A DNA stretch of 64,000 bases from Rhizobium oryzihabitans. GTDB lineage: Bacteria; Pseudomonadota; Alphaproteobacteria; Rhizobiales; Rhizobiaceae. The DNA is taken from NCBI RefSeq assembly GCF_010669145.1, contig NZ_CP048635.1, forward strand, positions 496,001-560,000, given 5' to 3'. Every line of letters begins with the position of its first letter. The first letter of the stretch is position 1. The notes under the pieces are model-generated. The model did no database searches. It was not told the origin of the DNA and saw nothing but the letters and a program-made list of their open reading frames with translations. This document shows positions 1 through 64,000 of the stretch, piece after piece. A program made the translations under genes and the position numbers.

Positions 1-121
1 ATTCGCCGCTTTTGTCATGGTCCGCCGCAGTCAGGCTGAAAATTTCGGCGAGCGCGGTTGCGATGGCGACGGGGTTTGAGGCCTGCTCCGGGCTCGGAAC
101 GGCGGATAGAGCGCCGCTCAT
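1..121 (-). CDS. DszC-like acyl-CoA dehydrogenase-fold flavin monooxygenase, N-terminal fragment
   Basis: Only the first 40 codons lie in the window; the gene runs off the left edge. Its ATG (121-119) overlaps the TGA of the preceding desulfinase-like gene in an ATGA junction, so the two are probably translationally coupled. The readable N-terminus (MSGALSAVPSPEQASNPVAI, then an ALAEIFSLTAADHDKSGE stretch) resembles the start of DszC/SfnB-type flavoproteins, which use reduced FMN to oxygenate sulfur compounds. The intact relative at 8171-9409 supports such an enzyme belonging here. The assignment rests on few residues and on context; an ordinary acyl-CoA dehydrogenase is the alternative. Confidence 0.5.
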   Translation of the reverse strand, partial: MSGALSAVPSPEQASNPVAIATALAEIFSLTAADHDKSGE

Positions 122-1148
122 GCCACCGCCCTTTCACGTGTCTTGACGAAACGGTCATCGATCCACGCAGCGAGATCGAAGTCGTTTTCAAGGAAGCCCC
201 ATTGATGCAGGAAATCCTTGTAGTGGCCGACAGCGGCAACGAGGTCCGCATCGAGGCCGAGGCCAAGATGGCGATGAACATCCGGGCCATTGGCGGCCAG
301 AACCTGCTCTTCGGTCGCACCCGCCTCGCGCGCGATGAAACGGCGGGTCTCTTCCGGATGCTGCTCGGCCCAGAGCGAGGCTTTGGCAATGGCGGCAACC
401 AGCCGCTCCACCAGGTCGGGGCGCTCATCGGCAAGCCGTCCGTCAACCGTCAGCACGCGGGGAGAACCGGAGTTGATACGTATCTTCGGGTCAGGGTGAA
501 AACCGAATTCCGCCACCTGCACGGCGCCGATCAGGTTCGCGGCGGCGATGCCGGCGGTTCCCTTGACGAAAATTGCATCGACCTCACCGCGCAACAGCGC
601 AATAATCTCCTCCCGAAGGATTGTCGCCGCTTCAGGCCGAAAAGGGATGGTCCTTCCTGTGTCGCCAGTACGGAATCCTTGATGACGATATCCTTCAGCT
701 CGATATCCTCGACCTTCAGCCCCTCCAGCGAAAGCGCCGAAACGATGCCCTTCAGCGCCGTCGCCCGCATAAAATCGACAATGCCTTCCGGCCTGCGCGG
801 CACACCGAAACGGCGACCGACGAGATCGGCAAGCGAGCGGATGCCGGTTTCCGGCAGGGTGATGATCGCCTGAAACTCGTCCGTCCACGTCACCCCGATG
901 AGCCGCGTATTGCGCCCTTCCGAGCGGGCGCGGATGGGCGGCACATTTCCGCCGTGACGGAAGGACCATTCCAGCGTGTGATTGAAATGGCTCTGCCGGA
1001 CAGAACGGTCAGGCGAATCGATGATGGATTTCAGCGATATGCCGACATCCTCGAAGGTCTGCGCGAGATACCCGAGCTGCGCCGCCAGCCCCACGGGCGT
1101 GGGCACCGGGCAGCGTGTGTACCAGATTTCAGAAAGTGTCGTGCTCAT
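118..1148 (-). pseudogene. DszB-like desulfinase with a single-base frameshift
   Basis: Two reading frames join to give a protein of about 343 residues that aligns throughout with the intact paralogue at 19239-20291 (350 aa). The break is near 612-615: frame one reads to ...KRRQSFG and the other resumes at EEIIALLRG. Restoring one G in a GGG run on the minus strand repairs the frame. There is no signal peptide, and Cys13, His54 and Arg64 match the DszB catalytic Cys27, His60 and Arg70, including the following Gly-Gly. I infer a cytoplasmic sulfinate desulfinase releasing sulfite, not a transport protein. The gene follows a family-5 binding protein and overlaps the DszC-like gene. It is either a recent pseudogene or a sequence error. 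Confidence 0.75.
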
Positions 1149-1259
1149 GGCTTTGGCCTCGATGAAAACGATGGCACCAGAAAGCGATGCTGCGGTGCCT
1201 GTTGACGGAAGGGAGACGTCCCGGCCCGCCGCAAAGGCGGACCGGGTTCGGCAAAAAGA

Positions 1260-2867
1260 TCAGGATGCGGCGATATGCGCGAAGGCAAGGCTTCCCGCCA
1301 CACCTTCCGCACCGATGGTGTGGTCGGCAATGCGCTTGTTGAAGATGGTAATCTCGGGTGCTGCGACGATGTCGATGGCCGGCACGTCTTCGACGAGAAT
1401 CTGCTGTATTTCCTTCCATTGCGCGACGCGCTTGTCCGGATCGATCTCGACAGCGGCAGCTTCCAGCAGCGCGTCCACCTTCGGATTGCTGTAGGCGGCG
1501 CCATTGGAGAAAGGCACACCCTTCTTGAAGTTCTTCGACCAGTAGAGCCGCTGGACGCCGACTGTTGGGTCGAAGAGATTGCTCATGCCCTCATAGGCAA
1601 AATCGAAATCCCGATCCGTGTAGATGCGCTTCGTGTAGGTGGCGAAATCCTGCGTCCGTACCGTCACATCCACGCCGACTTTTGCCAGCGCCTGACGAAT
1701 ATAATCCGCGCCGCGCGGATAGGCTTCGGTGCTCGGCACATAGTCCAGGTTGAGCTTGAAGCGGGTGCCATCCGCACCGCGCTTGTATCCCGCCTCGTCC
1801 AGCAGCGCTTCGGCCGCCTTCAGATCGATCGGATAGGTCTTCAGATCGTCCACGAACCATTTCGTCAGCTTCGGATTGATCGGTCCGGTGATCGTCGCGC
1901 CATAACCGAAATTGACGGTGTTGAAGATGACGTTGCGGTCAATCACATGTGCGAAGGCGCGGCGGACGCGGACATCCTTGAACACGTCCTTTTCGAGGTT
2001 GAATTCCACGCGGCTGATCGAATTAGTATATTGATAGCCGTTGGTCTCGAAGCCGAGGCTTGGCAGTTCCTTCAGCCGGTCGAGATCGCTATAGGCGACC
2101 GGCGTGCTGGGCGCGAGATCGATCTCACCGGTTTCGATGGCAATCGCGCGGGCCGAGGCGTCAGGAATGAAGCGGACGATGAGTTTGTCGAGATAGGGGC
2201 GCGGCGCATCCCAATAATCGGCATTGCGCTCAAAAACGATATGGCTGCCGCGCACCCATTCCTTGAACTTGAATGGGCCGGTGCCGACAGGCGCGAGGTT
2301 GATGGGGTTTTCGGTGACTTTGGTGCCTTCATAAAGATGCTTGGGCACGATAGGCGTTTCGGCGGCGGCGAGCGCCGTTATCAGATACGGCGCAGGCTTG
2401 GAAAGAACCAGCACCGCCGTCAGATCATCCGGGGTCTCGACACTGGTAAGGTTCAGGAAGGTATTGCGCCCGCGCGGATGCACTTCCTTGATGGTGTTGA
2501 TGGAGAACGCCACATCGGCGGATGTGAAAGGCTTGCCGTCATGCCATTTTACACCGGGCCTCAAATTGAAGGTGTAACGCAGGCCATCGACGCTCACATC
2601 CCATGATTTGGCCAGTAGCGGCTTGGGATTGAGGTCGAAATCATAGGTCAGCAGCCCTTCCGTGACCTTGGGCGATATGTAGACAGAATTATAGGCCGTG
2701 TGCGCGATCGTCGTCAGAACCGGCGGCTCCGATGAGATGAGCAGGGTGGCCGTGCCACCGCGTGCCGGCTCTGCCGCGTTGAGCTTCAGCCCCGGCAGCG
2801 ACACCACGCCAAGCGCTACAGACGCCAGCAAAAATCCACGCCGCGTCGTCTGGTTGAAAACAGTCAT
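1260..2867 (-). CDS. ABC transporter family-5 substrate-binding protein (first of three)
   Basis: The protein has 535 residues from the ATG at 2867, chosen because GGAGAGG precedes it; a longer frame to 2975 has no such support. The N-terminus has a twin-arginine motif (TTRRGFLLAS) and a hydrophobic stretch ending near LNAAEP, so folded export by Tat is likely. The body is a typical SBP_bac_5 domain, which binds peptides or small conjugates in the periplasm for a DppBCDF-type transporter. Paralogues lie at 11823-13418 and 14259-15847. It is upstream on the same strand as a DszB-like gene and divergent from the transporter operon at 3138, the obvious partner. The ligand cannot be read from sequence; context suggests an organosulfur compound. 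Confidence 0.85.
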   Translation of the reverse strand: MTVFNQTTRRGFLLASVALGVVSLPGLKLNAAEPARGGTATLLISSEPPVLTTIAHTAYNSVYISPKVTEGLLTYDFDLNPKPLLAKSWDVSVDGLRYTFNLRPGVKWHDGKPFTSADVAFSINTIKEVHPRGRNTFLNLTSVETPDDLTAVLVLSKPAPYLITALAAAETPIVPKHLYEGTKVTENPINLAPVGTGPFKFKEWVRGSHIVFERNADYWDAPRPYLDKLIVRFIPDASARAIAIETGEIDLAPSTPVAYSDLDRLKELPSLGFETNGYQYTNSISRVEFNLEKDVFKDVRVRRAFAHVIDRNVIFNTVNFGYGATITGPINPKLTKWFVDDLKTYPIDLKAAEALLDEAGYKRGADGTRFKLNLDYVPSTEAYPRGADYIRQALAKVGVDVTVRTQDFATYTKRIYTDRDFDFAYEGMSNLFDPTVGVQRLYWSKNFKKGVPFSNGAAYSNPKVDALLEAAAVEIDPDKRVAQWKEIQQILVEDVPAIDIVAAPEITIFNKRIADHTIGAEGVAGSLAFAHIAAS

Positions 2868-3052
2868 GCGATACCTCTCCTTAATTGAACCGGCGAAAAA
2901 CCGGCAAAACTGAACGGCCGCGCTTGGGAAGAAGTTTGTTCCGCAGACGAGAGTGAGATTGGCATGAAGCACCAACCATTCTCATAAATAGGAACTATCT
3001 TTTCTTTATGGCGCATTTTCCCGTAAATTTCAGAAAATAATTCTATTACTCT

Positions 3053-3083
3053 TTGACAAATTCCATAAAATTAGTCAACTAAT
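3053..3083 (+). promoter_or_regulatory. Likely promoter/operator of the peptide-type transporter operon
   Basis: A consensus -35 (TTGACA, 3053-3058) precedes an AT-rich stretch containing ATTAGTCAACTAAT (3070-3083), a palindrome with 6-bp arms around CA. The possible -10 (ACTAAT) lies within it, so a bound regulator would block or reposition RNA polymerase. The core TAGT-NN-ACTA recurs at 23232-23241 and, with one mismatch, at 20358-20367. The rest of the 270-bp gap (2868-3137) is AT-rich with no ORF. Confidence 0.45.
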
Positions 3084-3137
3084 GCCCACGCCTTCAGGGG
3101 CTGATTTCATGTTTTCCACGCTTACGGACTGGAGCCG

Positions 3138-4127
3138 ATGTCGAATTCGAAACGGATTTTATCGCAGGCAAGGCGGGTCGCCATTCAGGCCATTCCGACG
3201 GTTCTCGGTATCGTCATCCTGAACTTCTTCCTGCTGCAGCTGGCGCCCGGTGATGCGGCCGATGTGCTGGCCGCGGAAGCGGGTTCGGCGACCGTCGAGA
3301 CCATGGCCGAAATCCGCTCCCGCTTCGGGCTTGATCTGCCGGTCGTGCATCAGCTGATGAACTATCTCGGCAATCTGGCCCATTTCAGCCTCGGCTTTTC
3401 GCCGCGCTACGGCATGCCGGTTGCCGATCTTATCGGTCAGCGGTTGCCCGGCACGCTGGCCTTAATGGGCGCGGCGCTCGGCATTGCGATTTTCGTCGGC
3501 GTTTTCCTCGGCTCCATCATGGCGCTCTTTTCCGGAAAGCTGCCCGACCGGATCATTTCGATTGGCTCACTGATCTTTTATTCCGTACCGGGCTTCTGGA
3601 TTGGCCTGATGCTGATCCTGACCTTCTCGGTCAAGCTCGGCTGGCTTCCGTCTGGCGGCGACAGCACCATCGGCAGCAGCCTCACCGGCCTTGACGCCCT
3701 TCTGGACAGGCTGCGCTACATCGTTCTCCCCGCCCTTTCGCTGGCGCTTTATTTTCTGGCGATTTACGCCCGCCTTACCCGCGCGGCGATGCTGGAAGTC
3801 AAATCCCAGGACTACGTGCGCACGGCACGGGCAAAAGGCGTTTCGCCGCTCCGGCTGACCACACGCCATATTCTGCGCAATGCGCTCATCCCGATCACCA
3901 CCATGGCCGGCATGCATATTGGCGGCCTGCTGGGCGGCGCGGTCGTGGTTGAGACCGTCTTCAGCTGGCCGGGGCTTGGCCGTCTGGCTTTCGAAGCCGT
4001 CATGGCCCGCGATTTCAGCGTGCTGCTCGGCATTCTGCTTCTCTCTTCCCTCGTCGTCATCATCGTCAATGCGGCCGTGGACCTGTTGCAGGCATGGCTT
4101 GATCCCCGCATCGGAGAAAGCCGATGA
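3138..4127 (+). CDS. ABC transporter permease, DppB/OppB type
   Basis: The 329-residue inner-membrane protein has a first transmembrane helix near residues 15-35 and a large periplasmic loop, followed by five further helices. The EAA cytoplasmic loop around YVRTARAKGVSPLRLTTRHILRN contacts the ATPases. Length and layout match DppB/OppB permeases. It opens a tightly packed operon: its stop overlaps the start of the next permease. With the three family-5 binding proteins nearby it would import peptides or peptide-like conjugates, here probably sulfur-containing. Confidence 0.9.
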   Translation: MSNSKRILSQARRVAIQAIPTVLGIVILNFFLLQLAPGDAADVLAAEAGSATVETMAEIRSRFGLDLPVVHQLMNYLGNLAHFSLGFSPRYGMPVADLIGQRLPGTLALMGAALGIAIFVGVFLGSIMALFSGKLPDRIISIGSLIFYSVPGFWIGLMLILTFSVKLGWLPSGGDSTIGSSLTGLDALLDRLRYIVLPALSLALYFLAIYARLTRAAMLEVKSQDYVRTARAKGVSPLRLTTRHILRNALIPITTMAGMHIGGLLGGAVVVETVFSWPGLGRLAFEAVMARDFSVLLGILLLSSLVVIIVNAAVDLLQAWLDPRIGESR

Positions 4128-5115
4128 ATTCCTCCCATACATCAGCAGTTCTCGACCCGGCCGAACTCAGCGCTGAAGAGAGCAATCCCAAACCGAAAAA
4201 ACCGGAAGAAAAGGTCTGGCCCTATATTCATGCGCCGGACGCGCTTTCAGCCCGCTCCGCCTCCGTGCCGCGGCGCGGCCTGCGGCGGGAACTGAAGATT
4301 TTTCTCACCAATCCCAATGCCATCGTCGGGCTTTTGTTTCTCGCCACCGTCATCGTCACCGCACTTCTGGCTCCGCTGATCTATCCCGGTGATCCCTTGG
4401 AAATGGTGGCTCGTCCCTTCCTCTGGCCGGGGCAGAATCCAGCCTATCCGCTCGGCACCGATTCCATGGGTCGTGATGTGCTGGCGGGCATCGTGCACGG
4501 CGCGCGCATCTCGCTCACCGTGGGTGTCGTCGCCACTCTGATCGGGCTGACGATCGGCATCACAATCGGCGCTTTCGCCGGTTATTTCGGCGGCGTCATT
4601 GACGATATTCTCGTCAAGCTGATCGAAATCTTCCAGACCCTGCCGAATTTCGTGCTGCTCGTCGTGCTCGTCGCCATCGCCCAGCCGTCGGTCACCACGG
4701 TCACATCGGCCATCGGCATCATCACCTGGCCGCTGGTGGCGCGCCTGACCCGCGCCGAGTTCCGCGCCATCCGCGAGAAAGACTATGTGCTCGCCGCCCG
4801 CAGCCTCGGTTACGGCCATGCGCGTATCGTCTTTCAGGAAATCCTGCCCAATGCCCTGCCGCCGATCATCGTCACCTCCTCGGTCATGGTGGCGGGCGCG
4901 ATCCTTATGGAAGCAGCGCTTTCCTTCATGGGCCTTGGCGATCCCAACCGTGTCTCCTGGGGGTCAATGATCGGTTCCGGCCGCGATGTCATCCGCACCG
5001 CCTGGTATCTGACCGCCCTTCCCGGCCTTGCCATCGTCTTCACCGTCATTTCGCTGAACCTCATCAGCGATGGCCTCAACGATGCGCTCAACCCCCGTTT
5101 TTCGGAGGAACGCCG

Positions 5116-5119
<4 letters not shown>
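4124..5119 (+). CDS. ABC transporter permease, DppC/OppC type
   Basis: The 331-residue partner of the upstream permease starts in a 4-bp ATGA overlap. A hydrophilic, proline-rich N-terminal extension of about 65 residues precedes the first membrane helix, longer than in many DppC proteins. The core is standard: a GTDSMGRDVLAGIVHG motif, several helices, and the EAA loop (DYVLAARSLGYGHARIVFQE) for ATPase contact. Both permeases would form the heterodimeric channel. Confidence 0.9.
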
Positions 5120-7027
<1,908 letters not shown>

Positions 7028-7045
7028 ACTGAAGGAGCAACCATA

Positions 7046-8101
7046 ATGGTCGACTATCGCTATCTCGGACGCAGCGCGCTGAAAGTTTCACCGCTGAGCC
7101 TCGGCACGATGATGTTCGGAGGCCCGACGCCGGATGACGTGGCCTTCCGCATCATCGACAAGGCACGCGAGCAGGGCATCAACTTCATCGACACTGCCGA
7201 TGTCTATCACGACGGAAAGTCGGAAGAGGTCGTCGGTCGCGGCATCAAGGCCAGCCGCGACCACTGGGTTCTGGCAACGAAATTCGTCAATTCCCATACC
7301 AAGGGTCCGAACCTCGGCGGACATTCGCGCAAGTGGGTGATCGAAACAGTCGAGAATTCCCTTCGCCGTCTCAATACCGACTATATCGATATTCTCTATT
7401 TCCACCGCGCGGTCTTCGACGCGCCGCTGGAAGAGCCGGTACGCGCGATTGCCGATCTCATCCGAGCCGGCAAGCTGCGCTATTTCGGCGTTTCGAACTT
7501 CCGCGGTTGGCGTATTGCCGAAATTTCGCATCTGGCCGATCAGCTCGGCATCGACCGGCCTATCGCCAGCCAGCCGCTCTACAACATCGTCAACCGCACC
7601 GCGGAAGCCGAGCAGCTGCCGGCTGCCAACCATTATGGTCTTGGCGTCGTTTCCTATTCGCCGCTGGCACGTGGTGTGCTCACCGGCAAATATCAACCGG
7701 GCGAGCAGCCGGGCGCCGATACCCGCGTCGGCCGCGGCGACAAGCGTGTTCTGGAAACCGAATGGCGTCCGGAATCGGTCGAAATCGCCCAGAAGGTTGC
7801 AGCGCACGCCGCATCGAAGGGCGTTTCGGCAGCCGATTTCGCGCTGGCCTGGGTGTTGAACAACAAGTTCGTCACCGCAGCCATCACCGGCCCGCGCACC
7901 GAAGAGCACTGGAACGGTTACGTCCGCGCCCTCGACGTGAAGATCGATGCGGAAGACGAGGCGCTGGTCGATAGCCTCGTCACCACCGGCCACCCCTCGA
8001 CGCCCGGTTTCAACGATCCGAGCCATCCCGTCGAAGGCCGTGTGCCGCGCAATGTCGAACCCGCTCCCCGCCCGGTCGTCAAGCCGCGCGCGGTCGCCTG
8101 A
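7046..8101 (+). CDS. Aldo/keto reductase
   Basis: This 351-residue (beta/alpha)8 NADPH oxidoreductase starts 18 bp after the ATPase gene with a good ribosome site (AAGGAGC) and is probably in the same operon. The catalytic tetrad is visible: Asp in NFIDTADVYH with the Tyr of the same motif, Lys in LATKFVNS, and His in YFHRAVFD. It resembles the YajO/IolS-like AKR group that reduces aldehydes or ketones. In this setting it could reduce a carbonyl released when a monooxygenase cleaves a C-S bond, which is inference only. Confidence 0.85.
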   Translation: MVDYRYLGRSALKVSPLSLGTMMFGGPTPDDVAFRIIDKAREQGINFIDTADVYHDGKSEEVVGRGIKASRDHWVLATKFVNSHTKGPNLGGHSRKWVIETVENSLRRLNTDYIDILYFHRAVFDAPLEEPVRAIADLIRAGKLRYFGVSNFRGWRIAEISHLADQLGIDRPIASQPLYNIVNRTAEAEQLPAANHYGLGVVSYSPLARGVLTGKYQPGEQPGADTRVGRGDKRVLETEWRPESVEIAQKVAAHAASKGVSAADFALAWVLNNKFVTAAITGPRTEEHWNGYVRALDVKIDAEDEALVDSLVTTGHPSTPGFNDPSHPVEGRVPRNVEPAPRPVVKPRAVA

Positions 8102-8117
8102 TCGCCCAGACGAAAAT

Positions 8118-8143
8118 GCCTGCGGCGCGACCGTGCCGCAGGC
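8118..8143 (+). terminator. Intergenic hairpin between the reductase and monooxygenase genes
   Basis: GCCTGCGGC (8118-8126) and GCCGCAGGC (8135-8143) form a perfect 9-bp stem with an 8-base loop. No T-run follows, so it is more likely an attenuator or mRNA-stabilising structure than a full terminator; the next gene starts 28 bp later. Confidence 0.4.
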
Positions 8144-8170
8144 CATCACATCCGTTCAGGGAAACCCGCA

Positions 8171-9409
8171 ATGTCCAATCCTAAAATACAGACCGCAACC
8201 ACCGACAATTCCGGCGTGCCGAGCCGAGAAGACATTCTGGCCCGCGCCAGGGACATTGCGGCTATTGCCGCCAGGGATGCCGCCCGCCGTGAGCGCCAGC
8301 GGGAACTTCCCTTCGAAATCTTCGGCCTAATCAAGCAGGCGAAGATCGGCACGCTGCGCATCCCCGAGGCCAAGGGCGGCCCGGGCGGGTCGATTGCCGA
8401 CTATATCGAAGTGCTGATGATCCTCGGCGAAGCCGACAGCAATATTCCGCACGCACTCCGCAGCCATTTCAATTTTACCGAGAATCTCGCTCTCACACCG
8501 ATCGAGCTTGAGGATCGGCGGCACCTCGAAAATGTCCTCACCGGCAAGCTCTTTGCGGGCGCCAGCACGGAACAGGGGACCAAACGCCCCGGCGAAATCA
8601 CCACGCGCCTCAGCGCCGATGGCGACCGTTATCGTCTGAACGGCCGCAAATGGTATGCGACCGGCACCGCCTTCGCAGATTTCGGCACCTTTAGCGCTGT
8701 CGGCGAAGACGAACAGCCGATCGGCGTCCTCATTCCGCTTGATCGGCCTGGGATCACCATTCTCGACGACTGGGACAGCATGGGCCAGCGCATGACGGCA
8801 AGCGGCGGCGTTTTGCTTGAAAATGTCGAGGTGCTCCCGCATGAACTGACGACCCGCAAGCTCGGCAGCCAGATCGGGCGCCACAGCTCGGCCATGCGAC
8901 AATTGCACCTCGCTGCCTCTGCCGCCGGTGCCGTTCAGGGCGCACTCAACGACGGCATCGACTATGTTCTGCGCCAGGCGCGCACCACGCTCCACAGCAG
9001 CGCCGAAACCGCCAATCAGGACCCCTTTGTGCAGAAGATGCTCGGCGAGATCAGCGCCGGTGCCTTCGCCGTCAAGACGCTGATCCGCGAGGCGGCAAGA
9101 ACGCTCGACAGGACCGCCGCCGCCTTTTCCAGCGGCGACGAAGAGGCGATAGAAGCGGCTTTGCTGGAAGGTTCTCTCGCCACCGCCCGTACCCAGATCA
9201 TCGCATCGCAGCTTTCACTAACGGTCGCCACCAACCTTTACGAACTCGGCGGCGGATCGGCGACATCCAGCGACCGGAATTTCGACCGCCACTGGCGCAA
9301 TATCCGCACGGTCTACAATCACAATCCACTTGCCCACAAGGCGCGGGTGATCGGTGATTATTACCTCAACGGCACTACGACGCACCTCAGGGAAGGCCGG
9401 GTATTCTAG
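8171..9409 (+). CDS. DszC/SfnB-like FMN-dependent monooxygenase (acyl-CoA dehydrogenase fold)
   Basis: The 412-residue protein has the acyl-CoA dehydrogenase fold but lacks the usual CoA-enzyme catalytic Glu context. It matches DszC (417 aa) in length and in its C-terminal motif FDRHWRNIRTVYNHNPLAHK, equivalent to the FDRFWRNVRTHSLHDP region of DszC, keeping the later His and losing the earlier one. The middle DWDSMGQRMTASGG also matches this class. DszC-type enzymes use FMNH2 from a separate reductase and O2 to oxygenate sulfur in the cytoplasm. The gene sits between the aldo/keto reductase and the LysR gene. The substrate is unknown. Confidence 0.8.
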   Translation: MSNPKIQTATTDNSGVPSREDILARARDIAAIAARDAARRERQRELPFEIFGLIKQAKIGTLRIPEAKGGPGGSIADYIEVLMILGEADSNIPHALRSHFNFTENLALTPIELEDRRHLENVLTGKLFAGASTEQGTKRPGEITTRLSADGDRYRLNGRKWYATGTAFADFGTFSAVGEDEQPIGVLIPLDRPGITILDDWDSMGQRMTASGGVLLENVEVLPHELTTRKLGSQIGRHSSAMRQLHLAASAAGAVQGALNDGIDYVLRQARTTLHSSAETANQDPFVQKMLGEISAGAFAVKTLIREAARTLDRTAAAFSSGDEEAIEAALLEGSLATARTQIIASQLSLTVATNLYELGGGSATSSDRNFDRHWRNIRTVYNHNPLAHKARVIGDYYLNGTTTHLREGRVF

Positions 9410-9428
9410 CCATGAAGGGAAAACGGCC

Positions 9429-10400
9429 ATGAGAACGGAATTTATCCCTCCTTCGGTCGCAAGAGCGGCTTTCCGGTTGCCGACGCTTTCCCGGCTGCCG
9501 CCGCTGACGGCCCTGCGCGCATTTGTCGTGGCCGCGCGTCACGCCAGCTTCTCGCGGGCGGCGGAAGAACTGCATGTCTCGACTGCCGCAATCGGCCAGC
9601 AGGTGCGCATTCTGGAAACCCATCTCGGGCAAACACTCTTCAGCCGCCAGCGCGGCGAGCTGGTGCTGACCGAGGCCGGCAGCACGCTTTACCCCGGCCT
9701 TGCGGACGCTTTCGAGACGATGATCGGCAGTCTTTCCGATCTCATGGCCTCCGGCGGCCGGCGGCAGGTGAAGGTTCTGGCGGAAGGCTGTTTTGCGGCC
9801 CGATGGCTGGCGCCACGGTTGGGAACCATCGTTCCAGCCCTTGGAGACGTAGATATCTCGATTGAATCTCTCGAGGGCGACGCCATCGACCTCACGCATT
9901 TCGATGCCGATTGCGCGATCGTCGCCACCCACGGACAAATCCCCGGCTTCATTCACGAACCGCTTTTTGCCGACACCGTCAGTGCCGTCTGCACCCCGGA
10001 TTTTGCAGCCCGTCATCGCCTTTGTGGCGAACCCGAGCGGCTTCGGGATATCTCTTTTGCGATGTTGCGCGGCAACGGCACCGATGCTGCCTTCGAATGG
10101 GCAAACTGGCTGCGCGCCTGCCGCATTCCGCTTCGGCTTTCGGCAACCGGACCGCGCTTTTCGCGTCAGACCGCGCTGATAGAGGCACTCTTGTCCAGCC
10201 ACGGCATCGGCCTTGCGCGCCACTCGCTGATTTCGGATGAGCTGAAAACCGGTCGTCTGATCGCACCTTTCGGCGCACCACAGCCGACCGCCAGCAGGTA
10301 TCATCTGCTGACCAGTCCTGACAGGCGGCGGCTGCCGGAAATCGCATCTCTACTCGCCCTGTTGCGCGAGGATACACGCTCTCTCGAGGCCGCCGCCTGA
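9429..10400 (+). CDS. LysR-family transcriptional regulator (GcvA-like)
   Basis: A 323-residue regulator is read from the ATG at 9429, which lies just behind an AAGGGAAAA purine stretch; an upstream frame to 9354 runs into the monooxygenase gene. The winged HTH spans about residues 25-85 (LTALRAFVVAARHASFSRAA, then STAAIGQQVRILE), followed by the LysR effector-binding domain. It is the last gene of the plus-strand run from 3138 and the only dedicated regulator in the island, so it is the prime candidate to control it. LysR proteins such as CysB and Cbl control sulfur uptake elsewhere, but this protein looks closer to GcvA. Confidence 0.85.
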   Translation: MRTEFIPPSVARAAFRLPTLSRLPPLTALRAFVVAARHASFSRAAEELHVSTAAIGQQVRILETHLGQTLFSRQRGELVLTEAGSTLYPGLADAFETMIGSLSDLMASGGRRQVKVLAEGCFAARWLAPRLGTIVPALGDVDISIESLEGDAIDLTHFDADCAIVATHGQIPGFIHEPLFADTVSAVCTPDFAARHRLCGEPERLRDISFAMLRGNGTDAAFEWANWLRACRIPLRLSATGPRFSRQTALIEALLSSHGIGLARHSLISDELKTGRLIAPFGAPQPTASRYHLLTSPDRRRLPEIASLLALLREDTRSLEAAA

Positions 10401-10416
10401 ACACGCCTGTCCCACC

Positions 10417-11769
10417 TCAGGCGCGTTCCCTTTGCAACTCCTTCGTCGCATGGATGTTTTCCGGCCGGGGCAGGCCGTAATGATCGCGCAGTGTATCGCC
10501 CTCGTAATCCTCGCGGAACAGTCCGCGCTGCTTGAGGATCGGCACGACCTCGTCGACGAAGATATCAAACCCGCCATTCAGCCAGGGCGGCATGATGTTG
10601 AAACCGTCGGCAGCACCTTCACGGAACCAGGTCTCTATCCAGTCCGCCACCTGTTCCGGCGTTCCCGAAATCACCTTGTGGCCACGCCCGCCCGCAAGTC
10701 GGTGCAGCAGTTGCCGGATCGTCGGATTTTCCCGGTCGATGACATCGAGAACCAGCTGATGGCGGCTGCTGTCCGCCTGCGCGCGTGTCGCTTCCACAGC
10801 CTCCTTCGGCAAGGGCTTGTCGAGATCGGCGGATGACAGATCAATACCGGTGATGCGCTGCAACTGCCCGAGCGAAAAGGCCGGCTGAATGAGATCGTTG
10901 AAAGAAGCCTCGAGCTTGCGCGCCTCCTCTTCGGTGGAGGCGATGAAGGGGCTGATGCCCGGCAGGATTTTCACATGGGCGGGATTGCGCCCCGTGGCCG
11001 CCACGCGCCTCTTGATGTCGGAATAAAAAGACCGCGCACTCTCCAGAGTTTGATGCGCGGTAAAGATTGCCTCGGCGTAACGGGCGGCAAAGCCACGCCC
11101 TTCCTCCGAAGAGCCGGCCTGCACATAGACCGGCCTGCCCTGCGGCGAGCGCGGCAGGTTGAGCGCACCCCGTACCCGGTAGAATTCGCCATCATGACTG
11201 GCAGGGTGAATGCGGTCCGTATCGGCAAAAAGACCGCTCTCCTTGTCGGCGACGATGGCATCGTCTTCCCAGCTGTCCCAGAGCTTCGTCACCACATCGA
11301 CAAATTCAGTCGCCTGACGGTAACGGTCGGCATGTGGCGGATGCTGCTGGAGATTGAAGTTTCCGGCCGCCGCATCGGCCGAGGTCGTCACGATGTTCCA
11401 GCCCACCCGGCCGCCGCTGATGTGGTCAACAGAAGCAAACAGCCGCGCGAGATTATATGGCTCGTAATAAGTAGTGGACGCCGTCGCAATGAAGCCGATC
11501 TTTTCGGTGACGGCCGCCAAGGCCGCCAGCATGGTGATCGGTTCCAGCCGGTGGCGGGCGGCATAGCGGATATTGGCATCCAGCACCGGCGCATCGGCAA
11601 AGAAAATGGCATCCAGCTTTGCCGCCTCGGCCTTGCGGGCGATATCCTGATAGAGCCTTATATCAGTGACGCGGAGAGGCTCCGACTCGGGGTGGCGCCA
11701 GGCTGCTTCATGATGTCCGCCCGGATAGATGAATGCATTGAGAACCAGCTTCTCGGATTTTCTGCTCAT
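10417..11769 (-). CDS. DszA/SnaA/NtaA-family FMN-dependent monooxygenase
   Basis: The 450-residue luciferase-like protein matches DszA (453 aa) in length and motifs: an N-terminal YPGGHHEAAWRHPES, the AVTEKIGFIATASTTYYEPY strand, SGGRVGWNIVTT, LPRSPQGRPVYVQAGSS, and a C-terminal REDYEGDTLRDHYGL. Enzymes of this family use FMNH2 and O2 to open sulfones, chelating amines or S-substituted N-acetylcysteines. It is the last gene of the minus-strand run from 20291 and converges on the LysR gene with a 16-bp gap. A flavin reductase partner is not in the window. Confidence 0.88.
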   Translation of the reverse strand: MSRKSEKLVLNAFIYPGGHHEAAWRHPESEPLRVTDIRLYQDIARKAEAAKLDAIFFADAPVLDANIRYAARHRLEPITMLAALAAVTEKIGFIATASTTYYEPYNLARLFASVDHISGGRVGWNIVTTSADAAAGNFNLQQHPPHADRYRQATEFVDVVTKLWDSWEDDAIVADKESGLFADTDRIHPASHDGEFYRVRGALNLPRSPQGRPVYVQAGSSEEGRGFAARYAEAIFTAHQTLESARSFYSDIKRRVAATGRNPAHVKILPGISPFIASTEEEARKLEASFNDLIQPAFSLGQLQRITGIDLSSADLDKPLPKEAVEATRAQADSSRHQLVLDVIDRENPTIRQLLHRLAGGRGHKVISGTPEQVADWIETWFREGAADGFNIMPPWLNGGFDIFVDEVVPILKQRGLFREDYEGDTLRDHYGLPRPENIHATKELQRERA

Positions 11770-11822
11770 GGCGATGAACCCTTTTTATCTCTGACACGGC
11801 TGCGAATGAAAGGTGAAGAGGC

Positions 11823-13418
11823 TCACGCCTCCTTCGTCACCCACGCTTTGGCGAGATTGCCGCTGAGACCCTCCGCCCCTGTCGCGTAATCCTTGATGCG
11901 GACGCTGCCGACGACCGGCTGGATGGGAGAAACGAGATTGATGACGGGAAGATCTTTGGCGACCACGGCCTGAAACTCCCTAAAGAAGGCCGCGCGCTTT
12001 TCGATATCCGGCTCCACCGCCGCCGCTTCCAGCAACCGGTCCACTTCCGGATTGGCGTAATGGCTGGCATTCGAGAACGGCAGGCCGATCTTGAAGTTCT
12101 TGCTCCAGTAGACGCGCTGCACGCCGGCCGTCGGATCGAAGGTATTGGAGAGGGATTCGACCGAAAGGTCCCAGGCGCGGTCGGTATAAACGACCTTCAC
12201 ATAGGTGCCGAAATCGAATTTCTGGATATCCGCCTCGATGCCGATCTTCGATAGCGCCTGTGCGATGAAATCCGAATAGGTCTGCGGATTGAACGGGTTG
12301 GTGGTGACCCGGAGCTTGAAGCGCTTGCCACCTTCCTTGCGGGGGAAGCCTGCCTCATCCAGCAGTTTTTCAGCCAGCGCTACGTCGAATTTGGCAAAGC
12401 CGATATCCGGATTGTGGAACTTCGCAAGGCCGGGGCTGATAGGCGTGGGCGATGGCACGGCATAACCGTAAAGCACGGTATCGATCAGCGCCGGAACGTC
12501 GATCGCGTGGGCGATGGCCTGCCTCACCTTCAGCTCTTTCAGATATTCGTTCTCAAGGTTGATGACGAGCTGGTTTTGCTGGCCGGCATAGGCATAGATG
12601 CGGTCATCCACCTTCAGCGTCGGGATGGATTTCAGCCGTTCCAGATCGGCAAGCGCCACCGGGTTCGGGCCAATGTCGCCCTCCCCGGTTTCCAGCGCCG
12701 CCGCGCGTGCGCCGGCATCGTTGATGAGGCGAATGATGACGCGGTCGAGATGAGGGCGTGGCGCGTCCCAGTAGTCGGCATTTTTTTCCAGAAGAATATG
12801 GCTGCCCGGCACCCATTCCTTCAGCACGAAAGGACCGCTGCCGATAATCTGGGCGGGCTTCGGATTATCGGTCGGCTTGAAGGTCTCAAAGATGTGCTTC
12901 GGCACGATTGGCGATTCAGACGAGGCGAGCGCGGTGATCAATCCCGGCGCCGGCCTGGAAAGCTTCACCTTCGCGACCAGCGGATCGGACGTATCGACGC
13001 TTTCAACATGCGAGAAAGTCGCCCGGCCGCGCGGATGGGCTTCCTTCAGCCGCAGGATCGAAAATTCCACATCCGCCGATGTCACCGGCTTGCCATCATG
13101 AAACTTCGCGTTCGGCTGCAGATGGAAGACATATTCCAGCCCGTCGGCGGAAACGCTCCATTCTTTGGCAAGGCTCGGCTTTGGCGAAAGCTCGTAGTCA
13201 TAGGTCAGAAGCCCGTCATAAATCTTCGAGCCGATGAACTGCGGACCGCCCGCGCTGGTATTGATCGCCACGAGCTGCGTCGGCTCGGGAAAATAGACGA
13301 TCTTGAGCGTACCGCCCGAAACTGGCTCTTCGGCAGCGGCGAAAGAACCGCCGGGAAGCGCCACGAAAGCGCCGGCGGCAAGTGCAATTTTATGAAACTG
13401 GCGTCTGGAAAAGGTCAT
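11823..13418 (-). CDS. ABC transporter family-5 substrate-binding protein (second of three)
   Basis: The 531-residue protein starts at 13418, where CGGAGACAG precedes the ATG; the frame extends to 13457 without a better site. The N-terminus (MTFSRRQFHKIALAAGAFVA) carries a Tat-type twin-arginine signal. The mature part is a standard SBP_bac_5 protein, close to the first paralogue across its length, for example in the GLLTYDYELSPKPSLAKEWS block. It lies 53 bp upstream of the DszA-like gene, which suggests the imported ligand is a precursor of that enzyme's substrate. The likely transporter is 3138-7027. Confidence 0.85.
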   Translation of the reverse strand: MTFSRRQFHKIALAAGAFVALPGGSFAAAEEPVSGGTLKIVYFPEPTQLVAINTSAGGPQFIGSKIYDGLLTYDYELSPKPSLAKEWSVSADGLEYVFHLQPNAKFHDGKPVTSADVEFSILRLKEAHPRGRATFSHVESVDTSDPLVAKVKLSRPAPGLITALASSESPIVPKHIFETFKPTDNPKPAQIIGSGPFVLKEWVPGSHILLEKNADYWDAPRPHLDRVIIRLINDAGARAAALETGEGDIGPNPVALADLERLKSIPTLKVDDRIYAYAGQQNQLVINLENEYLKELKVRQAIAHAIDVPALIDTVLYGYAVPSPTPISPGLAKFHNPDIGFAKFDVALAEKLLDEAGFPRKEGGKRFKLRVTTNPFNPQTYSDFIAQALSKIGIEADIQKFDFGTYVKVVYTDRAWDLSVESLSNTFDPTAGVQRVYWSKNFKIGLPFSNASHYANPEVDRLLEAAAVEPDIEKRAAFFREFQAVVAKDLPVINLVSPIQPVVGSVRIKDYATGAEGLSGNLAKAWVTKEA

Positions 13419-13458
13419 GTCTGTCTCCGAAAAAATCCGATGGGCGGGGTGCGGCAAC

Positions 13459-13797
13459 TCAGTGCAGCTGCGGGAACCCGTGGCGCTCGGCGAGGATTTG
13501 CAAAATTCGTTTGGTGTCCTGAATGAAGTGCGTGTCGCCCTTTACCGTGGCGTCAGCGGGCGCATCGCCGGCAAAGACGAACAGCGGCAACGACTGGTTT
13601 TCCTCACCCGCAGCGGCGATGACCGCCTCGCGCGGACGCTGAAAACCAACCCGGTGGATATCGATCCCGGCGGCTAAGTCCGGAAAGGCGGCAATCAGGC
13701 CTTCGATCTGGTTACAATGCGGGCAGACGAACCGGACACCGGGGTGCCTGGGGTCCTCAAAACCGGGGGCAATCAAAAAAAGCGTATCCTTGGCCAT
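13459..13797 (-). CDS. DUF3088 family protein, thioredoxin-like with CPHC motif
   Basis: From the ATG at 13797 the protein has 112 residues (MAKDTLFLIAPGFEDP...). It contains VCPHCNQIEGL, a thioredoxin-like CxxC, and the GEENQSLPLFVFAGD block typical of DUF3088. Earlier ATGs at 13827 and 13848 are possible, but family members start at the chosen site. No function is established; the fold suggests thiol-disulfide or glutathione-type chemistry, which suits an organosulfur locus. It is 40 bp upstream of the second binding-protein gene and separated from the upstream gene by a terminator and a repeat, so it probably opens a transcription unit. Confidence 0.7.
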   Translation of the reverse strand: MAKDTLFLIAPGFEDPRHPGVRFVCPHCNQIEGLIAAFPDLAAGIDIHRVGFQRPREAVIAAAGEENQSLPLFVFAGDAPADATVKGDTHFIQDTKRILQILAERHGFPQLH

Positions 13798-14042
13798 GGC
13801 ATCCATCATTTGCGGGTGAGATTTCATGAGCACATTGCAGGTGGTCAAAGCGTGGGTCCAGAAAGCAATTCTTGCTTTGAAACGAAGAATTCCTTCGCTC
13901 TAAATCTTTGATGAAACTGATTTTTTCAGGGTTTGGATAGCCGGCATCGCTGTTCTTGACGACCTGTTTCACGAGAAATGTTTTTTCCGAAAACGGGCTT
14001 GCCGCGCGAAGGCGACAAAACGGACGGAGGCCAGTTTCCGGC

Positions 14043-14071
14043 AATAAAAAACCCGGCGGAATGGCCGGGTT
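14043..14071 (-). terminator. Rho-independent terminator
   Basis: On the minus strand an AACCCGGC/GCCGGGTT stem (14050-14057 with 14064-14071) is followed by a T-rich tail (14043-14050). It is positioned to end transcription of the binding-protein gene at 14259-15847, before the DUF3088 gene. The stretch between it and 13798 holds two small tandem hairpins (13862-13878 and 13883-13897) and no ORF worth calling. Confidence 0.75.
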
Positions 14072-14094
14072 AATGTCGATGGTCGCAGACCTCT

Positions 14095-14232
14095 CTTCCG
14101 TCATGCCGGTCCCCGGAACAAGCCCGAGGATGACCCGGCATCCAGCCACGGTGCGTCTGCGCCGTGAAGGGACTCTTTCGCGATCAAGGACTTGATCGTG
14201 CTGGACCCCGGAACTGGTCCGGGGTGACGGAG
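14095..14232 (+). repeat. Rhizobial intergenic palindromic element, copy A
   Basis: This 138-bp element begins CTTCCGTCATGCCGG and ends near CCGGGGTGACGGAG. It is rich in internal palindromes, including a GATCAAGGACTTGATC hairpin. The same element occurs inverted at 27173-27292; copy A carries about 18 extra bases near its left end (GAACAAGCCCGAGGATGAC). Its layout resembles RIME-type mosaic elements of rhizobia. It lies outside coding DNA once the frameshift at 14420 is taken into account. Confidence 0.75.
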
Positions 14233-14258
14233 TGTGGAGGATGCCACTTTGCCAAAGC

Positions 14259-15847
14259 TCACTCACTTTTCCAGGCAGTCGACAAATCGCCATAGGCGAT
14301 ATCAATCGTGGTGACGAGCGACCGGAGGCTGGTGTTGCGCAGAATGACGGTCGGCAGGGCGACGATCGAGAAATTCGGCAATTCGTCCCCGGTGATTTTC
14401 TGGATGTCGTGGAACTGCCCGCCCGTTTCGTTTCATCCACTTCAATCGCGGCGGCACGGAAAAGATCGTCCACCCTGGGATTGTTGTAGTGGGCGGCGTT
14501 GACATAGGGCGCGGTTTTCTTGATGCCATCCGACCAGTAGAGGCGCTGCACGCCCGCCGTCGGATCAAACAGCCGGCTGATGCCGTTCACCGTGAGATCA
14601 AAACCACGCTCCGTATAGACGCGCTTGATGAAGGTGGCGAGATCGCCTTCCACGATATCCACCTTCACGCCGAGCTTGCCGAAGGACGAGCGCAGATATT
14701 CGGAGGTTTTGCGGAAGACGTCGGAGGGCAGAAAGGCCAGCCGCAGCGAAAAACGGGTGCCATCCGCGCCCTTCGGATACCCCGCTTTATCGAGCAGCTC
14801 GTTCGCCTTGGCCAGATCAAAGGGATAGGTGAAAGGCTTCTCGTCATTATAGGTGGTGAAGACCGCCGGAATGTTCGAACCGGCGGGTTTTGCCGTGCCA
14901 AAGAAGATGGCGTCATTGATGAAATTACGGTCAATGGCATGGGCCAGCGCGTGCCGGACCTCCTTTTTCGCGAGGATCGGGTTCTCCAGATTGAACTCGA
15001 ATATGGCGGCATTGTTGAGATAGGAGTCGGTATAGACTTCCACCGAAAGCTTGGGATTTTGCCGAAGGCGCTCCAGATCGCTGTAGGAAACATCGGCGGT
15101 GTAATCCGCCTCGCCCGTTTCCACCGAGATGGTGGTGGAGGCCGCATCGGCGACGAACCGCGCCACGAAGCCATCGAGATAGGGAAGATCGGCCTGCCAG
15201 TAGTTCGGGTTCTTCCTGAGCTTTACATAGCTACCGCGTTTCCATTCCTCGAACACGAAGGGGCCGGTGCCGACGGGCGCGTTGCCGTTCGGGCTTTCAT
15301 TGTAGTTTTCCAAAGCATAGGCATGGGCCGGCAGAATGGGCGTTTCGCCGCCGGTCAACGCCCGCAGAAGATAGGGCGCGGGTTTGGACAGCACCACCAC
15401 GGCCGTGAGCGGATCGGGCGTTTCGATATCGGAAACATTGGCGAAGGTGATGCGGCCGCGTGGGCCCACCTTCTTGAAGGCGAGCAGGGAAAATTTCACA
15501 TCCTGCGCGGTGAAATCCTTGCCATCATGCCATTTGACGCCCTTGCGCAGCTTGAAGGTGTAGCGCAGCCCGTCAGCGGAGGTTTCCCAGCTTTCGGCGA
15601 GAACCGGATGCGGCTTGAACTCGCTGTCGAAGCGCACCAGACCTTCAAGGATTTTGGTGGAAATGGCGCGCGTGCGCGTATTGGAATCGGAAAGCGGCAC
15701 AAGCGTCGTCGGCTCTCCGAGACCCGCAAGGGTAACAATACCGCCCTTTTTCGGGGTTTCCGCCGCCAGTATCGGCAGGGATGGCAGCAGCATGGCCGCA
15801 CCTAGCGCAGCACTCAAAAGCAATGTCTTACGTCGTGTAATATCCAT
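14259..15847 (-). pseudogene. ABC transporter family-5 substrate-binding protein (third of three), frameshifted near its 3' end
   Basis: The open frame from 15847 matches the two paralogues up to ...EVDETKRAG and then turns into low-complexity sequence running through terminator and repeat DNA to 13757, clearly not protein. In a second frame the expected ending continues (QFHDIQKITGDELPNFSIVA ... STAWKSE) to a TGA at 14259. Adding one G in the GGGCGGG at 14418-14424 rejoins them to a normal 529-residue protein. The N-terminus has a Tat-like signal (MDITRRKTLLLSAALGAAML). As written, the last 55 or so residues are lost. It lies downstream of the M20 deacylase gene. Confidence 0.8.
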
Positions 15848-15882
15848 GGATGTTTCCTCTTGCAGGCTTGTTTTTAAAATTT

Positions 15883-17082
15883 TCAGGCAGGCTTCAGCCG
15901 GGTTTCGACCAGCCGGGCAAACAAGGTGGCACCGACCGGCAAGATTGCATCGTCGACAATGAAACCGGGATTATGGGCTGGCACGGTGCCGGAATGACCG
16001 AGGGTGAAAAACGCACCGGGCGCATGTTTCAGGAGATCGGCGAAATCCTCGCTACCCATAAAGCGGCCAGGCTCGGTGGAAACGCGCTCGTCTCCGAGAA
16101 CCTCGCGCGCCACTCCGGCAACGATCTCCACCGATGCTTCATCATTGGTCAAAACCGAGAATATATCGCGAATATCCACCTCGGCGGAGAGCCCATAAGC
16201 GGCGGCAATGTGATCGGAAATCGTGCGGATTCGGCCCCTTATGGTCTCGCGTACGCTGTCGGAGAAGGCCCGCACCGTGCCCGCAATCGAGGCCGTTTCG
16301 GGAATGACATTATAGGCCGATCCCGCCTCGATGCGGGTGATCGACAGGACAGCGGGATCGGTCGGCGGCACATTGCGGCTGACGATGGTCTGTAAGGCCT
16401 GAATGAGTTCTCCCGTTGCCGGCACCGGATCACGCGAGACATCCGGGTGGGCGGCGTGGGCACCCCTGCCCTTCAGCCGGATATCGAAGAAATCGGCGCC
16501 TGCCAGAATGGTGCCGGGCGAGACCTTCAGATGGTTCGGTGCTGCATGGGAGGAATTGTGCAACCCGTAAATCTCATCGACGGGGAAATCCTTGAACAAC
16601 CCATCGGCGATCATGGCGCGTGCGCCACCCAGACCTTCCTCGGCGGGCTGGAAAATGAAGATCACCGTGCCGGCAAAATCACGGGTTTCCGCCAGATAGC
16701 GGGCAGTGCCGAGCAATATGGTGGTGTGCACATCATGCCCGCAACCGTGGAACTTGCCGGGATAGACCGATGCATAGGGCAGCCCGGTTTCTTCCGGCAT
16801 CGGCAGGGCATCCATATCGGCCCTCAGCCCGATGGAACGGTTGCCCGCGTGCCGACCGTGCAGCACGCCGACCACGCCGGTCTTGCCATATCCGCGATGC
16901 ACCTCGATGCCCCAGGAGGCGAGTTTTTCAGCAACGATACCGGAGGTGCGCACTTCCTCGAAACCGATTTCCGGATGTTGGTGAATATCATGGCGGATGG
17001 AGACGAGTTCGGGAACATAGGTCCCGATCCGGTCGAGGATTTTCGGCGCGGGCGTTTTGACGGGATCGACGGCAATATTCAC
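15883..17082 (-). CDS. M20 family amidohydrolase (hippurate hydrolase/N-acyl amino acid deacylase type)
   Basis: This 399-residue metal hydrolase has the M20D pattern: HQHPEIGFEE, GLRADMDALPMPEE, GCGHDVHTTILLG and IFQPAEEGLGG, then the dimerisation domain and a C-terminal MGSEDFADLLKHAPG. Such enzymes remove acyl groups from N-acyl amino acids in the cytoplasm. B. subtilis YxeP, a relative, works with an SnaA-type monooxygenase to recover cysteine from S-substituted N-acetylcysteine. The same pairing here, with DszA/SnaA-like genes and uptake genes, suggests a similar job, though the substrate is not shown by the sequence. Confidence 0.85.
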   Translation of the reverse strand: MNIAVDPVKTPAPKILDRIGTYVPELVSIRHDIHQHPEIGFEEVRTSGIVAEKLASWGIEVHRGYGKTGVVGVLHGRHAGNRSIGLRADMDALPMPEETGLPYASVYPGKFHGCGHDVHTTILLGTARYLAETRDFAGTVIFIFQPAEEGLGGARAMIADGLFKDFPVDEIYGLHNSSHAAPNHLKVSPGTILAGADFFDIRLKGRGAHAAHPDVSRDPVPATGELIQALQTIVSRNVPPTDPAVLSITRIEAGSAYNVIPETASIAGTVRAFSDSVRETIRGRIRTISDHIAAAYGLSAEVDIRDIFSVLTNDEASVEIVAGVAREVLGDERVSTEPGRFMGSEDFADLLKHAPGAFFTLGHSGTVPAHNPGFIVDDAILPVGATLFARLVETRLKPA

Positions 17083-17175
17083 GGTATCTCCTCAGGGCAA
17101 AAAATATCGTTCTCGCAATCTCGGCGATTGCGAAGTGCTAAGCTTCGGAACTGGAAAGCTGAGGCGGGAGAGGCG

Positions 17176-18345
17176 TCAGAGCCTCAGGCCAGCTTCCTTC
17201 ATCAAGGGCAGAATGCGCTCAGCGAAATATTCGAGGTCTTCGCGGAAATCGTAGAAATTCAGCTGCACGCCATCGATGCCGGCCTTTTTCAGGCCAACAA
17301 GCTGCTCGACCACCTGCTCCGGCGAGCCGATGATTTCGATATTGCCACCGAGATTGCGCCCCTGCTTGTGACGCGCATCGCCGCGGCCGCGCCAGGCATG
17401 GGCGTCGCTGTCGTAATTGTTGGTCGCAAAGGCACGGGTGCCGGACTGCGGTTTTCCGGCCTCAATGGCGTCGGCATAGGCGATCGCCTCCCTTTCCGTG
17501 TCACGGCTGACGATGATCGGGTTGATGAGCATCTTCACCTGCCGGCCATAGGCCTTGGCGCGGTTCTTGATGGTGGCGATATGATCGGGAAGCGTTTCCA
17601 GCGCGCTGTCGATATGCGCGCCGCCGGGCGAGGTAACGAAAACCAGATCGGAATGGCGGGCGGCGAAATCAATACCGGCCGGTGAACCGGTCGCCGTCAC
17701 CAGCGGCGGGCGGCCAAAGGCGGGCTTCGGCGTTATCCAGCCACTGTTGATGGCCCAGGGGTTCAACTTGCCCTCATAGGAGAAGTTCTCGGTTTCTCCC
17801 CACAGGCGGTGAAGCACATCGAACAATTCGCCCGCCATATCGTAGCGCTTGTCATGGTCGATCCGCTGCCAGCCGAACATTTCATGCTCGACGGCGCGGT
17901 GGCCCGTGACGATGTTGATGCCCCAGCGTCCCTTGGCGATATGATCCAGCGTCGCGCCATATTTTGCGAGATGAAGCGGGTGCAGGGGACCGTAAAGCAC
18001 ATGGATGGTGGAGATCAGCAGAATGCTCTTCGTGACCGCCGCCATGGCGCCCAGCGCAATGAAACTGTCGAGCGAGGATTCGCCATCATATCCGCCCTTG
18101 GGCAGCCATTGCGTGCGGCTGAAGGCGATTTCGAAACCAAGCTCTTCCGCCCGCTTCACCAGTTCCGCATTGTAATCGAAGGTCCAGCTATTGCTGGTCG
18201 GCAGGCTGGAGAAATTGATATCCTGCAGATTGAGGAACAGTCCCAGCATCAGCGGCTGTTTTACCGCGCGGCTGAGCGGGCTGTCTTCGAAATCAGTTGG
18301 GCCTTTCAGCTCGGGACCTTCAGGCAAAGGAACAGTCAGCGCCAT
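17176..18345 (-). CDS. SfnG/SsuD-like FMN-dependent monooxygenase
   Basis: The 389-residue luciferase-like protein follows the SfnG/SsuD pattern: N-terminal GLFLNLQDINFSSLP, ISTIHVLYGPLHPLHLAKYG, GRWGINIVTGHRAVEHEMFG, and the C-terminal LEYFAERILPLMKEAG typical of dimethylsulfone and alkanesulfonate monooxygenases. These use FMNH2 to cleave or oxidise C-S bonds. The start overlaps the end of the reductase-like gene by 10 bp, indicating one operon running from 20291. An exact substrate cannot be given. Confidence 0.8.
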   Translation of the reverse strand: MALTVPLPEGPELKGPTDFEDSPLSRAVKQPLMLGLFLNLQDINFSSLPTSNSWTFDYNAELVKRAEELGFEIAFSRTQWLPKGGYDGESSLDSFIALGAMAAVTKSILLISTIHVLYGPLHPLHLAKYGATLDHIAKGRWGINIVTGHRAVEHEMFGWQRIDHDKRYDMAGELFDVLHRLWGETENFSYEGKLNPWAINSGWITPKPAFGRPPLVTATGSPAGIDFAARHSDLVFVTSPGGAHIDSALETLPDHIATIKNRAKAYGRQVKMLINPIIVSRDTEREAIAYADAIEAGKPQSGTRAFATNNYDSDAHAWRGRGDARHKQGRNLGGNIEIIGSPEQVVEQLVGLKKAGIDGVQLNFYDFREDLEYFAERILPLMKEAGLRL

Positions 18346-19231
18346 GTCTTTTCTCCCTCGGAATGATCGCCCTGCGGGGTGGTCGCTGCTAGCCGGGCAC
18401 GCAGATAGTCTTCCACGCTGCGGGGCAACCGGCCGGTGATCTGGTGGACGGTATCGTTGACGGAGGCCGCGAGGCCTTCGCGGATGAGTTGGCCGAATTC
18501 CCCAATCGCCTTCTGTTCGAACACACCGATATGCGGTGGAAATGCTGTGCCGGAATTATGCGATATCCCGACGGGGCGATGAAGGATACGAGCCGCGATG
18601 CGGGCGATTTCCAGCGCCGTCAAGGCTTCGCCACCCGTCAGCACGAAGGCGCCGGAAACAGGCACGCTCGCGGTCAGGGCGTGAACCGCCACATCGGCTA
18701 TATCGTCGGCATCGATGAAGGAAACGGCCGCATCGCCGAAACGGGCGGGAACATCTTCCCCTTGCGTAGTGCTGCGACGACAGGTTCCAGCGCCACCTGC
18801 ATCCAGGCATTCGGCCGCAGCACCGCATGCGCAATGCCGCTCCCGGTCAGGTGTTTTTCCACCTCGGCATGGGCCGCACCCGAGATGGAGCGTGCCGCAT
18901 TGGCGATGGTCCAGTCGGAGCCGGAGATTTTCACGATCCGCGATACGCCGGCGGAGAGAGCGGCATCGATGACCGCATTCTGGTCCGCCGCCAGCGTTTC
19001 ACCGATTGGGGAAAGCAGGAACACCGTGCCTATTCCGCGTGAGGCCTCTTTCAGACTGGTCGGATCGGAAAAGTTTCCCTCCGCGATATCCACCCTGTCG
19101 CCCCAGAGTTTGAGCGCATCCTCACGCCGGCGGGTCAGCACCCGAACCTTCGCCTCTTTCTGCAAAAGACGGGTGACGACGCGTTGGCCGAGCTTACCGG
19201 TTGCACCCGTTACAAGAATGGTTGCCGTCAT
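18336..19231 (-). pseudogene. NmrA/QorB-like NAD(P)-binding reductase with a single-base frameshift
   Basis: The first frame (19231-18698) encodes a Rossmann start (TILVTGATGKLGQRVV) and reads to KGKMFPP. A second frame then continues the expected sequence (ARFGDAAVSFIDADDIADVA, VHALTASVPVSGAFVLTGGE) to a TGA at 18336. One missing C in the run at 18743-18749 explains the break; repaired, the protein has 298 residues, normal for NmrA/QOR2-type reductases. Its neighbours are the DszB-like and SfnG-like genes with gaps or overlaps under 11 bp. Such a protein could reduce quinones or act as a redox sensor. Confidence 0.78.
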
Positions 19232-19238
19232 GACGCCC

Positions 19239-20291
19239 TCACTTCGCAGCAGGTTGCAGTAAAGAAAGGGCGCGCGGATCGACCCAATCGTTCACATCGA
19301 AATCGTCAGGGATGAATTTCCATTCCAGCAGGAAATCCTTGAAGTGACTGAGCGCATCCAGCTCCGCCGGATCGAGATCGAGCCTCAGGCTTCGGTACAC
19401 ATCCGCCCCGTTGGCGGCGATAACCGCTTCCTCGCTGACACCGATCTCGCGGGCGATGAAACGCACCGCTTCCGCCGGATTATCATTCGCCCAGCCGGAA
19501 ACCCGCTGTACCGTAGCCAAGAGGTCGGCGACCAGATCGGGCCTTTCATCGGTAAATCTGGCATCCACAGTCAAAGGACGTGGCGTGCCGTTATTGATGC
19601 GGATTTTCGGATCGGGGTGAAAGCCGGTCGACACGACGACGTGCGCGCCAATGAGATTGGCGACGGTGACGCCTTCCGCTCCCTTGACAAAAAACGCATC
19701 GATCTGCCCGCGATGCAATGCCGCGATCTCCTCCCCATAGGGCAGCCGGCGGCGCAAGCCATGGAACCTGTCGTCAGCCGGCCCGAGCAGCACTGGCTCG
19801 GTAGCGGTGAGATCGACCAGCTCGACCTCCGCGACGGAAAGGCCGGAAACGGTCAGTGCCGATACGATGCCCTTGAGCGATGTCGCGCGCTGGAAGTCGA
19901 TGGTTTCGTTCGGCCGTTTCGGCAGCCCGATGCGCCGGCCCTTCAGTTCGCCGCCCTTTGTTATCCCGCTGGCTGGCAGGGCTATGACCGCCTGAAACTC
20001 GTCGGTCCTTGTCAACCCGACAAGACGCGTCTGGCGTCCGCCGGATTTTGCCCAGATAGGCGGAATATTGCCGCCTTGGCGGAAAGACCAGTCCAGACGG
20101 TGATCGAAATGGCTCTGGCGAATGGCCGGGTCGGCCGCATCGCGAATGGAGGAAACGGTAATGCCATAGCCGGCGAAACTCTCCTCGATCCAGCCAAGCT
20201 GCACCGCGATGGAAAGCGGCGTGGGCGCCGGGCAACGTGTGTACCAGACTGTTTCAGGGTGGGTTGCTTGGCGAAGGGCCGCATCAGCCAT
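19239..20291 (-). CDS. DszB-like sulfinate desulfinase (usually annotated as sulfonate-binding protein)
   Basis: The intact 350-residue protein has the periplasmic-binding-protein fold family of SsuA/NMT1 but no signal peptide or lipobox, so it should be cytoplasmic. It aligns with the desulfinase DszB: YTRCPAPTP matches YSNCPVPN (Cys20 to Cys27), and SHFDHRLDWSFRQGGNIPP matches the segment with His60 and Arg70 (His61 and Arg71 here, same 10-residue spacing, followed by the conserved Gly-Gly). DszB cleaves an aryl sulfinate to sulfite. I infer that this enzyme desulfinates a sulfinate made by the neighbouring monooxygenases. It is first in the minus-strand run. The alternative is a non-catalytic binding protein. 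Confidence 0.78.
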   Translation of the reverse strand: MADAALRQATHPETVWYTRCPAPTPLSIAVQLGWIEESFAGYGITVSSIRDAADPAIRQSHFDHRLDWSFRQGGNIPPIWAKSGGRQTRLVGLTRTDEFQAVIALPASGITKGGELKGRRIGLPKRPNETIDFQRATSLKGIVSALTVSGLSVAEVELVDLTATEPVLLGPADDRFHGLRRRLPYGEEIAALHRGQIDAFFVKGAEGVTVANLIGAHVVVSTGFHPDPKIRINNGTPRPLTVDARFTDERPDLVADLLATVQRVSGWANDNPAEAVRFIAREIGVSEEAVIAANGADVYRSLRLDLDPAELDALSHFKDFLLEWKFIPDDFDVNDWVDPRALSLLQPAAK

Positions 20292-20357
20292 GGCGTTCGT
20301 CCTCTCAATTGTGATCTGGGCAGCACGCTACACGTCATAAAATATTTTCTATAGATA

Positions 20358-20367
20358 AAGTGTACTA
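20358..20367. promoter_or_regulatory. Putative operator in the divergent desulfinase/monooxygenase promoter region
   Basis: AAGTGTACTA matches the TAGT-NN-ACTA core at 3072-3081 and 23232-23241 with one mismatch. It lies 67 bp upstream of the DszB-like start at 20291, inside an AT-rich stretch (20335-20370). The rest of the 362-bp gap 20292-20653 contains no convincing ORF. Confidence 0.35.
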
Positions 20368-20653
20368 TTTGAGAGGCCGTTGAGGAAATTCGTTTCCATA
20401 TCAACGGCGCTTTACGCTTCTGAAAAAATATCCTTTCGGAAATGACATCATTTTCGGACGAAGCTTCGACAGCTAACGGCGCTCGACGTGGGGGCGTCTC
20501 CCGGGAGCGGACAGCCATGGCGCGAAAGTTTTTCTTCTCCTGACAGCAAGGATTTTTAACTCGCGACCGGAACCCCGGCTGTTACGCTTCCCCGCAATTG
20601 CGCCGGATGTGCAAGCCGGCAATCCAACAGACCCAAAAAGAAAAAGTGGCAGC

Positions 20654-21961
20654 ATGAGCACGAACAAACGCCGGCTCAATCTCAATGTCGGCATCAACAC
20701 CACCGGATACCTCGCCAATGCCTGGAAATACAGGAGCGGAGACCGGCACGATATCAATGACATCGGCTATTACCGGCGACTGGCGGAACTGGCCCACAAA
20801 GGCCGGTTCGACGCCGTGTTCCTTTCGGATCATCCAGCATTACTGACCGACCCGACAAGCCGGCCGTTTCACACCATCGATCCGCTCATCCTCTCCACAT
20901 CGCTTGCCGCACAGGTGCCGGATATCGGCTTTGTGGCGACGGTGTCCTCCACCTATAATTCGCCCTATAATTTTGCGAGACGAACGCAATCCATCGATAT
21001 CGTCACCGGCGGCCGGTTGATCGTCAACATCGTCTCCTCCTTCAATCCCAGTGTCGCCGCCAATTTCGGCAACGACCCGCTGCCGCCGCGCAATGAGCGA
21101 TATGCCAAGGCGACCGAATTTCTCGATGTCGCGAAAAAGCTCTGGTCGAGCTGGGATCCCCGCCGCGAAGGCGAGGTGCCCGAAGGCCGCTTCTGGGATG
21201 CAGCTACAGCCGAGACGATCGATCATGAGGGGCAATATTTCCATGTGAAAGGCCCGCTCAACGTGCCGCGCGGACAGCAGGGTCACCCCGTCATTGCCCA
21301 GGCCGGCGCTTCCGAAGGCGGCATTGATCTGGCGGCGCGTCACGGCGAGATCATCTATTGCAACATATTGTCCCGCCCCGCCGGCCAGGCCTTTGGCAAA
21401 AAGGTCCGTGACCGCGCCGTCTCCTTCGGCCGCGATCCCTCGGGCATCCGCATCGTTCCGGGTCTCGTCGTCATTCTCGGAGAGACGCGTGAGGAAGCGT
21501 TGCGCAAACACGAACTTTACAGCGGAACCGGCTCGGAAGACGGTCTTCTGGCACGGTTCGCCAAGGAAAACGGTATCGATCCGCGTGATTTTGATCCCGA
21601 CGCGAAGCTGGATGCGGAACGCTTCATTCCCGACCAGAACCGGCAATGGGCAGTCGGCATGGGGCTTGGCCTTTCCGATCTGCTGAGCCATGAAAAGCTC
21701 ACCGCCCGCGAGGCCGTGCGGCGCTCGGAGGGGCACCATCGGCTGCTGCTTGGCACACCGGAAGAGGTGGCGGACGGCATCATCGACCTCTGGCAGGACG
21801 GCACGGTTGACGGCTACACATTGCAGCCGCCCCGCGCCCCTGATGATATCGCCGAATTCGTCCAACAAGTCGTGCCGGTGCTTCAGGATCGTGGCGTTTA
21901 CCCGCGCGAATACGAAGGCACGACTATACGCGACAGATACGGCCTGCCCCAGCCGGACTGA
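20654..21961 (+). CDS. DszA/NtaA-family FMN-dependent monooxygenase (second)
   Basis: From the ATG at 20654 the protein has 435 residues; an upstream frame to 20609 has no ribosome site. It is a luciferase-like enzyme of the NtaA/SnaA/DszA group: GINTTGYLANAWKY, FVATVSSTYNSPYNFAR, TGGRLIVNIVSSFNP, LNVPRGQQGHPVIAQAGASE and a C-terminal YPREYEGTTIRDRYGLPQPD. It is only distantly similar to the one at 10417 and probably has another substrate. It is transcribed divergently from the DszB-like gene, sharing the 20292-20653 regulatory gap. Confidence 0.87.
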   Translation: MSTNKRRLNLNVGINTTGYLANAWKYRSGDRHDINDIGYYRRLAELAHKGRFDAVFLSDHPALLTDPTSRPFHTIDPLILSTSLAAQVPDIGFVATVSSTYNSPYNFARRTQSIDIVTGGRLIVNIVSSFNPSVAANFGNDPLPPRNERYAKATEFLDVAKKLWSSWDPRREGEVPEGRFWDAATAETIDHEGQYFHVKGPLNVPRGQQGHPVIAQAGASEGGIDLAARHGEIIYCNILSRPAGQAFGKKVRDRAVSFGRDPSGIRIVPGLVVILGETREEALRKHELYSGTGSEDGLLARFAKENGIDPRDFDPDAKLDAERFIPDQNRQWAVGMGLGLSDLLSHEKLTAREAVRRSEGHHRLLLGTPEEVADGIIDLWQDGTVDGYTLQPPRAPDDIAEFVQQVVPVLQDRGVYPREYEGTTIRDRYGLPQPD

Positions 21962-21977
21962 CACTGTTCCCCCCATC

Positions 21978-22014
21978 CTTCGCCATTCCGACGCTCGGCG
22001 CAGGAATGGCGAAG
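21978..22014. terminator. Bidirectional hairpin between convergent monooxygenase genes
   Basis: CTTCGCCATTCC (21978-21989) pairs perfectly with GGAATGGCGAAG (22003-22014), a 12-bp stem in the 64-bp gap between two convergent genes. No clear T-run follows on either strand. Confidence 0.6.
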
Positions 22015-22025
22015 TCGTGACGACG

Positions 22026-23054
22026 CTATTGAGCTGTCGCCACTTTCAAAACGGGCCGCCCGCCGGAAAGCTGCGGCACGACGGACGCGAAATCCGTCAC
22101 GATCTGGCGATAGTCTTCCGGCTGGAATTCATAGGGCAGTTCCAGACGGAATTCCGAGACATGCGGCAGAACGGGATCGCGCGACAGCTTCCCCAGAATT
22201 TCATCCGTCGTCCCGACGATATCAGGCAGAAAAAGCGTGCGGCGCGCACCATGCGGCGTATGCGTGCGCTTGTCACGCTCAGCCGCAAATTCGGTATAAC
22301 GGCGGCGGGTCGCCGGGCTGGCGCTGTCCGTCGGCAGGATCACGCGACCGAGTGCGACGCGCGGCTGGCGCTCATGCGCCCATTCCTGCCGGAAGCGGGC
22401 AACGAGGGCCGCCTGTGCCGCCAGAAAATCATCGGTATTTTCACCGCTGACGATATTGCCGGTCAGGAGATTAAAGCCCGCCTTCCCCGCCCAGCGCGCG
22501 GAATTCTGCGATCCGCCGCCATACCACAGCCGGTCGGTCAAACCCCTGGCAAAGGGCCGAAGGCGCGGCACCTGCGCGCCCGCCGCATTGCCCGCCTCCG
22601 TTTCGCTGGACAGCGGTTCCGATCTCAAGGCCCTGGCGAGCTTTTCGGCACGGGCATGGCTGAAATCCGCATCGGGTGCCGTATCGACGTAATCCGAAAT
22701 CAGATGGGCGAAAGGCGGCGCGCCCACGGAAACGCCGACATTCAGCCGTCCGTGTGACAGCACATCTACGGTGGCGAGATCTTCGGCCAGCCGGAAAGGG
22801 TTCTCGTAACCGAGCTGGATGACGGCGGTGCCGAGCCCGATCCGCTTCGTGCGCTGCGACGCCGCTGCGAGAAAGGTGGCAGCCGAGGACACGCCGCGTT
22901 CCAGATGGCGCTGGCGAACCCAGGCGCTGTCATAACCCAGCGCCTCCCCGGCTTCGAAAAGCTGCAGGGTTTCCTCCAGCCCCAGCGCTGGATCATCATC
23001 ATGATAATTGCCGGGAACCAGAAAGGCGAAGTGGGAGATATGGGAAAGGGGCAT
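22026..23054 (-). CDS. Luciferase-like flavin-dependent oxidoreductase
   Basis: This 342-residue member of the bacterial luciferase family is recognised by HFAFLVPGNYHDDD at the N-terminus, SAWVRQRHLERGVSSAATFL, RIGLGTAVIQLGYENPFRLA, LSHGRLNVGVSVGAPP and LTGNIVSGEN. It is not close to DszA or SfnG. A single-gene unit, it lies next to the second DszA-like gene, and its upstream gap holds a TAGTCTACTA motif shared with the other island promoters. Oxygenation of a sulfur or other small organic compound is plausible, but the substrate cannot be read. Confidence 0.78.
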   Translation of the reverse strand: MPLSHISHFAFLVPGNYHDDDPALGLEETLQLFEAGEALGYDSAWVRQRHLERGVSSAATFLAAASQRTKRIGLGTAVIQLGYENPFRLAEDLATVDVLSHGRLNVGVSVGAPPFAHLISDYVDTAPDADFSHARAEKLARALRSEPLSSETEAGNAAGAQVPRLRPFARGLTDRLWYGGGSQNSARWAGKAGFNLLTGNIVSGENTDDFLAAQAALVARFRQEWAHERQPRVALGRVILPTDSASPATRRRYTEFAAERDKRTHTPHGARRTLFLPDIVGTTDEILGKLSRDPVLPHVSEFRLELPYEFQPEDYRQIVTDFASVVPQLSGGRPVLKVATAQ

Positions 23055-23231
23055 GGCTGTAAGGTCCGGAAATGAGTGTTGAAGCTTAGCAGCGCAGATG
23101 CAGCCATCCCCGTTCCGGACAGCCGTTCAATGCGGCGCATGCCCACGCAGAATGCATGATGACAGGCACGGCTGGCACGGCATGTTCGTTTATAGTCCCG
23201 GCCTTTGTTGAAAGATCATTGCGCGATTCAA

Positions 23232-23241
23232 TAGTCTACTA
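23232..23241. promoter_or_regulatory. TAGTCTACTA motif upstream of the luciferase-like gene
   Basis: The perfect TAGT-CT-ACTA palindrome matches 3072-3081 (TAGT-CA-ACTA). It lies 178 bp upstream of the gene starting at 23054 in an AT-rich part of the 438-bp gap 23055-23492. That gap also contains a spurious 67-codon frame on the minus strand that I do not call. Confidence 0.35.
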
Positions 23242-23410
23242 AAATTATGAATTACTGTACCCCTCCTTTGAATAGGCCGCACTCACGCCTCCAGTCAGAT
23301 TTTCTTTTCCGAAGAGGCAAATATCCTTTGTTGCCCTCTCACATTGAAGAGCTGTGCGACACAGTGCGCAAATGGCCTTGATTTTTCGCACCAACATGTA
23401 ATACAGATTA

Positions 23411-23445
23411 TCATACATGTTGACAAATAACGCAGACATGTATGA
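23411..23445. promoter_or_regulatory. Inverted-repeat operator over the promoter of the enolase-superfamily gene
   Basis: TCATACATGT (23411-23420) and ACATGTATGA (23436-23445) form a perfect 10-bp inverted repeat with a 15-bp spacer. A consensus -35 TTGACA (23420-23425) begins inside it, so a bound protein would occlude the promoter. A third half-site, ACATGTAAT, lies just upstream near 23395. The length and symmetry suit a GntR- or LacI-type repressor; none is adjacent, the nearest candidate being the FadR-type gene at 31950. Confidence 0.6.
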
Positions 23446-23492
23446 CATTGCAGCAGCTACAAACGCCGCGATACCTGCATGAGGGAGGAATT

Positions 23493-24641
23493 ATGATCAT
23501 CACCGACGTCGAGGTTCGTGTTTTCCGCACGACGACCCGTCGGCACTCGGACAGTGCCGGTCACGCACATCCGGGTCCGGCGCATCAGGTGGAACAGGCC
23601 ATGCTGACCATCCGCACGGAAGACGGTCAGGAAGGCCACTCCTTCACCGCGCCGGAGATCGTTCGCCCGCATGTGATCGAAAAATTCGTCAAGAAAGTCC
23701 TGATCGGCGAAGACCACCGCGACCGGGAACGTCTGTGGCAGGACCTTGCCCACTGGCAACGCGGCTCGGCGGCGCAGCTGACGGACCGCACGCTGGCCGT
23801 GGTGGATTGCGCGCTCTGGGACCTTGCCGGTCGCAGCCTCGGGCAACCTGTATACAAGTTGATCGGCGGTTATCGCAACAAGGTGCTCGCCTATGGCTCC
23901 ATCATGTGCGGCGACGAGCTGGAAGACGGGCTTGCAACCCCTGAAGATTACGGCCGGTTTGCCGAAACGCTGGTGAAGCGCGGCTACAAGGGCATCAAGC
24001 TCCACACCTGGATGCCGCCCGTCAGCTGGGCGCCGGATGTGAAGATGGACCTCAAGGCCTGCGCGGCCGTACGCGAGGCGGTCGGCCCCGACATTCGCCT
24101 GATGATCGACGCCTTTCACTGGTATTCCCGCACCGATGCGCTGGCGCTGGGTCGCGGCCTTGAAAAGCTCGGCTTCGACTGGATCGAAGAGCCGATGGAT
24201 GAGCAGTCGCTCTCCTCCTACAAGTGGCTTTCCGACAATCTCGATATTCCCGTCGTCGGCCCGGAAAGTGCGGCCGGCAAGCACTGGCATCGCGCGGAAT
24301 GGATCAAGGCCGGCGCCTGCGATATTCTCCGCACCGGCGTCAACGATGTCGGTGGCATCACGCCGGCGCTCAAAACCATGCATCTCGCCGAAGCCTTCGG
24401 CATGGAATGCGAGGTGCATGGCAATACGGCCATGAATCTTCACGTGGTCGCCGCCACCAAGAATTGCCGCTGGTATGAGCGCGGCCTCTTGCACCCCTTC
24501 CTCGAATATGATGACGGCCACGACTATCTGAAGTCGCTGTCCGACCCGATGGATCACGACGGCTTCGTCCACGTTCCCGACCGGCCGGGCCTTGGCGAGG
24601 ATATCGATTTCACCTTCATCGACAATAACCGGGTGAGGTAG
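23493..24641 (+). CDS. Mandelate racemase/muconate lactonizing (enolase superfamily) enzyme
   Basis: The start at 23493 is preceded by GGGAGGAA and gives 382 residues. The capping domain is followed by a barrel with the mandelate-racemase layout: KxH in GYKGIKLHTW, metal ligands Asp in LMIDAFHWY, Glu in WIEEPM and Glu in VGPESA, and the catalytic-side His in CEVHGNTAMNLH. Such enzymes abstract the alpha proton of a carboxylate, usually dehydrating sugar acids or racemising. The specific substrate is unclear. It leads a plus-strand unit with an SGNH hydrolase (3-bp gap) and an ABC binding protein, suggesting uptake and processing of an esterified or lactonised acid. Confidence 0.85.
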   Translation: MIITDVEVRVFRTTTRRHSDSAGHAHPGPAHQVEQAMLTIRTEDGQEGHSFTAPEIVRPHVIEKFVKKVLIGEDHRDRERLWQDLAHWQRGSAAQLTDRTLAVVDCALWDLAGRSLGQPVYKLIGGYRNKVLAYGSIMCGDELEDGLATPEDYGRFAETLVKRGYKGIKLHTWMPPVSWAPDVKMDLKACAAVREAVGPDIRLMIDAFHWYSRTDALALGRGLEKLGFDWIEEPMDEQSLSSYKWLSDNLDIPVVGPESAAGKHWHRAEWIKAGACDILRTGVNDVGGITPALKTMHLAEAFGMECEVHGNTAMNLHVVAATKNCRWYERGLLHPFLEYDDGHDYLKSLSDPMDHDGFVHVPDRPGLGEDIDFTFIDNNRVR

Positions 24642-24644
24642 GCG

Positions 24645-25274
24645 ATGAAAACGGTGCTCGCCTTTGGAGACAGTCTCACCTGGGGTGCTGACCCGGCAAC
24701 GGGTCTGAGGCACCGGCATGAGCATCGCTGGCCGGAGGTGCTGGAAACCGAGCTTTCCGGAAAGGCGAAGGTTCATGCCGAAGGGCTCGGCGGGCGCACC
24801 ACCTGTTACGACGACCATGCCGGTCCGGCCTGCCGCAACGGCGCGCGGGCGCTGGAAGTCGCGCTTTCGTGCCACATGCCGCTTGATCTCGTCATCGTCA
24901 TGCTCGGCACCAACGACATCAAACCGGTGCATGGCGGTCGCGCGGAAGCCGCCGTTTCCGGCATGCGGCGGCTGGCGCAGATCGTCGAGACCTTCATCTA
25001 CAAGCCGCGAGAGGCGGTGCCGAAACTTCTGATCGTCGCACCGCCGCCCTGCGTTGCAGGCCCGGGCGGAGAGCCCGCAGGCGGTCGCGATATCGAACAA
25101 TCAATGCGACTTGCCCCGCTCTACCGCAAACTCGCCGCCGAACTTGGGCATCACTTCTTCGATGCCGGATCGGTCGCCAGCGCCTCACCGGTGGATGGCG
25201 TGCATCTGGAGGCGCAGGCAACGGCCGCGATCGGCCGGGCGATCGCCGCTCCGGTCAGAGACATTCTTGGCTGA
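24645..25274 (+). CDS. SGNH/GDSL-family hydrolase (arylesterase-like)
   Basis: The 209-residue protein shows all SGNH blocks: GDSLTWGAD with the catalytic Ser, the Gly in AEGLGGRTT, GTNDIKP with Asn, and DGVHLE with the Asp-His pair near the C-terminus. No signal peptide is seen, so it should be cytoplasmic. It follows the enolase-superfamily gene by 3 bp and would hydrolyse an ester or lactone in the same pathway. Family members are promiscuous arylesterases or acyltransferases, so the physiological substrate remains open. Confidence 0.85.
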   Translation: MKTVLAFGDSLTWGADPATGLRHRHEHRWPEVLETELSGKAKVHAEGLGGRTTCYDDHAGPACRNGARALEVALSCHMPLDLVIVMLGTNDIKPVHGGRAEAAVSGMRRLAQIVETFIYKPREAVPKLLIVAPPPCVAGPGGEPAGGRDIEQSMRLAPLYRKLAAELGHHFFDAGSVASASPVDGVHLEAQATAAIGRAIAAPVRDILG

Positions 25275-25353
25275 TCATGCGAAGCCTGTGGAGGAACAGG
25301 CGCGTGGATCGAAACGTGGAAAGGCCGTATGAACCGGCCGTATGGGAGGAAAA

Positions 25354-26952
25354 ATGAGACATTTTCTTGCAACCGCCGCACTGGGCGCACTGCTGATCGG
25401 CGCCGTGCCGCTCAGTGTCTTTGCCGAAACGCCGAAGGACCAGCTCATCGTCGCCACGACCATGAGCAATATTCTGACCCTCGATCCCGCCGCCATTACC
25501 GGCCGCGAGACGGTGCAGGTTCTCAACAACATCTATGACACGCTGGTGGTGCTTTCCCCTGAAGATCGCAGCGTCCAGCCCCGCCTTGCCGAACGCTGGG
25601 AGATCGCCGAGGACCGGAAATCGATCCGTTTCCACCTGCGCGCCGACGCCAAATTCGCCTCCGGCAACGCCGTGACGGCAAAGGACGTGGCGTGGAGCCT
25701 GAAGCGGCTGCTCGCCCGCAATCTGGCGCAATCGTCTTTCCTCAAAACGCGCGGTTTCAAGCTGGAAGAGGCCGACAAGCTCTTCGTTGCCGAAAACGAT
25801 CAGACCTTCGTGCTCAATATTCCAAAGCCTGATGATCCCAACCTGCTGCTGATGATCCTTGCACAGAATGGTCCGGGCTCGATCATCGACAGCCAGACGG
25901 CGCTTGCCAATGAAAAGGACGGCGATCTGGGCGGCGCATGGCTGACGCTCAATTCGGCAGGCTCCGGCCCCTTCAAACTGACCCAGTGGAAATCCAACGA
26001 ATATATCATCCTCACCCGCAACGATGATTATTGGGGTGAAAAAGCCAAGATGAAGCGCGTCCTGATGCGCCATCTGCCGGAATCGCAATCGCAACGCCTG
26101 ATGCTGGAAAAGGGCGATATCGATGTCGCCTATTCCCTGCAGGCGCCGGATCTGAAGTCGCTGGAAGCCGACAAGACCATCGCCATCGAATCCACACCCG
26201 GCTCCGGTTTTTATTACCTCAGCGTTTCGATGAAGGATGAGAAATTCGCGAACAAGAAGGTGCGCGAGGCCCTGCGTTACCTGATCGATTACGACGGCCT
26301 CGACAAGGCGGTCATGCCCTATTACGGCAAGCTGCACCAGCGTTCTCTCAGCACCGGTGTCATGGGCGCGCTGCCCGATCAAGGCTACAAGCTCGATGTC
26401 GAAAAAGCCAAGGCGCTTCTGGCTGAAGCCGGTTATCCGAACGGTTTCAAGACGACACTGCGCGTGCTTTCGGAAGACCCCTTCATGAAGGCTGCAACGG
26501 CGATCCAGAACACGCTGGCGCAGGCCGGCATTCAGGCCGAGTTGATCAGCGGTTCCGGCGACCAGATTTACGGCGCCATGCGCGAGCGGAACTTCGAACT
26601 GCTTCTCGGCCGTGGCGGCGGCGGCCAGCAGCCGCATCCGGACAACAACCTGCGCTCCATCGCCTATAATCCGAACAATGCGGACGACGCCAAACTGACC
26701 AACTATCAGAGCTGGCGCACGAGCTTCTTCGATGAGAAGCTGAACAAGATGATCGAGGAAGCCCTTGTCGAACGTGACGTGGCGAAACAGACGAAGCTTT
26801 ATGAAGACCTGCAGGCCTATATGGACGAGATCGTCATGTCCATTCAGCCCTTCTCGGAAGTCATCGACACCGCCGCTTTCCGCAGTGACATCAAGGGCAT
26901 GATCGTCAGCCCCTGGCTCTCGCGCTTCGAAGAGGTGAGCAAGGAGCGGTAA
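25354..26952 (+). CDS. ABC transporter family-5 substrate-binding protein
   Basis: The 532-residue protein starts at 25354 behind GGGAGGAAAA. A Sec signal peptide (MRHFLATAALGALLIGAVPL) ends near VFAETP. The SBP_bac_5 body is distinct from the three sulfur-island paralogues. It is third in the unit with the enolase-superfamily and SGNH genes and converges on the four-gene transporter at 27459-30967, which lacks its own binding protein; the two very probably work together. A terminator follows at 27092-27118. Confidence 0.87.
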   Translation: MRHFLATAALGALLIGAVPLSVFAETPKDQLIVATTMSNILTLDPAAITGRETVQVLNNIYDTLVVLSPEDRSVQPRLAERWEIAEDRKSIRFHLRADAKFASGNAVTAKDVAWSLKRLLARNLAQSSFLKTRGFKLEEADKLFVAENDQTFVLNIPKPDDPNLLLMILAQNGPGSIIDSQTALANEKDGDLGGAWLTLNSAGSGPFKLTQWKSNEYIILTRNDDYWGEKAKMKRVLMRHLPESQSQRLMLEKGDIDVAYSLQAPDLKSLEADKTIAIESTPGSGFYYLSVSMKDEKFANKKVREALRYLIDYDGLDKAVMPYYGKLHQRSLSTGVMGALPDQGYKLDVEKAKALLAEAGYPNGFKTTLRVLSEDPFMKAATAIQNTLAQAGIQAELISGSGDQIYGAMRERNFELLLGRGGGGQQPHPDNNLRSIAYNPNNADDAKLTNYQSWRTSFFDEKLNKMIEEALVERDVAKQTKLYEDLQAYMDEIVMSIQPFSEVIDTAAFRSDIKGMIVSPWLSRFEEVSKER

Positions 26953-26963
26953 GGCATCCCACT

Positions 26964-27045
26964 CGCCGTCATCCTCGGGCTCGACCCGAGGAGCCATGGC
27001 TCCAACCGTCCATGGATCCTCGCCTCAAGGGCGAGGATGACGGCG
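26964..27045. repeat. Intergenic palindromic element of the GTCATCCTCGGG class
   Basis: Outer arms CGCCGTCATCCTCG (26964-26977) and CGAGGATGACGGCG (27032-27045) are perfectly complementary. Inside are smaller hairpins built on CCTCGGGCTCGACCCGAGG and on paired CCATGG sites. A related element lies at 55567-55639. Three signals (this one, a terminator and the next repeat) fill most of the 506-bp gap 26953-27458. Confidence 0.75.
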
Positions 27046-27091
27046 GAGGGACGCGAAGATAACGGTGGAGAAGTTTCGTTTTACGATACCC

Positions 27092-27118
27092 AAGGCGCGG
27101 CTAACACCGCGCCTTTTT
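27092..27118 (+). terminator. Rho-independent terminator after the binding-protein gene
   Basis: AGGCGCGG (27093-27100) pairs with CCGCGCCT (27107-27114) and is followed by TTTTT. It ends the plus-strand unit that begins at 23493. Confidence 0.82.
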
Positions 27119-27172
27119 GCTGGTAACGAGGTTTACAAAGCCGATGCGTTCGGCGAAATCGGGACATCCGCA

Positions 27173-27292
27173 CTCCGTCACCCCGGACTTGATCCGGGGT
27201 CCAGTGCGATCAAGTCCTTGATCGCGAAAGAGTCCTTTCACGGCGCAGACGCGCCGTGGCTGGATGCCGGATCAAGTCCGGCATGACGGAAG
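27173..27292 (-). repeat. Rhizobial intergenic palindromic element, copy B
   Basis: This 120-bp element is the inverted counterpart of 14095-14232. Reverse-complemented, it reads CTTCCGTCATGCCGG through the GATCAAGGACTTGATC hairpin to CCGGGGTGACGGAG, with only scattered differences and without the roughly 18-base insertion. It lies between convergent terminators. Confidence 0.78.
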
Positions 27293-27367
27293 GAAGGGTT
27301 TCGTACTTCGTTAGCAGGCCAAGGCGCAGTTGCCGGTCCGCCTTTCCAACTTGCCCCAAAACCGTCC

Positions 27368-27398
27368 AAAAAATTGCCCGGCACTGAAGGCCGGGCAA
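27368..27398 (-). terminator. Rho-independent terminator of the transporter operon
   Basis: TTGCCCGGC (27374-27382) pairs with GCCGGGCAA (27390-27398); on the minus strand a T-run corresponding to 27368-27373 follows. It ends the operon 30967-27459. Confidence 0.85.
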
Positions 27399-27458
27399 GG
27401 AAGGAGGATTTTATTATTCGTGACGCCCCGGAGGAGGACGATCACGCTTTGGGAGCTG

Positions 27459-28217
27459 TCACGCGCCTTCATATTCGAGCGAGGCGCCTATCAGTTCGCG
27501 CGCATAGGGATGCGCCGCGCCGTTTCCGGCGATGGCTTCGCGCGGCAGGATTTCGGTGATTTCACCGCGCAGCATCACGGCGAAGCGATCACACATGTGG
27601 TCGACCACAGCAAGATCGTGCGTCACCATGATATAGGTGAAGCCGCGTTCTTCGCGCAGGCGCTGCAGCAGGTTGAGGATTTCCGCCTGCACGGAGACAT
27701 CGAGCGCCGAGGTTGGTTCGTCGAGCAGAAGCAGCGACGGTTCGAGGATCAATGCGCGCGCAATCGCCACGCGCTGCCGCTGGCCGCCGGAAAGCTGGTG
27801 CGGGAAGCGGTCCAGGAACGACACGGGCAGACCAACATCCGTGATGACCTTGCGCATGCGCTCCTCACGGTCGCCGAGCTTGTGGATCGAGAGCGATTCC
27901 CCAAGAACGGTGCGCACCGACTGGCGCGGATGCAGCGAGCCGTAGGGATCCTGAAACACCATCTGCAGGGTGCGGCATCGCTCGATCAGCGGCATGTCAC
28001 GAACCGACCTGCCATTGATGAGTATTTCGCCGCTCCAGAAATCATTCAGCATCGACACGCAACGAAGCACGGTGGATTTGCCCGAACCGCTTTCGCCGAC
28101 CAGCCCGAAACACTCGCCCGGCTCGACGCGAAAGGACACCGACGGCAGCACTTTCAGCGCGGTGTGGCCGCTGCCGAAGGTGATGGAAAGATCTCGGGTT
28201 TCAACGGAAACGGCCAT
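27459..28217 (-). CDS. ABC transporter ATP-binding protein (NikE/DppF-like, short form)
   Basis: I start at 28217, where ATG overlaps the previous stop (TAATG) and GGAGGAG sits upstream, giving 252 residues; the frame extends to 28238. Walker A is GESGSGKS, the signature LSGGQRQR, Walker [14 protein letters not shown]. It ends soon after HPYARELI and lacks the C-terminal Cys extension of full DppF proteins, as in NikD/NikE-sized ATPases. It is the last gene of the operon. Confidence 0.88.
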
Positions 28218-29053
28218 TATACTTTCTCCTCCAGCCATTCGGGACGGCGATCCAGCACCGCAAGCGGCGCGCGCGTGCCGCCGATGCGCGGCTGCGCCGC
28301 CAAAAGCCCGCGCGTATAGGGGTGCTGCGCCTGATCGAGATCCCGCGCCGCAAGCGTTTCCACCACGCGGCCGGCATACATGATGAGTACCCGGTCGCAG
28401 AAATTACGCACCAGATTGAGATCGTGGCTGATCATGATCAGGCCGATACCGCGATCCCGAACCAGTCCATCGAGAATATTCAGAACCTGCAACCGCACCG
28501 TCACATCCAGCGCCGACGTCGGCTCGTCGGCAATGACGAGATCGGGATCGGCAAGCAGCATCATGGCGATCATGACGCGCTGGCCCATGCCGCCGGAAAT
28601 CTCGTGCGGATATTGCTCGTAGACGCGTGCGGCGTCGCGGATTTTCACCGCATCGAGCATGGCGAGCGCCTTTTCCCGCGCTTCCGATTTCGATGCTTTG
28701 AAATGGCGCAGATAGGTCTCCGTCACCTGATCGCCGACACGGCGGATGGGATTGAGGGAGAATTTCGGATCCTGAAGGATCATCGACATGCGCCGTCCGC
28801 GAACTTTCAGCATCTCCTTTTCACTCAGAGACAGAAGATCGAGACCGTCGAAATCAAGCCTGTCGGCGGTGATCGTCGCCGATGGCAGGAGGCGCAGCAA
28901 GGCCCTGCCGACGGTGGATTTGCCCGAGCCGCTTTCGCCGACAATGCCGAGCCGTTCCCGGCCAAGGGTGAAGGAGATGCCGCGCACGGCCTCGGTGGGC
29001 GAACCGCCATAACGGATGCGAAGATTTTCGACGTCGAGGATTGGTTTTTCCAT
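28217..29053 (-). CDS. ABC transporter ATP-binding protein (NikD/DppD-like)
   Basis: The 278-residue ATPase has Walker A GESGSGKS, signature ISGGMGQR and Walker [13 protein letters not shown], with the dipeptide/nickel subfamily motif ILQDPKFSLNPIRRVGDQV. The C-terminus ends without the usual Cys cluster. It follows the permease gene by 4 bp and overlaps the next ATPase start. Confidence 0.88.
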   Translation of the reverse strand: MEKPILDVENLRIRYGGSPTEAVRGISFTLGRERLGIVGESGSGKSTVGRALLRLLPSATITADRLDFDGLDLLSLSEKEMLKVRGRRMSMILQDPKFSLNPIRRVGDQVTETYLRHFKASKSEAREKALAMLDAVKIRDAARVYEQYPHEISGGMGQRVMIAMMLLADPDLVIADEPTSALDVTVRLQVLNILDGLVRDRGIGLIMISHDLNLVRNFCDRVLIMYAGRVVETLAARDLDQAQHPYTRGLLAAQPRIGGTRAPLAVLDRRPEWLEEKV

Positions 29054-29057
29054 GGCC

Positions 29058-29945
29058 CTATTTCCGGTTCATCTGCTTCGGATCGAGCGCATCCCGCAGG
29101 CCGTCACCCAGAAGGTTGAAGGCAAGGCTGACGGAAAGGATCGCAACGCCGGGAAAGGTGACGAGCCACCAGCTGTCGAGCATGTAGCGGCGGCCGGTGG
29201 CGATCATCGCTCCCCATTCCGGCAAGGGCGGCTGCGCGCCGAGGCCGAGGAAGCCGAGGCCGGCGGCGGTGAGAATGACGGTCGCCATGTTCAGCGTCAG
29301 GCGGATGAGCACCGAAGGCAGGCACATGGGCATGATCGATTTGACGATGATACGCAACGGCGAGGCGCCCTGAAGCCTTGCGGCGGCGATGTAATCCGCC
29401 TTGCGGAAGGTCATGGCCTCAGCACGGGCAAGCCGTGCGATCGGCGGCCATGAGGTGAGCGCGATAGCAATGATCGCATTGTTGAGGCTGGGTCCGAGCG
29501 CCGCCACGAAGGCGAGCGACAGGATGAGGCTCGGGAAGGACAGGAAAATATCCGTGATGCGCATCATCACCGTATCGAACTTGCCGCCGAGATAGCCCGA
29601 GGCGGTGCCGACCAGAAGACCGACCGGGCCGACGATGATCGACACCAGCGAGATGATGGTGAGAGTGATGCGCGCGCCCCACAAAAGGCGGCTGTAAATA
29701 TCGCGCCCAAGCTCGTCCGTGCCGAAGAAATGGCCATTACCGGGCGGCTGCAGAGTCTTGGCGAGATCCTGCACATAAGGATCATGCGTCGCAAGCCAGG
29801 GCGCGAAAATCGCCGCGATGACGAGAAGCAGCAATATGAACAGGCCGAAGGCCGATGTTGGGCTTTTCAGCAGGAAGACGATAATGTTCTTCAGCGCGTT
29901 CAAGGGCACGGGAAGACGCAGGGAGGTTTCAGCACGGGCCGTCAT
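29058..29945 (-). CDS. ABC transporter permease, DppC/NikC type
   Basis: The 295-residue membrane protein has the first helix near residues 28-50, the GTDELGRDIYSRLLWGARI motif of DppC-class permeases and the EAA loop (DYIAAARLQGASPLRIIVKS). The start overlaps the stop of the upstream permease by one base. With its partner it forms the channel for the four-gene importer. Confidence 0.9.
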   Translation of the reverse strand: MTARAETSLRLPVPLNALKNIIVFLLKSPTSAFGLFILLLLVIAAIFAPWLATHDPYVQDLAKTLQPPGNGHFFGTDELGRDIYSRLLWGARITLTIISLVSIIVGPVGLLVGTASGYLGGKFDTVMMRITDIFLSFPSLILSLAFVAALGPSLNNAIIAIALTSWPPIARLARAEAMTFRKADYIAAARLQGASPLRIIVKSIMPMCLPSVLIRLTLNMATVILTAAGLGFLGLGAQPPLPEWGAMIATGRRYMLDSWWLVTFPGVAILSVSLAFNLLGDGLRDALDPKQMNRK

Positions 29946-30967
29946 CAGCGGGTCCTCGGATCGAAAAAGCGGTAGAGAATGTCGGACAGGAGATTGAGCC
30001 CGATGAAGATGACGCCGACGATAAGCACGCAGGTCATCACGGCATTCATGTCGCCGATGATAAGATTGCTGGTGAGATATTGGCCGAAGCCCGGCCAGGC
30101 GAAGACGGTCTCGATAAGGACCGCGCCTTCCAGCAGCGATCCGTAAGCAAGGGCAATGATGGTGACAAGCTGCACGCGGATGTTACCGAAAGCATGCAGC
30201 CACACTGTCTGTCGCTGCGACAGGCCTTTGACGCGCGCGGTCGTCACATATTCCTGGCCCAACTGATCGAGCATGAAGCTGCGCGTCATGCGGGTGATAT
30301 AGGCCGACGATGAATAACCGAGCAGAGCAGCGGGCAGGATGAGGTGATTGATGGCCGACCAGAAGACTTCCATGTCGCCCGCCAGCAGGCTGTCGATCAG
30401 CAGGAAGCCGGTTCGTTCCTCTACGAGACCGATATAGAACTGGTCCATGCGGCCACCGCCGCCGACAAGGCCGAGATGGGCGTAAAAAACGATCAGCGCG
30501 ATCATGCCGGTCCAGAAGATCGGCATGGAATGGCCGAACAGGCTGAGCACCCGCACAAGATGGTCCTGCCAACGGTCTTTCTTGACGGCGGCGTAAACAC
30601 CCATGGGAATGCCGAGGCCGGCGCCGATCAGGATCGCGAAGGTCGCAAGCTCCATCGTCGCCGGCATGACGCGTATGATATCCTGGATGACGGGCTGGCC
30701 CGTGCGGATCGAGGTTCCAAAATCGCCGGTGAACACATCGCCGAGATAATAGATGAATTGTTGCCAGAGCGGGCGGTCGAAGCCGAGCGCATGGTAGACC
30801 TGCTCATAGGTTTCGCGGGTCGCGTCCTCACCGACGATGGCCCGCACCGGATCGGCCGGCATCAGTCGGCCGATAAAAAAGGTCAGCAGCAGCAATCCGA
30901 GCAGCGTGACCGCAATACTTCCGATCTGGCCGGATAGGCCATACAGCGAAAGGCGTCTTTTTGGCAT
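29945..30967 (-). CDS. ABC transporter permease, DppB/NikB type
   Basis: Read from the ATG at 30967 (preceded by GGGAGGA) the protein has 340 residues; the frame runs to 31015 without a better start. The N-terminal helix spans about residues 15-35, followed by a periplasmic domain and an EAA loop (YVTTARVKGLSQRQTVWLHAF). It opens the operon and is preceded by an inverted repeat at 31023-31045. The binding protein at 25354 is the likely partner. Confidence 0.88.
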   Translation of the reverse strand: MPKRRLSLYGLSGQIGSIAVTLLGLLLLTFFIGRLMPADPVRAIVGEDATRETYEQVYHALGFDRPLWQQFIYYLGDVFTGDFGTSIRTGQPVIQDIIRVMPATMELATFAILIGAGLGIPMGVYAAVKKDRWQDHLVRVLSLFGHSMPIFWTGMIALIVFYAHLGLVGGGGRMDQFYIGLVEERTGFLLIDSLLAGDMEVFWSAINHLILPAALLGYSSSAYITRMTRSFMLDQLGQEYVTTARVKGLSQRQTVWLHAFGNIRVQLVTIIALAYGSLLEGAVLIETVFAWPGFGQYLTSNLIIGDMNAVMTCVLIVGVIFIGLNLLSDILYRFFDPRTR

Positions 30968-31022
30968 GGTTCCTCCCTTGCCAGAAGTCGATTGTACAAA
31001 AGAACAAAGGCACAATCCTGTC

Positions 31023-31045
31023 TGACAACTATTCGCAAGTTGTCA
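31023..31045. promoter_or_regulatory. Inverted repeat upstream of the transporter operon
   Basis: TGACAACT (31023-31030) and AGTTGTCA (31038-31045) form a perfect 8-bp inverted repeat with a 7-bp spacer, 56 bp upstream of the permease start at 30967. It is a plausible operator; it does not resemble the ACATGTATGA repeat before the enolase gene. The remainder of the 329-bp gap 30968-31296 shows no further gene. Confidence 0.5.
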
Positions 31046-31296
31046 CAGGTGTTGAAAACTGTCAAGCATATGTCGGTGAAATTGGTGCTGCGGGAGAGCT
31101 AGGAAGATTACGGAACCGGACACAACGCTGCCTTTCGAGGCCGAAGTTTCTTCTGAAATCCAGCCCTCTTTGCCTTGCCGCAAAAGAACCCACACACATT
31201 GCCGCAATTACAAAAGCCTGTATTCTTTCGCTCCGAAATGCCTGCGGAGATGCCGATCCGATACCTGCCATCTCCTACTCCACGGGAGAGGAAGAA

Positions 31297-31932
31297 ATGG
31301 CGGAAATGACACTTCTGGCTTTTGCCATAGTCGCCTTTATCGGCATTGCCACGCCCGGCCCTACCGTTTTGCTGGCGCTTGCGAATGGCTCACGCTTCGG
31401 CGTCCGCCGCGCCTTGACCGGCATGGCCGGCGCCGTTCTCTCCGATTTCGTCCTCATCGGCGCGGTTGCGCTGGGATTGGGAGCATTGCTCGCCGCTTCG
31501 GAATTCTGGTTCGGCGTCGTCAAATGGGTCGGCGTTTGTTATCTTGCCTTCCTCGGCGTCATGCTGTTGCGCTCCAGGGGCTCGCTCGATGGCGCTCTTC
31601 AATCGGCAGACACTATCGGGGCCACTTACGCCCGCTCGATTTTCCTCAAAAGCTTCCTTGTGGCCGTGACCAACCCCAAGGGATATTTGTTCTTTTCGGC
31701 TTTCCTGCCGCAATTCATCGATCCGGCAGCCCCGCAAATCCAGCAATATGGGGTGCTTGCGCTGGTTATCGCCGCCATCGATTTCATCGTGATGTTCGGG
31801 TATGCCCTGCTTGGCTCGCAGGCTGTCAGACTTTTGCGGAAATCAGGGGCGCTATGGCTAGACCGAATCTGCGGCGGCGCGCTTTTGACGCTTGCCACCT
31901 CTCTGGCCCTCTATCGACGGGCGAGTGCGTAA
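31297..31932 (+). CDS. LysE/RhtB family amino-acid exporter
   Basis: The 211-residue membrane protein starts at 31297 behind GGGAGAGGAAGAA; the frame is open upstream to 30961 but that part overlaps the operator region. About six hydrophobic segments and the N-terminal ATPGPTVLLALANGSRFG motif mark the LysE/RhtB family, with the second conserved block SFLVAVTNPKGYLFFSAFLP. Family members export amino acids or derivatives by proton exchange. The gene converges on a FadR-type regulator. Confidence 0.87.
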   Translation: MAEMTLLAFAIVAFIGIATPGPTVLLALANGSRFGVRRALTGMAGAVLSDFVLIGAVALGLGALLAASEFWFGVVKWVGVCYLAFLGVMLLRSRGSLDGALQSADTIGATYARSIFLKSFLVAVTNPKGYLFFSAFLPQFIDPAAPQIQQYGVLALVIAAIDFIVMFGYALLGSQAVRLLRKSGALWLDRICGGALLTLATSLALYRRASA

Positions 31933-31949
31933 CCTATTGACAAAGCGGG

Positions 31950-32681
31950 TTATTCAGCAGCGGTGCGGGAACGCAAGAGCACCTTGTAACGTTCAAGACT
32001 ACCGCGCAGATGTGCCGCCATATATTGGCGCGCGGCATCGGCATCACCTTCGATGATGGCGTCGACGATCCTCGCATGCTCCTCCTGGAGGTGAAGATTG
32101 TAGTCCTTCGGGCGCGAACCGGGCGCTGCCCCCTGCAATTCGCCACGCGGAATGATGCCGGAGCGGATGAGTTGAAGAAACTCGGGAAACCGCCGGTTCT
32201 GCGTCGCCTGTGCAATGGCCAGATGGAACTCGAAGTCGGCGTCCCGCGTCGGCAGTCCGGCCGCGAGACAGTCGCCGACACGCCGATGCGCATCGACGAT
32301 GGCTTCAACCTGCACGGCGGAACGGCGCGATGCCGCAAGCCCGGCGGATTCAACCTCGAAGACGGTGCGCAGTTCCAGCAGTTCGATTACCGAGGAGATT
32401 CGCCCCACGGCGAGATCGTTGAAAGGCACCTCCTTGGCCGGTTTCACTTCCACGGCAAACACGCCTGCCCCTTTGCGGGCCTCAACAAGACCATCGGCGC
32501 GCAGAATGGCGATGGCCTCGCGCACCACCGTGCGGCTGACGGAATATTCGCGCGTCAGCGCGCTTTCGCTCGGAAGCCGGTCACCGGGACGGAACACGCC
32601 TTCGGACAAATCCCGCCGCAATGCGGAGCTGATTTTCGCCGCGAGCGATACTCCCGGCTTCGTGCTGCTCTCAACGTCCAT
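31950..32681 (-). CDS. FadR-subfamily GntR transcriptional regulator
   Basis: The 243-residue protein has an N-terminal winged HTH (LSEGVFRPGDRLPSESALTR, then SRTVVREAIAILRADGLVEA) and an all-helical FCD domain with metal-binding residues in DADFEFHLAIA and EEHARIVDAI. FCD regulators bind organic acids or sugar acids. Because the neighbouring enolase-superfamily gene probably acts on an acid, this regulator may control the 23493 and 30967 units, but it is 1 kb from the transporter promoter. A 97-bp gap separates it from the GlxA-type gene. Confidence 0.85.
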   Translation of the reverse strand: MDVESSTKPGVSLAAKISSALRRDLSEGVFRPGDRLPSESALTREYSVSRTVVREAIAILRADGLVEARKGAGVFAVEVKPAKEVPFNDLAVGRISSVIELLELRTVFEVESAGLAASRRSAVQVEAIVDAHRRVGDCLAAGLPTRDADFEFHLAIAQATQNRRFPEFLQLIRSGIIPRGELQGAAPGSRPKDYNLHLQEEHARIVDAIIEGDADAARQYMAAHLRGSLERYKVLLRSRTAAE

Positions 32682-32778
32682 TCCGGCCCACCTGTTTTAA
32701 ACTTGTCTGGCATGTTAGCAAACACCCGCCACATTGCAAGGGCCGGCCGTCGCCACCGCCGGAGCCGCGGGATTATCC

Positions 32779-33774
32779 TCATGCAGCCGCCATGGCCGAA
32801 CTGCTGGAAAAACGGCTTCTATATTCCCCCGGAGAAAGGCCAAGAATACGGTGAAACACGCGACGGAAGGCGGCCGCGTCCTCATAACCCACTGACCAGG
32901 CGATCTGGTCGACCGAACGACGGGTGAATTCCAGCAGTTCCCGCGCCTTGCCGACACGAAGATGCTGAACATATTCGATTGGCTTCATGCCGGTGGCAGC
33001 CTTGAAACGGCGCAGGAAGGTTCGCTCCTCCAGCCCGGCATGGCCGGCCATATCTGAAACGCTTGTCGCCCGCCCCGCGCGCGCCTGCAACCAGTGCTGC
33101 ACCTTTAATATCGGCTCGTCGCCATGCGTCAGCCTTGGTGCGAAACTGCTGTAATGTCGCTGCTCCCGTCCGGAAGGATCGATCAGCAGGAATTTGCCGG
33201 TTTCAATCATCACCGAAGGTCCAAGCAGGCGATCAACGATACGCAGGCCAAGATCGGTCCACGCCATCAGCCCGCCAGCCGTGATGATATCGCCATCCTC
33301 GATGACGATCTTGTCTATCTCCAGCCGGATATCGGGAAAGCGGTCACGGAAACGTTCGGCAAACAGCCAGTGGGTCGTTGCCGGGCGACCGGACAGGAGG
33401 CCGGTCGCGGCGATGATGAAGGAGCCGCCGCAACTGGCAGCCAGTGTCGCCCCCTGCGCGTGGCGGTCCAGCAGCCAGCGGGCATAGGGCGCGGCCTCCT
33501 CGATTTCGGCAGGCCCGGTCAGCCGACCGGGTACGACGAAGATATCGGGATGCCCCGGCCTGCCCGGCTCGGTGTCATGACAGCGCGAAAATTCACCGCC
33601 CTCACTTATGCTCCAGTGGCTGACACGCAATTTCGGTCCGCCGCGATCCTCTGAAAAAACCGATGCGATGGCGAAAAGATCGGTGATGCCGTGCACCATT
33701 GCAATCTGACAGTCCCGATAGAGGACCAGACCGACTTCCAGCGCGCTTCCCGTTACACCCGCCATGCCCCGCAC
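32779..33774 (-). CDS. GlxA-type AraC-family regulator with DJ-1/PfpI domain
   Basis: The 331-residue protein joins an N-terminal DJ-1/PfpI-like domain (including [17 protein letters not shown], with the nucleophile-elbow Cys) to a C-terminal AraC DNA-binding domain with two HTHs ([40 protein letters not shown]). Such regulators sense small metabolites. It is divergent from the chloroperoxidase-like gene at 33895 across 120 bp and is the natural candidate to control it. Confidence 0.87.
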
Positions 33775-33894
33775 CCCCGTTTTGTCAGTTTCGGCTCGTT
33801 TTCTGTCAGAAGCGCCAATCCAGCCCCGGCTACGTCAAGAGTATCTCTATTCCCACGGGACGCAAGCAAGCTCCCTGCAACAGGAGAGAGAGCC

Positions 33895-34722
33895 ATGACA
33901 ACGATCACCACCAGAGACGGAACGCATATTTTCTACAAGGACTGGGGCCCGAAAGACGGCCAGCCCATCATCTTCTCCCATGGCTGGCCGCTCAGCGCCG
34001 ATACATGGGATGCGCAGATGGTGTTCTTCGCCAACAACGGTTTCCGCACCATCGCTCATGATCGCCGCAGCCACGGTCGCTCCGATCAGGTCTGGCACAA
34101 CAATACCATGGATCAATATGCCGACGACCTGGCCGAGCTGATCGAACAGCTCGATCTTCACGACATCATTCTGGTCGGCCATTCCACCGGCGGCGGCGAG
34201 GTCACCCGCTATATCGGCCGCCACGGCACGGCCCGCGTCGCGAAAATCGCCCTCATCGGCGCGGTTCCGCCGCTGATGCTGAAGACGGAAAGCAATGCCA
34301 TCGGTCTGCCGATCGATGTTTTCGACGGTATCCGCAAGGGCACCTATGACAATCGCAGCCAGTTCTTCAAGGACCTGACCATTCCCTTTTACGGCTACAA
34401 CCGCGAAGGCGCCGTGATATCCGAAGGCATCCGCGAGGAATTCTGGCGGCAGGGCATGATGGGCGGCCTGAAAGGTCAGCTCGACAGCATTCGCGCCTTT
34501 TCGGAAAGCGATTTCCATCAGGACCTGAAGGCCTTCGACAAACCGACGCTGGTTCTGCATGGCGATGACGACCAGATCGTGCCGATCGGCGCTTCCGCGC
34601 TTTCCACGGTCAAAATCGTCAAACATGCGGTTCTCAAAATCTATGAGGGCGCCGACCATGGCCTGACTCAGACCCATCAGGACCGGTTCAATGCCGACCT
34701 TCTCGCCTTCATCAACGCCTGA
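33895..34722 (+). CDS. Alpha/beta hydrolase, non-heme chloroperoxidase type
   Basis: The 275-residue protein starts at 33895 after AGGAGAGAG. The family motifs are clear: [13 protein letters not shown] (oxyanion hole), GHSTGGG with catalytic Ser, Asp in [10 protein letters not shown] and His in [12 protein letters not shown]. Length and sequence match cofactor-free bacterial chloroperoxidases/esterases, whose perhydrolase activity may be incidental. It heads a plus-strand unit with an SDR and a small membrane protein. Confidence 0.9.
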
Positions 34723-34748
34723 AACCACCAGACACAGGAGACACGGAC

Positions 34749-35540
34749 ATGACACGGAATACATTTCTCATCACCGGCGCATCCGATGGCATTGGCGCGG
34801 TCTATGCCGAACGTCTGGCAAAACGCGGCCATGATCTCATTCTCGTGGCACGGCGTGCCGAAAAGCTGAAGGCTCTGGCAGCACAGCTGGAAAAGGATCA
34901 TCACATCGCAGTCGAGGTTCTCTCCGCCGACCTTTCCAGGGCGGAAGACCTCGAAAAGGTAGAGGCACGGCTGCGCGACGACCGACGGATTACCGGCCTC
35001 GTCAACAATGCTGGCATTGCCGGTGAAGGCGCGATCACGGCGCTGGAGCCGGCCTATGTGACGACTATGATCAACCTCAACATTCTTGCCGTCACCCGGC
35101 TTGCGGCTGCCATCGCACCGCGCCTTGCCGCCGATGGCAAGGGCACGATCATCAACATCACCTCGGTCACGGCGCTGATGCCGGCGGCATTCACCGCCGT
35201 CTACCCGGCCACCAAGGCCTTCGTGCTTGCCTTCACCGAGGCGCTGCAGGCGCAGCTTTCACCCTCCGGTGTAAGGGTTCAGGGCGTCCTGCCCGGCATC
35301 ACCCGCACGGCAATCTGGGAAGAGGAACGGCTCGACGCCATTCCGGCCGCCATGGTCATGGATGTTTACGAGATGGTGGATGCGGCCCTGGCTGGTCTCG
35401 ATCTCGGCGAGACCCTGACCATTCCTTCCCTGCCGGATACGGCCGATCTCGAAAATTTCCTTGCCGCCCGCGCGGCATTGAGGCCCAATCTGTCGCATGC
35501 ACTTGCCGCCAGCCGGTATCGTGCAGCTCAAACCGAATAG
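34749..35540 (+). CDS. Short-chain dehydrogenase/reductase
   Basis: The 263-residue classical SDR has TGASDGIG for NAD(P) binding, NNAGIAGEG, the catalytic Ser in NITSVTALM and YPATK with Tyr and Lys. It follows the hydrolase by 26 bp with AGGAGACACG before the start, so it is co-transcribed. Substrate unknown; this type is often found with stress-induced hydrolases under AraC/GlxA-like regulators. Confidence 0.87.
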   Translation: MTRNTFLITGASDGIGAVYAERLAKRGHDLILVARRAEKLKALAAQLEKDHHIAVEVLSADLSRAEDLEKVEARLRDDRRITGLVNNAGIAGEGAITALEPAYVTTMINLNILAVTRLAAAIAPRLAADGKGTIINITSVTALMPAAFTAVYPATKAFVLAFTEALQAQLSPSGVRVQGVLPGITRTAIWEEERLDAIPAAMVMDVYEMVDAALAGLDLGETLTIPSLPDTADLENFLAARAALRPNLSHALAASRYRAAQTE

Positions 35541-35553
35541 AGGGAGACGCATC

Positions 35554-36039
35554 ATGATCCTCGGACTGACCATTCCCCAATTCACTGCATTGCACGTTGC
35601 CTTAAGCTTCATCGGCATCGCAACCGGACTGATCGCCCTGCCGGCTTATGCGGCGGGGCGGTGGATGCCGCGCATGATGGCGCTTTTTCTCGTCACGACG
35701 CTCGCCACCACGCTCACCGGCTTTCTGTTTCCGATCGGCAATTTCACGCCCGCACTCGGCGTCGGCATTATTTCGACCGCCATTCTGGCAATCGCGCTGG
35801 TGGCGCTCTACGGATACGGTCTCAATGGCCGGGCGCGCATCGTCTACACGATCACCGCCACAATGGCCCTCTATCTGAACATGTTCGTGCTGATCGTTCA
35901 GGCCTTCCTCAAGGTCGAAGCGCTGAACGCTCTGGCACCGAACGGCAACGAGCCACCGTTTCTCGTCGCCCAGACGGTTCTGCTCATCGCGGCGATCTGT
36001 CTCGGCTGGAAGGCGACACGCCGCAGGCTCGTCGCCTGA
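35554..36039 (+). CDS. Small integral membrane protein, function unknown
   Basis: From the ATG at 35554 (AGGGAGACG upstream) the protein has 161 residues with four hydrophobic segments (about 10-32, 40-62, 67-88 and 98-120, with another near the C-terminus). I recognise no catalytic motif. It is the last gene of the chloroperoxidase-SDR unit, 13 bp after the SDR, and is followed by a strong terminator. Confidence 0.75.
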   Translation: MILGLTIPQFTALHVALSFIGIATGLIALPAYAAGRWMPRMMALFLVTTLATTLTGFLFPIGNFTPALGVGIISTAILAIALVALYGYGLNGRARIVYTITATMALYLNMFVLIVQAFLKVEALNALAPNGNEPPFLVAQTVLLIAAICLGWKATRRRLVA

Positions 36040-36069
36040 GACCAGCCGCCACGCAAACCGGCTTCAGGC

Positions 36070-36113
36070 AAACACACCCCATGCCCGCACAGCGCCGGGC
36101 ATGGGGTGTGTTT
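36070..36113. terminator. Strong hairpin terminator
   Basis: A 17-bp perfect stem (AAACACACCCCATGCCC at 36070-36086 with its complement at 36097-36113) ends in TTTT on the plus strand and in AAA-derived Ts on the minus strand, so it can work both ways. It ends the 33895-36039 unit. Confidence 0.85.
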
Positions 36114-36151
36114 TCCGATAGGCCGATGAAATGCGCCTCTTGCGGCCGATC

Positions 36152-36178
36152 AATATACATTATATAATAACGTATATT
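36152..36178. promoter_or_regulatory. AT-rich BigR operator/promoter of the blh operon
   Basis: AATATAC (36152-36158) and GTATATT (36172-36178) flank an AT-rich core that includes the palindrome ATTATATAAT. In Agrobacterium and Xylella the repressor BigR binds an AT-rich palindrome overlapping the -10 of blh, and this site lies 25 bp before the blh start. I infer that BigR, encoded two genes downstream, represses here until oxidised by sulfide or persulfide. Confidence 0.72.
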
Positions 36179-36202
36179 AATTTAGAACAACAGGAGATGC
36201 CG

Positions 36203-37498
36203 ATGAACGCCGTCAGGATCAACGAACGTCTGACAGTCGCAGGCCAGCCGGAGATCACCGACTTTCCATCGCTCTCCGCTCAAGGATATAAAACCATCAT
36301 CAATGCCCGACCGGATGGCGAAGAGCCCGGCCAGCCGGGCAATGCGCATGAACGAAGCGCTGCCGGCGCGGCGGGTCTGGCCTATAGTTTCATTCCGGTC
36401 AGCGGCCCGACCATGACAGAGGGCGATATTCGCGCCTTCCAACAGACGATGGCCGAGGCCAAGGGCCCGATATTCGCCCATTGCAAGGGCGGGACCCGTG
36501 CTCTCACGCTCTACGTTCTCGGCGAAACGCTGGACGGGCGCATGGAGCCATCCGAGATCGGCGCTTTCGGCAAGGAGCATGGCTTCGACCTTTCCGGCGC
36601 CGTTCGCTGGCTGGAGCGGCGGGCTCTGGCAAAGCCGCGTGTGAAGGCTTTCTTCGATCCGCGGACATCCAGCGTGCAATATGTCGTTTCGGATCCTTCG
36701 ACCGGACGCTGCGCCATCATCGATCCCGTCTATGATTTCGACGAAAAATCCGGCGCGACCGGAACGATGAATGCCGACGCCATTCTGGACTATGTGAAAG
36801 AGCAGAACCTGACGGTGGAGTGGATTCTCGATACCCACCCCCATGCCGACCATTTTTCCGCCGCTCACTATCTCAGCCAAAAAACCGGCGCGAAAACAGC
36901 GATCGGCGCCAGGATCACCGGCGTACAGAAACTCTGGCAGGAGAAATATAACTGGCCCGGCCTTGAGACCGACGGCTCGCAATGGGACCGGCTGTTTGAA
37001 GCGGAAGATCGTTTCAGTATCGGTTCGCTTGAAGCGCGCGTGCTGTTTTCGCCCGGGCACACGCTGGCCTCCGTTACTTATGTGGTGGGGGACGCCGCCT
37101 TCATACACGATACTCTGTTCATGCCCGATTCCGGCACGGCGCGGGCCGATTTTCCGGGTGGCAGCGCAAGAGAACTCTGGGCCTCAATCCAGAACATTCT
37201 CGCCCTTCCAGACGAAACGCGGCTTTTCACCGGCCATGATTACCAGCCCGGTGGCCGCGCCCCGAAATGGGAAAGCACGGTCAGTGAACAGAAGCGCAGC
37301 AATCCGCATCTGGCCGGCATGACGGCAGAAGGCTTCATTCAGCTGCGCGAGGCCCGGGATCGCACCTTGCCGATGCCGAAGCTCATCCTGCACGCCTTGC
37401 AGGTCAATATTCGCGGCGGCCGCCTGCCGGAGCCGGAGGCCGACGGCAAGCGTTATCTGAAATTCCCGCTCGATGTGCTGGAGGGCAGCACATGGTGA
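36203..37498 (+). CDS. blh: Blh: persulfide dioxygenase-like metallo-beta-lactamase fused to a DUF442 phosphatase-like domain
   Basis: I start at 36203, six bases after AGGAG; the ATG at 36197 touches the ribosome site. The 431 residues match known Blh. The N-terminal 140 residues form a DUF442 domain with a phosphatase-like HCKGGTR loop (93-99). The rest is an ETHE1-like metallo-beta-lactamase with THPHADH (211-217) and further His and Asp ligands in SPGHTLAS, HDTLFMPDSG and FTGHDYQ. In Agrobacterium Blh is part of the BigR-controlled response that oxidises hydrogen sulfide/persulfide to sulfite. Confidence 0.92.
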   Translation: MNAVRINERLTVAGQPEITDFPSLSAQGYKTIINARPDGEEPGQPGNAHERSAAGAAGLAYSFIPVSGPTMTEGDIRAFQQTMAEAKGPIFAHCKGGTRALTLYVLGETLDGRMEPSEIGAFGKEHGFDLSGAVRWLERRALAKPRVKAFFDPRTSSVQYVVSDPSTGRCAIIDPVYDFDEKSGATGTMNADAILDYVKEQNLTVEWILDTHPHADHFSAAHYLSQKTGAKTAIGARITGVQKLWQEKYNWPGLETDGSQWDRLFEAEDRFSIGSLEARVLFSPGHTLASVTYVVGDAAFIHDTLFMPDSGTARADFPGGSARELWASIQNILALPDETRLFTGHDYQPGGRAPKWESTVSEQKRSNPHLAGMTAEGFIQLREARDRTLPMPKLILHALQVNIRGGRLPEPEADGKRYLKFPLDVLEGSTW

Positions 37499-37845
37499 AG
37501 CAAAACACGCTGAAACAGCCTCTGCACATCACCGAAATCCCGCTTCCCGAGATGGAGGAACGTGCCGTCGAGGTTGCGATACTTTTGAAGACACTCGCCC
37601 ATCCGGCGCGGCTGATGCTTGCCTGCACGCTGGCGCAGGGGGAGTTTTCTGTCGGTGAACTCGAGACCAAGCTGGATATCCGCCAGCCCACGCTCTCCCA
37701 GCAGCTCGGGGTGTTGCGGGAGGCCGGCATCGTCGAGACCCGACGTGACGCCAAACAAATCTTCTACCGGCTGACGGAGGAAAAAGCGGCGCAGTTGATC
37801 GCGGCCCTTTATTCGATTTTCTGCGCGCCGGAGGAAAACCCGTGA
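37492..37845 (+). CDS. bigR: BigR, ArsR-family sulfide/persulfide-sensing repressor
   Basis: The 117-residue winged-helix repressor overlaps the end of blh by 7 bp. The HTH includes FSVGELETKLDIRQPTLSQQ. Cys45 (MLACTL) and Cys111 (IFCAPE) correspond to the redox-sensing pair Cys42/Cys108 described for Xylella BigR; their disulfide or polysulfide bridge releases DNA. It represses its own operon through the AT-rich site at 36152-36178. Confidence 0.92.
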   Translation: MVKQNTLKQPLHITEIPLPEMEERAVEVAILLKTLAHPARLMLACTLAQGEFSVGELETKLDIRQPTLSQQLGVLREAGIVETRRDAKQIFYRLTEEKAAQLIAALYSIFCAPEENP

Positions 37846-38249
37846 CGCCCTATTTGCCCTCGCTTTTCGGCGGCATGCTGCTTGGTCTCGCAAGCCTGCT
37901 CCTGTTTTTCTTTAACGGCCGCATCGCCGGTATCAGCGGCATCATGGGCAATGTGCTTGGAAGAGAGCGGCGTTTTACTGATCTGGCATTCGTGGCCGGT
38001 CTGTTGGCCGGGCCTTATCTTTATGCCATCACATTCAGCCAGTTTCCTGCGCTCACCATAACAACACCGTGGCCGCTGATCCTCATTGCCGGTCTGCTGG
38101 TCGGTTTCGGCACACGCATGGGCTCCGGCTGTACTTCCGGTCACGGCATCATGGGGCTGGCGCGATTTTCCCGGCGCTCCATCGTCGCGACCGTAACGTT
38201 CCTGATCACCGGCATGCTCGTCGCAACGATAACGGAAGCCCTCTCATGA
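37842..38249 (+). CDS. YeeE/YedE-type membrane half-transporter (first half)
   Basis: The 135-residue membrane protein overlaps the bigR stop by 4 bp. Four hydrophobic segments and the motif GTRMGSGCTSGHGIMGLARFS match the N-terminal half of YeeE/YedE thiosulfate/sulfur transporters, with the functional Cys in GSGCTSGHG. In BigR operons these small proteins are thought to export or import sulfur species such as sulfite. It must pair with the next gene. Confidence 0.85.
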   Translation: MTPYLPSLFGGMLLGLASLLLFFFNGRIAGISGIMGNVLGRERRFTDLAFVAGLLAGPYLYAITFSQFPALTITTPWPLILIAGLLVGFGTRMGSGCTSGHGIMGLARFSRRSIVATVTFLITGMLVATITEALS

Positions 38250-38683
38250 AAAATCCAGCCATTGCGCGTGTCGCGCTGGCACTCGCGGCAGGGGCGCTGT
38301 TCGGCTTCGGCCTCTCCCTTTCCGGCATGATCGATCCCACCCGCGTTTCAGGTTTTCTCGACGTGGCGAGCGGCCATTGGGATCCGAGCCTGTTGTTCGT
38401 TCTCGGCGGCGCGCTCCTGGTCGCGGTACCGGGCGTTCAGCTACGCCGTTTCCTTGCCAAACCCGTCCTCGGGGAAGATTTCAGCCTTCCCTCGAAAACG
38501 CGCATCGACCGGCCGCTGGTCGTGGGCTCGGCTATTTTTGGCACAGGCTGGGGGCTTGCGGGCTTTTGCCCCGGCCCTGCAATCTCGGCCTTTGCTCTGG
38601 GATTGCTGCCGGTCATGCTCTTCGTGGCGGCGATGATTACCGGCATGTTTCTCCACGACCGCATCTACGCCAAACAGCGATAG
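38246..38683 (+). CDS. YeeE/YedE-type membrane half-transporter (second half)
   Basis: The 145-residue protein starts in an ATGA overlap with the preceding half. It contains GFGLSLSGMIDPTRVSGFLD and the second conserved Cys motif GLAGFCPGPAIS. Together the two genes equal one full-length YeeE. It is the last gene of the blh operon and converges on gpmI. Confidence 0.85.
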   Translation: MKNPAIARVALALAAGALFGFGLSLSGMIDPTRVSGFLDVASGHWDPSLLFVLGGALLVAVPGVQLRRFLAKPVLGEDFSLPSKTRIDRPLVVGSAIFGTGWGLAGFCPGPAISAFALGLLPVMLFVAAMITGMFLHDRIYAKQR

Positions 38684-38751
38684 ACTTCTTAATTCGATGC
38701 GCATGAAACGCCCGGCGCGGAAGCGAAAAACTCCCGCGCAGGCGCGTCCTA

Positions 38752-40269
38752 TTACAGGTCGATCAGGCTCTTGCCCGTCATTTCCGCCGGCAGCGGCACG
38801 TTCATCAGTTGCAGCAGGGTCGGAGCGACATCGGCGAGAATACCGCTATGCAGCTTTGCACCTTCCGGTCCGCCATACAGGATCACCGGCACCGGATTGG
38901 TTGTGTGCGCCGTGTGCGGGCCACCGGTCACCGGATCCACCATGGTTTCGCAATTGCCATGGTCGGCAATCACCAGCATGGCGCCACCCACCTTGTCCAG
39001 TGCCGCAACGACAGCGGCAAGCCCGCGGTCCACGGCTTCGCATGCCTTGATTGCGGCCTGCAGGTCACCGGTATGGCCCACCATGTCCGGATTGGCATAA
39101 TTGGTGACGATGAGATCGTAACCCTTGCCGATCGCCTCGACGAATTTCTCCGTCACTTCCGGCGCGCTCATTTCCGGCTGCAGATCATAGGTCGCAACCT
39201 TCGGAGACTTGGGCATGAAGCGGTCTTCGCCCACTTCCGGTTCTTCCTTGCCGCCATTGAGGAAGAAGGTGACATGCGGATATTTTTCCGTCTCGGCCAG
39301 CCGGAACTGCCGCAGTCCTTTCTTGGCCACCCAGGCGCCCAGCGTGTTGACGATATCGCGCTTGGGGTAAGCCGTCGTCATGAAGGTGCTGTGGCGGGTG
39401 GAATATTCCACCATGCCAAGCAAGGCCGAAAGCACGGGCTTTTCGCGCGCGAACCCGTCGAAATCTTCCGCGCCGATGGCGAGCAGGATTTCGCGGGCGC
39501 GGTCGGCGCGGAAATTCAGGCAGAAGAGGCCATCGCCCGCCTTGAACCCTTCATAACCGCCGATCACCGTCGGCAGGATGAATTCATCCGTGACATTGTT
39601 CTTGTAGCTTGCGGTAACGGCGCTCACCGCATCCGGCGCACGTTCTCCCCGACCCAGAACCATGGCATCATAGGCTTTTTCAACGCGCTCCCAGCGATTG
39701 TCGCGGTCCATCGCGTAATAACGGCCGATTACCGTGCCGATGCTGGCGCCTTCGGGCAGGCTCTGCGCAAAAGCGGTGACGAAACCTTCCGCCGATTGCG
39801 GCGCGACATCGCGTCCATCGGTGATGGCATGTACGACGACCTTCAGCCCCAGATCGGTCACCAGCTTCACCGCCGCCTGACCGTGGACGATGTGGCCATG
39901 AACGCCGCCGTCCGAGATGACACACATCAGGTGCGCCACGCCGCCTGCCGCCTTCACCTTGGCGGCGAAATCGAGCATCTCGGCATTCTGGAAAAAGCTG
40001 CCATCCTCGATTGCCAGATCGATCTGGCCGAGATCCATGGCGACGATGCGGCCCGCACCGATATTGGTGTGCCCGACTTCGGAATTGCCCATCTGGCCGC
40101 TCGGCAGGCCGACATTCGGGCCGAAGGTGGTTAGTGTCGCATTCGGGCAGGTGGCAAAAAGCCGATCCATGGTGGGCGTGTTCGCCAGCACCGGCGCATT
40201 GCTGGATTTGTCCTCGCTTAGCCCCCAGCCATCGAGAATAGTCAGGACAACAGGTTTGGGAGTGCTCAT
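38752..40269 (-). CDS. gpmI: 2,3-bisphosphoglycerate-independent phosphoglycerate mutase
   Basis: The 505-residue enzyme, started at 40269, interconverts 3- and 2-phosphoglycerate in glycolysis and gluconeogenesis. Asp13 lies in ILDGWG and the phosphoserine nucleophile is Ser63 in GQMGNSEVGH. The C-terminal metal-binding part has ADHGNCETM and THTTNPVPVI-type motifs (here GGPHTAHTTNPVPVI). Length matches the family. It is a single-gene unit, unrelated to its neighbours. Confidence 0.95.
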   Translation of the reverse strand: MSTPKPVVLTILDGWGLSEDKSSNAPVLANTPTMDRLFATCPNATLTTFGPNVGLPSGQMGNSEVGHTNIGAGRIVAMDLGQIDLAIEDGSFFQNAEMLDFAAKVKAAGGVAHLMCVISDGGVHGHIVHGQAAVKLVTDLGLKVVVHAITDGRDVAPQSAEGFVTAFAQSLPEGASIGTVIGRYYAMDRDNRWERVEKAYDAMVLGRGERAPDAVSAVTASYKNNVTDEFILPTVIGGYEGFKAGDGLFCLNFRADRAREILLAIGAEDFDGFAREKPVLSALLGMVEYSTRHSTFMTTAYPKRDIVNTLGAWVAKKGLRQFRLAETEKYPHVTFFLNGGKEEPEVGEDRFMPKSPKVATYDLQPEMSAPEVTEKFVEAIGKGYDLIVTNYANPDMVGHTGDLQAAIKACEAVDRGLAAVVAALDKVGGAMLVIADHGNCETMVDPVTGGPHTAHTTNPVPVILYGGPEGAKLHSGILADVAPTLLQLMNVPLPAEMTGKSLIDL

Positions 40270-40491
40270 GAAAGGACCTTCTTCTTCATTCGGTTGCCGA
40301 CGAACAGCGAAGCGCTGGGCACCGGAGCGCCCCCGTCCGCCACTATGATCATGATGAGAAAACACGGCTTCTCGTTCTTTCTCTTCTATACCCGAAGATC
40401 GCGAACGCAAGCCTATACCGACACCGAAACAGTTCCGTGAAGGTCGAAAACGACCCGCTCAAAAACGACGATCATTTGCTCGATGCCCGCT

Positions 40492-40614
40492 CCCCCTCAT
40501 TCCTCTGCTCGTCGAAGGAATCCAGCCGACACGCATCTGCGTGGCGGGAAGAGTCGTTTCAGCCCAAAGATTTGGGCTGACTGGATTCCTGTGACGAGCA
40601 CAGGAATGAGGGGG
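40492..40614. repeat. Long imperfect palindrome between gpmI and the bkd genes
   Basis: Two 22-bp arms (40492-40513 and 40593-40614) are complementary with one mismatch; inner segments around AAGGAATCCAG and CTGGATTCCT extend the pairing, leaving an internal loop with its own AGCCCAAAGATTTGGGCT hairpin. It fills much of the 373-bp gap 40270-40642 and could end or stabilise the bkd transcript. The other part of the gap has no ORF or promoter I can name. Confidence 0.72.
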
Positions 40615-40642
40615 GTGTGATGGATCGGTCGCGAGTCGCCTT

Positions 40643-41890
40643 TCAATCGATGAAGATCAGCGCCGGCTTTTCCAGCAGCGCCTTGACGGCCTGGATGAAG
40701 ACGGCGGCATCCCAGCCGTCGACAACCCGGTGATCGAAGCTGGAAGAAAGGTTCATCATCTTGCGCGGCACGAAACGGCTGCCATCCCAGACCGGCCGCG
40801 TCATGATCTTGTTGACACCGATGATCGCCACCTCGGGGTAATTGATGATCGGTGTCGAAACCACCCCACCCAGCGCGCCGAGCGAGCTGATGGTGATGGT
40901 CGAGCCCGTCAGCTCGTCGCGCTGGGCAGTGCCCGTGCGGGCCGCCTCGGCAACGCGCGAGACTTCCTCTGCGCATTGCCAAAGGCCAAGCGTTTCCGCG
41001 TGGCGAACGACCGGCACCGTCAATCCTGAAGGTGTCTGCGTGGCGATGCCGATGTGAACCGCTTCGTAATGGCTGACGACCCCTTTCTCGTCATCGAAGG
41101 TGGCATTCATACCGGGATGATCCGCGACCGTTTTGACAAGCGCACGCATGAGGAACGGCAGGATCGTCAGTTTCGGCTGTCCGGACCGGCGGCCGCCATT
41201 CATGGTGGCGCGCAGATCCTCCAGATCCGTCACGTCTATTTCCTCGACATAGGTGATGTGGGGAATGCGGGAGACGGAAAGCGCCATCTTCTCGGCGATC
41301 CTGCGCCTCAGCCCCGTAACCTTCACTTCCTCGACGGCACTGTCGCGGGGCGCTATCGCCACCGCAGGCCGTTCAGCTTGCGACCGCGTGGTGAGATAGG
41401 CATCGAGATCGGCATGGGTGATATGCCCCTCCGGCCCTGTTCCCCGCACCTGTGCGAGATCGATATCGAGATCATCGGCGCGCTGGCGAACCGCGGGGGA
41501 TGCCAGAGGTTTATGGTGTTCGATCTCGGGAGAAGGCGGCGCATCATTGATCTCACGGGCCGGCTGGATTTCAGCCGCTGGGGGCTCTTCCGTCATGTCG
41601 GATGGCGCTTCCGGTTCCGGCGCGTCGCCGACCGGAGCGGCCGTAGCTACTTCGGTTTCGATGCGCACAAGCGGCGCCTTTACCGCCACGGTATCACCGA
41701 CTTCCGCCGCCAGCCATGTGACGATACCTGCAACCGGCGAGGGGATTTCAACGGTCGCCTTGTCGGTCATCACCGCGGCCAGCACCATGTCCTCATGCAC
41801 CGGATCGCCGGGCTTGATGTTCCATTCCACCAGTTCGGCTTCCGCCACACCTTCGCCGACATCGGGCATAGTGAGAACAAATTCCGCCAT
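40643..41890 (-). CDS. bkdB: Branched-chain alpha-keto acid dehydrogenase E2 (dihydrolipoyl acyltransferase)
   Basis: The 415-residue E2 begins at 41890. The lipoyl domain carries Lys44 in VMTDKATVEI, a Pro/Ala/Glu-rich linker follows, then the peripheral-subunit-binding domain (ASPAVRQRADDLDIDLAQVR) and the acyltransferase domain ending with SSSFDHRVVDGWDAA, which holds the catalytic His and Asp. It transfers the acyl group made by E1 to CoA in Val, Leu and Ile breakdown. Its start is 2 bp from the E1-beta stop. The E3 gene usually found next is absent. Confidence 0.93.
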   Translation of the reverse strand: MAEFVLTMPDVGEGVAEAELVEWNIKPGDPVHEDMVLAAVMTDKATVEIPSPVAGIVTWLAAEVGDTVAVKAPLVRIETEVATAAPVGDAPEPEAPSDMTEEPPAAEIQPAREINDAPPSPEIEHHKPLASPAVRQRADDLDIDLAQVRGTGPEGHITHADLDAYLTTRSQAERPAVAIAPRDSAVEEVKVTGLRRRIAEKMALSVSRIPHITYVEEIDVTDLEDLRATMNGGRRSGQPKLTILPFLMRALVKTVADHPGMNATFDDEKGVVSHYEAVHIGIATQTPSGLTVPVVRHAETLGLWQCAEEVSRVAEAARTGTAQRDELTGSTITISSLGALGGVVSTPIINYPEVAIIGVNKIMTRPVWDGSRFVPRKMMNLSSSFDHRVVDGWDAAVFIQAVKALLEKPALIFID

Positions 41891-41892
41891 TT

Positions 41893-42906
41893 TCAGGCCT
41901 CCATGACTTCGACGAGGGCGCGCCCGACACGGGCAGGACCCGGAAAATAGTCCCATTCCTGCGCATGGGGATAAGGCGTGTCCCAGCCGGCAACGCGGAC
42001 GACCGGGGCCTCCAGGTGATAAAAGCAATGTTCCTGCACCAGCGACACAACTTCCGCGCCGAAGCCGGAAGTGAGCGTCGCCTCATGCACCATGACGCAG
42101 CGGCCGGTCTTGGAAACGGACTTCACGATAGTGTCGAGGTCGAGCGGCAGCAGGCTGCGAAGATCGATGATCTCGGCATCCACACCGGTCTCTTCCGCCG
42201 CCGCCAGCGCCACATGCACCATTGTGCCGTAGGTGATGACGGTGACAGCGTTTCCGGGCCGGCGGATTTCAGCCTTGCCGATTGGAATCGTATAGTGTCC
42301 TTCCGGCACCTCGCCCATATCGTGTTTGGACCAGGGCGTGACGGGCCGGTCGTGATGGCCGTCGAAGGGGCCGTTATAAAGCCGCTTCGGCTCCAGAAAC
42401 ATCACGGGATCAGGATCTTCGATGGATGCGATCAGTAGCCCCTTGGCGTCATATGGATTGGAGGGGACCACAACCTTCAGCCCGCAGACATGGGTAAAAA
42501 GCGCCTCTGGGCTCTGGCTATGGGTCTGCCCGCCAAAAATGCCGCCGCCAGTGGGCATTCTGAGAACGATGGGGCAGGTAAAATCACCATTGGAGCGATA
42601 GCGAATGCGCGCCGCTTCCTGGGTAATCTGGTCATAGGCGGGATACATGTAGTCGGCGAACTGGATTTCGACACAGGGACGCAAGCCATAAGCGGCCATG
42701 CCGATGGCGGTGCCGACAATGCCGGATTCACTGATGGGCGCGTCGAAACAGCGGGTCTTGCCGTATTTTCCCTGCAGCCCCTGCGTGGCGCGGAAGACCC
42801 CGCCGAAATAACCCACGTCCTCACCGAACACCACCACATCGTCGTTGCGCTCCATGGATACATCCATGGCGCTGCGGACGGCTTCGATCATCGTCATTCT
42901 GGTCAT
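41893..42906 (-). CDS. bkdA2: Branched-chain alpha-keto acid dehydrogenase E1 beta
   Basis: The 337-residue protein starts at 42906, one base from the E1-alpha stop. Characteristic blocks are VVVFGEDVGYFGGVFRATQG and CFDAPISESGIVGTAIG, which contain the cofactor-binding Glu, plus VMVHEATLTSGFGAEVVS. With E1 alpha it forms the TPP-dependent alpha2-beta2 decarboxylase for branched-chain 2-oxo acids. Confidence 0.95.
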   Translation of the reverse strand: MTRMTMIEAVRSAMDVSMERNDDVVVFGEDVGYFGGVFRATQGLQGKYGKTRCFDAPISESGIVGTAIGMAAYGLRPCVEIQFADYMYPAYDQITQEAARIRYRSNGDFTCPIVLRMPTGGGIFGGQTHSQSPEALFTHVCGLKVVVPSNPYDAKGLLIASIEDPDPVMFLEPKRLYNGPFDGHHDRPVTPWSKHDMGEVPEGHYTIPIGKAEIRRPGNAVTVITYGTMVHVALAAAEETGVDAEIIDLRSLLPLDLDTIVKSVSKTGRCVMVHEATLTSGFGAEVVSLVQEHCFYHLEAPVVRVAGWDTPYPHAQEWDYFPGPARVGRALVEVMEA

Positions 42907-42907
42907 G

Positions 42908-45318
<2,411 letters not shown>

Positions 45319-45330
45319 CGCCGCCTCCCT

Positions 45331-46539
45331 TCAGTGCCGCTCGACGGCAAGCGCTGTCGCTTCGCCGCCGCCGATGCAGACGGCGGCCACGCCGCGCTTC
45401 AGCCCGTGGCGCTGCAAGGCAGCCAGCAAGGTGACAACGATCCTCGCGCCGGAAGCGCCGATCGGATGGCCGAGCGCGCAGGCGCCGCCATGCACATTCA
45501 CCTTCTCATGCGGCAGATCGAGATCGCGCATGGCCGCCATCGCCACAACCGCGAAAGCCTCGTTGATCTCAAACAGATCGACATCCTTCACCGCCCAGCC
45601 GGCTTTATCGAACAGCTTTTTCATCGCGCCGATGGGAGCCGTTGGATATCCGGCGGGTGCATCCGCATAGGAGGCCTGACCGATAATGGTTGCCAGCGGT
45701 GAAAGACCCCGCCTTTCTGCTTCGGAGCGACGCATGAGAACAAGAGCGGCCGCACCGTCGGAGATAGAACTGGAATTCGCCGCCGTCACCGTTCCGCCAT
45801 CGCGGAAGGCGGGTTTCAGCTGCGGGATTTTCTCCGGTCTTGCCTTGCCCGGCTGCTCGTCCACGGCGACATCGCCGACAGGCGCTATTTCCGTTTCGAA
45901 CGCACCTTCGGCTACGGCGCGTCGCGCCCGTTCCAGTGAGGCAAGCGCGAAGTCATCCTGCATGGCGCGGGTAAATTGGTAGTCTTGCGCGCAATCTTCC
46001 GCGAAAGTCCCCATCAGCCTGCCCTTTTCATAGGCGTCTTCGAGACCGTCAAGAAACATGTGGTCGGTGAGCTTGCCGTGGCCGAGACGATAGCCATTGC
46101 GGGCGCGATCCAGCAGATAGGGCGCGTTGCTCATGCTTTCCATACCGCCCGCAAGCACGATGGAAGAGCTTCCCGCCGCAAGCTGGTCATGCGCCAGCAT
46201 GATCGCCTTCATGCCTGAGCCGCACATCTTGTTGATGGTCGTCGCGCCAACCGAGTTGGGAATGCCGGCGGCAATGGCCGCCTGTCTCGCCGGAGCCTGC
46301 CCCTGCCCGGCCGAGAGCACGCAGCCCATCAGCACATCGTCAATATCAGCGGGTGAAATTGCGGCCCGTTCGACGGCCGCGCGGATCGCCGCCGCACCGA
46401 GATCGGGCGCGGCCACCGATTTGAATTCGCCTTGGAACCCACCCATAGCAGTACGGGCGGCCCCGACGATAACGACAGGGTCATGCACAGCCAAATTCAC
46501 CTCCCTTGGCCATCCTCCCACCGAGAGAACGACCGTCAT
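45331..46539 (-). CDS. Acetyl-CoA C-acyltransferase (thiolase)
   Basis: Thiolase motifs are present: the acyl-enzyme Cys in NKMCGSGMKAIML, GGMESMSNAPYLL, NVHGGACALGHPIGASGAR with the His, and a C-terminal CIGGGEATAL with the second Cys. It can cleave 2-methylacetoacetyl-CoA (Ile) or acetoacetyl-CoA (Leu). Two starts are possible: ATG at 46539 behind GGAGGAG (402 aa), and TTG at 46494 behind GGGAGGTG, which gives MAVHDPVVIVGA and suits the family's short N-terminus. I list the longer one. First gene of the minus-strand unit. Confidence 0.9.
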   Translation of the reverse strand: MTVVLSVGGWPREVNLAVHDPVVIVGAARTAMGGFQGEFKSVAAPDLGAAAIRAAVERAAISPADIDDVLMGCVLSAGQGQAPARQAAIAAGIPNSVGATTINKMCGSGMKAIMLAHDQLAAGSSSIVLAGGMESMSNAPYLLDRARNGYRLGHGKLTDHMFLDGLEDAYEKGRLMGTFAEDCAQDYQFTRAMQDDFALASLERARRAVAEGAFETEIAPVGDVAVDEQPGKARPEKIPQLKPAFRDGGTVTAANSSSISDGAAALVLMRRSEAERRGLSPLATIIGQASYADAPAGYPTAPIGAMKKLFDKAGWAVKDVDLFEINEAFAVVAMAAMRDLDLPHEKVNVHGGACALGHPIGASGARIVVTLLAALQRHGLKRGVAAVCIGGGEATALAVERH

Positions 46540-46606
46540 CGCAATCTCCTCCAGACCGCGACTGACGTGAACGCTATCACTATCTCGAATTCATTTCAAA
46601 GCTATT

Positions 46607-46630
46607 TTGATTGACAGTTTTTTGATTGAC
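46607..46630. promoter_or_regulatory. Direct repeats in the divergent bkd/leucine-degradation promoter region
   Basis: TTGATTGACA (46607-46616) and TTGATTGACG (starting 46622) repeat at a 15-bp period. Each contains a -35-like TTGAC(A/G) on the plus strand, toward the Lrp gene. The 137-bp gap 46540-46676 serves both directions, and Lrp-type regulators often bind such phased AT-rich sites. The same 10-mer occurs in the rha operator at 59319-59387. Confidence 0.45.
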
Positions 46631-46676
46631 GATATCTTTGATCCAACAATTAGTCATATCATAGAGCAAATGATCC

Positions 46677-47150
46677 ATGATTGAGCTCGACAGTTTCGAC
46701 CGGAAGATTCTGCATGTGCTCGGCGATGACGGGCGGGTGAGCTGGCGCGATCTGGCGGCCCGGATCGGCCTTTCCTTCACGCCGACGCTGCGCCGGGTGC
46801 GCAAGCTGGAAGAGGAAGGCATCATTCGTGGTTATACCGCCGTGTTTGATGAGAACCGGCTGCTCGGCAATATGGGCGTCTTCATCTCCGTCACGCTGGA
46901 ACGGCAGATCAAGGAAGCGCTGACGACCTTCGAACACCATGTCGCTTCCATTCCGGAAGTGGTGGGCGGTTACCAGACCAGCGGCAGTTCGGATTATCTG
47001 ATCCACGCCATGGTGCGGGATCTGCCGCATTATCAGGAGCTTCTGGATTTCCTGACCACGGTTCCCGGCGTGTCGCGTATCCAGTCCAATTTCGCCATCA
47101 AGACATTCGTGCGCCGTTCCGCCGCCTTCACCGGAGGTGACACGCCGTAA
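46677..47150 (+). CDS. Lrp/AsnC-family regulator (BkdR-like)
   Basis: The 157-residue regulator has the AsnC HTH (FDRKILHVLGDDGRVSWRDL, ARIGLSFTPTLRRVRKLEEE) and the RAM effector domain ending VPGVSRIQSNFAIK. It is divergent from the thiolase-bkd unit and precedes the leucine pathway genes. In Pseudomonas the Lrp homologue BkdR activates bkd in response to branched-chain amino acids; this gene is likely its counterpart. Confidence 0.88.
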   Translation: MIELDSFDRKILHVLGDDGRVSWRDLAARIGLSFTPTLRRVRKLEEEGIIRGYTAVFDENRLLGNMGVFISVTLERQIKEALTTFEHHVASIPEVVGGYQTSGSSDYLIHAMVRDLPHYQELLDFLTTVPGVSRIQSNFAIKTFVRRSAAFTGGDTP

Positions 47151-47225
47151 ATAAGGGTTGCCGGCGCGGAGGAGGTGCCGGCTGCCGACAAAAGGGACGG
47201 CCTGTCGTCCGGAGGAGGAGACGCG

Positions 47226-48398
47226 ATGAGTTTGAACCTCGCCGCCATTTTCGACGCCGATCTCGGCCCGGAAATTGCAGCGCTGCGCGACAGCGCAAGT
47301 GCATTCGCCGACGATGAAATAGCACCACTCGCCGCCGAAATCGATCGCGACGACCGGTTTCCGCGCAAGCTCTGGCCGCAGATGGGCGAACTCGGCCTGC
47401 ACGGCATCACCGTTTCGGAAGAGTACGGCGGTGCTGACATGGGCTATCTCGCCCATTGCGTGGCAATGGAGGAGATAAGCCGGGCATCGGCTTCCATCGG
47501 TCTTTCCTATGGCGCCCATTCCAACCTCTGCATCAACCAGATTCACCGCTGGGGAACGGAAGAGCAGAAACGGCGGTATCTGCCGAAGCTCGTTTCCGGC
47601 GAACATGTCGGTTCGCTCGCCATGAGCGAGACGGAAGCCGGATCGGATGTCGTCTCGATGAAGCTGAAGGCGGAACGCAAGGGTGACGTTTATGTGTTGA
47701 ACGGCACGAAGATGTGGATCACCAATGGCCATGAGGCCGATACGCTGGTGGTCTATGCCAAGACGGATATGTCCGCCGGCCCGCGCGGCATCACCGCCTT
47801 CCTGATCGAAAAGGGCTTCAAGGGGTTTCGCCCGGCCCAGAAACTCGACAAGCTCGGCATGCGCGGCTCGCCAACCTCGGAGCTGGTGTTTGAGGATTGC
47901 GAGGTGCCGGAGGAGAACATTCTCGGGCGCTTGAACGACGGCGTGACGGTGCTGATGAGCGGGCTGGATTACGAGCGCGCCGTGCTGGCCGCCGGCCCTG
48001 TTGGCATCATGCAGGCGGCCATCGATCTGGTGTTGCCCTATGCGCGTGAGCGCAAGCAATTCGGCAAGCCGATTGGCGAATTCCAGCTGGTGCAGGGAAA
48101 GCTTGCCGATATCTATTCGGCCATGAATGCGTCGCGCGCCTATGTCTATGCCGTGGCGCGGGCCTGCGACAACGGCCGCATCACACGACAGGATGCGGCG
48201 GGCGCGATCCTCTTTGCCGCCGAGCGGGCAACACAGGTGGCGCTGGATGCGATCCAGCTTCTCGGTGGCTCCGGCTACGTCAATGAAAGCCCGGCCGGGC
48301 GACTGCTGAGGGATGCCAAGCTTTATGAAATCGGCGCAGGCACCAGCGAAATCCGCCGGATGCTGATCGGCCGCGAACTGGTCAAAGGCAACGGGTGA
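47226..48398 (+). CDS. ivd: Isovaleryl-CoA dehydrogenase
   Basis: Started at 47226 after GGAGGAGGAGA, the enzyme has 390 residues. Its catalytic Glu is in [20 protein letters not shown], the location specific for isovaleryl-CoA dehydrogenases, while the short-chain position is Gly ([12 protein letters not shown]). It converts isovaleryl-CoA to 3-methylcrotonyl-CoA in leucine breakdown. The next four genes carry out the following steps in order. Confidence 0.94.
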
Positions 48399-48406
48399 GG
48401 AACGCG

Positions 48407-50008
48407 ATGAAGCTTACATCCAGTCTGAACCGCGACCCCACCTTTTCCGCGAACGTCACCTTCATGTCGGGGCTGGTGGACGACCTGCGGCAGCACGTCG
48501 AAAAAATTTCTAGGGGCGGCGGCGACAAGGCGCGCGAACGGCATCTTTCGCGTGGAAAATTGCTGGCGCGGGACCGGATCGAGGCGCTTCTCGATCCCGG
48601 CAGCCCATTTCTCGAATTTTCGCAATTCGCAGCCTATGAGGTCTATGACGAACCCGTTCCCGCCGCCGGCATCGTCACCGGCATCGGCCGGGTCTCGGGT
48701 CGTGAATGCGTCATCGTCGCCAATGATGCGACGGTAAAAGGCGGCACCTATTATCCGCTGACGGTGAAGAAACATCTGCGCGCGCAGGAAATCGCCACCG
48801 AGAACCGCCTGCCCTGCATCTATCTGGTGGATTCCGGCGGTGCGAACCTTCCCAATCAGGACGAGGTGTTTCCCGACCGCGATCATTTCGGCCGCATCTT
48901 CTACAATCAGGCCAATATGTCGGCGGAAGGCATCGCCCAGATTGCCGTGGTGATGGGCAGCTGCACGGCGGGCGGGGCCTATGTGCCTGCCATGAGCGAC
49001 CAGTCCGTCATCGTCAAAAATCAGGGCACGATCTTTCTCGGTGGCCCGCCGCTGGTGAAGGCTGCAACCGGGGAAGTGGTAAGCGCGGAAGAACTGGGCG
49101 GCGCGGATGTACATTCTCGACAGTCCGGCGTTACCGATCACTACGCCAATGACGACCGCCACGCGCTGTCGCTGACCCGGCGGATCGTCTCCACCCTCAA
49201 CCGCCGCAAACAGGTGGAGCTGGATATCCGCCCGCCAACGGAGCCGCTTTATCCGCCGGAAGAACTTTACGGCATCGTGCCCGCCGATACGCGCAAGCCT
49301 TTCGAGGTGCGCGAAATCATCGCGCGTCTGGTGGATGGTTCCGAATTCGACGAGTTCAAGGCGCTTTACGGCACGACTTTGGTCTGCGGTTTCGCCCATA
49401 TCCACGGTTACCCCGTCGGCATCATCGCCAATAACGGCATTCTGTTTTCGGAATCGGCGCTGAAAGGCGCGCATTTCATCGAGCTCTGCTGCCAGCGCGG
49501 CATTCCCCTGGTTTTCCTGCAAAATATTACCGGCTTCATGGTCGGCAAAGCCTATGAGGCGGGCGGCATCGCCAAGGATGGCGCAAAGCTCGTGACCGCC
49601 GTCGCATCGGCTAAAGTGCCGAAATTCACCGTCATCATCGGCGGCTCCTTCGGCGCCGGCAACTACGGCATGTGCGGCCGCGCCTATTCGCCGCGCTTCC
49701 TCTGGATGTGGCCGAATGCCCGCATTTCCGTGATGGGCGGCGAACAGGCGGCCTCCGTTCTGGCGCAAATCCGGCGGGACGGCATCGAGGCCGATGGCCG
49801 CCACTGGTCCAAGGAAGGGGAAGAGGCGTTCAAACAGCCGATCCGGGAAAAATACGAGCGGGAGGGACATCCCTATTACGCCAGTGCGAGACTTTGGGAC
49901 GATGGCATCATCGATCCGAAGGACACCCGCCTCGTGCTCGGCCTTGGACTGTCGGCCGCGTTGAACGCACCGATTGAACCCACCCATTTCGGCATATTCA
50001 GGATGTGA
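48407..50008 (+). CDS. mccB: 3-Methylcrotonyl-CoA carboxylase beta (carboxyltransferase) subunit
   Basis: I choose the ATG at 48407 behind GTGAGGAA (533 residues); a GTG at 48395 is possible but overlaps ivd. The carboxyltransferase motifs are seen in [39 protein letters not shown] and [20 protein letters not shown]. With the alpha subunit it carboxylates 3-methylcrotonyl-CoA to 3-methylglutaconyl-CoA. Propionyl-CoA carboxylase is excluded by the sequence type and by context. Confidence 0.95.
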
Positions 50009-50015
50009 GGCGACG

Positions 50016-52001
50016 ATGTTCTCAAAAATACTGATCGCCAATCGCGGCGAAATCGCCTGCCGGATCATCCGCACCGCCGCCAGGATGGGTATCCGCACCG
50101 TCGCGGTCTATTCGGACGCCGACCGCGACGCCATGCATGTGGCGCTGGCCGACGAGGCCATTGGCATCGGCCCTGCGCCGGCGCGCTCGTCCTATCTCGA
50201 TGCGGAAAAGATCGTTGCCGCCGCGCACGCGAGCGGCGCGGAAGCCATTCATCCGGGTTACGGCTTCCTCTCTGAAAACGCCGGCTTCGCTGAAGCCTGC
50301 GCTTCCGCAGGTCTCGTTTTCATCGGCCCGACGCCCGATGCCATCCGCGCCATGGGCGGAAAAAGCGAGGCGAAGGCGCTGATGGCGCAAGCGGGCGTTC
50401 CCGTCGTTCCGGGCTATCATGGTGAGGACCAAACCGAGGAGCGGCTTGCCGACGAAGCCAAAGGCATAGGCTATCCGGTGCTGATCAAGGCCTCGGCCGG
50501 TGGTGGCGGCAAGGGCATGCGCATCGTGCGCAAGAAACGCGAATTCGCAGCCGAGCTTGCCGGCGCCAAACGCGAAGCGCTTGCCGCCTTCGGCAACGAC
50601 CGCATGCTGATCGAAAAATATCTGGAACGGCCGCGTCATGTGGAAGTGCAGGTCTTTGCCGATGGTAAGGGCAACTGTGTTTCGCTTTTCGAGCGCGATT
50701 GCTCCATCCAGCGCCGGCACCAGAAAGTCATCGAGGAGGCCCCGGCCCCCGGCCTGCCCGATACGCTCAGGCAACGCATGTATGACGCGGCGGTCGCCGC
50801 CGCCCGCGCCATTGATTATCGCGGCGCGGGAACGGTGGAATTCCTGCTCGACCCTTCCGGCGAGTTCTATTTCATGGAAATGAACACAAGGCTGCAGGTC
50901 GAACATCCGGTCACGGAATATATTACCGGGCTCGATCTGGTGGAATGGCAGATCCGTGTCGCGAACGGTGAAACCCTGCCGGAAGACTGGGGCAATCTGC
51001 GCATCAACGGCCATGCCATCGAAGCGCGGATTTACGCCGAAGACCCCGCGCATGATTTTCTGCCGTCAATCGGCACGATCAACCATCTCGTCTTTCCCGA
51101 CGAAGGACCTCATCTCAGGATAGACAGCGGCATTCGCGCCTCCGACGCCATCACCGTGCATTACGATCCGATGATCGCCAAGCTGATCGTCTGGGATCAC
51201 GATCGCCCCTCGGCCGTGCGGCGTCTGCGGCTTGCGCTCGAAAAACTGGCGATCTGCGGCGTCACCAGCAATGCCGCCTTTCTGACGCGGCTTGCGGGAC
51301 TGGATGCATTTGCAGATGCCGATCTCGATACCGGCTTCATCTCCCGCAACGAGGCCACGCTTTTTGCCCCCGAAGCCACGGGGGAGAACGAAATCGCTCT
51401 CGCCACGCTTGGCCTGCTCCTTTCAGGCCGGAACGGGCCTGGGCCACAGACCGATCCCTATAGCCCGTGGAGCAAGACGAACGCTTTCCGCCTCAACGCG
51501 CCGGCGCGGGAAACCCTGCGTTTCGCCCTCGATCAACAGCCGACCGAGGTGATTGTTACGCATGAGCCAGACGGGTTTTCGCTGGCAATCGGCACGCGGG
51601 CCATCCGCGCTCATGGCAGCATCTCACAAGACGGCACACTCAGTGCGACTATCGATGGCTGGCAAAAGCGGGGCCATTTCTTCGCCAGCGATAACGGCCA
51701 CGCACTGTTTCTGGATGGCGAGCAATATCGTGTCAGCCAGCCAGACCCCGTCGACATCGCTGATGCCGCCACCCATGCCGGTGGTCTGGAAGCGCCCATG
51801 CCCGGCGTTATCCGCGCCGTCCTGAGCGAGAACGGCGCGACCGTCTCCGCCGGTGAGGCGCTTGTGGTGATGGAGGCGATGAAAATGGAGCATACGATCC
51901 GCGCACCGGCAAAAGGCACCGTCACCGCCATCAATTGCGCCGAAGGCGATATGGTCGAGGCCGGTGCGGTGCTGGTGGATTTCGAGCCGGAGGGCGCGTG
52001 A
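50016..52001 (+). CDS. mccA: 3-Methylcrotonyl-CoA carboxylase alpha (biotin) subunit
   Basis: The 661-residue subunit starts 7 bp after mccB. The biotin carboxylase domain covers about residues 1-445 (FSKILIANRGEIACRIIRTA, the Gly-rich ATP loop ASAGGGGKGMRIV, and EMNTRLQVEHPVTE). A linker follows, and the C-terminal biotinyl domain has Lys in VVMEAMKMEHTI. It supplies carboxybiotin to MccB. The stop overlaps nothing; the lyase starts one base later. Confidence 0.95.
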   Translation: MFSKILIANRGEIACRIIRTAARMGIRTVAVYSDADRDAMHVALADEAIGIGPAPARSSYLDAEKIVAAAHASGAEAIHPGYGFLSENAGFAEACASAGLVFIGPTPDAIRAMGGKSEAKALMAQAGVPVVPGYHGEDQTEERLADEAKGIGYPVLIKASAGGGGKGMRIVRKKREFAAELAGAKREALAAFGNDRMLIEKYLERPRHVEVQVFADGKGNCVSLFERDCSIQRRHQKVIEEAPAPGLPDTLRQRMYDAAVAAARAIDYRGAGTVEFLLDPSGEFYFMEMNTRLQVEHPVTEYITGLDLVEWQIRVANGETLPEDWGNLRINGHAIEARIYAEDPAHDFLPSIGTINHLVFPDEGPHLRIDSGIRASDAITVHYDPMIAKLIVWDHDRPSAVRRLRLALEKLAICGVTSNAAFLTRLAGLDAFADADLDTGFISRNEATLFAPEATGENEIALATLGLLLSGRNGPGPQTDPYSPWSKTNAFRLNAPARETLRFALDQQPTEVIVTHEPDGFSLAIGTRAIRAHGSISQDGTLSATIDGWQKRGHFFASDNGHALFLDGEQYRVSQPDPVDIADAATHAGGLEAPMPGVIRAVLSENGATVSAGEALVVMEAMKMEHTIRAPAKGTVTAINCAEGDMVEAGAVLVDFEPEGA

Positions 52002-52002
52002 C

Positions 52003-52929
52003 ATGGCTTGGCCCCAAACCGTCAAGATCGTCGAGGTGGGTGCACGCGATGGCCTGCAAAACGAAAGTGCCGAGGTTTCCACCGCCATCAGAATCGAGTT
52101 GATCGAGCGGCTGGCGGCGGCGGGACTGACGGCGGTGGAGACGGGAGCTTTCGTTTCACCCAAAAAAGTTCCGCAGATGGCCGGCTCGAGGGATGTTTTT
52201 CAGGGCCTCAAACGCCGGCGCGGCACCACCTATCCGGCCCTCGTTCCCAATATGAAAGGTTTCGAGGCGGCCATCGAGACCGGCGTGACGGAGATCGCCG
52301 TTTTCGTGTCCGCCTCCGAAGGTTTCAGCCAGCACAATATCGCCTGCTCGCGCGCGGAAAGCATCGAACGACTGCGCGATGTCGCGGAGGCCGCCACCGA
52401 CCGCGATGTCCGTATGCGCGGTTACGTCTCCTGCATCGCCGGTTGCCCCTATGACGGCGCGGTTGCGCCCGATGATGTGGCGGCGATGGCCGAGGCGCTA
52501 GTCGCTCTCGGCTGTTACGAAATTTCGCTCGGCGATACGATCGGCGTCGGCACGGCCGGCCAGATCCGCAAGCTCATCGAACATATTTCGACGCGAATCC
52601 CGCGCAAAAAACTCGCCATGCATTTCCACGACACCTATGGCCAGGGCGTCGCCAATGTGCTGGCCTCGCTTGAGGAAGGCATCTCCGTTTTCGACAGTTC
52701 CGTCGCCGGGCTGGGCGGTTGCCCCTTTGCGCCGGGCGCCAGCGGCAATGTCGCCACCGAAGACGTTGTCTATCTGCTGCAGGGACTTGGTATCGAAACC
52801 GGCATCGACCTCATGGCGGTGGCGAGAACCGGGGACTGGATCAGCCGCCATCTCGGCAGGGCCAATGCAGCCCGAGCCGGCAAAGCGCTGCTTGCCGCAA
52901 AAAAGGAGGATGATGCGCATGGCGGATGA
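52003..52929 (+). CDS. Hydroxymethylglutaryl-CoA lyase
   Basis: The 308-residue aldolase-type TIM barrel has VEVGARDGLQNE with the metal-binding Asp, SLGDTIGVGTAGQI, the HFHDTYGQG ligands and the mobile-loop Cys in GLGGCPFAPGASGN. It cleaves HMG-CoA to acetoacetate and acetyl-CoA, the last step of leucine degradation. The start at 52003 is next to the mccA stop, and the end overlaps the hydratase start. Confidence 0.94.
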   Translation: MAWPQTVKIVEVGARDGLQNESAEVSTAIRIELIERLAAAGLTAVETGAFVSPKKVPQMAGSRDVFQGLKRRRGTTYPALVPNMKGFEAAIETGVTEIAVFVSASEGFSQHNIACSRAESIERLRDVAEAATDRDVRMRGYVSCIAGCPYDGAVAPDDVAAMAEALVALGCYEISLGDTIGVGTAGQIRKLIEHISTRIPRKKLAMHFHDTYGQGVANVLASLEEGISVFDSSVAGLGGCPFAPGASGNVATEDVVYLLQGLGIETGIDLMAVARTGDWISRHLGRANAARAGKALLAAKKEDDAHGG

Positions 52930-53695
52930 GCTGTTGAGCGAAAAGCGAAAAGACGTTCTGTGGCTCACGCTCAACCGACCGGACGTCCACAACGCCATGA
53001 ACGCTGCGATGACGGACGCGTTGACGCATGCGATCCGGGCGGCATCCGACGAGGCGGGCCTGCGCGCCGTGGTCATAGCAGCCGCGGGCGACCGCAGCTT
53101 CTGTTCTGGTGCGGACCTTAAGAAAAGCGCTGGCGGCATGTTCCTTTCACGAGACGGAACAAACCCCATCGCCGATGTGATACGCGCCATCGAGACCTGC
53201 GGCAAGATCGTCATTGCCCGCATCAACGGGCGCGTGCTGGCGGGCGGACTCGGCCTTGTCGCCGCCTGTGATCTCGCTTATGCCGCCGATCAAACGCAAT
53301 TCGGCCTGCCGGAAGTGCGGGTCGGGCTTTTCCCGGCCATGGTGGCGGCGACACTTCTGGCCAAAATACCGCTGAGCCGTCTGCACGAAATGGCCTATCT
53401 CGGGCAACCGATCACTGCCGCAGAAGCCGAACGCATTGGCCTTATCAACCGCACGGTGCCATCCGCCGAACTCGATGGCGTGATCGAGGAGGTCCTTTCC
53501 CGCTTGCGGCAGAACGCGCCGGGCGCAATCGCAGCCGGAAAGGCAGCGCTGCTGGCAATGCGCGACATGCCGGCCAGCGAGCGGCTCGCCTTAGCCGAAA
53601 GCGTCATCGCGAAGATCAGCAGCAGCGACGAGGCACGCGAAGGCAGAGACGCCTTCGCCGGGAAACGCCCGCCGATCTGGGCTGACGGGTCCTGA
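52919..53695 (+). CDS. Enoyl-CoA hydratase (methylglutaconyl-CoA hydratase in context)
   Basis: The 258-residue crotonase is read from the ATG at 52919, nine bases after AGGAGG; ATG 52913 is also possible. Family blocks include [32 protein letters not shown] and the catalytic Glu region [14 protein letters not shown]. Its place after mccA and before the end of the leucine cluster makes it the best candidate for hydrating 3-methylglutaconyl-CoA, which is otherwise unassigned here. Confidence 0.88.
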
Positions 53696-53813
53696 ACCAC
53701 CGCTCAGGGTCTTAATCGATATAATGCCCGCAGCCGCGTTGACCCCGTTCGGCAAATCGAGTTCTATCCAGCACCTTTCGCCGGAGGGCGATCGGGGAGC
53801 CGGAGGAAAGCCC

Positions 53814-54692
53814 ATGCGCCTTGTAAAAACCGTCGCCGAATTGCGCGGCCTGACCGCCACATTTCGCCGCGATGGCAAGACCGTCGGCTTCGTGCCGACC
53901 ATGGGTTTTCTCCATATTGGTCATCTGACACTCGTTGCCAAAGCGAAGGCGGAAAACGACATCACGGTGGTCTCGATCTTCGTCAATCCGCTACAATTCG
54001 GTGCGAATGAAGACCTCGCCCGTTACCCCCGCGATCTCGCTCGCGACAGCGCATTGCTGAAAGAGGCAGGCGTCGATATTCTTTTCGCACCCGAGGTTAC
54101 CGAAATGTATCCGCGCCCGATGCAGACGGTGGTGGATGTGCCAGAACTGGGGAGCCAGCTCGAAGGTGCGGTACGGCCGGGGCATTTCGCCGGTGTGACG
54201 ACCGTCGTGACCAAGCTTTTTAATCTCGTGCAGCCGGACGCCGCCTATTTCGGCGAAAAGGACTACCAGCAGGTAACGCTGATCCGCCGCATGATCGAGG
54301 ATCTTGCCCAGCCGGTCCGCGTCGTCCCGGTCGCTACCGTGCGTGAGGCGGATGGGCTCGCCTGCTCCTCGCGCAATGTCTATCTGAGCCCCGAGGAACG
54401 CGCCGCAGCCGTGATTGTGCCGCGTGCACTCGATGAGGCGGAGCGGCTGTATCATGACGGCTGCGACGACCCGACCACTTTCGAAGCGGCAATAGAAAAA
54501 TTCATCGCCGCCGAGACGCTAGCGTCGCCCGAAGTCGTGGCGGTGCGCGATCCGGATACGCTGGCTCCCGTCGCTTCGCTGCAGGCGGGGCCTGTGCTGG
54601 TGGCGCTGTTCGTGCGGGTAGGCAACACCCGCCTTCTCGACAACCGCGTCATCGGACGTGATAAAACCGGCAAACAGGAGGCTGCATCATGA
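53814..54692 (+). CDS. panC: Pantoate--beta-alanine ligase
   Basis: The start at 53814 follows GGAGGAAAG and gives 292 residues. The nucleotidyltransferase motifs are [15 protein letters not shown] (HIGH-type), [34 protein letters not shown] and [13 protein letters not shown] (KMSKS-like region). It joins pantoate and beta-alanine to form pantothenate. It overlaps panB by 4 bp. A 118-bp gap separates it from the leucine genes. Confidence 0.96.
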
Positions 54693-55525
54693 GCACGCAC
54701 GGGAAACAGAAGCGGCTGACGACGGCCTCCATCCGGCAGATGAAAGGCGGCGCGCGCATTGTCTGCCTGACCGCTTATACGACGCCGATTGCCCGCCTGC
54801 TCGATCCGCATTGCGACCTGCTGCTGGTCGGCGATTCCCTCGGCATGGTGCTTTACGGCATGGACACGACGGTCGGCGTCACCCCGGATATGATGATCGC
54901 CCATGGCCGCGCGGTCATGCGCGGCGTCGAACACGCCTGCGTCATCGTCGATCTTCCCTTCGGCACCTATCAGGAATCGAAGGAGCAGGCGTTCCGCAAC
55001 GCCGTGCGGCTGATGCAGGAGACCGGCTGTGATGGCGTGAAGCTGGAAGGCGGCGAGGAAATGGCCGAGACGATCGCCTTCCTCGTGGCGCGCGGTATTC
55101 CGGTCTTCGGCCATGTCGGGCTGATGCCGCAACTGGTCCACACCGCCGGTGGCTTCCGCTCTCTCGGGCATTCGGATGCCGAAACGCAGAAAATCTGGCG
55201 CGATGCGATTGCGGTTGATCAGGCAGGCGCCTTCGCCATCGTCGTGGAAGGCACCGTCGAGCCGCTTGCCCGCGAACTGACAGAAAAACTCGCCGCGCCT
55301 ACGGTCGGCATCGGCGCATCGCCCGCCTGTGACGGGCAGGTGCTGGTTTCCGACGACATGCTCGGCCTCTTCACCGATTTCAAACCGAAATTCGTCAAGC
55401 GTTTCGCCGATCTGGGGGCGACCGTTTCTGAGGCAGCGGCAAGTTACGCCGATGAGGTGCGCTCCGGCGCGTTTCCGGGGCCGGAGCATACGTTTCAGGT
55501 TCGTCGACAAGCGCCTTCAGAGTGA
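54689..55525 (+). CDS. panB: 3-Methyl-2-oxobutanoate hydroxymethyltransferase
   Basis: The 278-residue TIM-barrel enzyme makes ketopantoate from 2-oxoisovalerate and methylene-tetrahydrofolate. [28 protein letters not shown] (Mg ligand Asp), [23 protein letters not shown] and [14 protein letters not shown] are all in order. It is translated in a 4-bp overlap with panC. Notably its substrate is also the BKD substrate for valine, encoded 10 kb away. Confidence 0.96.
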
Positions 55526-55566
55526 GTGAGCCGTGCTGATGGAACAACGCCTTGCCAAAACGTCGA

Positions 55567-55639
55567 CGTCATCCTCGGGCTTGACCCGAGGATCCATGGC
55601 GTGGGGTTGTGGATCCTCGGGTCAGGCCCGAGGATGACG
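55567..55639. repeat. Intergenic palindromic element of the GTCATCCTCGGG class
   Basis: Outer arms CGTCATCCTCGGGC (55567-55580) and GCCCGAGGATGACG (55626-55639) are perfectly complementary, with a second inner pair TGACCCGAGGATCCA / TGGATCCTCGGGTCA. It is related to 26964-27045 and lies between the convergent panB and rhaI genes, where it may end both transcripts. Confidence 0.78.
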
Positions 55640-55723
55640 GTGGAGAGGTTGGGGCGAGGCTATCAGCTCTCAGCAATATACTCGGCCTGACCATAGGGTT
55701 TGCACGTCCACCAAAGCGAACGA

Positions 55724-57016
55724 CTATACAATCCCGCCGCTGCCGCCCACCGAAGCCGGGCGTTCCGCCGCAACATGGCGGCGATAACCGCTCGCCCGGT
55801 AGGTCGCAATCGGATCAATCGCACCGCCCGCCAGTTGCCGCGCCCTGGCGAGAACCGGCTCGACATCCGTGCGATAGGCCCGTTTCAGCGTATCGGATGC
55901 CATCAGCGCATCATTGTCCTGCTGGTAACCGTCCAGAGCCGCGCGATCGACCAGAAGCGCCTGCGCATAGGCGCGGCGGATTTCGTTGGCGCTGGAGATC
56001 AGGCTTTCGATCGGGTCCGTCACATTGTGCGACTGGTCGATCATATGGGCGGGATGGAACCCCTTCACGCCGCGATATTCGGCATCCACCAGCTCGTTGA
56101 AGACGAGGAACAGGCGGTAAGGCTCGATTGAGCCGGCATCCAGATCGTCATCGCCATATTTGCTATCGTTGAAGTGGAAACCACCGAGCTTGCCGAACTG
56201 GATGAGCCGGGCGACGATCATCTCGATATTGGTGTTCGGCGCATGGTGGCCGAGATCGACGAGGCAGAAGGCCTTTTCGCCGAGCGTATTGGCGATGAGG
56301 TAGTTGGTACCCCAATCCTGCACGACGGTGGAATAGAAGGCCGGCTCGAACATCTTGTGTTCGGAAAAAATGCGCCAGTCATCCGGCAGCGCCTTGTAGA
56401 TATCGGCCATGGCGGCGAGATAACGCTCGAAACTTCTGGTGAAGTTGCTTTGGCCCGGGAAGTTGGAACCATCGCCCACCCACACCGTCAGCGCCTTGGA
56501 ACCGATGGCTTTACCGATCTCGATACATTCAATGTTGTGCTCAACGGCCTGACGGCGCGTCGCGGCATCCGTGTGGCTGAGCGAGCCGTATTTGTAGGAA
56601 TGGCTCTGGCCTGGCGCATCCGAGAAGGTGTTGGAATTCATGGCATCGAAGCCGAGACCCAGCGCGTCGGCATGGGCCTTGAGCCGCTCAGGGTCCTGCT
56701 TATCCCACGGAATATGCAGGGAGACATTCGGGGTGGCCCGCGTCAGCTGGTTGATGACGGCGCAATCGTCGAGCTTGTCGAAAATGCCGCGCGGCTCGCC
56801 TTCGCCCGGGAAACGGGCAAAACGGGTGCCGCCGGTGCCGACACCCCAAGAGGGCACTGCGACGAAAAACTCCGCCACCTTGGCCGTGACCGCCTCGATA
56901 TCGATATTGCGGCGCGCAAGCTGGTTGCCAAGCGCCTCGTAATCATCTTTCAGCGCGGCGGCGCGCTTTTCGTTTTCGGCCGCGATCACATCGGCGGCGA
57001 TTTTCGTCTCGGTCAT
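55724..57016 (-). CDS. rhaI: L-rhamnose isomerase, rhizobial type
   Basis: The 430-residue enzyme (start 57016, GGAGGAAGAG upstream) converts L-rhamnose to L-rhamnulose. It is the rhizobial type, distinct from E. coli RhaA: GGFHFNDSKYGDDDLDAGS and DLGHHAPNTNIEMIVA provide the metal-binding His, Asp and Glu of a xylose-isomerase-like barrel. It follows rhaD on the same strand. Context agrees fully with the rhamnose locus of Rhizobium leguminosarum. Confidence 0.95.
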   Translation of the reverse strand: MTETKIAADVIAAENEKRAAALKDDYEALGNQLARRNIDIEAVTAKVAEFFVAVPSWGVGTGGTRFARFPGEGEPRGIFDKLDDCAVINQLTRATPNVSLHIPWDKQDPERLKAHADALGLGFDAMNSNTFSDAPGQSHSYKYGSLSHTDAATRRQAVEHNIECIEIGKAIGSKALTVWVGDGSNFPGQSNFTRSFERYLAAMADIYKALPDDWRIFSEHKMFEPAFYSTVVQDWGTNYLIANTLGEKAFCLVDLGHHAPNTNIEMIVARLIQFGKLGGFHFNDSKYGDDDLDAGSIEPYRLFLVFNELVDAEYRGVKGFHPAHMIDQSHNVTDPIESLISSANEIRRAYAQALLVDRAALDGYQQDNDALMASDTLKRAYRTDVEPVLARARQLAGGAIDPIATYRASGYRRHVAAERPASVGGSGGIV

Positions 57017-57060
57017 CTCTTCCTCCCGGGAATCGGTCCAGTGCATGCTAGTTCATCGCG

Positions 57061-57105
57061 CTCACTTCCGTCATTTCGGCCTTGAGCCGGAATGACGGAA
57101 GTGAG
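57061..57105. repeat. 20-bp inverted repeat between rhaD and rhaI
   Basis: Arms 57061-57080 and 57086-57105 pair over 20 bp with one T/C difference (a G-U pair in RNA) around the loop CTTGA. It lies in the 104-bp gap within the rhaD-rhaI unit and lacks a T-run, so it probably modulates mRNA stability or partial termination. Confidence 0.7.
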
Positions 57106-57120
57106 AACGTGACGAACGTC

Positions 57121-59217
57121 CTATCGCGTAAAGCTCTGCGCGTTTCCGGCATCGACATTGATGATGTTGCCGGTCGATTTAGCGGAAGCGTCGGACGCCA
57201 GGAAGTAGATCGCTTCGGCGATGTCTTCCGGGAACACGTTGAGCTTCAGCATCGAGCGCTTGCGATAATGTTCCTCCAGATCGGTCACCTCGATCTTGGA
57301 AGAGGCCGCGCGCTGCTCGCGCCATTCGCCGTTCCAGATCTTCGAACCGCGCAACACGGCATCGGGATTGACGGTATTGACGCGAATGCCCGCCTCCGCT
57401 CCCTCGAGAGCAAGGCAACGGGCAAGATGGATTTCCGCAGCCTTGGCCGTGCAATAGGCCGACGCATTGGGCGAAGAGGCAAGACCGTTTTTCGAGGCGA
57501 CGAACACCACGTTGCCGCCGAGATTCTGACGCCGCAGCAGACGGAACGCTTCGCGCGACACGAGGAAATAACCCGTCGCGAGAATGTCGATATTCTTGTT
57601 CCACATGGCAAGCGTGGTGTCTTCCACCGGTGCGGAGGAGGCAATACCGGCATTGGAGACGAGAATATCCACGCCGCCGAATTCCACGCTCGCTTCCGCA
57701 AAGGCTGAGATAACCGCGTTTTCCTGCGTCACATCCAGCTTCACGCTGCGCACCGCATCCGCGCTATAACGCTTGACGAAATCGCCACTGGCTGCTTCCA
57801 GCGCCGTCTCGTCGATATCGGCGAGCACAACGCAGGCGCCCTCGGCCGCCAGCCTTTCCGCCGTCGCCCGGCCGATGCCGCCGGCGCCACCGGTAACGAA
57901 AGCCACGCGGCCGGCAAGGCTTTTCGGCTTCGGCATGCGCTGAAGCTTTGCTTCTTCCAGCAGCCAATATTCGATATCGAAGGCCTCCTGTTCGGGAAGG
58001 CCCTGATATTCGGACACGGTGGAAGCACCACGCATGACGTTGATGGCGTTGACGTAAAATTCACCGGCGATGCGGGCGGTCGCCTTGTCCTTGGCAAAGG
58101 ACAACATGCCGACGCCGGGGATCAGAAAGATAACCGGGTTAGGGTCGCGCATCTTTGGCGAATTGTCGTGACGGCAGGCCTCATAATAGCGGCTGTAGTC
58201 AGCGCGATAGGCCTCTAGCGCCTTGTCGAGACCGGCCGTCAACGCATCCACATCGGGATTTGCCGTATCGAGATCGAGGATCAGCGGGCGGATTTTCGTG
58301 CGCAGGAAATGATCCGGGCAGGATGTGCCGAGATTTCCGAGCGGTTTCAAATCCTTGGAGTTGACGAATTCGAGAACCGCATCCTGATCGTCGAAATGGC
58401 CGAGCTTGCGCTCCTCGCGGCCGATGCGGCCACGGATTTCCGGCATCAGTCGGGCGGCAATGGCGCGGCGTTCGGCAACCGGCAGGCTTTTGGCCACAGC
58501 ACCGCCGAAAATCGTCTTACCTTCGGTCTGCGCCGCAAACCATTCGATCGCCTTGTTGATAATGGCAAGCGTCAATTCGTAACAAGCTTTGGCGTCATTA
58601 TCCCAGGTGAACAGACCGTGGCTTTCCAACACAACGCCCTTGGCTTTGGGGTTGGCCTTTACGAAAGCCTCGAGATCAAGACCGAGCTGGAAACCCGGAC
58701 GACGCCAGGGAAGCCAGCCGATGTCATCGCCGAAAATCTGCTGCGTCAGCTCTTTCGAATTTTTAGAGGCGGCGATGGCGATGATCGCATCAGGATGCAT
58801 GTGATCGACATGCTCATAAGGCACGAAACCGTGCAGAGGCGTATCGATGGAGGCGGCGCGCGGATTAAGGTTGAAAGTGCAATGCGGCAGGAAGCCGACC
58901 ATGCGGTCTTCATCCGCGACACCCTTGTAAATGCCCTTCAGCGCTTCCAGCTTGTCGAGATAGAGCGTCGCAAAACCATCGAGCTTGATGGTGCCGACAT
59001 CGCCGCCGGACCCTTTCACCCACATGACGCGGACCTTTTCGCCGGTCAACGGATCGGTTTCGAGCACCTTCGCGGATGTGTTTCCGCCGCCGTAATTGGT
59101 GATGCGCTTGTCGGCGCCCAGCAGATTGGAGCGGTAAAGCAGCTTGCCCGGCTCATCGAGCGTTTTGGCATAGGCGTCGTCCCAACGGCTTTCGAGAAGG
59201 CGGGATTTTCCCGTCAT
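57121..59217 (-). CDS. rhaD: Bifunctional rhamnulose-1-phosphate aldolase/short-chain alcohol dehydrogenase
   Basis: The 698-residue fusion has an N-terminal class II aldolase (FAVGGNTSAK-type GGGNTSAKV and the zinc His residues near FVPYEHVDHMHPDA) and, from about residue 440, an SDR (AFVTGGAGGIGRATAERLA, SNAGIASSA, ASAYCTAKA). The aldolase cleaves rhamnulose-1-phosphate to dihydroxyacetone phosphate and lactaldehyde, which the dehydrogenase part oxidises. Length matches rhizobial RhaD. It is divergent from rhaR and is transcribed with rhaI. Confidence 0.95.
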   Translation of the reverse strand: MTGKSRLLESRWDDAYAKTLDEPGKLLYRSNLLGADKRITNYGGGNTSAKVLETDPLTGEKVRVMWVKGSGGDVGTIKLDGFATLYLDKLEALKGIYKGVADEDRMVGFLPHCTFNLNPRAASIDTPLHGFVPYEHVDHMHPDAIIAIAASKNSKELTQQIFGDDIGWLPWRRPGFQLGLDLEAFVKANPKAKGVVLESHGLFTWDNDAKACYELTLAIINKAIEWFAAQTEGKTIFGGAVAKSLPVAERRAIAARLMPEIRGRIGREERKLGHFDDQDAVLEFVNSKDLKPLGNLGTSCPDHFLRTKIRPLILDLDTANPDVDALTAGLDKALEAYRADYSRYYEACRHDNSPKMRDPNPVIFLIPGVGMLSFAKDKATARIAGEFYVNAINVMRGASTVSEYQGLPEQEAFDIEYWLLEEAKLQRMPKPKSLAGRVAFVTGGAGGIGRATAERLAAEGACVVLADIDETALEAASGDFVKRYSADAVRSVKLDVTQENAVISAFAEASVEFGGVDILVSNAGIASSAPVEDTTLAMWNKNIDILATGYFLVSREAFRLLRRQNLGGNVVFVASKNGLASSPNASAYCTAKAAEIHLARCLALEGAEAGIRVNTVNPDAVLRGSKIWNGEWREQRAASSKIEVTDLEEHYRKRSMLKLNVFPEDIAEAIYFLASDASAKSTGNIINVDAGNAQSFTR

Positions 59218-59318
59218 GTCTTCCTCCCTATCAATCTGGCCAGATATGTCTGCATTCGCGGCGCCGATATCGGCCCGCCTCCTTTGACGGCAGATATCGC
59301 GCATCCAAAAGCACAATG

Positions 59319-59387
59319 TCAATCAAAAACGATCATAAATTTTCATGTTGCAGCGCGATATTGATTAATTTGATCGTTCTTGATTGA
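59319..59387. promoter_or_regulatory. Divergent rhaD/rhaR promoters with inverted-repeat operator
   Basis: TCAATCAAAAACGATCA (59319-59335) and TGATCGTTCTTGATTGA (59371-59387) are inverted repeats with one mismatch in 17, spaced by 35 bp. Each outer end contains TTGATTGACA, supplying a consensus -35: TTGACA at 59384-59389 with AATAAT at 59406-59411 toward rhaR, and TTGACA at 59323-59318 on the minus strand toward rhaD. A DeoR-type repressor, presumably RhaR, bound to both arms could loop the region and block both promoters. Confidence 0.72.
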
Positions 59388-59429
59388 CAACGTAAAGAGA
59401 TTGCGAATAATCACAATCAGGAGGACCCC

Positions 59430-60257
59430 ATGCACGAACGCGAACGCCATCGCATCATCTTGAGCGCCACGCAGGAAAAAGCTGTCGTGACGGTGCAGGA
59501 TATTGCCGAACTGACGGATGCGTCGGAAGCGACGATCCGCAGGGATATCGCGTCCCTGCATGTTCAGGGCAAGTTACGGCGCGTGCGCGGCGGGGCCGAA
59601 GCGGTGCATCCGCCGCAGCTCGGCAATCTGGCCGCAAGGCCGTTCCGAGTGTCCGAATCGGTCAATATCGACAAGAAACGCGCAATTGCGCGCAAGGCGG
59701 TCGATCTCTGCAACGATGGCGATGCGATCATTTTGAATGGCGGCACGACCACATTCCAGATGGTGCACTACATGGCGGCGCGACGGTTGCAGGTGATGAC
59801 CAATTCTTTCGCCATCGCCGAGCATCTGGTCAAGCATTCCAAATGCAATGTCAGCGTTCCGGGCGGCGCGATCTATCGGGATCAGAGCCTTATCCTGTCG
59901 CCTTTCGAGAATGATGCGATCCGCAATTTTTATGCGCGGCGGATTTTTCTTGGTGCGCAAGGCGTGGGCGCGCTCGGCATCATGGAATCCGACGCGCTGG
60001 TGATCCAGAGCGAGCAGAAGCTGATGCGACAGGCGGAAGAGCTGATCGTCATGGTCGATTCCTCGAAATTCAGAAAACGCTCCAGCCTGATTTTATGTCC
60101 GCTCGAAAACGTCTCGACCATCATTACCGATGACGGGATTTCGGATGAGGCGGCACGCATGGTGGAGGATGCCGGCGTCGAATTACTGATCGCCGGCGCA
60201 GCGGGGGATGGCAAGACAGCCAGCCCGCCGGATGAGGATTCCTCTTCGGTCGCTTGA
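59430..60257 (+). CDS. rhaR: RhaR, DeoR-family regulator of rhamnose genes
   Basis: The 275-residue protein has the DeoR HTH (residues about 6-57: HRIILSATQEKAVVTVQDIA, SEATIRRDIASL) and a sugar-phosphate-sensing domain (NGGTTTFQMVHYMAAR; MESDALVIQSEQKL). DeoR regulators typically repress and respond to phosphorylated sugars. It heads the rha transport operon and is divergent from rhaD, as in R. leguminosarum. Confidence 0.93.
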   Translation: MHERERHRIILSATQEKAVVTVQDIAELTDASEATIRRDIASLHVQGKLRRVRGGAEAVHPPQLGNLAARPFRVSESVNIDKKRAIARKAVDLCNDGDAIILNGGTTTFQMVHYMAARRLQVMTNSFAIAEHLVKHSKCNVSVPGGAIYRDQSLILSPFENDAIRNFYARRIFLGAQGVGALGIMESDALVIQSEQKLMRQAEELIVMVDSSKFRKRSSLILCPLENVSTIITDDGISDEAARMVEDAGVELLIAGAAGDGKTASPPDEDSSSVA

Positions 60258-60305
60258 GGAAGCGCCGAAGAGACGAACAAAGTTCAAAACGGGAGGAAAA
60301 GGGAC

Positions 60306-61316
60306 ATGAAACTTACACGCAGAACATTGACGAGCGTTCTGGCGCTCAGCGCGGCGCTCTCCGTCGCAGGACTGGGCGGCGTTGCCCAAGCAGCCGATGT
60401 GAAGATCGCACTGGTGGTCAAATCGCTCGGCAACGGCTTTTTCGAAGCCGCCAACAAGGGTGCGCAGGAGGCTGCAAAGGACCTCGGCGGCGTCGAGATC
60501 ATCTATACGGGCCCGACCAGCACCACAGCGGAAGGCCAGATCGAAGTCATCAATTCGCTGATCGCGCAGGGCGTCGACGCCATCGCCATTTCCGCCAATG
60601 ACCCGGACGCCGTTGTTCCGGCGCTGAAAAAGGCGGCACAGCGCGGCATCAAGGTCATCTCCTGGGATTCCGGTGTTGCGCCGGAAGGCCGCATTCTCCA
60701 GCTCAACCCCTCGTCCAACGCGCTGATCGGCAAGATGTGCCTGCAGCTTGCAGCATCGCATCTGGAAGGCGGCAAGGGCGATTTCGCCATTCTTTCGGCC
60801 ACCACCACCTCCACGAACCAGAATATCTGGATCGACGAGATGAAAAAACAGCTGAAGGATTTCCCCGGCCTCAACCTCGTCACCACCGTTTATGGTGACG
60901 ACCTTGCCGACAAGAGCTACCGCGAGGCGCAGGGCCTGCTTTCCTCGCAGCCGAATGTGAAGGTCATCGTTGCACCGACGACGGTTGGCGTTCTCGCCGC
61001 CTCGCAAGCGGTGAAGGATGCAGGCAAGATCGGTCAGGTCTATGTAACGGGCCTTGGCCTGCCGTCCGAAATGGCCGGCGCCATCAAATCAGGCGCGACC
61101 AAGGAATTCGCCATCTGGAACCCGATCGACCTCGGCTATTCCGCCACCCAGATCGCCTATCGCCTCGTGAAGGGCGAAACCGACGGCAAGCCGGGCTCGG
61201 AAATCGAAGCCGGTCGCATGGGCAAGATCAAGGTTGGCGAAAACAGCGAAGCGGCGATGGCCGATCCATTCGTTTATGATGCGAAGAATATCGATCAGTT
61301 CTCGAAGATTTTTTGA
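60306..61316 (+). CDS. rhaS: RhaS, rhamnose ABC transporter substrate-binding protein
   Basis: The 336-residue protein has a Sec signal (MKLTRRTLTSVLALSAALSV..., cleaved near AQAADV) and a periplasmic-binding type 1 body (LVVKSLGNGFFEAANKGAQE; SANDPDAVVPAL). It captures rhamnose for the RhaTP(Q) transporter. It follows rhaR by 48 bp and is followed by a very long palindrome at 61344-61489. Confidence 0.93.
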   Translation: MKLTRRTLTSVLALSAALSVAGLGGVAQAADVKIALVVKSLGNGFFEAANKGAQEAAKDLGGVEIIYTGPTSTTAEGQIEVINSLIAQGVDAIAISANDPDAVVPALKKAAQRGIKVISWDSGVAPEGRILQLNPSSNALIGKMCLQLAASHLEGGKGDFAILSATTTSTNQNIWIDEMKKQLKDFPGLNLVTTVYGDDLADKSYREAQGLLSSQPNVKVIVAPTTVGVLAASQAVKDAGKIGQVYVTGLGLPSEMAGAIKSGATKEFAIWNPIDLGYSATQIAYRLVKGETDGKPGSEIEAGRMGKIKVGENSEAAMADPFVYDAKNIDQFSKIF

Positions 61317-61343
61317 TCTGAGAAGTGACGGCAGTGTGCGGAG

Positions 61344-61489
61344 GGCACCCCCCTCTGCCCTGCCGGGCATCTCCCCCTCAAGGGGGAGATCGATATGCCG
61401 CACTCGCTCGTTCCATAAAGCGGGGCGCTATCCGCTTGCCGATCTCCCCCCTTGAGGGGGAGATGCCCGGCAGGGCAGAGGGGGGTGCC
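61344..61489. repeat. Giant palindrome between rhaS and rhaT
   Basis: Arms of about 49 bp (61344-61392 and 61440-61489) are complementary apart from one extra C in the second. Each arm also contains its own CTCCCCCTCAAGGGGGAG-type hairpin. The motif with GGCAGGGCAGAGGGGG is a frequent Rhizobiales intergenic element. In RNA it would form a very stable hairpin just after the binding-protein gene, consistent with a higher level of RhaS message than of downstream genes. Confidence 0.85.
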
Positions 61490-61526
61490 CCTCGCCGCTT
61501 CAATCAAAACTGACCGGTAAGACGGA

Positions 61527-63062
61527 ATGATGCGTGCTGAAACCCAAAACATAGACATCCCAGCGACTTCCAGCGGCGCGCCCATTCTCGAAATGCGCGG
61601 CATTAGCCAGATATTCCCCGGCGTCAAAGCGCTGGATGGCGTCGATATCGCGCTTTATCCCGGCAAGGTCACCGCGCTGATCGGCGAGAATGGTGCGGGA
61701 AAATCCACGCTCGTCAAAATCCTCACCGGCATCTACCGCCCGAATGAAGGCGAAATCCTTCTCGATGGCCAGCCCGTCCATTTTCACGGCGCGCAGGACG
61801 CCATCAATGCCGGTGTGACGGCCATTCATCAGGAAACCGTGCTGTTCGATGAGCTTTCGGTGGGTGAAAACATCTTCCTCGGCCATGCGCCAAAAGGCCG
61901 TTTCGGCCTCATTGACTGGAAGACCATCAATGCGCGCGCCAAGGTGCTGCTGGAACAGCTCGAAAGCACCATTGATCCGTCCATTCGGCTGAAGGACCTT
62001 TCCATCGCGCAGCGCCACCTCGTGGCAATAGCGAGAGCACTTTCCGTCGAGGCGCGCATCGTCATCATGGACGAACCGACGGCCGCCCTTTCCCGCAAGG
62101 AGATCGACGATCTCTTCCGCATCGTCGAAAACCTGAAGCGGCAGGGCAAGGCGATCCTCTTCATCAGCCACAAGTTCGATGAAGTCTATGAGATCGCCGA
62201 AAACTACGCGGTGTTCCGGGACGGCAAGATGGTCGGCGCGGGCAATCTTACCACAACACCGCAGGACGAGATCGTACGTCTGATGGTTGGCCGCGACGTG
62301 ACGAACGCATTTCCGAAACAGGCGGTTACCCTCGGCCCGACGGTTCTTTCGGTCCGAAATTATTCACACCAGACCGAATTTCGCGATATTTCGCTCGATC
62401 TGCGCAAGGGCGAGATTCTTGGCCTCTACGGGCTGATCGGCGCCGGGCGATCGGAACTTTGCCAGTCGCTTTTCGGCATCACCCGCCCGGCCTCCGGACA
62501 GATTACCCTCAATGGCGAACCGATCCTCATCCGTTCACCGGAAGATGCGATCCGCGCCGGCATCGTTTATGTGCCCGAGGAGCGCGGACGCCATGGGCTG
62601 GCGCTGGAAATGCCGATCTACCAGAACATGTCGCTGCCTTCCCTCACACGCACCTCGCGCAAGGGATTTCTCGCCGCCGCCAATGAATTCGCGCTGGCGC
62701 GCAAATATGCCTCGCGTCTCGACCTGCGCGCCGCCGCGCTGTCCGTGCCCGTCGGCACGCTTTCGGGCGGCAACCAGCAGAAGGTGGTGATCGGCAAATG
62801 GCTCGCCACCCAACCAAAGGTCATCATTCTCGATGAGCCCACCAAAGGCATCGATATCGGCTCCAAGGCCGCCGTGCACGGCTTCATCAGCGAGCTTGCG
62901 GCCGAAGGCCTCTCCATCATCATGATTTCATCAGAACTTCCCGAAATCCTCGGCATGTCCGACCGCGCCATCGTCATGCGCGAAGGCCTGATGGCGGGCC
63001 TGTTCGAACGCGCCGATTTTTCTCCGGAAAAGCTGGTGCGCGCCGCCACCGGCAACGCCTGA
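61527..63062 (+). CDS. rhaT: RhaT, rhamnose ABC transporter ATPase with two ABC domains
   Basis: The 511-residue protein has two fused ABC domains like RbsA. Walker A of the first is GENGAGKST (53-61); its Walker B is VIMDEPTAAL. The second has a degenerate Walker A (GLIGAGRSE) but a good signature (LSGGNQQKVV) and IILDEPTKGID. It energises rhamnose import. It is separated from rhaS by 210 bp containing the giant palindrome and precedes rhaP by 13 bp. Confidence 0.94.
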   Translation: MMRAETQNIDIPATSSGAPILEMRGISQIFPGVKALDGVDIALYPGKVTALIGENGAGKSTLVKILTGIYRPNEGEILLDGQPVHFHGAQDAINAGVTAIHQETVLFDELSVGENIFLGHAPKGRFGLIDWKTINARAKVLLEQLESTIDPSIRLKDLSIAQRHLVAIARALSVEARIVIMDEPTAALSRKEIDDLFRIVENLKRQGKAILFISHKFDEVYEIAENYAVFRDGKMVGAGNLTTTPQDEIVRLMVGRDVTNAFPKQAVTLGPTVLSVRNYSHQTEFRDISLDLRKGEILGLYGLIGAGRSELCQSLFGITRPASGQITLNGEPILIRSPEDAIRAGIVYVPEERGRHGLALEMPIYQNMSLPSLTRTSRKGFLAAANEFALARKYASRLDLRAAALSVPVGTLSGGNQQKVVIGKWLATQPKVIILDEPTKGIDIGSKAAVHGFISELAAEGLSIIMISSELPEILGMSDRAIVMREGLMAGLFERADFSPEKLVRAATGNA

Positions 63063-63075
63063 GAGGGGCAAAACC

Positions 63076-64000
63076 ATGCAACGTTTTCTCAAGAATCGCG
63101 AATGGCTGCTGGCGGGCATCATCGTCATCATGATCGCAGGCTTTGCGCTGCGCGCGCCCGGTTTCGGCAGGCCCGCCAATCTGGTCAATATCTTCAACGA
63201 CACGTCCATCCTCATCATTCTGGCGCTTGGCCAGATGGCGGTCATTCTCACCAAATCCATCGATCTTTCGGTTGCCGCCAACCTCGCCTTCACCGGCATG
63301 GCGGTGGCGATGACCAATGCCGCCTTTCCAGGCATTCCATTGCCGTTTCTCATCGCCATGGCGGTCGGCATCGGCGCGTTTTTAGGATCGATCAATGGCG
63401 TGCTGGTCTGGTGGCTCGGCATTCCGCCGATCGTCGTCACGCTCGGCACGCTCACCATCTATCGCGGCATGGCCTTCGCGCTTTCGGGCGGCGGCTGGGT
63501 GAATGCGCACCAGCTTTCGCCCACTTTCCTCAACGTGCCGCGCACGATGATCCTCGGCATGCCGGTTCTTTCCTGGGTCGCCATCCTCATCATCGCCGGC
63601 GCCTGGCTCGTGCTCAGCCGCACCTCCTTCGGCCGCTCGGCCTATGCCTCGGGCGGCAATCCGGGTGCCGCGGTCTATGCCGGCATCGATGTCGGCCGCA
63701 CACGCTTTCTGGCTTTCGTGCTGTCCGGTGCGCTGGCAGGACTTGCGAGCTATCTCTGGGTGTCGCGTTATGCCGTCGCCTATGTGGATATCGCCGCCGG
63801 TTTCGAACTCGATAGCGTGGCGGCAAATGTCATCGGCGGCATCTCCATTGCCGGCGGCATCGGCTCGGTGGCAGGTGCTGTGCTCGGCGCGCTGTTTCTC
63901 GGTGTGATCAAAAACGCCCTGCCCGTCATCGGCATCTCGCCCTTCGCGCAAATGGCGATTTCCGGCGTGGTGATCGTGCTCGCCGTCGTCTTCAACGCCC
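63076..64000 (+). CDS. rhaP: RhaP, rhamnose ABC transporter permease (truncated by window end)
   Basis: The first 308 codons are present with no stop before the edge. Multiple hydrophobic segments and the RbsC-type blocks LALGQMAVILTKSIDLSVAA, GIPPIVVTLGTLTIYRGMAF, SAYASGGNPGAAVYAGIDV and ANVIGGISIAGGIGSVAGAV show a sugar-permease of the branched-chain/ribose type. In R. leguminosarum, rhaQ, rhaU and rhaK follow. Confidence 0.92.
   Translation, partial: MQRFLKNREWLLAGIIVIMIAGFALRAPGFGRPANLVNIFNDTSILIILALGQMAVILTKSIDLSVAANLAFTGMAVAMTNAAFPGIPLPFLIAMAVGIGAFLGSINGVLVWWLGIPPIVVTLGTLTIYRGMAFALSGGGWVNAHQLSPTFLNVPRTMILGMPVLSWVAILIIAGAWLVLSRTSFGRSAYASGGNPGAAVYAGIDVGRTRFLAFVLSGALAGLASYLWVSRYAVAYVDIAAGFELDSVAANVIGGISIAGGIGSVAGAVLGALFLGVIKNALPVIGISPFAQMAISGVVIVLAVVFNA

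Follow-up and report, generated by a model that had tools for sequence, protein, structure and literature searches.

The window analysed here, a stretch of 64,000 nucleotides from Rhizobium oryzihabitans, holds a gene for a DszB-like protein surrounded by genes for flavin monooxygenases and components of peptide-type transporters. The genes of this island are the following, in the order of their coordinates:

118..1148, minus strand: second DszB-like gene, in two pieces (51% and 56% identical to the first copy) split between two frames
3138..8101, plus strand: peptide-type ABC transporter (3138-7027; two permeases and two ATPases, assigned from sequence and conserved order), then an aldo/keto reductase
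8171..9409, plus strand: DszC/SfnB-like flavin monooxygenase of the acyl-CoA dehydrogenase fold; nearest solved relatives 8cda, TdsC, methanesulfinate monooxygenase
10417..11769, minus strand: flavin monooxygenase of the NtaA/DmoA family; closest solved relatives YtnJ/MoxC, then 3sdo and DszA
11823..13457, minus strand: peptide-type binding protein (SBP_bac_5)
13459..13848, minus strand: DUF3088 protein with a CPHC motif; its gene is flanked by those of two peptide-type binding proteins
13757..15847, minus strand: peptide-type (SBP5) binding protein; its end is unlike that of its relatives, a congener copy has 529 aa, and the gene is probably frame-broken
15883..17082, minus strand: M20 family amidohydrolase/peptidase, in the same direction as the DszB-like gene
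17176..18345, minus strand: SfnG-related LLM-class flavin monooxygenase; best solved relative 8t0u (dimethylsulfone monooxygenase SfnG), E 7.9e-42
18350..19231, minus strand: NmrA-like NAD(P)-binding gene, open over 18698-19231 and frame-broken beyond it; a congener copy is uninterrupted (298 aa)
19239..20291, minus strand: DszB-like protein of 350 aa; ATG ORF without a signal peptide, with Cys20, His61 and Arg71-Gly73-Gly74
20609..21961, plus strand: divergent flavin monooxygenase of the NtaA/DmoA family; closest solved relative EDTA monooxygenase 5dqp; DszA 5tlc at E 4.6e-59
22026..23054, minus strand: further LLM-class flavin monooxygenase

The ORF at 19239..20291 is preceded by a purine-rich stretch that could act as a ribosome site, and a scan of positions 20200-20700 for promoters and terminators found none. 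The NmrA-like gene starts 7 bases after the stop of the DszB-like gene, in the same direction, and is followed by the SfnG-related monooxygenase gene, an order retained in 16 of 19 loci (matches above 40% identity); in the congener locus L050 these last two genes overlap. An earlier note on this DNA had described the operon mates as flavin monooxygenases and not permeases. As regards the monooxygenases, this applies to the SfnG-related enzyme encoded after the NmrA-like gene, but the next gene itself is NmrA-like, and an M20 hydrolase and peptide-type binding proteins are encoded there as well. As regards the permeases, one SsuA and one SsuC query found nothing in the window at E 1e-10, although peptide-type permeases are present in separate units.

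The region concentrates genes of this enzyme class, since 8 of the 18 luciferase-like matches of the 5.86 Mb genome fall within 35 kb (C4:483984-518985), four of them before the window, and a flavin reductase is encoded there too, some 7.6 kb ahead of the window start. Three genes within 19 kb (118-1148, 13757-15847 and 18350-19231) appear frame-broken, with uninterrupted copies in relatives; the breaks are due either to errors of sequencing or to gene decay in this strain. The closest loci with a name belong to Agrobacterium, namely to A. arsenijevicii and an A. tumefaciens strain, with 97% protein identity. Models of anti-phage defence had no match.

Kinship with DszB and the N-terminal motifs

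Sequence comparisons support the view that the window protein is a relative of DszB, the 2'-hydroxybiphenyl-2-sulfinate desulfinase also named TdsB, and not an exported sulfonate-binding protein. A single-sequence search of the PDB gave a convincing match to DszB alone (2de2, E 1.4e-11; 2de3, E 4.2e-10), the two other rows both having an E of 0.018. When a profile of 36 homologs was used, DszB was matched over its full length (E 1.1e-20), whereas SsuA (2x26) was matched over 55 positions (E 0.0036). In profile-profile comparison, the alignment with DszB extends over 324 columns and includes the Cys motif (E 4.2e-38), and that with nine SsuA-type proteins extends over 279 columns and starts after this motif (E 7.6e-23). 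The identity between DszB and the window protein is about 25%.

The likeness to SsuA is that of a broad superfamily, with similarity in the C-terminal part. The window protein passes the Pfam NMT1/THI5-like model (27.4 bits, gathering score 20.5) and scores 77.2 bits with the NCBIfam SsuA model TIGR01728, below its cut-off of 163.5. A DszB-superfamily profile scanned over the collected loci gave 248-497 bits for whole DszB-like copies, 204-324 for partial ones and 20-66 for SsuA-type proteins; its seed included both the window protein and DszB, so that these scores display two groups rather than provide independent proof. The reading as a THI5/NMT1 pyrimidine synthase was rejected, as the protein has a single cysteine, whereas those enzymes carry a CCCFC cysteine cluster.

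The homologs listed in the databases mostly carry the name "ABC transporter substrate-binding protein", as expected from the claim that automated annotation would miss the kinship with DszB. Nevertheless, a few entries are already named "putative dibenzothiophene desulfurization enzyme B" or "desulfurase", so this claim does not hold throughout and the kinship itself is not new.

In the alignment to DszB, Cys20, His61, Arg71, Gly73 and Gly74 of the window protein fall on Cys27, His60, Arg70, Gly72 and Gly73, exactly the positions proposed beforehand, Cys20 being the sole cysteine of the 350 residues. The spacing had been given as the same as in DszB, which is correct for the interval between His and Arg (10 residues in both proteins) and for the RxGG motif, but not for the interval between Cys and His, which comprises 41 residues instead of 33 due to an insertion of eight. 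At the position of DszB Ser25 the window protein has Thr18.

The absence of a signal peptide and a lipobox was also borne out: judged by hydropathy and motif position rather than by a dedicated predictor, the N-terminus shows neither of them and lacks a hydrophobic core. The Cys motif was found in 119 of the closest 120 homologs listed, the remaining one keeping the Cys but not the following Pro. This Cys occupies residue 10-20 in 118 of the 119, so that a signal peptide would hardly fit in front of it, and residue 46 in one. The SsuA-type proteins compared, three from the same genome and one from Sphingobium, have hydrophobic N-termini. The DszB-like gene and its relatives are under strong purifying selection, with dN/dS values of 0.066-0.154 in the nine pairs computed (18 loci, L009-L026), of which five have a dS above 1 and give rough ratios.

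Position in the tree and conservation of the active site

A tree of the SsuA, NMT1 and DszB families had been suggested in the earlier note as a check, and it separates the window protein from the SsuA types. In the maximum-likelihood tree of 69 rows, the 10 SsuA-type rows form one side of a 100/99 branch; 13 rows, including all six DszB/TdsB rows, make up the DszB clade (100/99); and 46 rows make up the clade of the window protein (98/96), which is sister to the DszB clade and not inside it. These rows remain from 83 collected, after exclusion of 13 near-copies and one truncated row; neither the three shorter DszB-like fragments nor the lowest-scoring SsuA-type matches were part of the collection. 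One and the same profile retrieved the SsuA-type rows as well, the tree contains long branches, and the program cautions that long-branch joins may be false, so the deep branching order is less certain than the support values suggest.

The residues corresponding to the DszB active site are conserved on both sides of the sister relationship. Thinning the 59 rows of the window clade at 90% identity left 40 representatives, of which 37 have the Cys, 38 the His and all 40 the Arg and both Gly; the DszB clade has the five residues in 13 of 13 rows. In contrast, none of the 10 SsuA-type rows holds the Cys, the His or the Arg, and nine of them have the second Gly. The SsuA reading was rejected on the TIGR01728 cut-off, the N-terminus, the tree and the absence of an SsuC-type permease match in the window. 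Sequence, profile, tree, conservation and N-terminus thus agree with the earlier view of a DszB-like protein rather than an exported binding protein, as far as homology is concerned.

A protein of this ancestry may still bind without catalysing. In that case, it would be a leaderless sulfonate- or sulfinate-binding protein, serving as a sensor in the cytoplasm or derived from a binding protein by loss of the signal peptide, an explanation that we regard as unlikely. It would agree with the score above the Pfam NMT1 gathering threshold and with the match to the SsuA model, albeit below its cut-off, and non-catalytic members of the clade do seem to exist. In fact, Ser replaces Cys in five of the 59 clade rows (three of the 40 thinned ones), which come from four genomes of another class (family f182) and one Burkholderia locus and lie in clusters that also hold Cys-bearing copies, so not every member need be catalytic. 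However, Cys is kept in the window protein and in the closest 120 homologs listed, the SsuA and SsuC queries had no match in the window, and the transporters present have peptide-type binding proteins of their own. These points argue against that explanation, and we infer catalysis for the window protein.

The Ser-for-Cys copies are located at L044 8859-9920, L045 9909-10970, L046 9988-11877, L048 7320-9011 and L037 ~5266-6294. They resemble a natural version of the inactive C27S mutant of DszB and are possibly binding partners. The Burkholderia copy at L037 ~5266-6294, a separate gene, lacks both Cys and His, and the copy at L033 2093-3268 lacks His only, these being the two clade rows without His. 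Every Cys- or His-deficient copy shares its locus with a copy holding both residues.

Other members of the superfamily carry different labels. On the Sphingobium plasmid L033, two proteins annotated as "monooxygenase" (2219-3271 and 4704-5819) score as DszB-like with the profile (264 and 309 bits); this brings the DszB-like genes of the cluster to three, and the two labels look wrong. A DszB-like protein of greater divergence, with the motifs YTNCP and RFGG, is encoded on a Rhizobium leguminosarum plasmid (L036 5812-7110), next to a homocysteine S-methyltransferase gene, and groups in the tree with two copies from L042 in a third branch.

The second copy and the distribution of the clade

The second DszB-like gene of the window shows the same motifs in its first piece, and uninterrupted copies of it occur in congeners. 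A first-type copy is present in 25 of the 39 genomes of the genus (its own included), all of which also match the second copy (23 with a whole gene, two with a split or partial one), and one further genome of the genus has the second copy only. The two copies are separated by 18-20 kb in 20 of the 25 genomes and by a greater distance in two, and they lie on different contigs in three. Beyond the genus, the DszB-like genes are rare: matches at E <= 1e-20 came from at least 6 of 199 genomes of the family, at least 3 of 289 of the class and at least 7 of 398 of the phylum, its own genome being counted in each. These figures are lower bounds, since the number of candidates scored for each genome was capped. 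Two or more DszB-like genes also occur at each of the loci from S. meliloti, Sphingobium and Burkholderia.

The genetic context was compared for 39 DszB-like genes at 25 loci, which were hand-chosen and are not independent, several contexts being cut by the end of the locus. Within 6 kb, an LLM monooxygenase is encoded in 31 contexts, a DszC/SfnB-like enzyme in 11, an SsuC-like permease in 15 and an SsuA-like protein in 15. SsuA operons also carry an LLM monooxygenase, SsuD, so LLM neighbours do not tell a desulfinase from SsuA. More informative are the 15 contexts with an SsuC-type permease, of which 11 have a separate SsuA-type gene within the same distance, so that the DszB-like proteins would be surplus there as binding proteins. 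The four contexts without one are L041, L042 (two genes) and one gene of L048.

Substrate and proposed pathway

Several features set the window protein apart from DszB despite the full-length homology, the Cys, His and RxGG residues and the lack of a signal peptide that they share. Trp155 and Phe203 of DszB, which may make hydrophobic contact with the biphenyl substrate (PMC6100217) and are invariant in a 22-sequence DszB alignment, correspond to a gap and to His177, respectively. The stretch around DszB residues 131-154 is also absent. At the same time, the window clade keeps residues of its own (Thr18, Arg19, His64, Asn75, Lys203, Arg231, Asn233 and Arg238) at 85% or more, as computed without the Burkholderia row at L037 ~5266-6294. 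The loss of the biphenyl-pocket residues, together with these conserved residues, points to a different substrate, which probably exceeds the biphenyl sulfinate of DszB in polarity. Given the M20 hydrolase and the peptide-type importers, our guess would be a compound with an amide bond.

These differences also bear on whether the protein could be a true DszB, acting in a dibenzothiophene desulfurization pathway. DszA- and DszC-related genes lie within 12 kb and a few entries name close homologs after dibenzothiophene desulfurization enzyme B. However, the clade is sister to that of DszB, the pocket is not retained, DszA and DszC are not the nearest solved relatives of the oxygenases, and the locus has no dszABC operon, all of which makes this reading very improbable. 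Assignment to DszB proper was rejected on the biphenyl-pocket residues and the tree.

What is known of the DszB mechanism gives the retained residues different weights. Cys27 is critical, and His60 and Arg70 appear to bond the sulfinate, although a His60 mutant keeps some activity after a loss of about 17-fold and Arg70 is assumed to be structural, so the conservation of His and Arg is weaker evidence than that of Cys. Calculations favour protonation of the carbon by Cys27, SO2 being lost; they were made for an aromatic carbon, and the mechanism is unlike that of other desulfinases and cofactor-free (all according to PMC6100217). We infer, by analogy, that this mechanism could apply to the window protein.

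The preferred reading, to which we assign a probability of about 70%, is that the window protein works in the cytoplasm as a sulfinate desulfinase without a cofactor, forms with its relatives a separate clade of the DszB superfamily and acts in the following putative pathway. The substrate would probably enter the cell through the island's peptide-type ABC transporters and be oxidised at the sulfur by the DszC/SfnB-like enzyme, after which FMNH2-dependent sulfone monooxygenases of SfnG/DszA type encoded next to the gene would cut the product to a sulfinate. His61, Arg71 and Gly74 would hold the sulfinate, and Cys20 would pass a proton to the sulfur-bearing carbon, as calculated for Cys27 of DszB, with departure of SO2 or sulfite. 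Assimilation of the released sulfite would then complete a 4S-like sulfur-scavenging pathway for a polar, probably water-soluble compound. The oxygenase neighbours are indeed relatives of sulfone- and sulfinate-making enzymes.

Some decarboxylases use the DszB-type fold, and a protonation of DszB type may be coupled to another leaving group, as in a decarboxylase of an aromatic acid. The many charged residues conserved only in this clade would suit such an enzyme, and the protonation of an aromatic carbon described for DszB (PMC6100217) could serve decarboxylation. Nevertheless, the protein retains the sulfinate-contacting His, Arg and Gly of DszB, and the neighbours are related to sulfone- and sulfide-oxidising enzymes; we therefore consider a decarboxylase less probable still than a binding protein, and a sulfinate desulfinase remains the preferred reading.

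The proposed route can be compared with two known systems. Like the 4S pathway (dszABC), the island combines relatives of a sulfide monooxygenase, sulfone monooxygenases and a desulfinase in one region, but they belong to different subfamilies, are distributed over several transcription units and are accompanied by peptide-type importers and an amidohydrolase. Dimethyl sulfone utilisation by SfnG and SfnB is mirrored by the SfnG-related monooxygenase near the gene and the SfnB-related enzyme about 10 kb away; both, however, score below the respective equivalog cut-offs, and the dimethyl sulfone route oxidises the sulfinate to a sulfonate, with no direct removal of sulfite. In a Rhodoferax sulfolane study that sought a 4S route, relatives of DszA were found and no DszB (PMC6395730). 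Among the open-access papers listed by literature searches, none describes this clade in Rhizobiaceae in its title or at the start of its abstract.

DszB is considered the slow, product-inhibited bottleneck of biodesulfurization (PMC12168087). A sister clade with the same active-site set and a different pocket would offer natural variants to compare with it and would indicate the natural function that DszB evolved from. It would also correct the naming of genes annotated as sulfonate-binding proteins, and the island would provide a testable sulfur-scavenging route in plant-associated bacteria. A broader proposal, which we advance tentatively and at somewhat less than even odds, is that this scattered clade of Pseudomonadota, whose members are at present mostly classed as sulfonate-binding proteins, is a second branch of cofactor-free sulfinate desulfinases, operating together with the neighbouring oxygenases in natural, non-petroleum 4S-like pathways that free sulfur from polar plant or soil compounds, with the oil-desulfurising DszB as a specialised side branch. 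The two conserved Agrobacterium paralogs would then act on two different sulfinates or combine into a single enzyme, and the partners without the Cys in other bacteria would be subunits with a regulatory or binding role.

An adjoining sulfite oxidase was dropped as evidence for the pathway, because the genome to which the window belongs has no Mo-co_dimer match. On S. meliloti pSymA, a SorA-related molybdopterin oxidoreductase (L034 14481-15650; 177.5 bits, cut-off 600) adjoins the DszB-like cluster and could oxidise the released sulfite.
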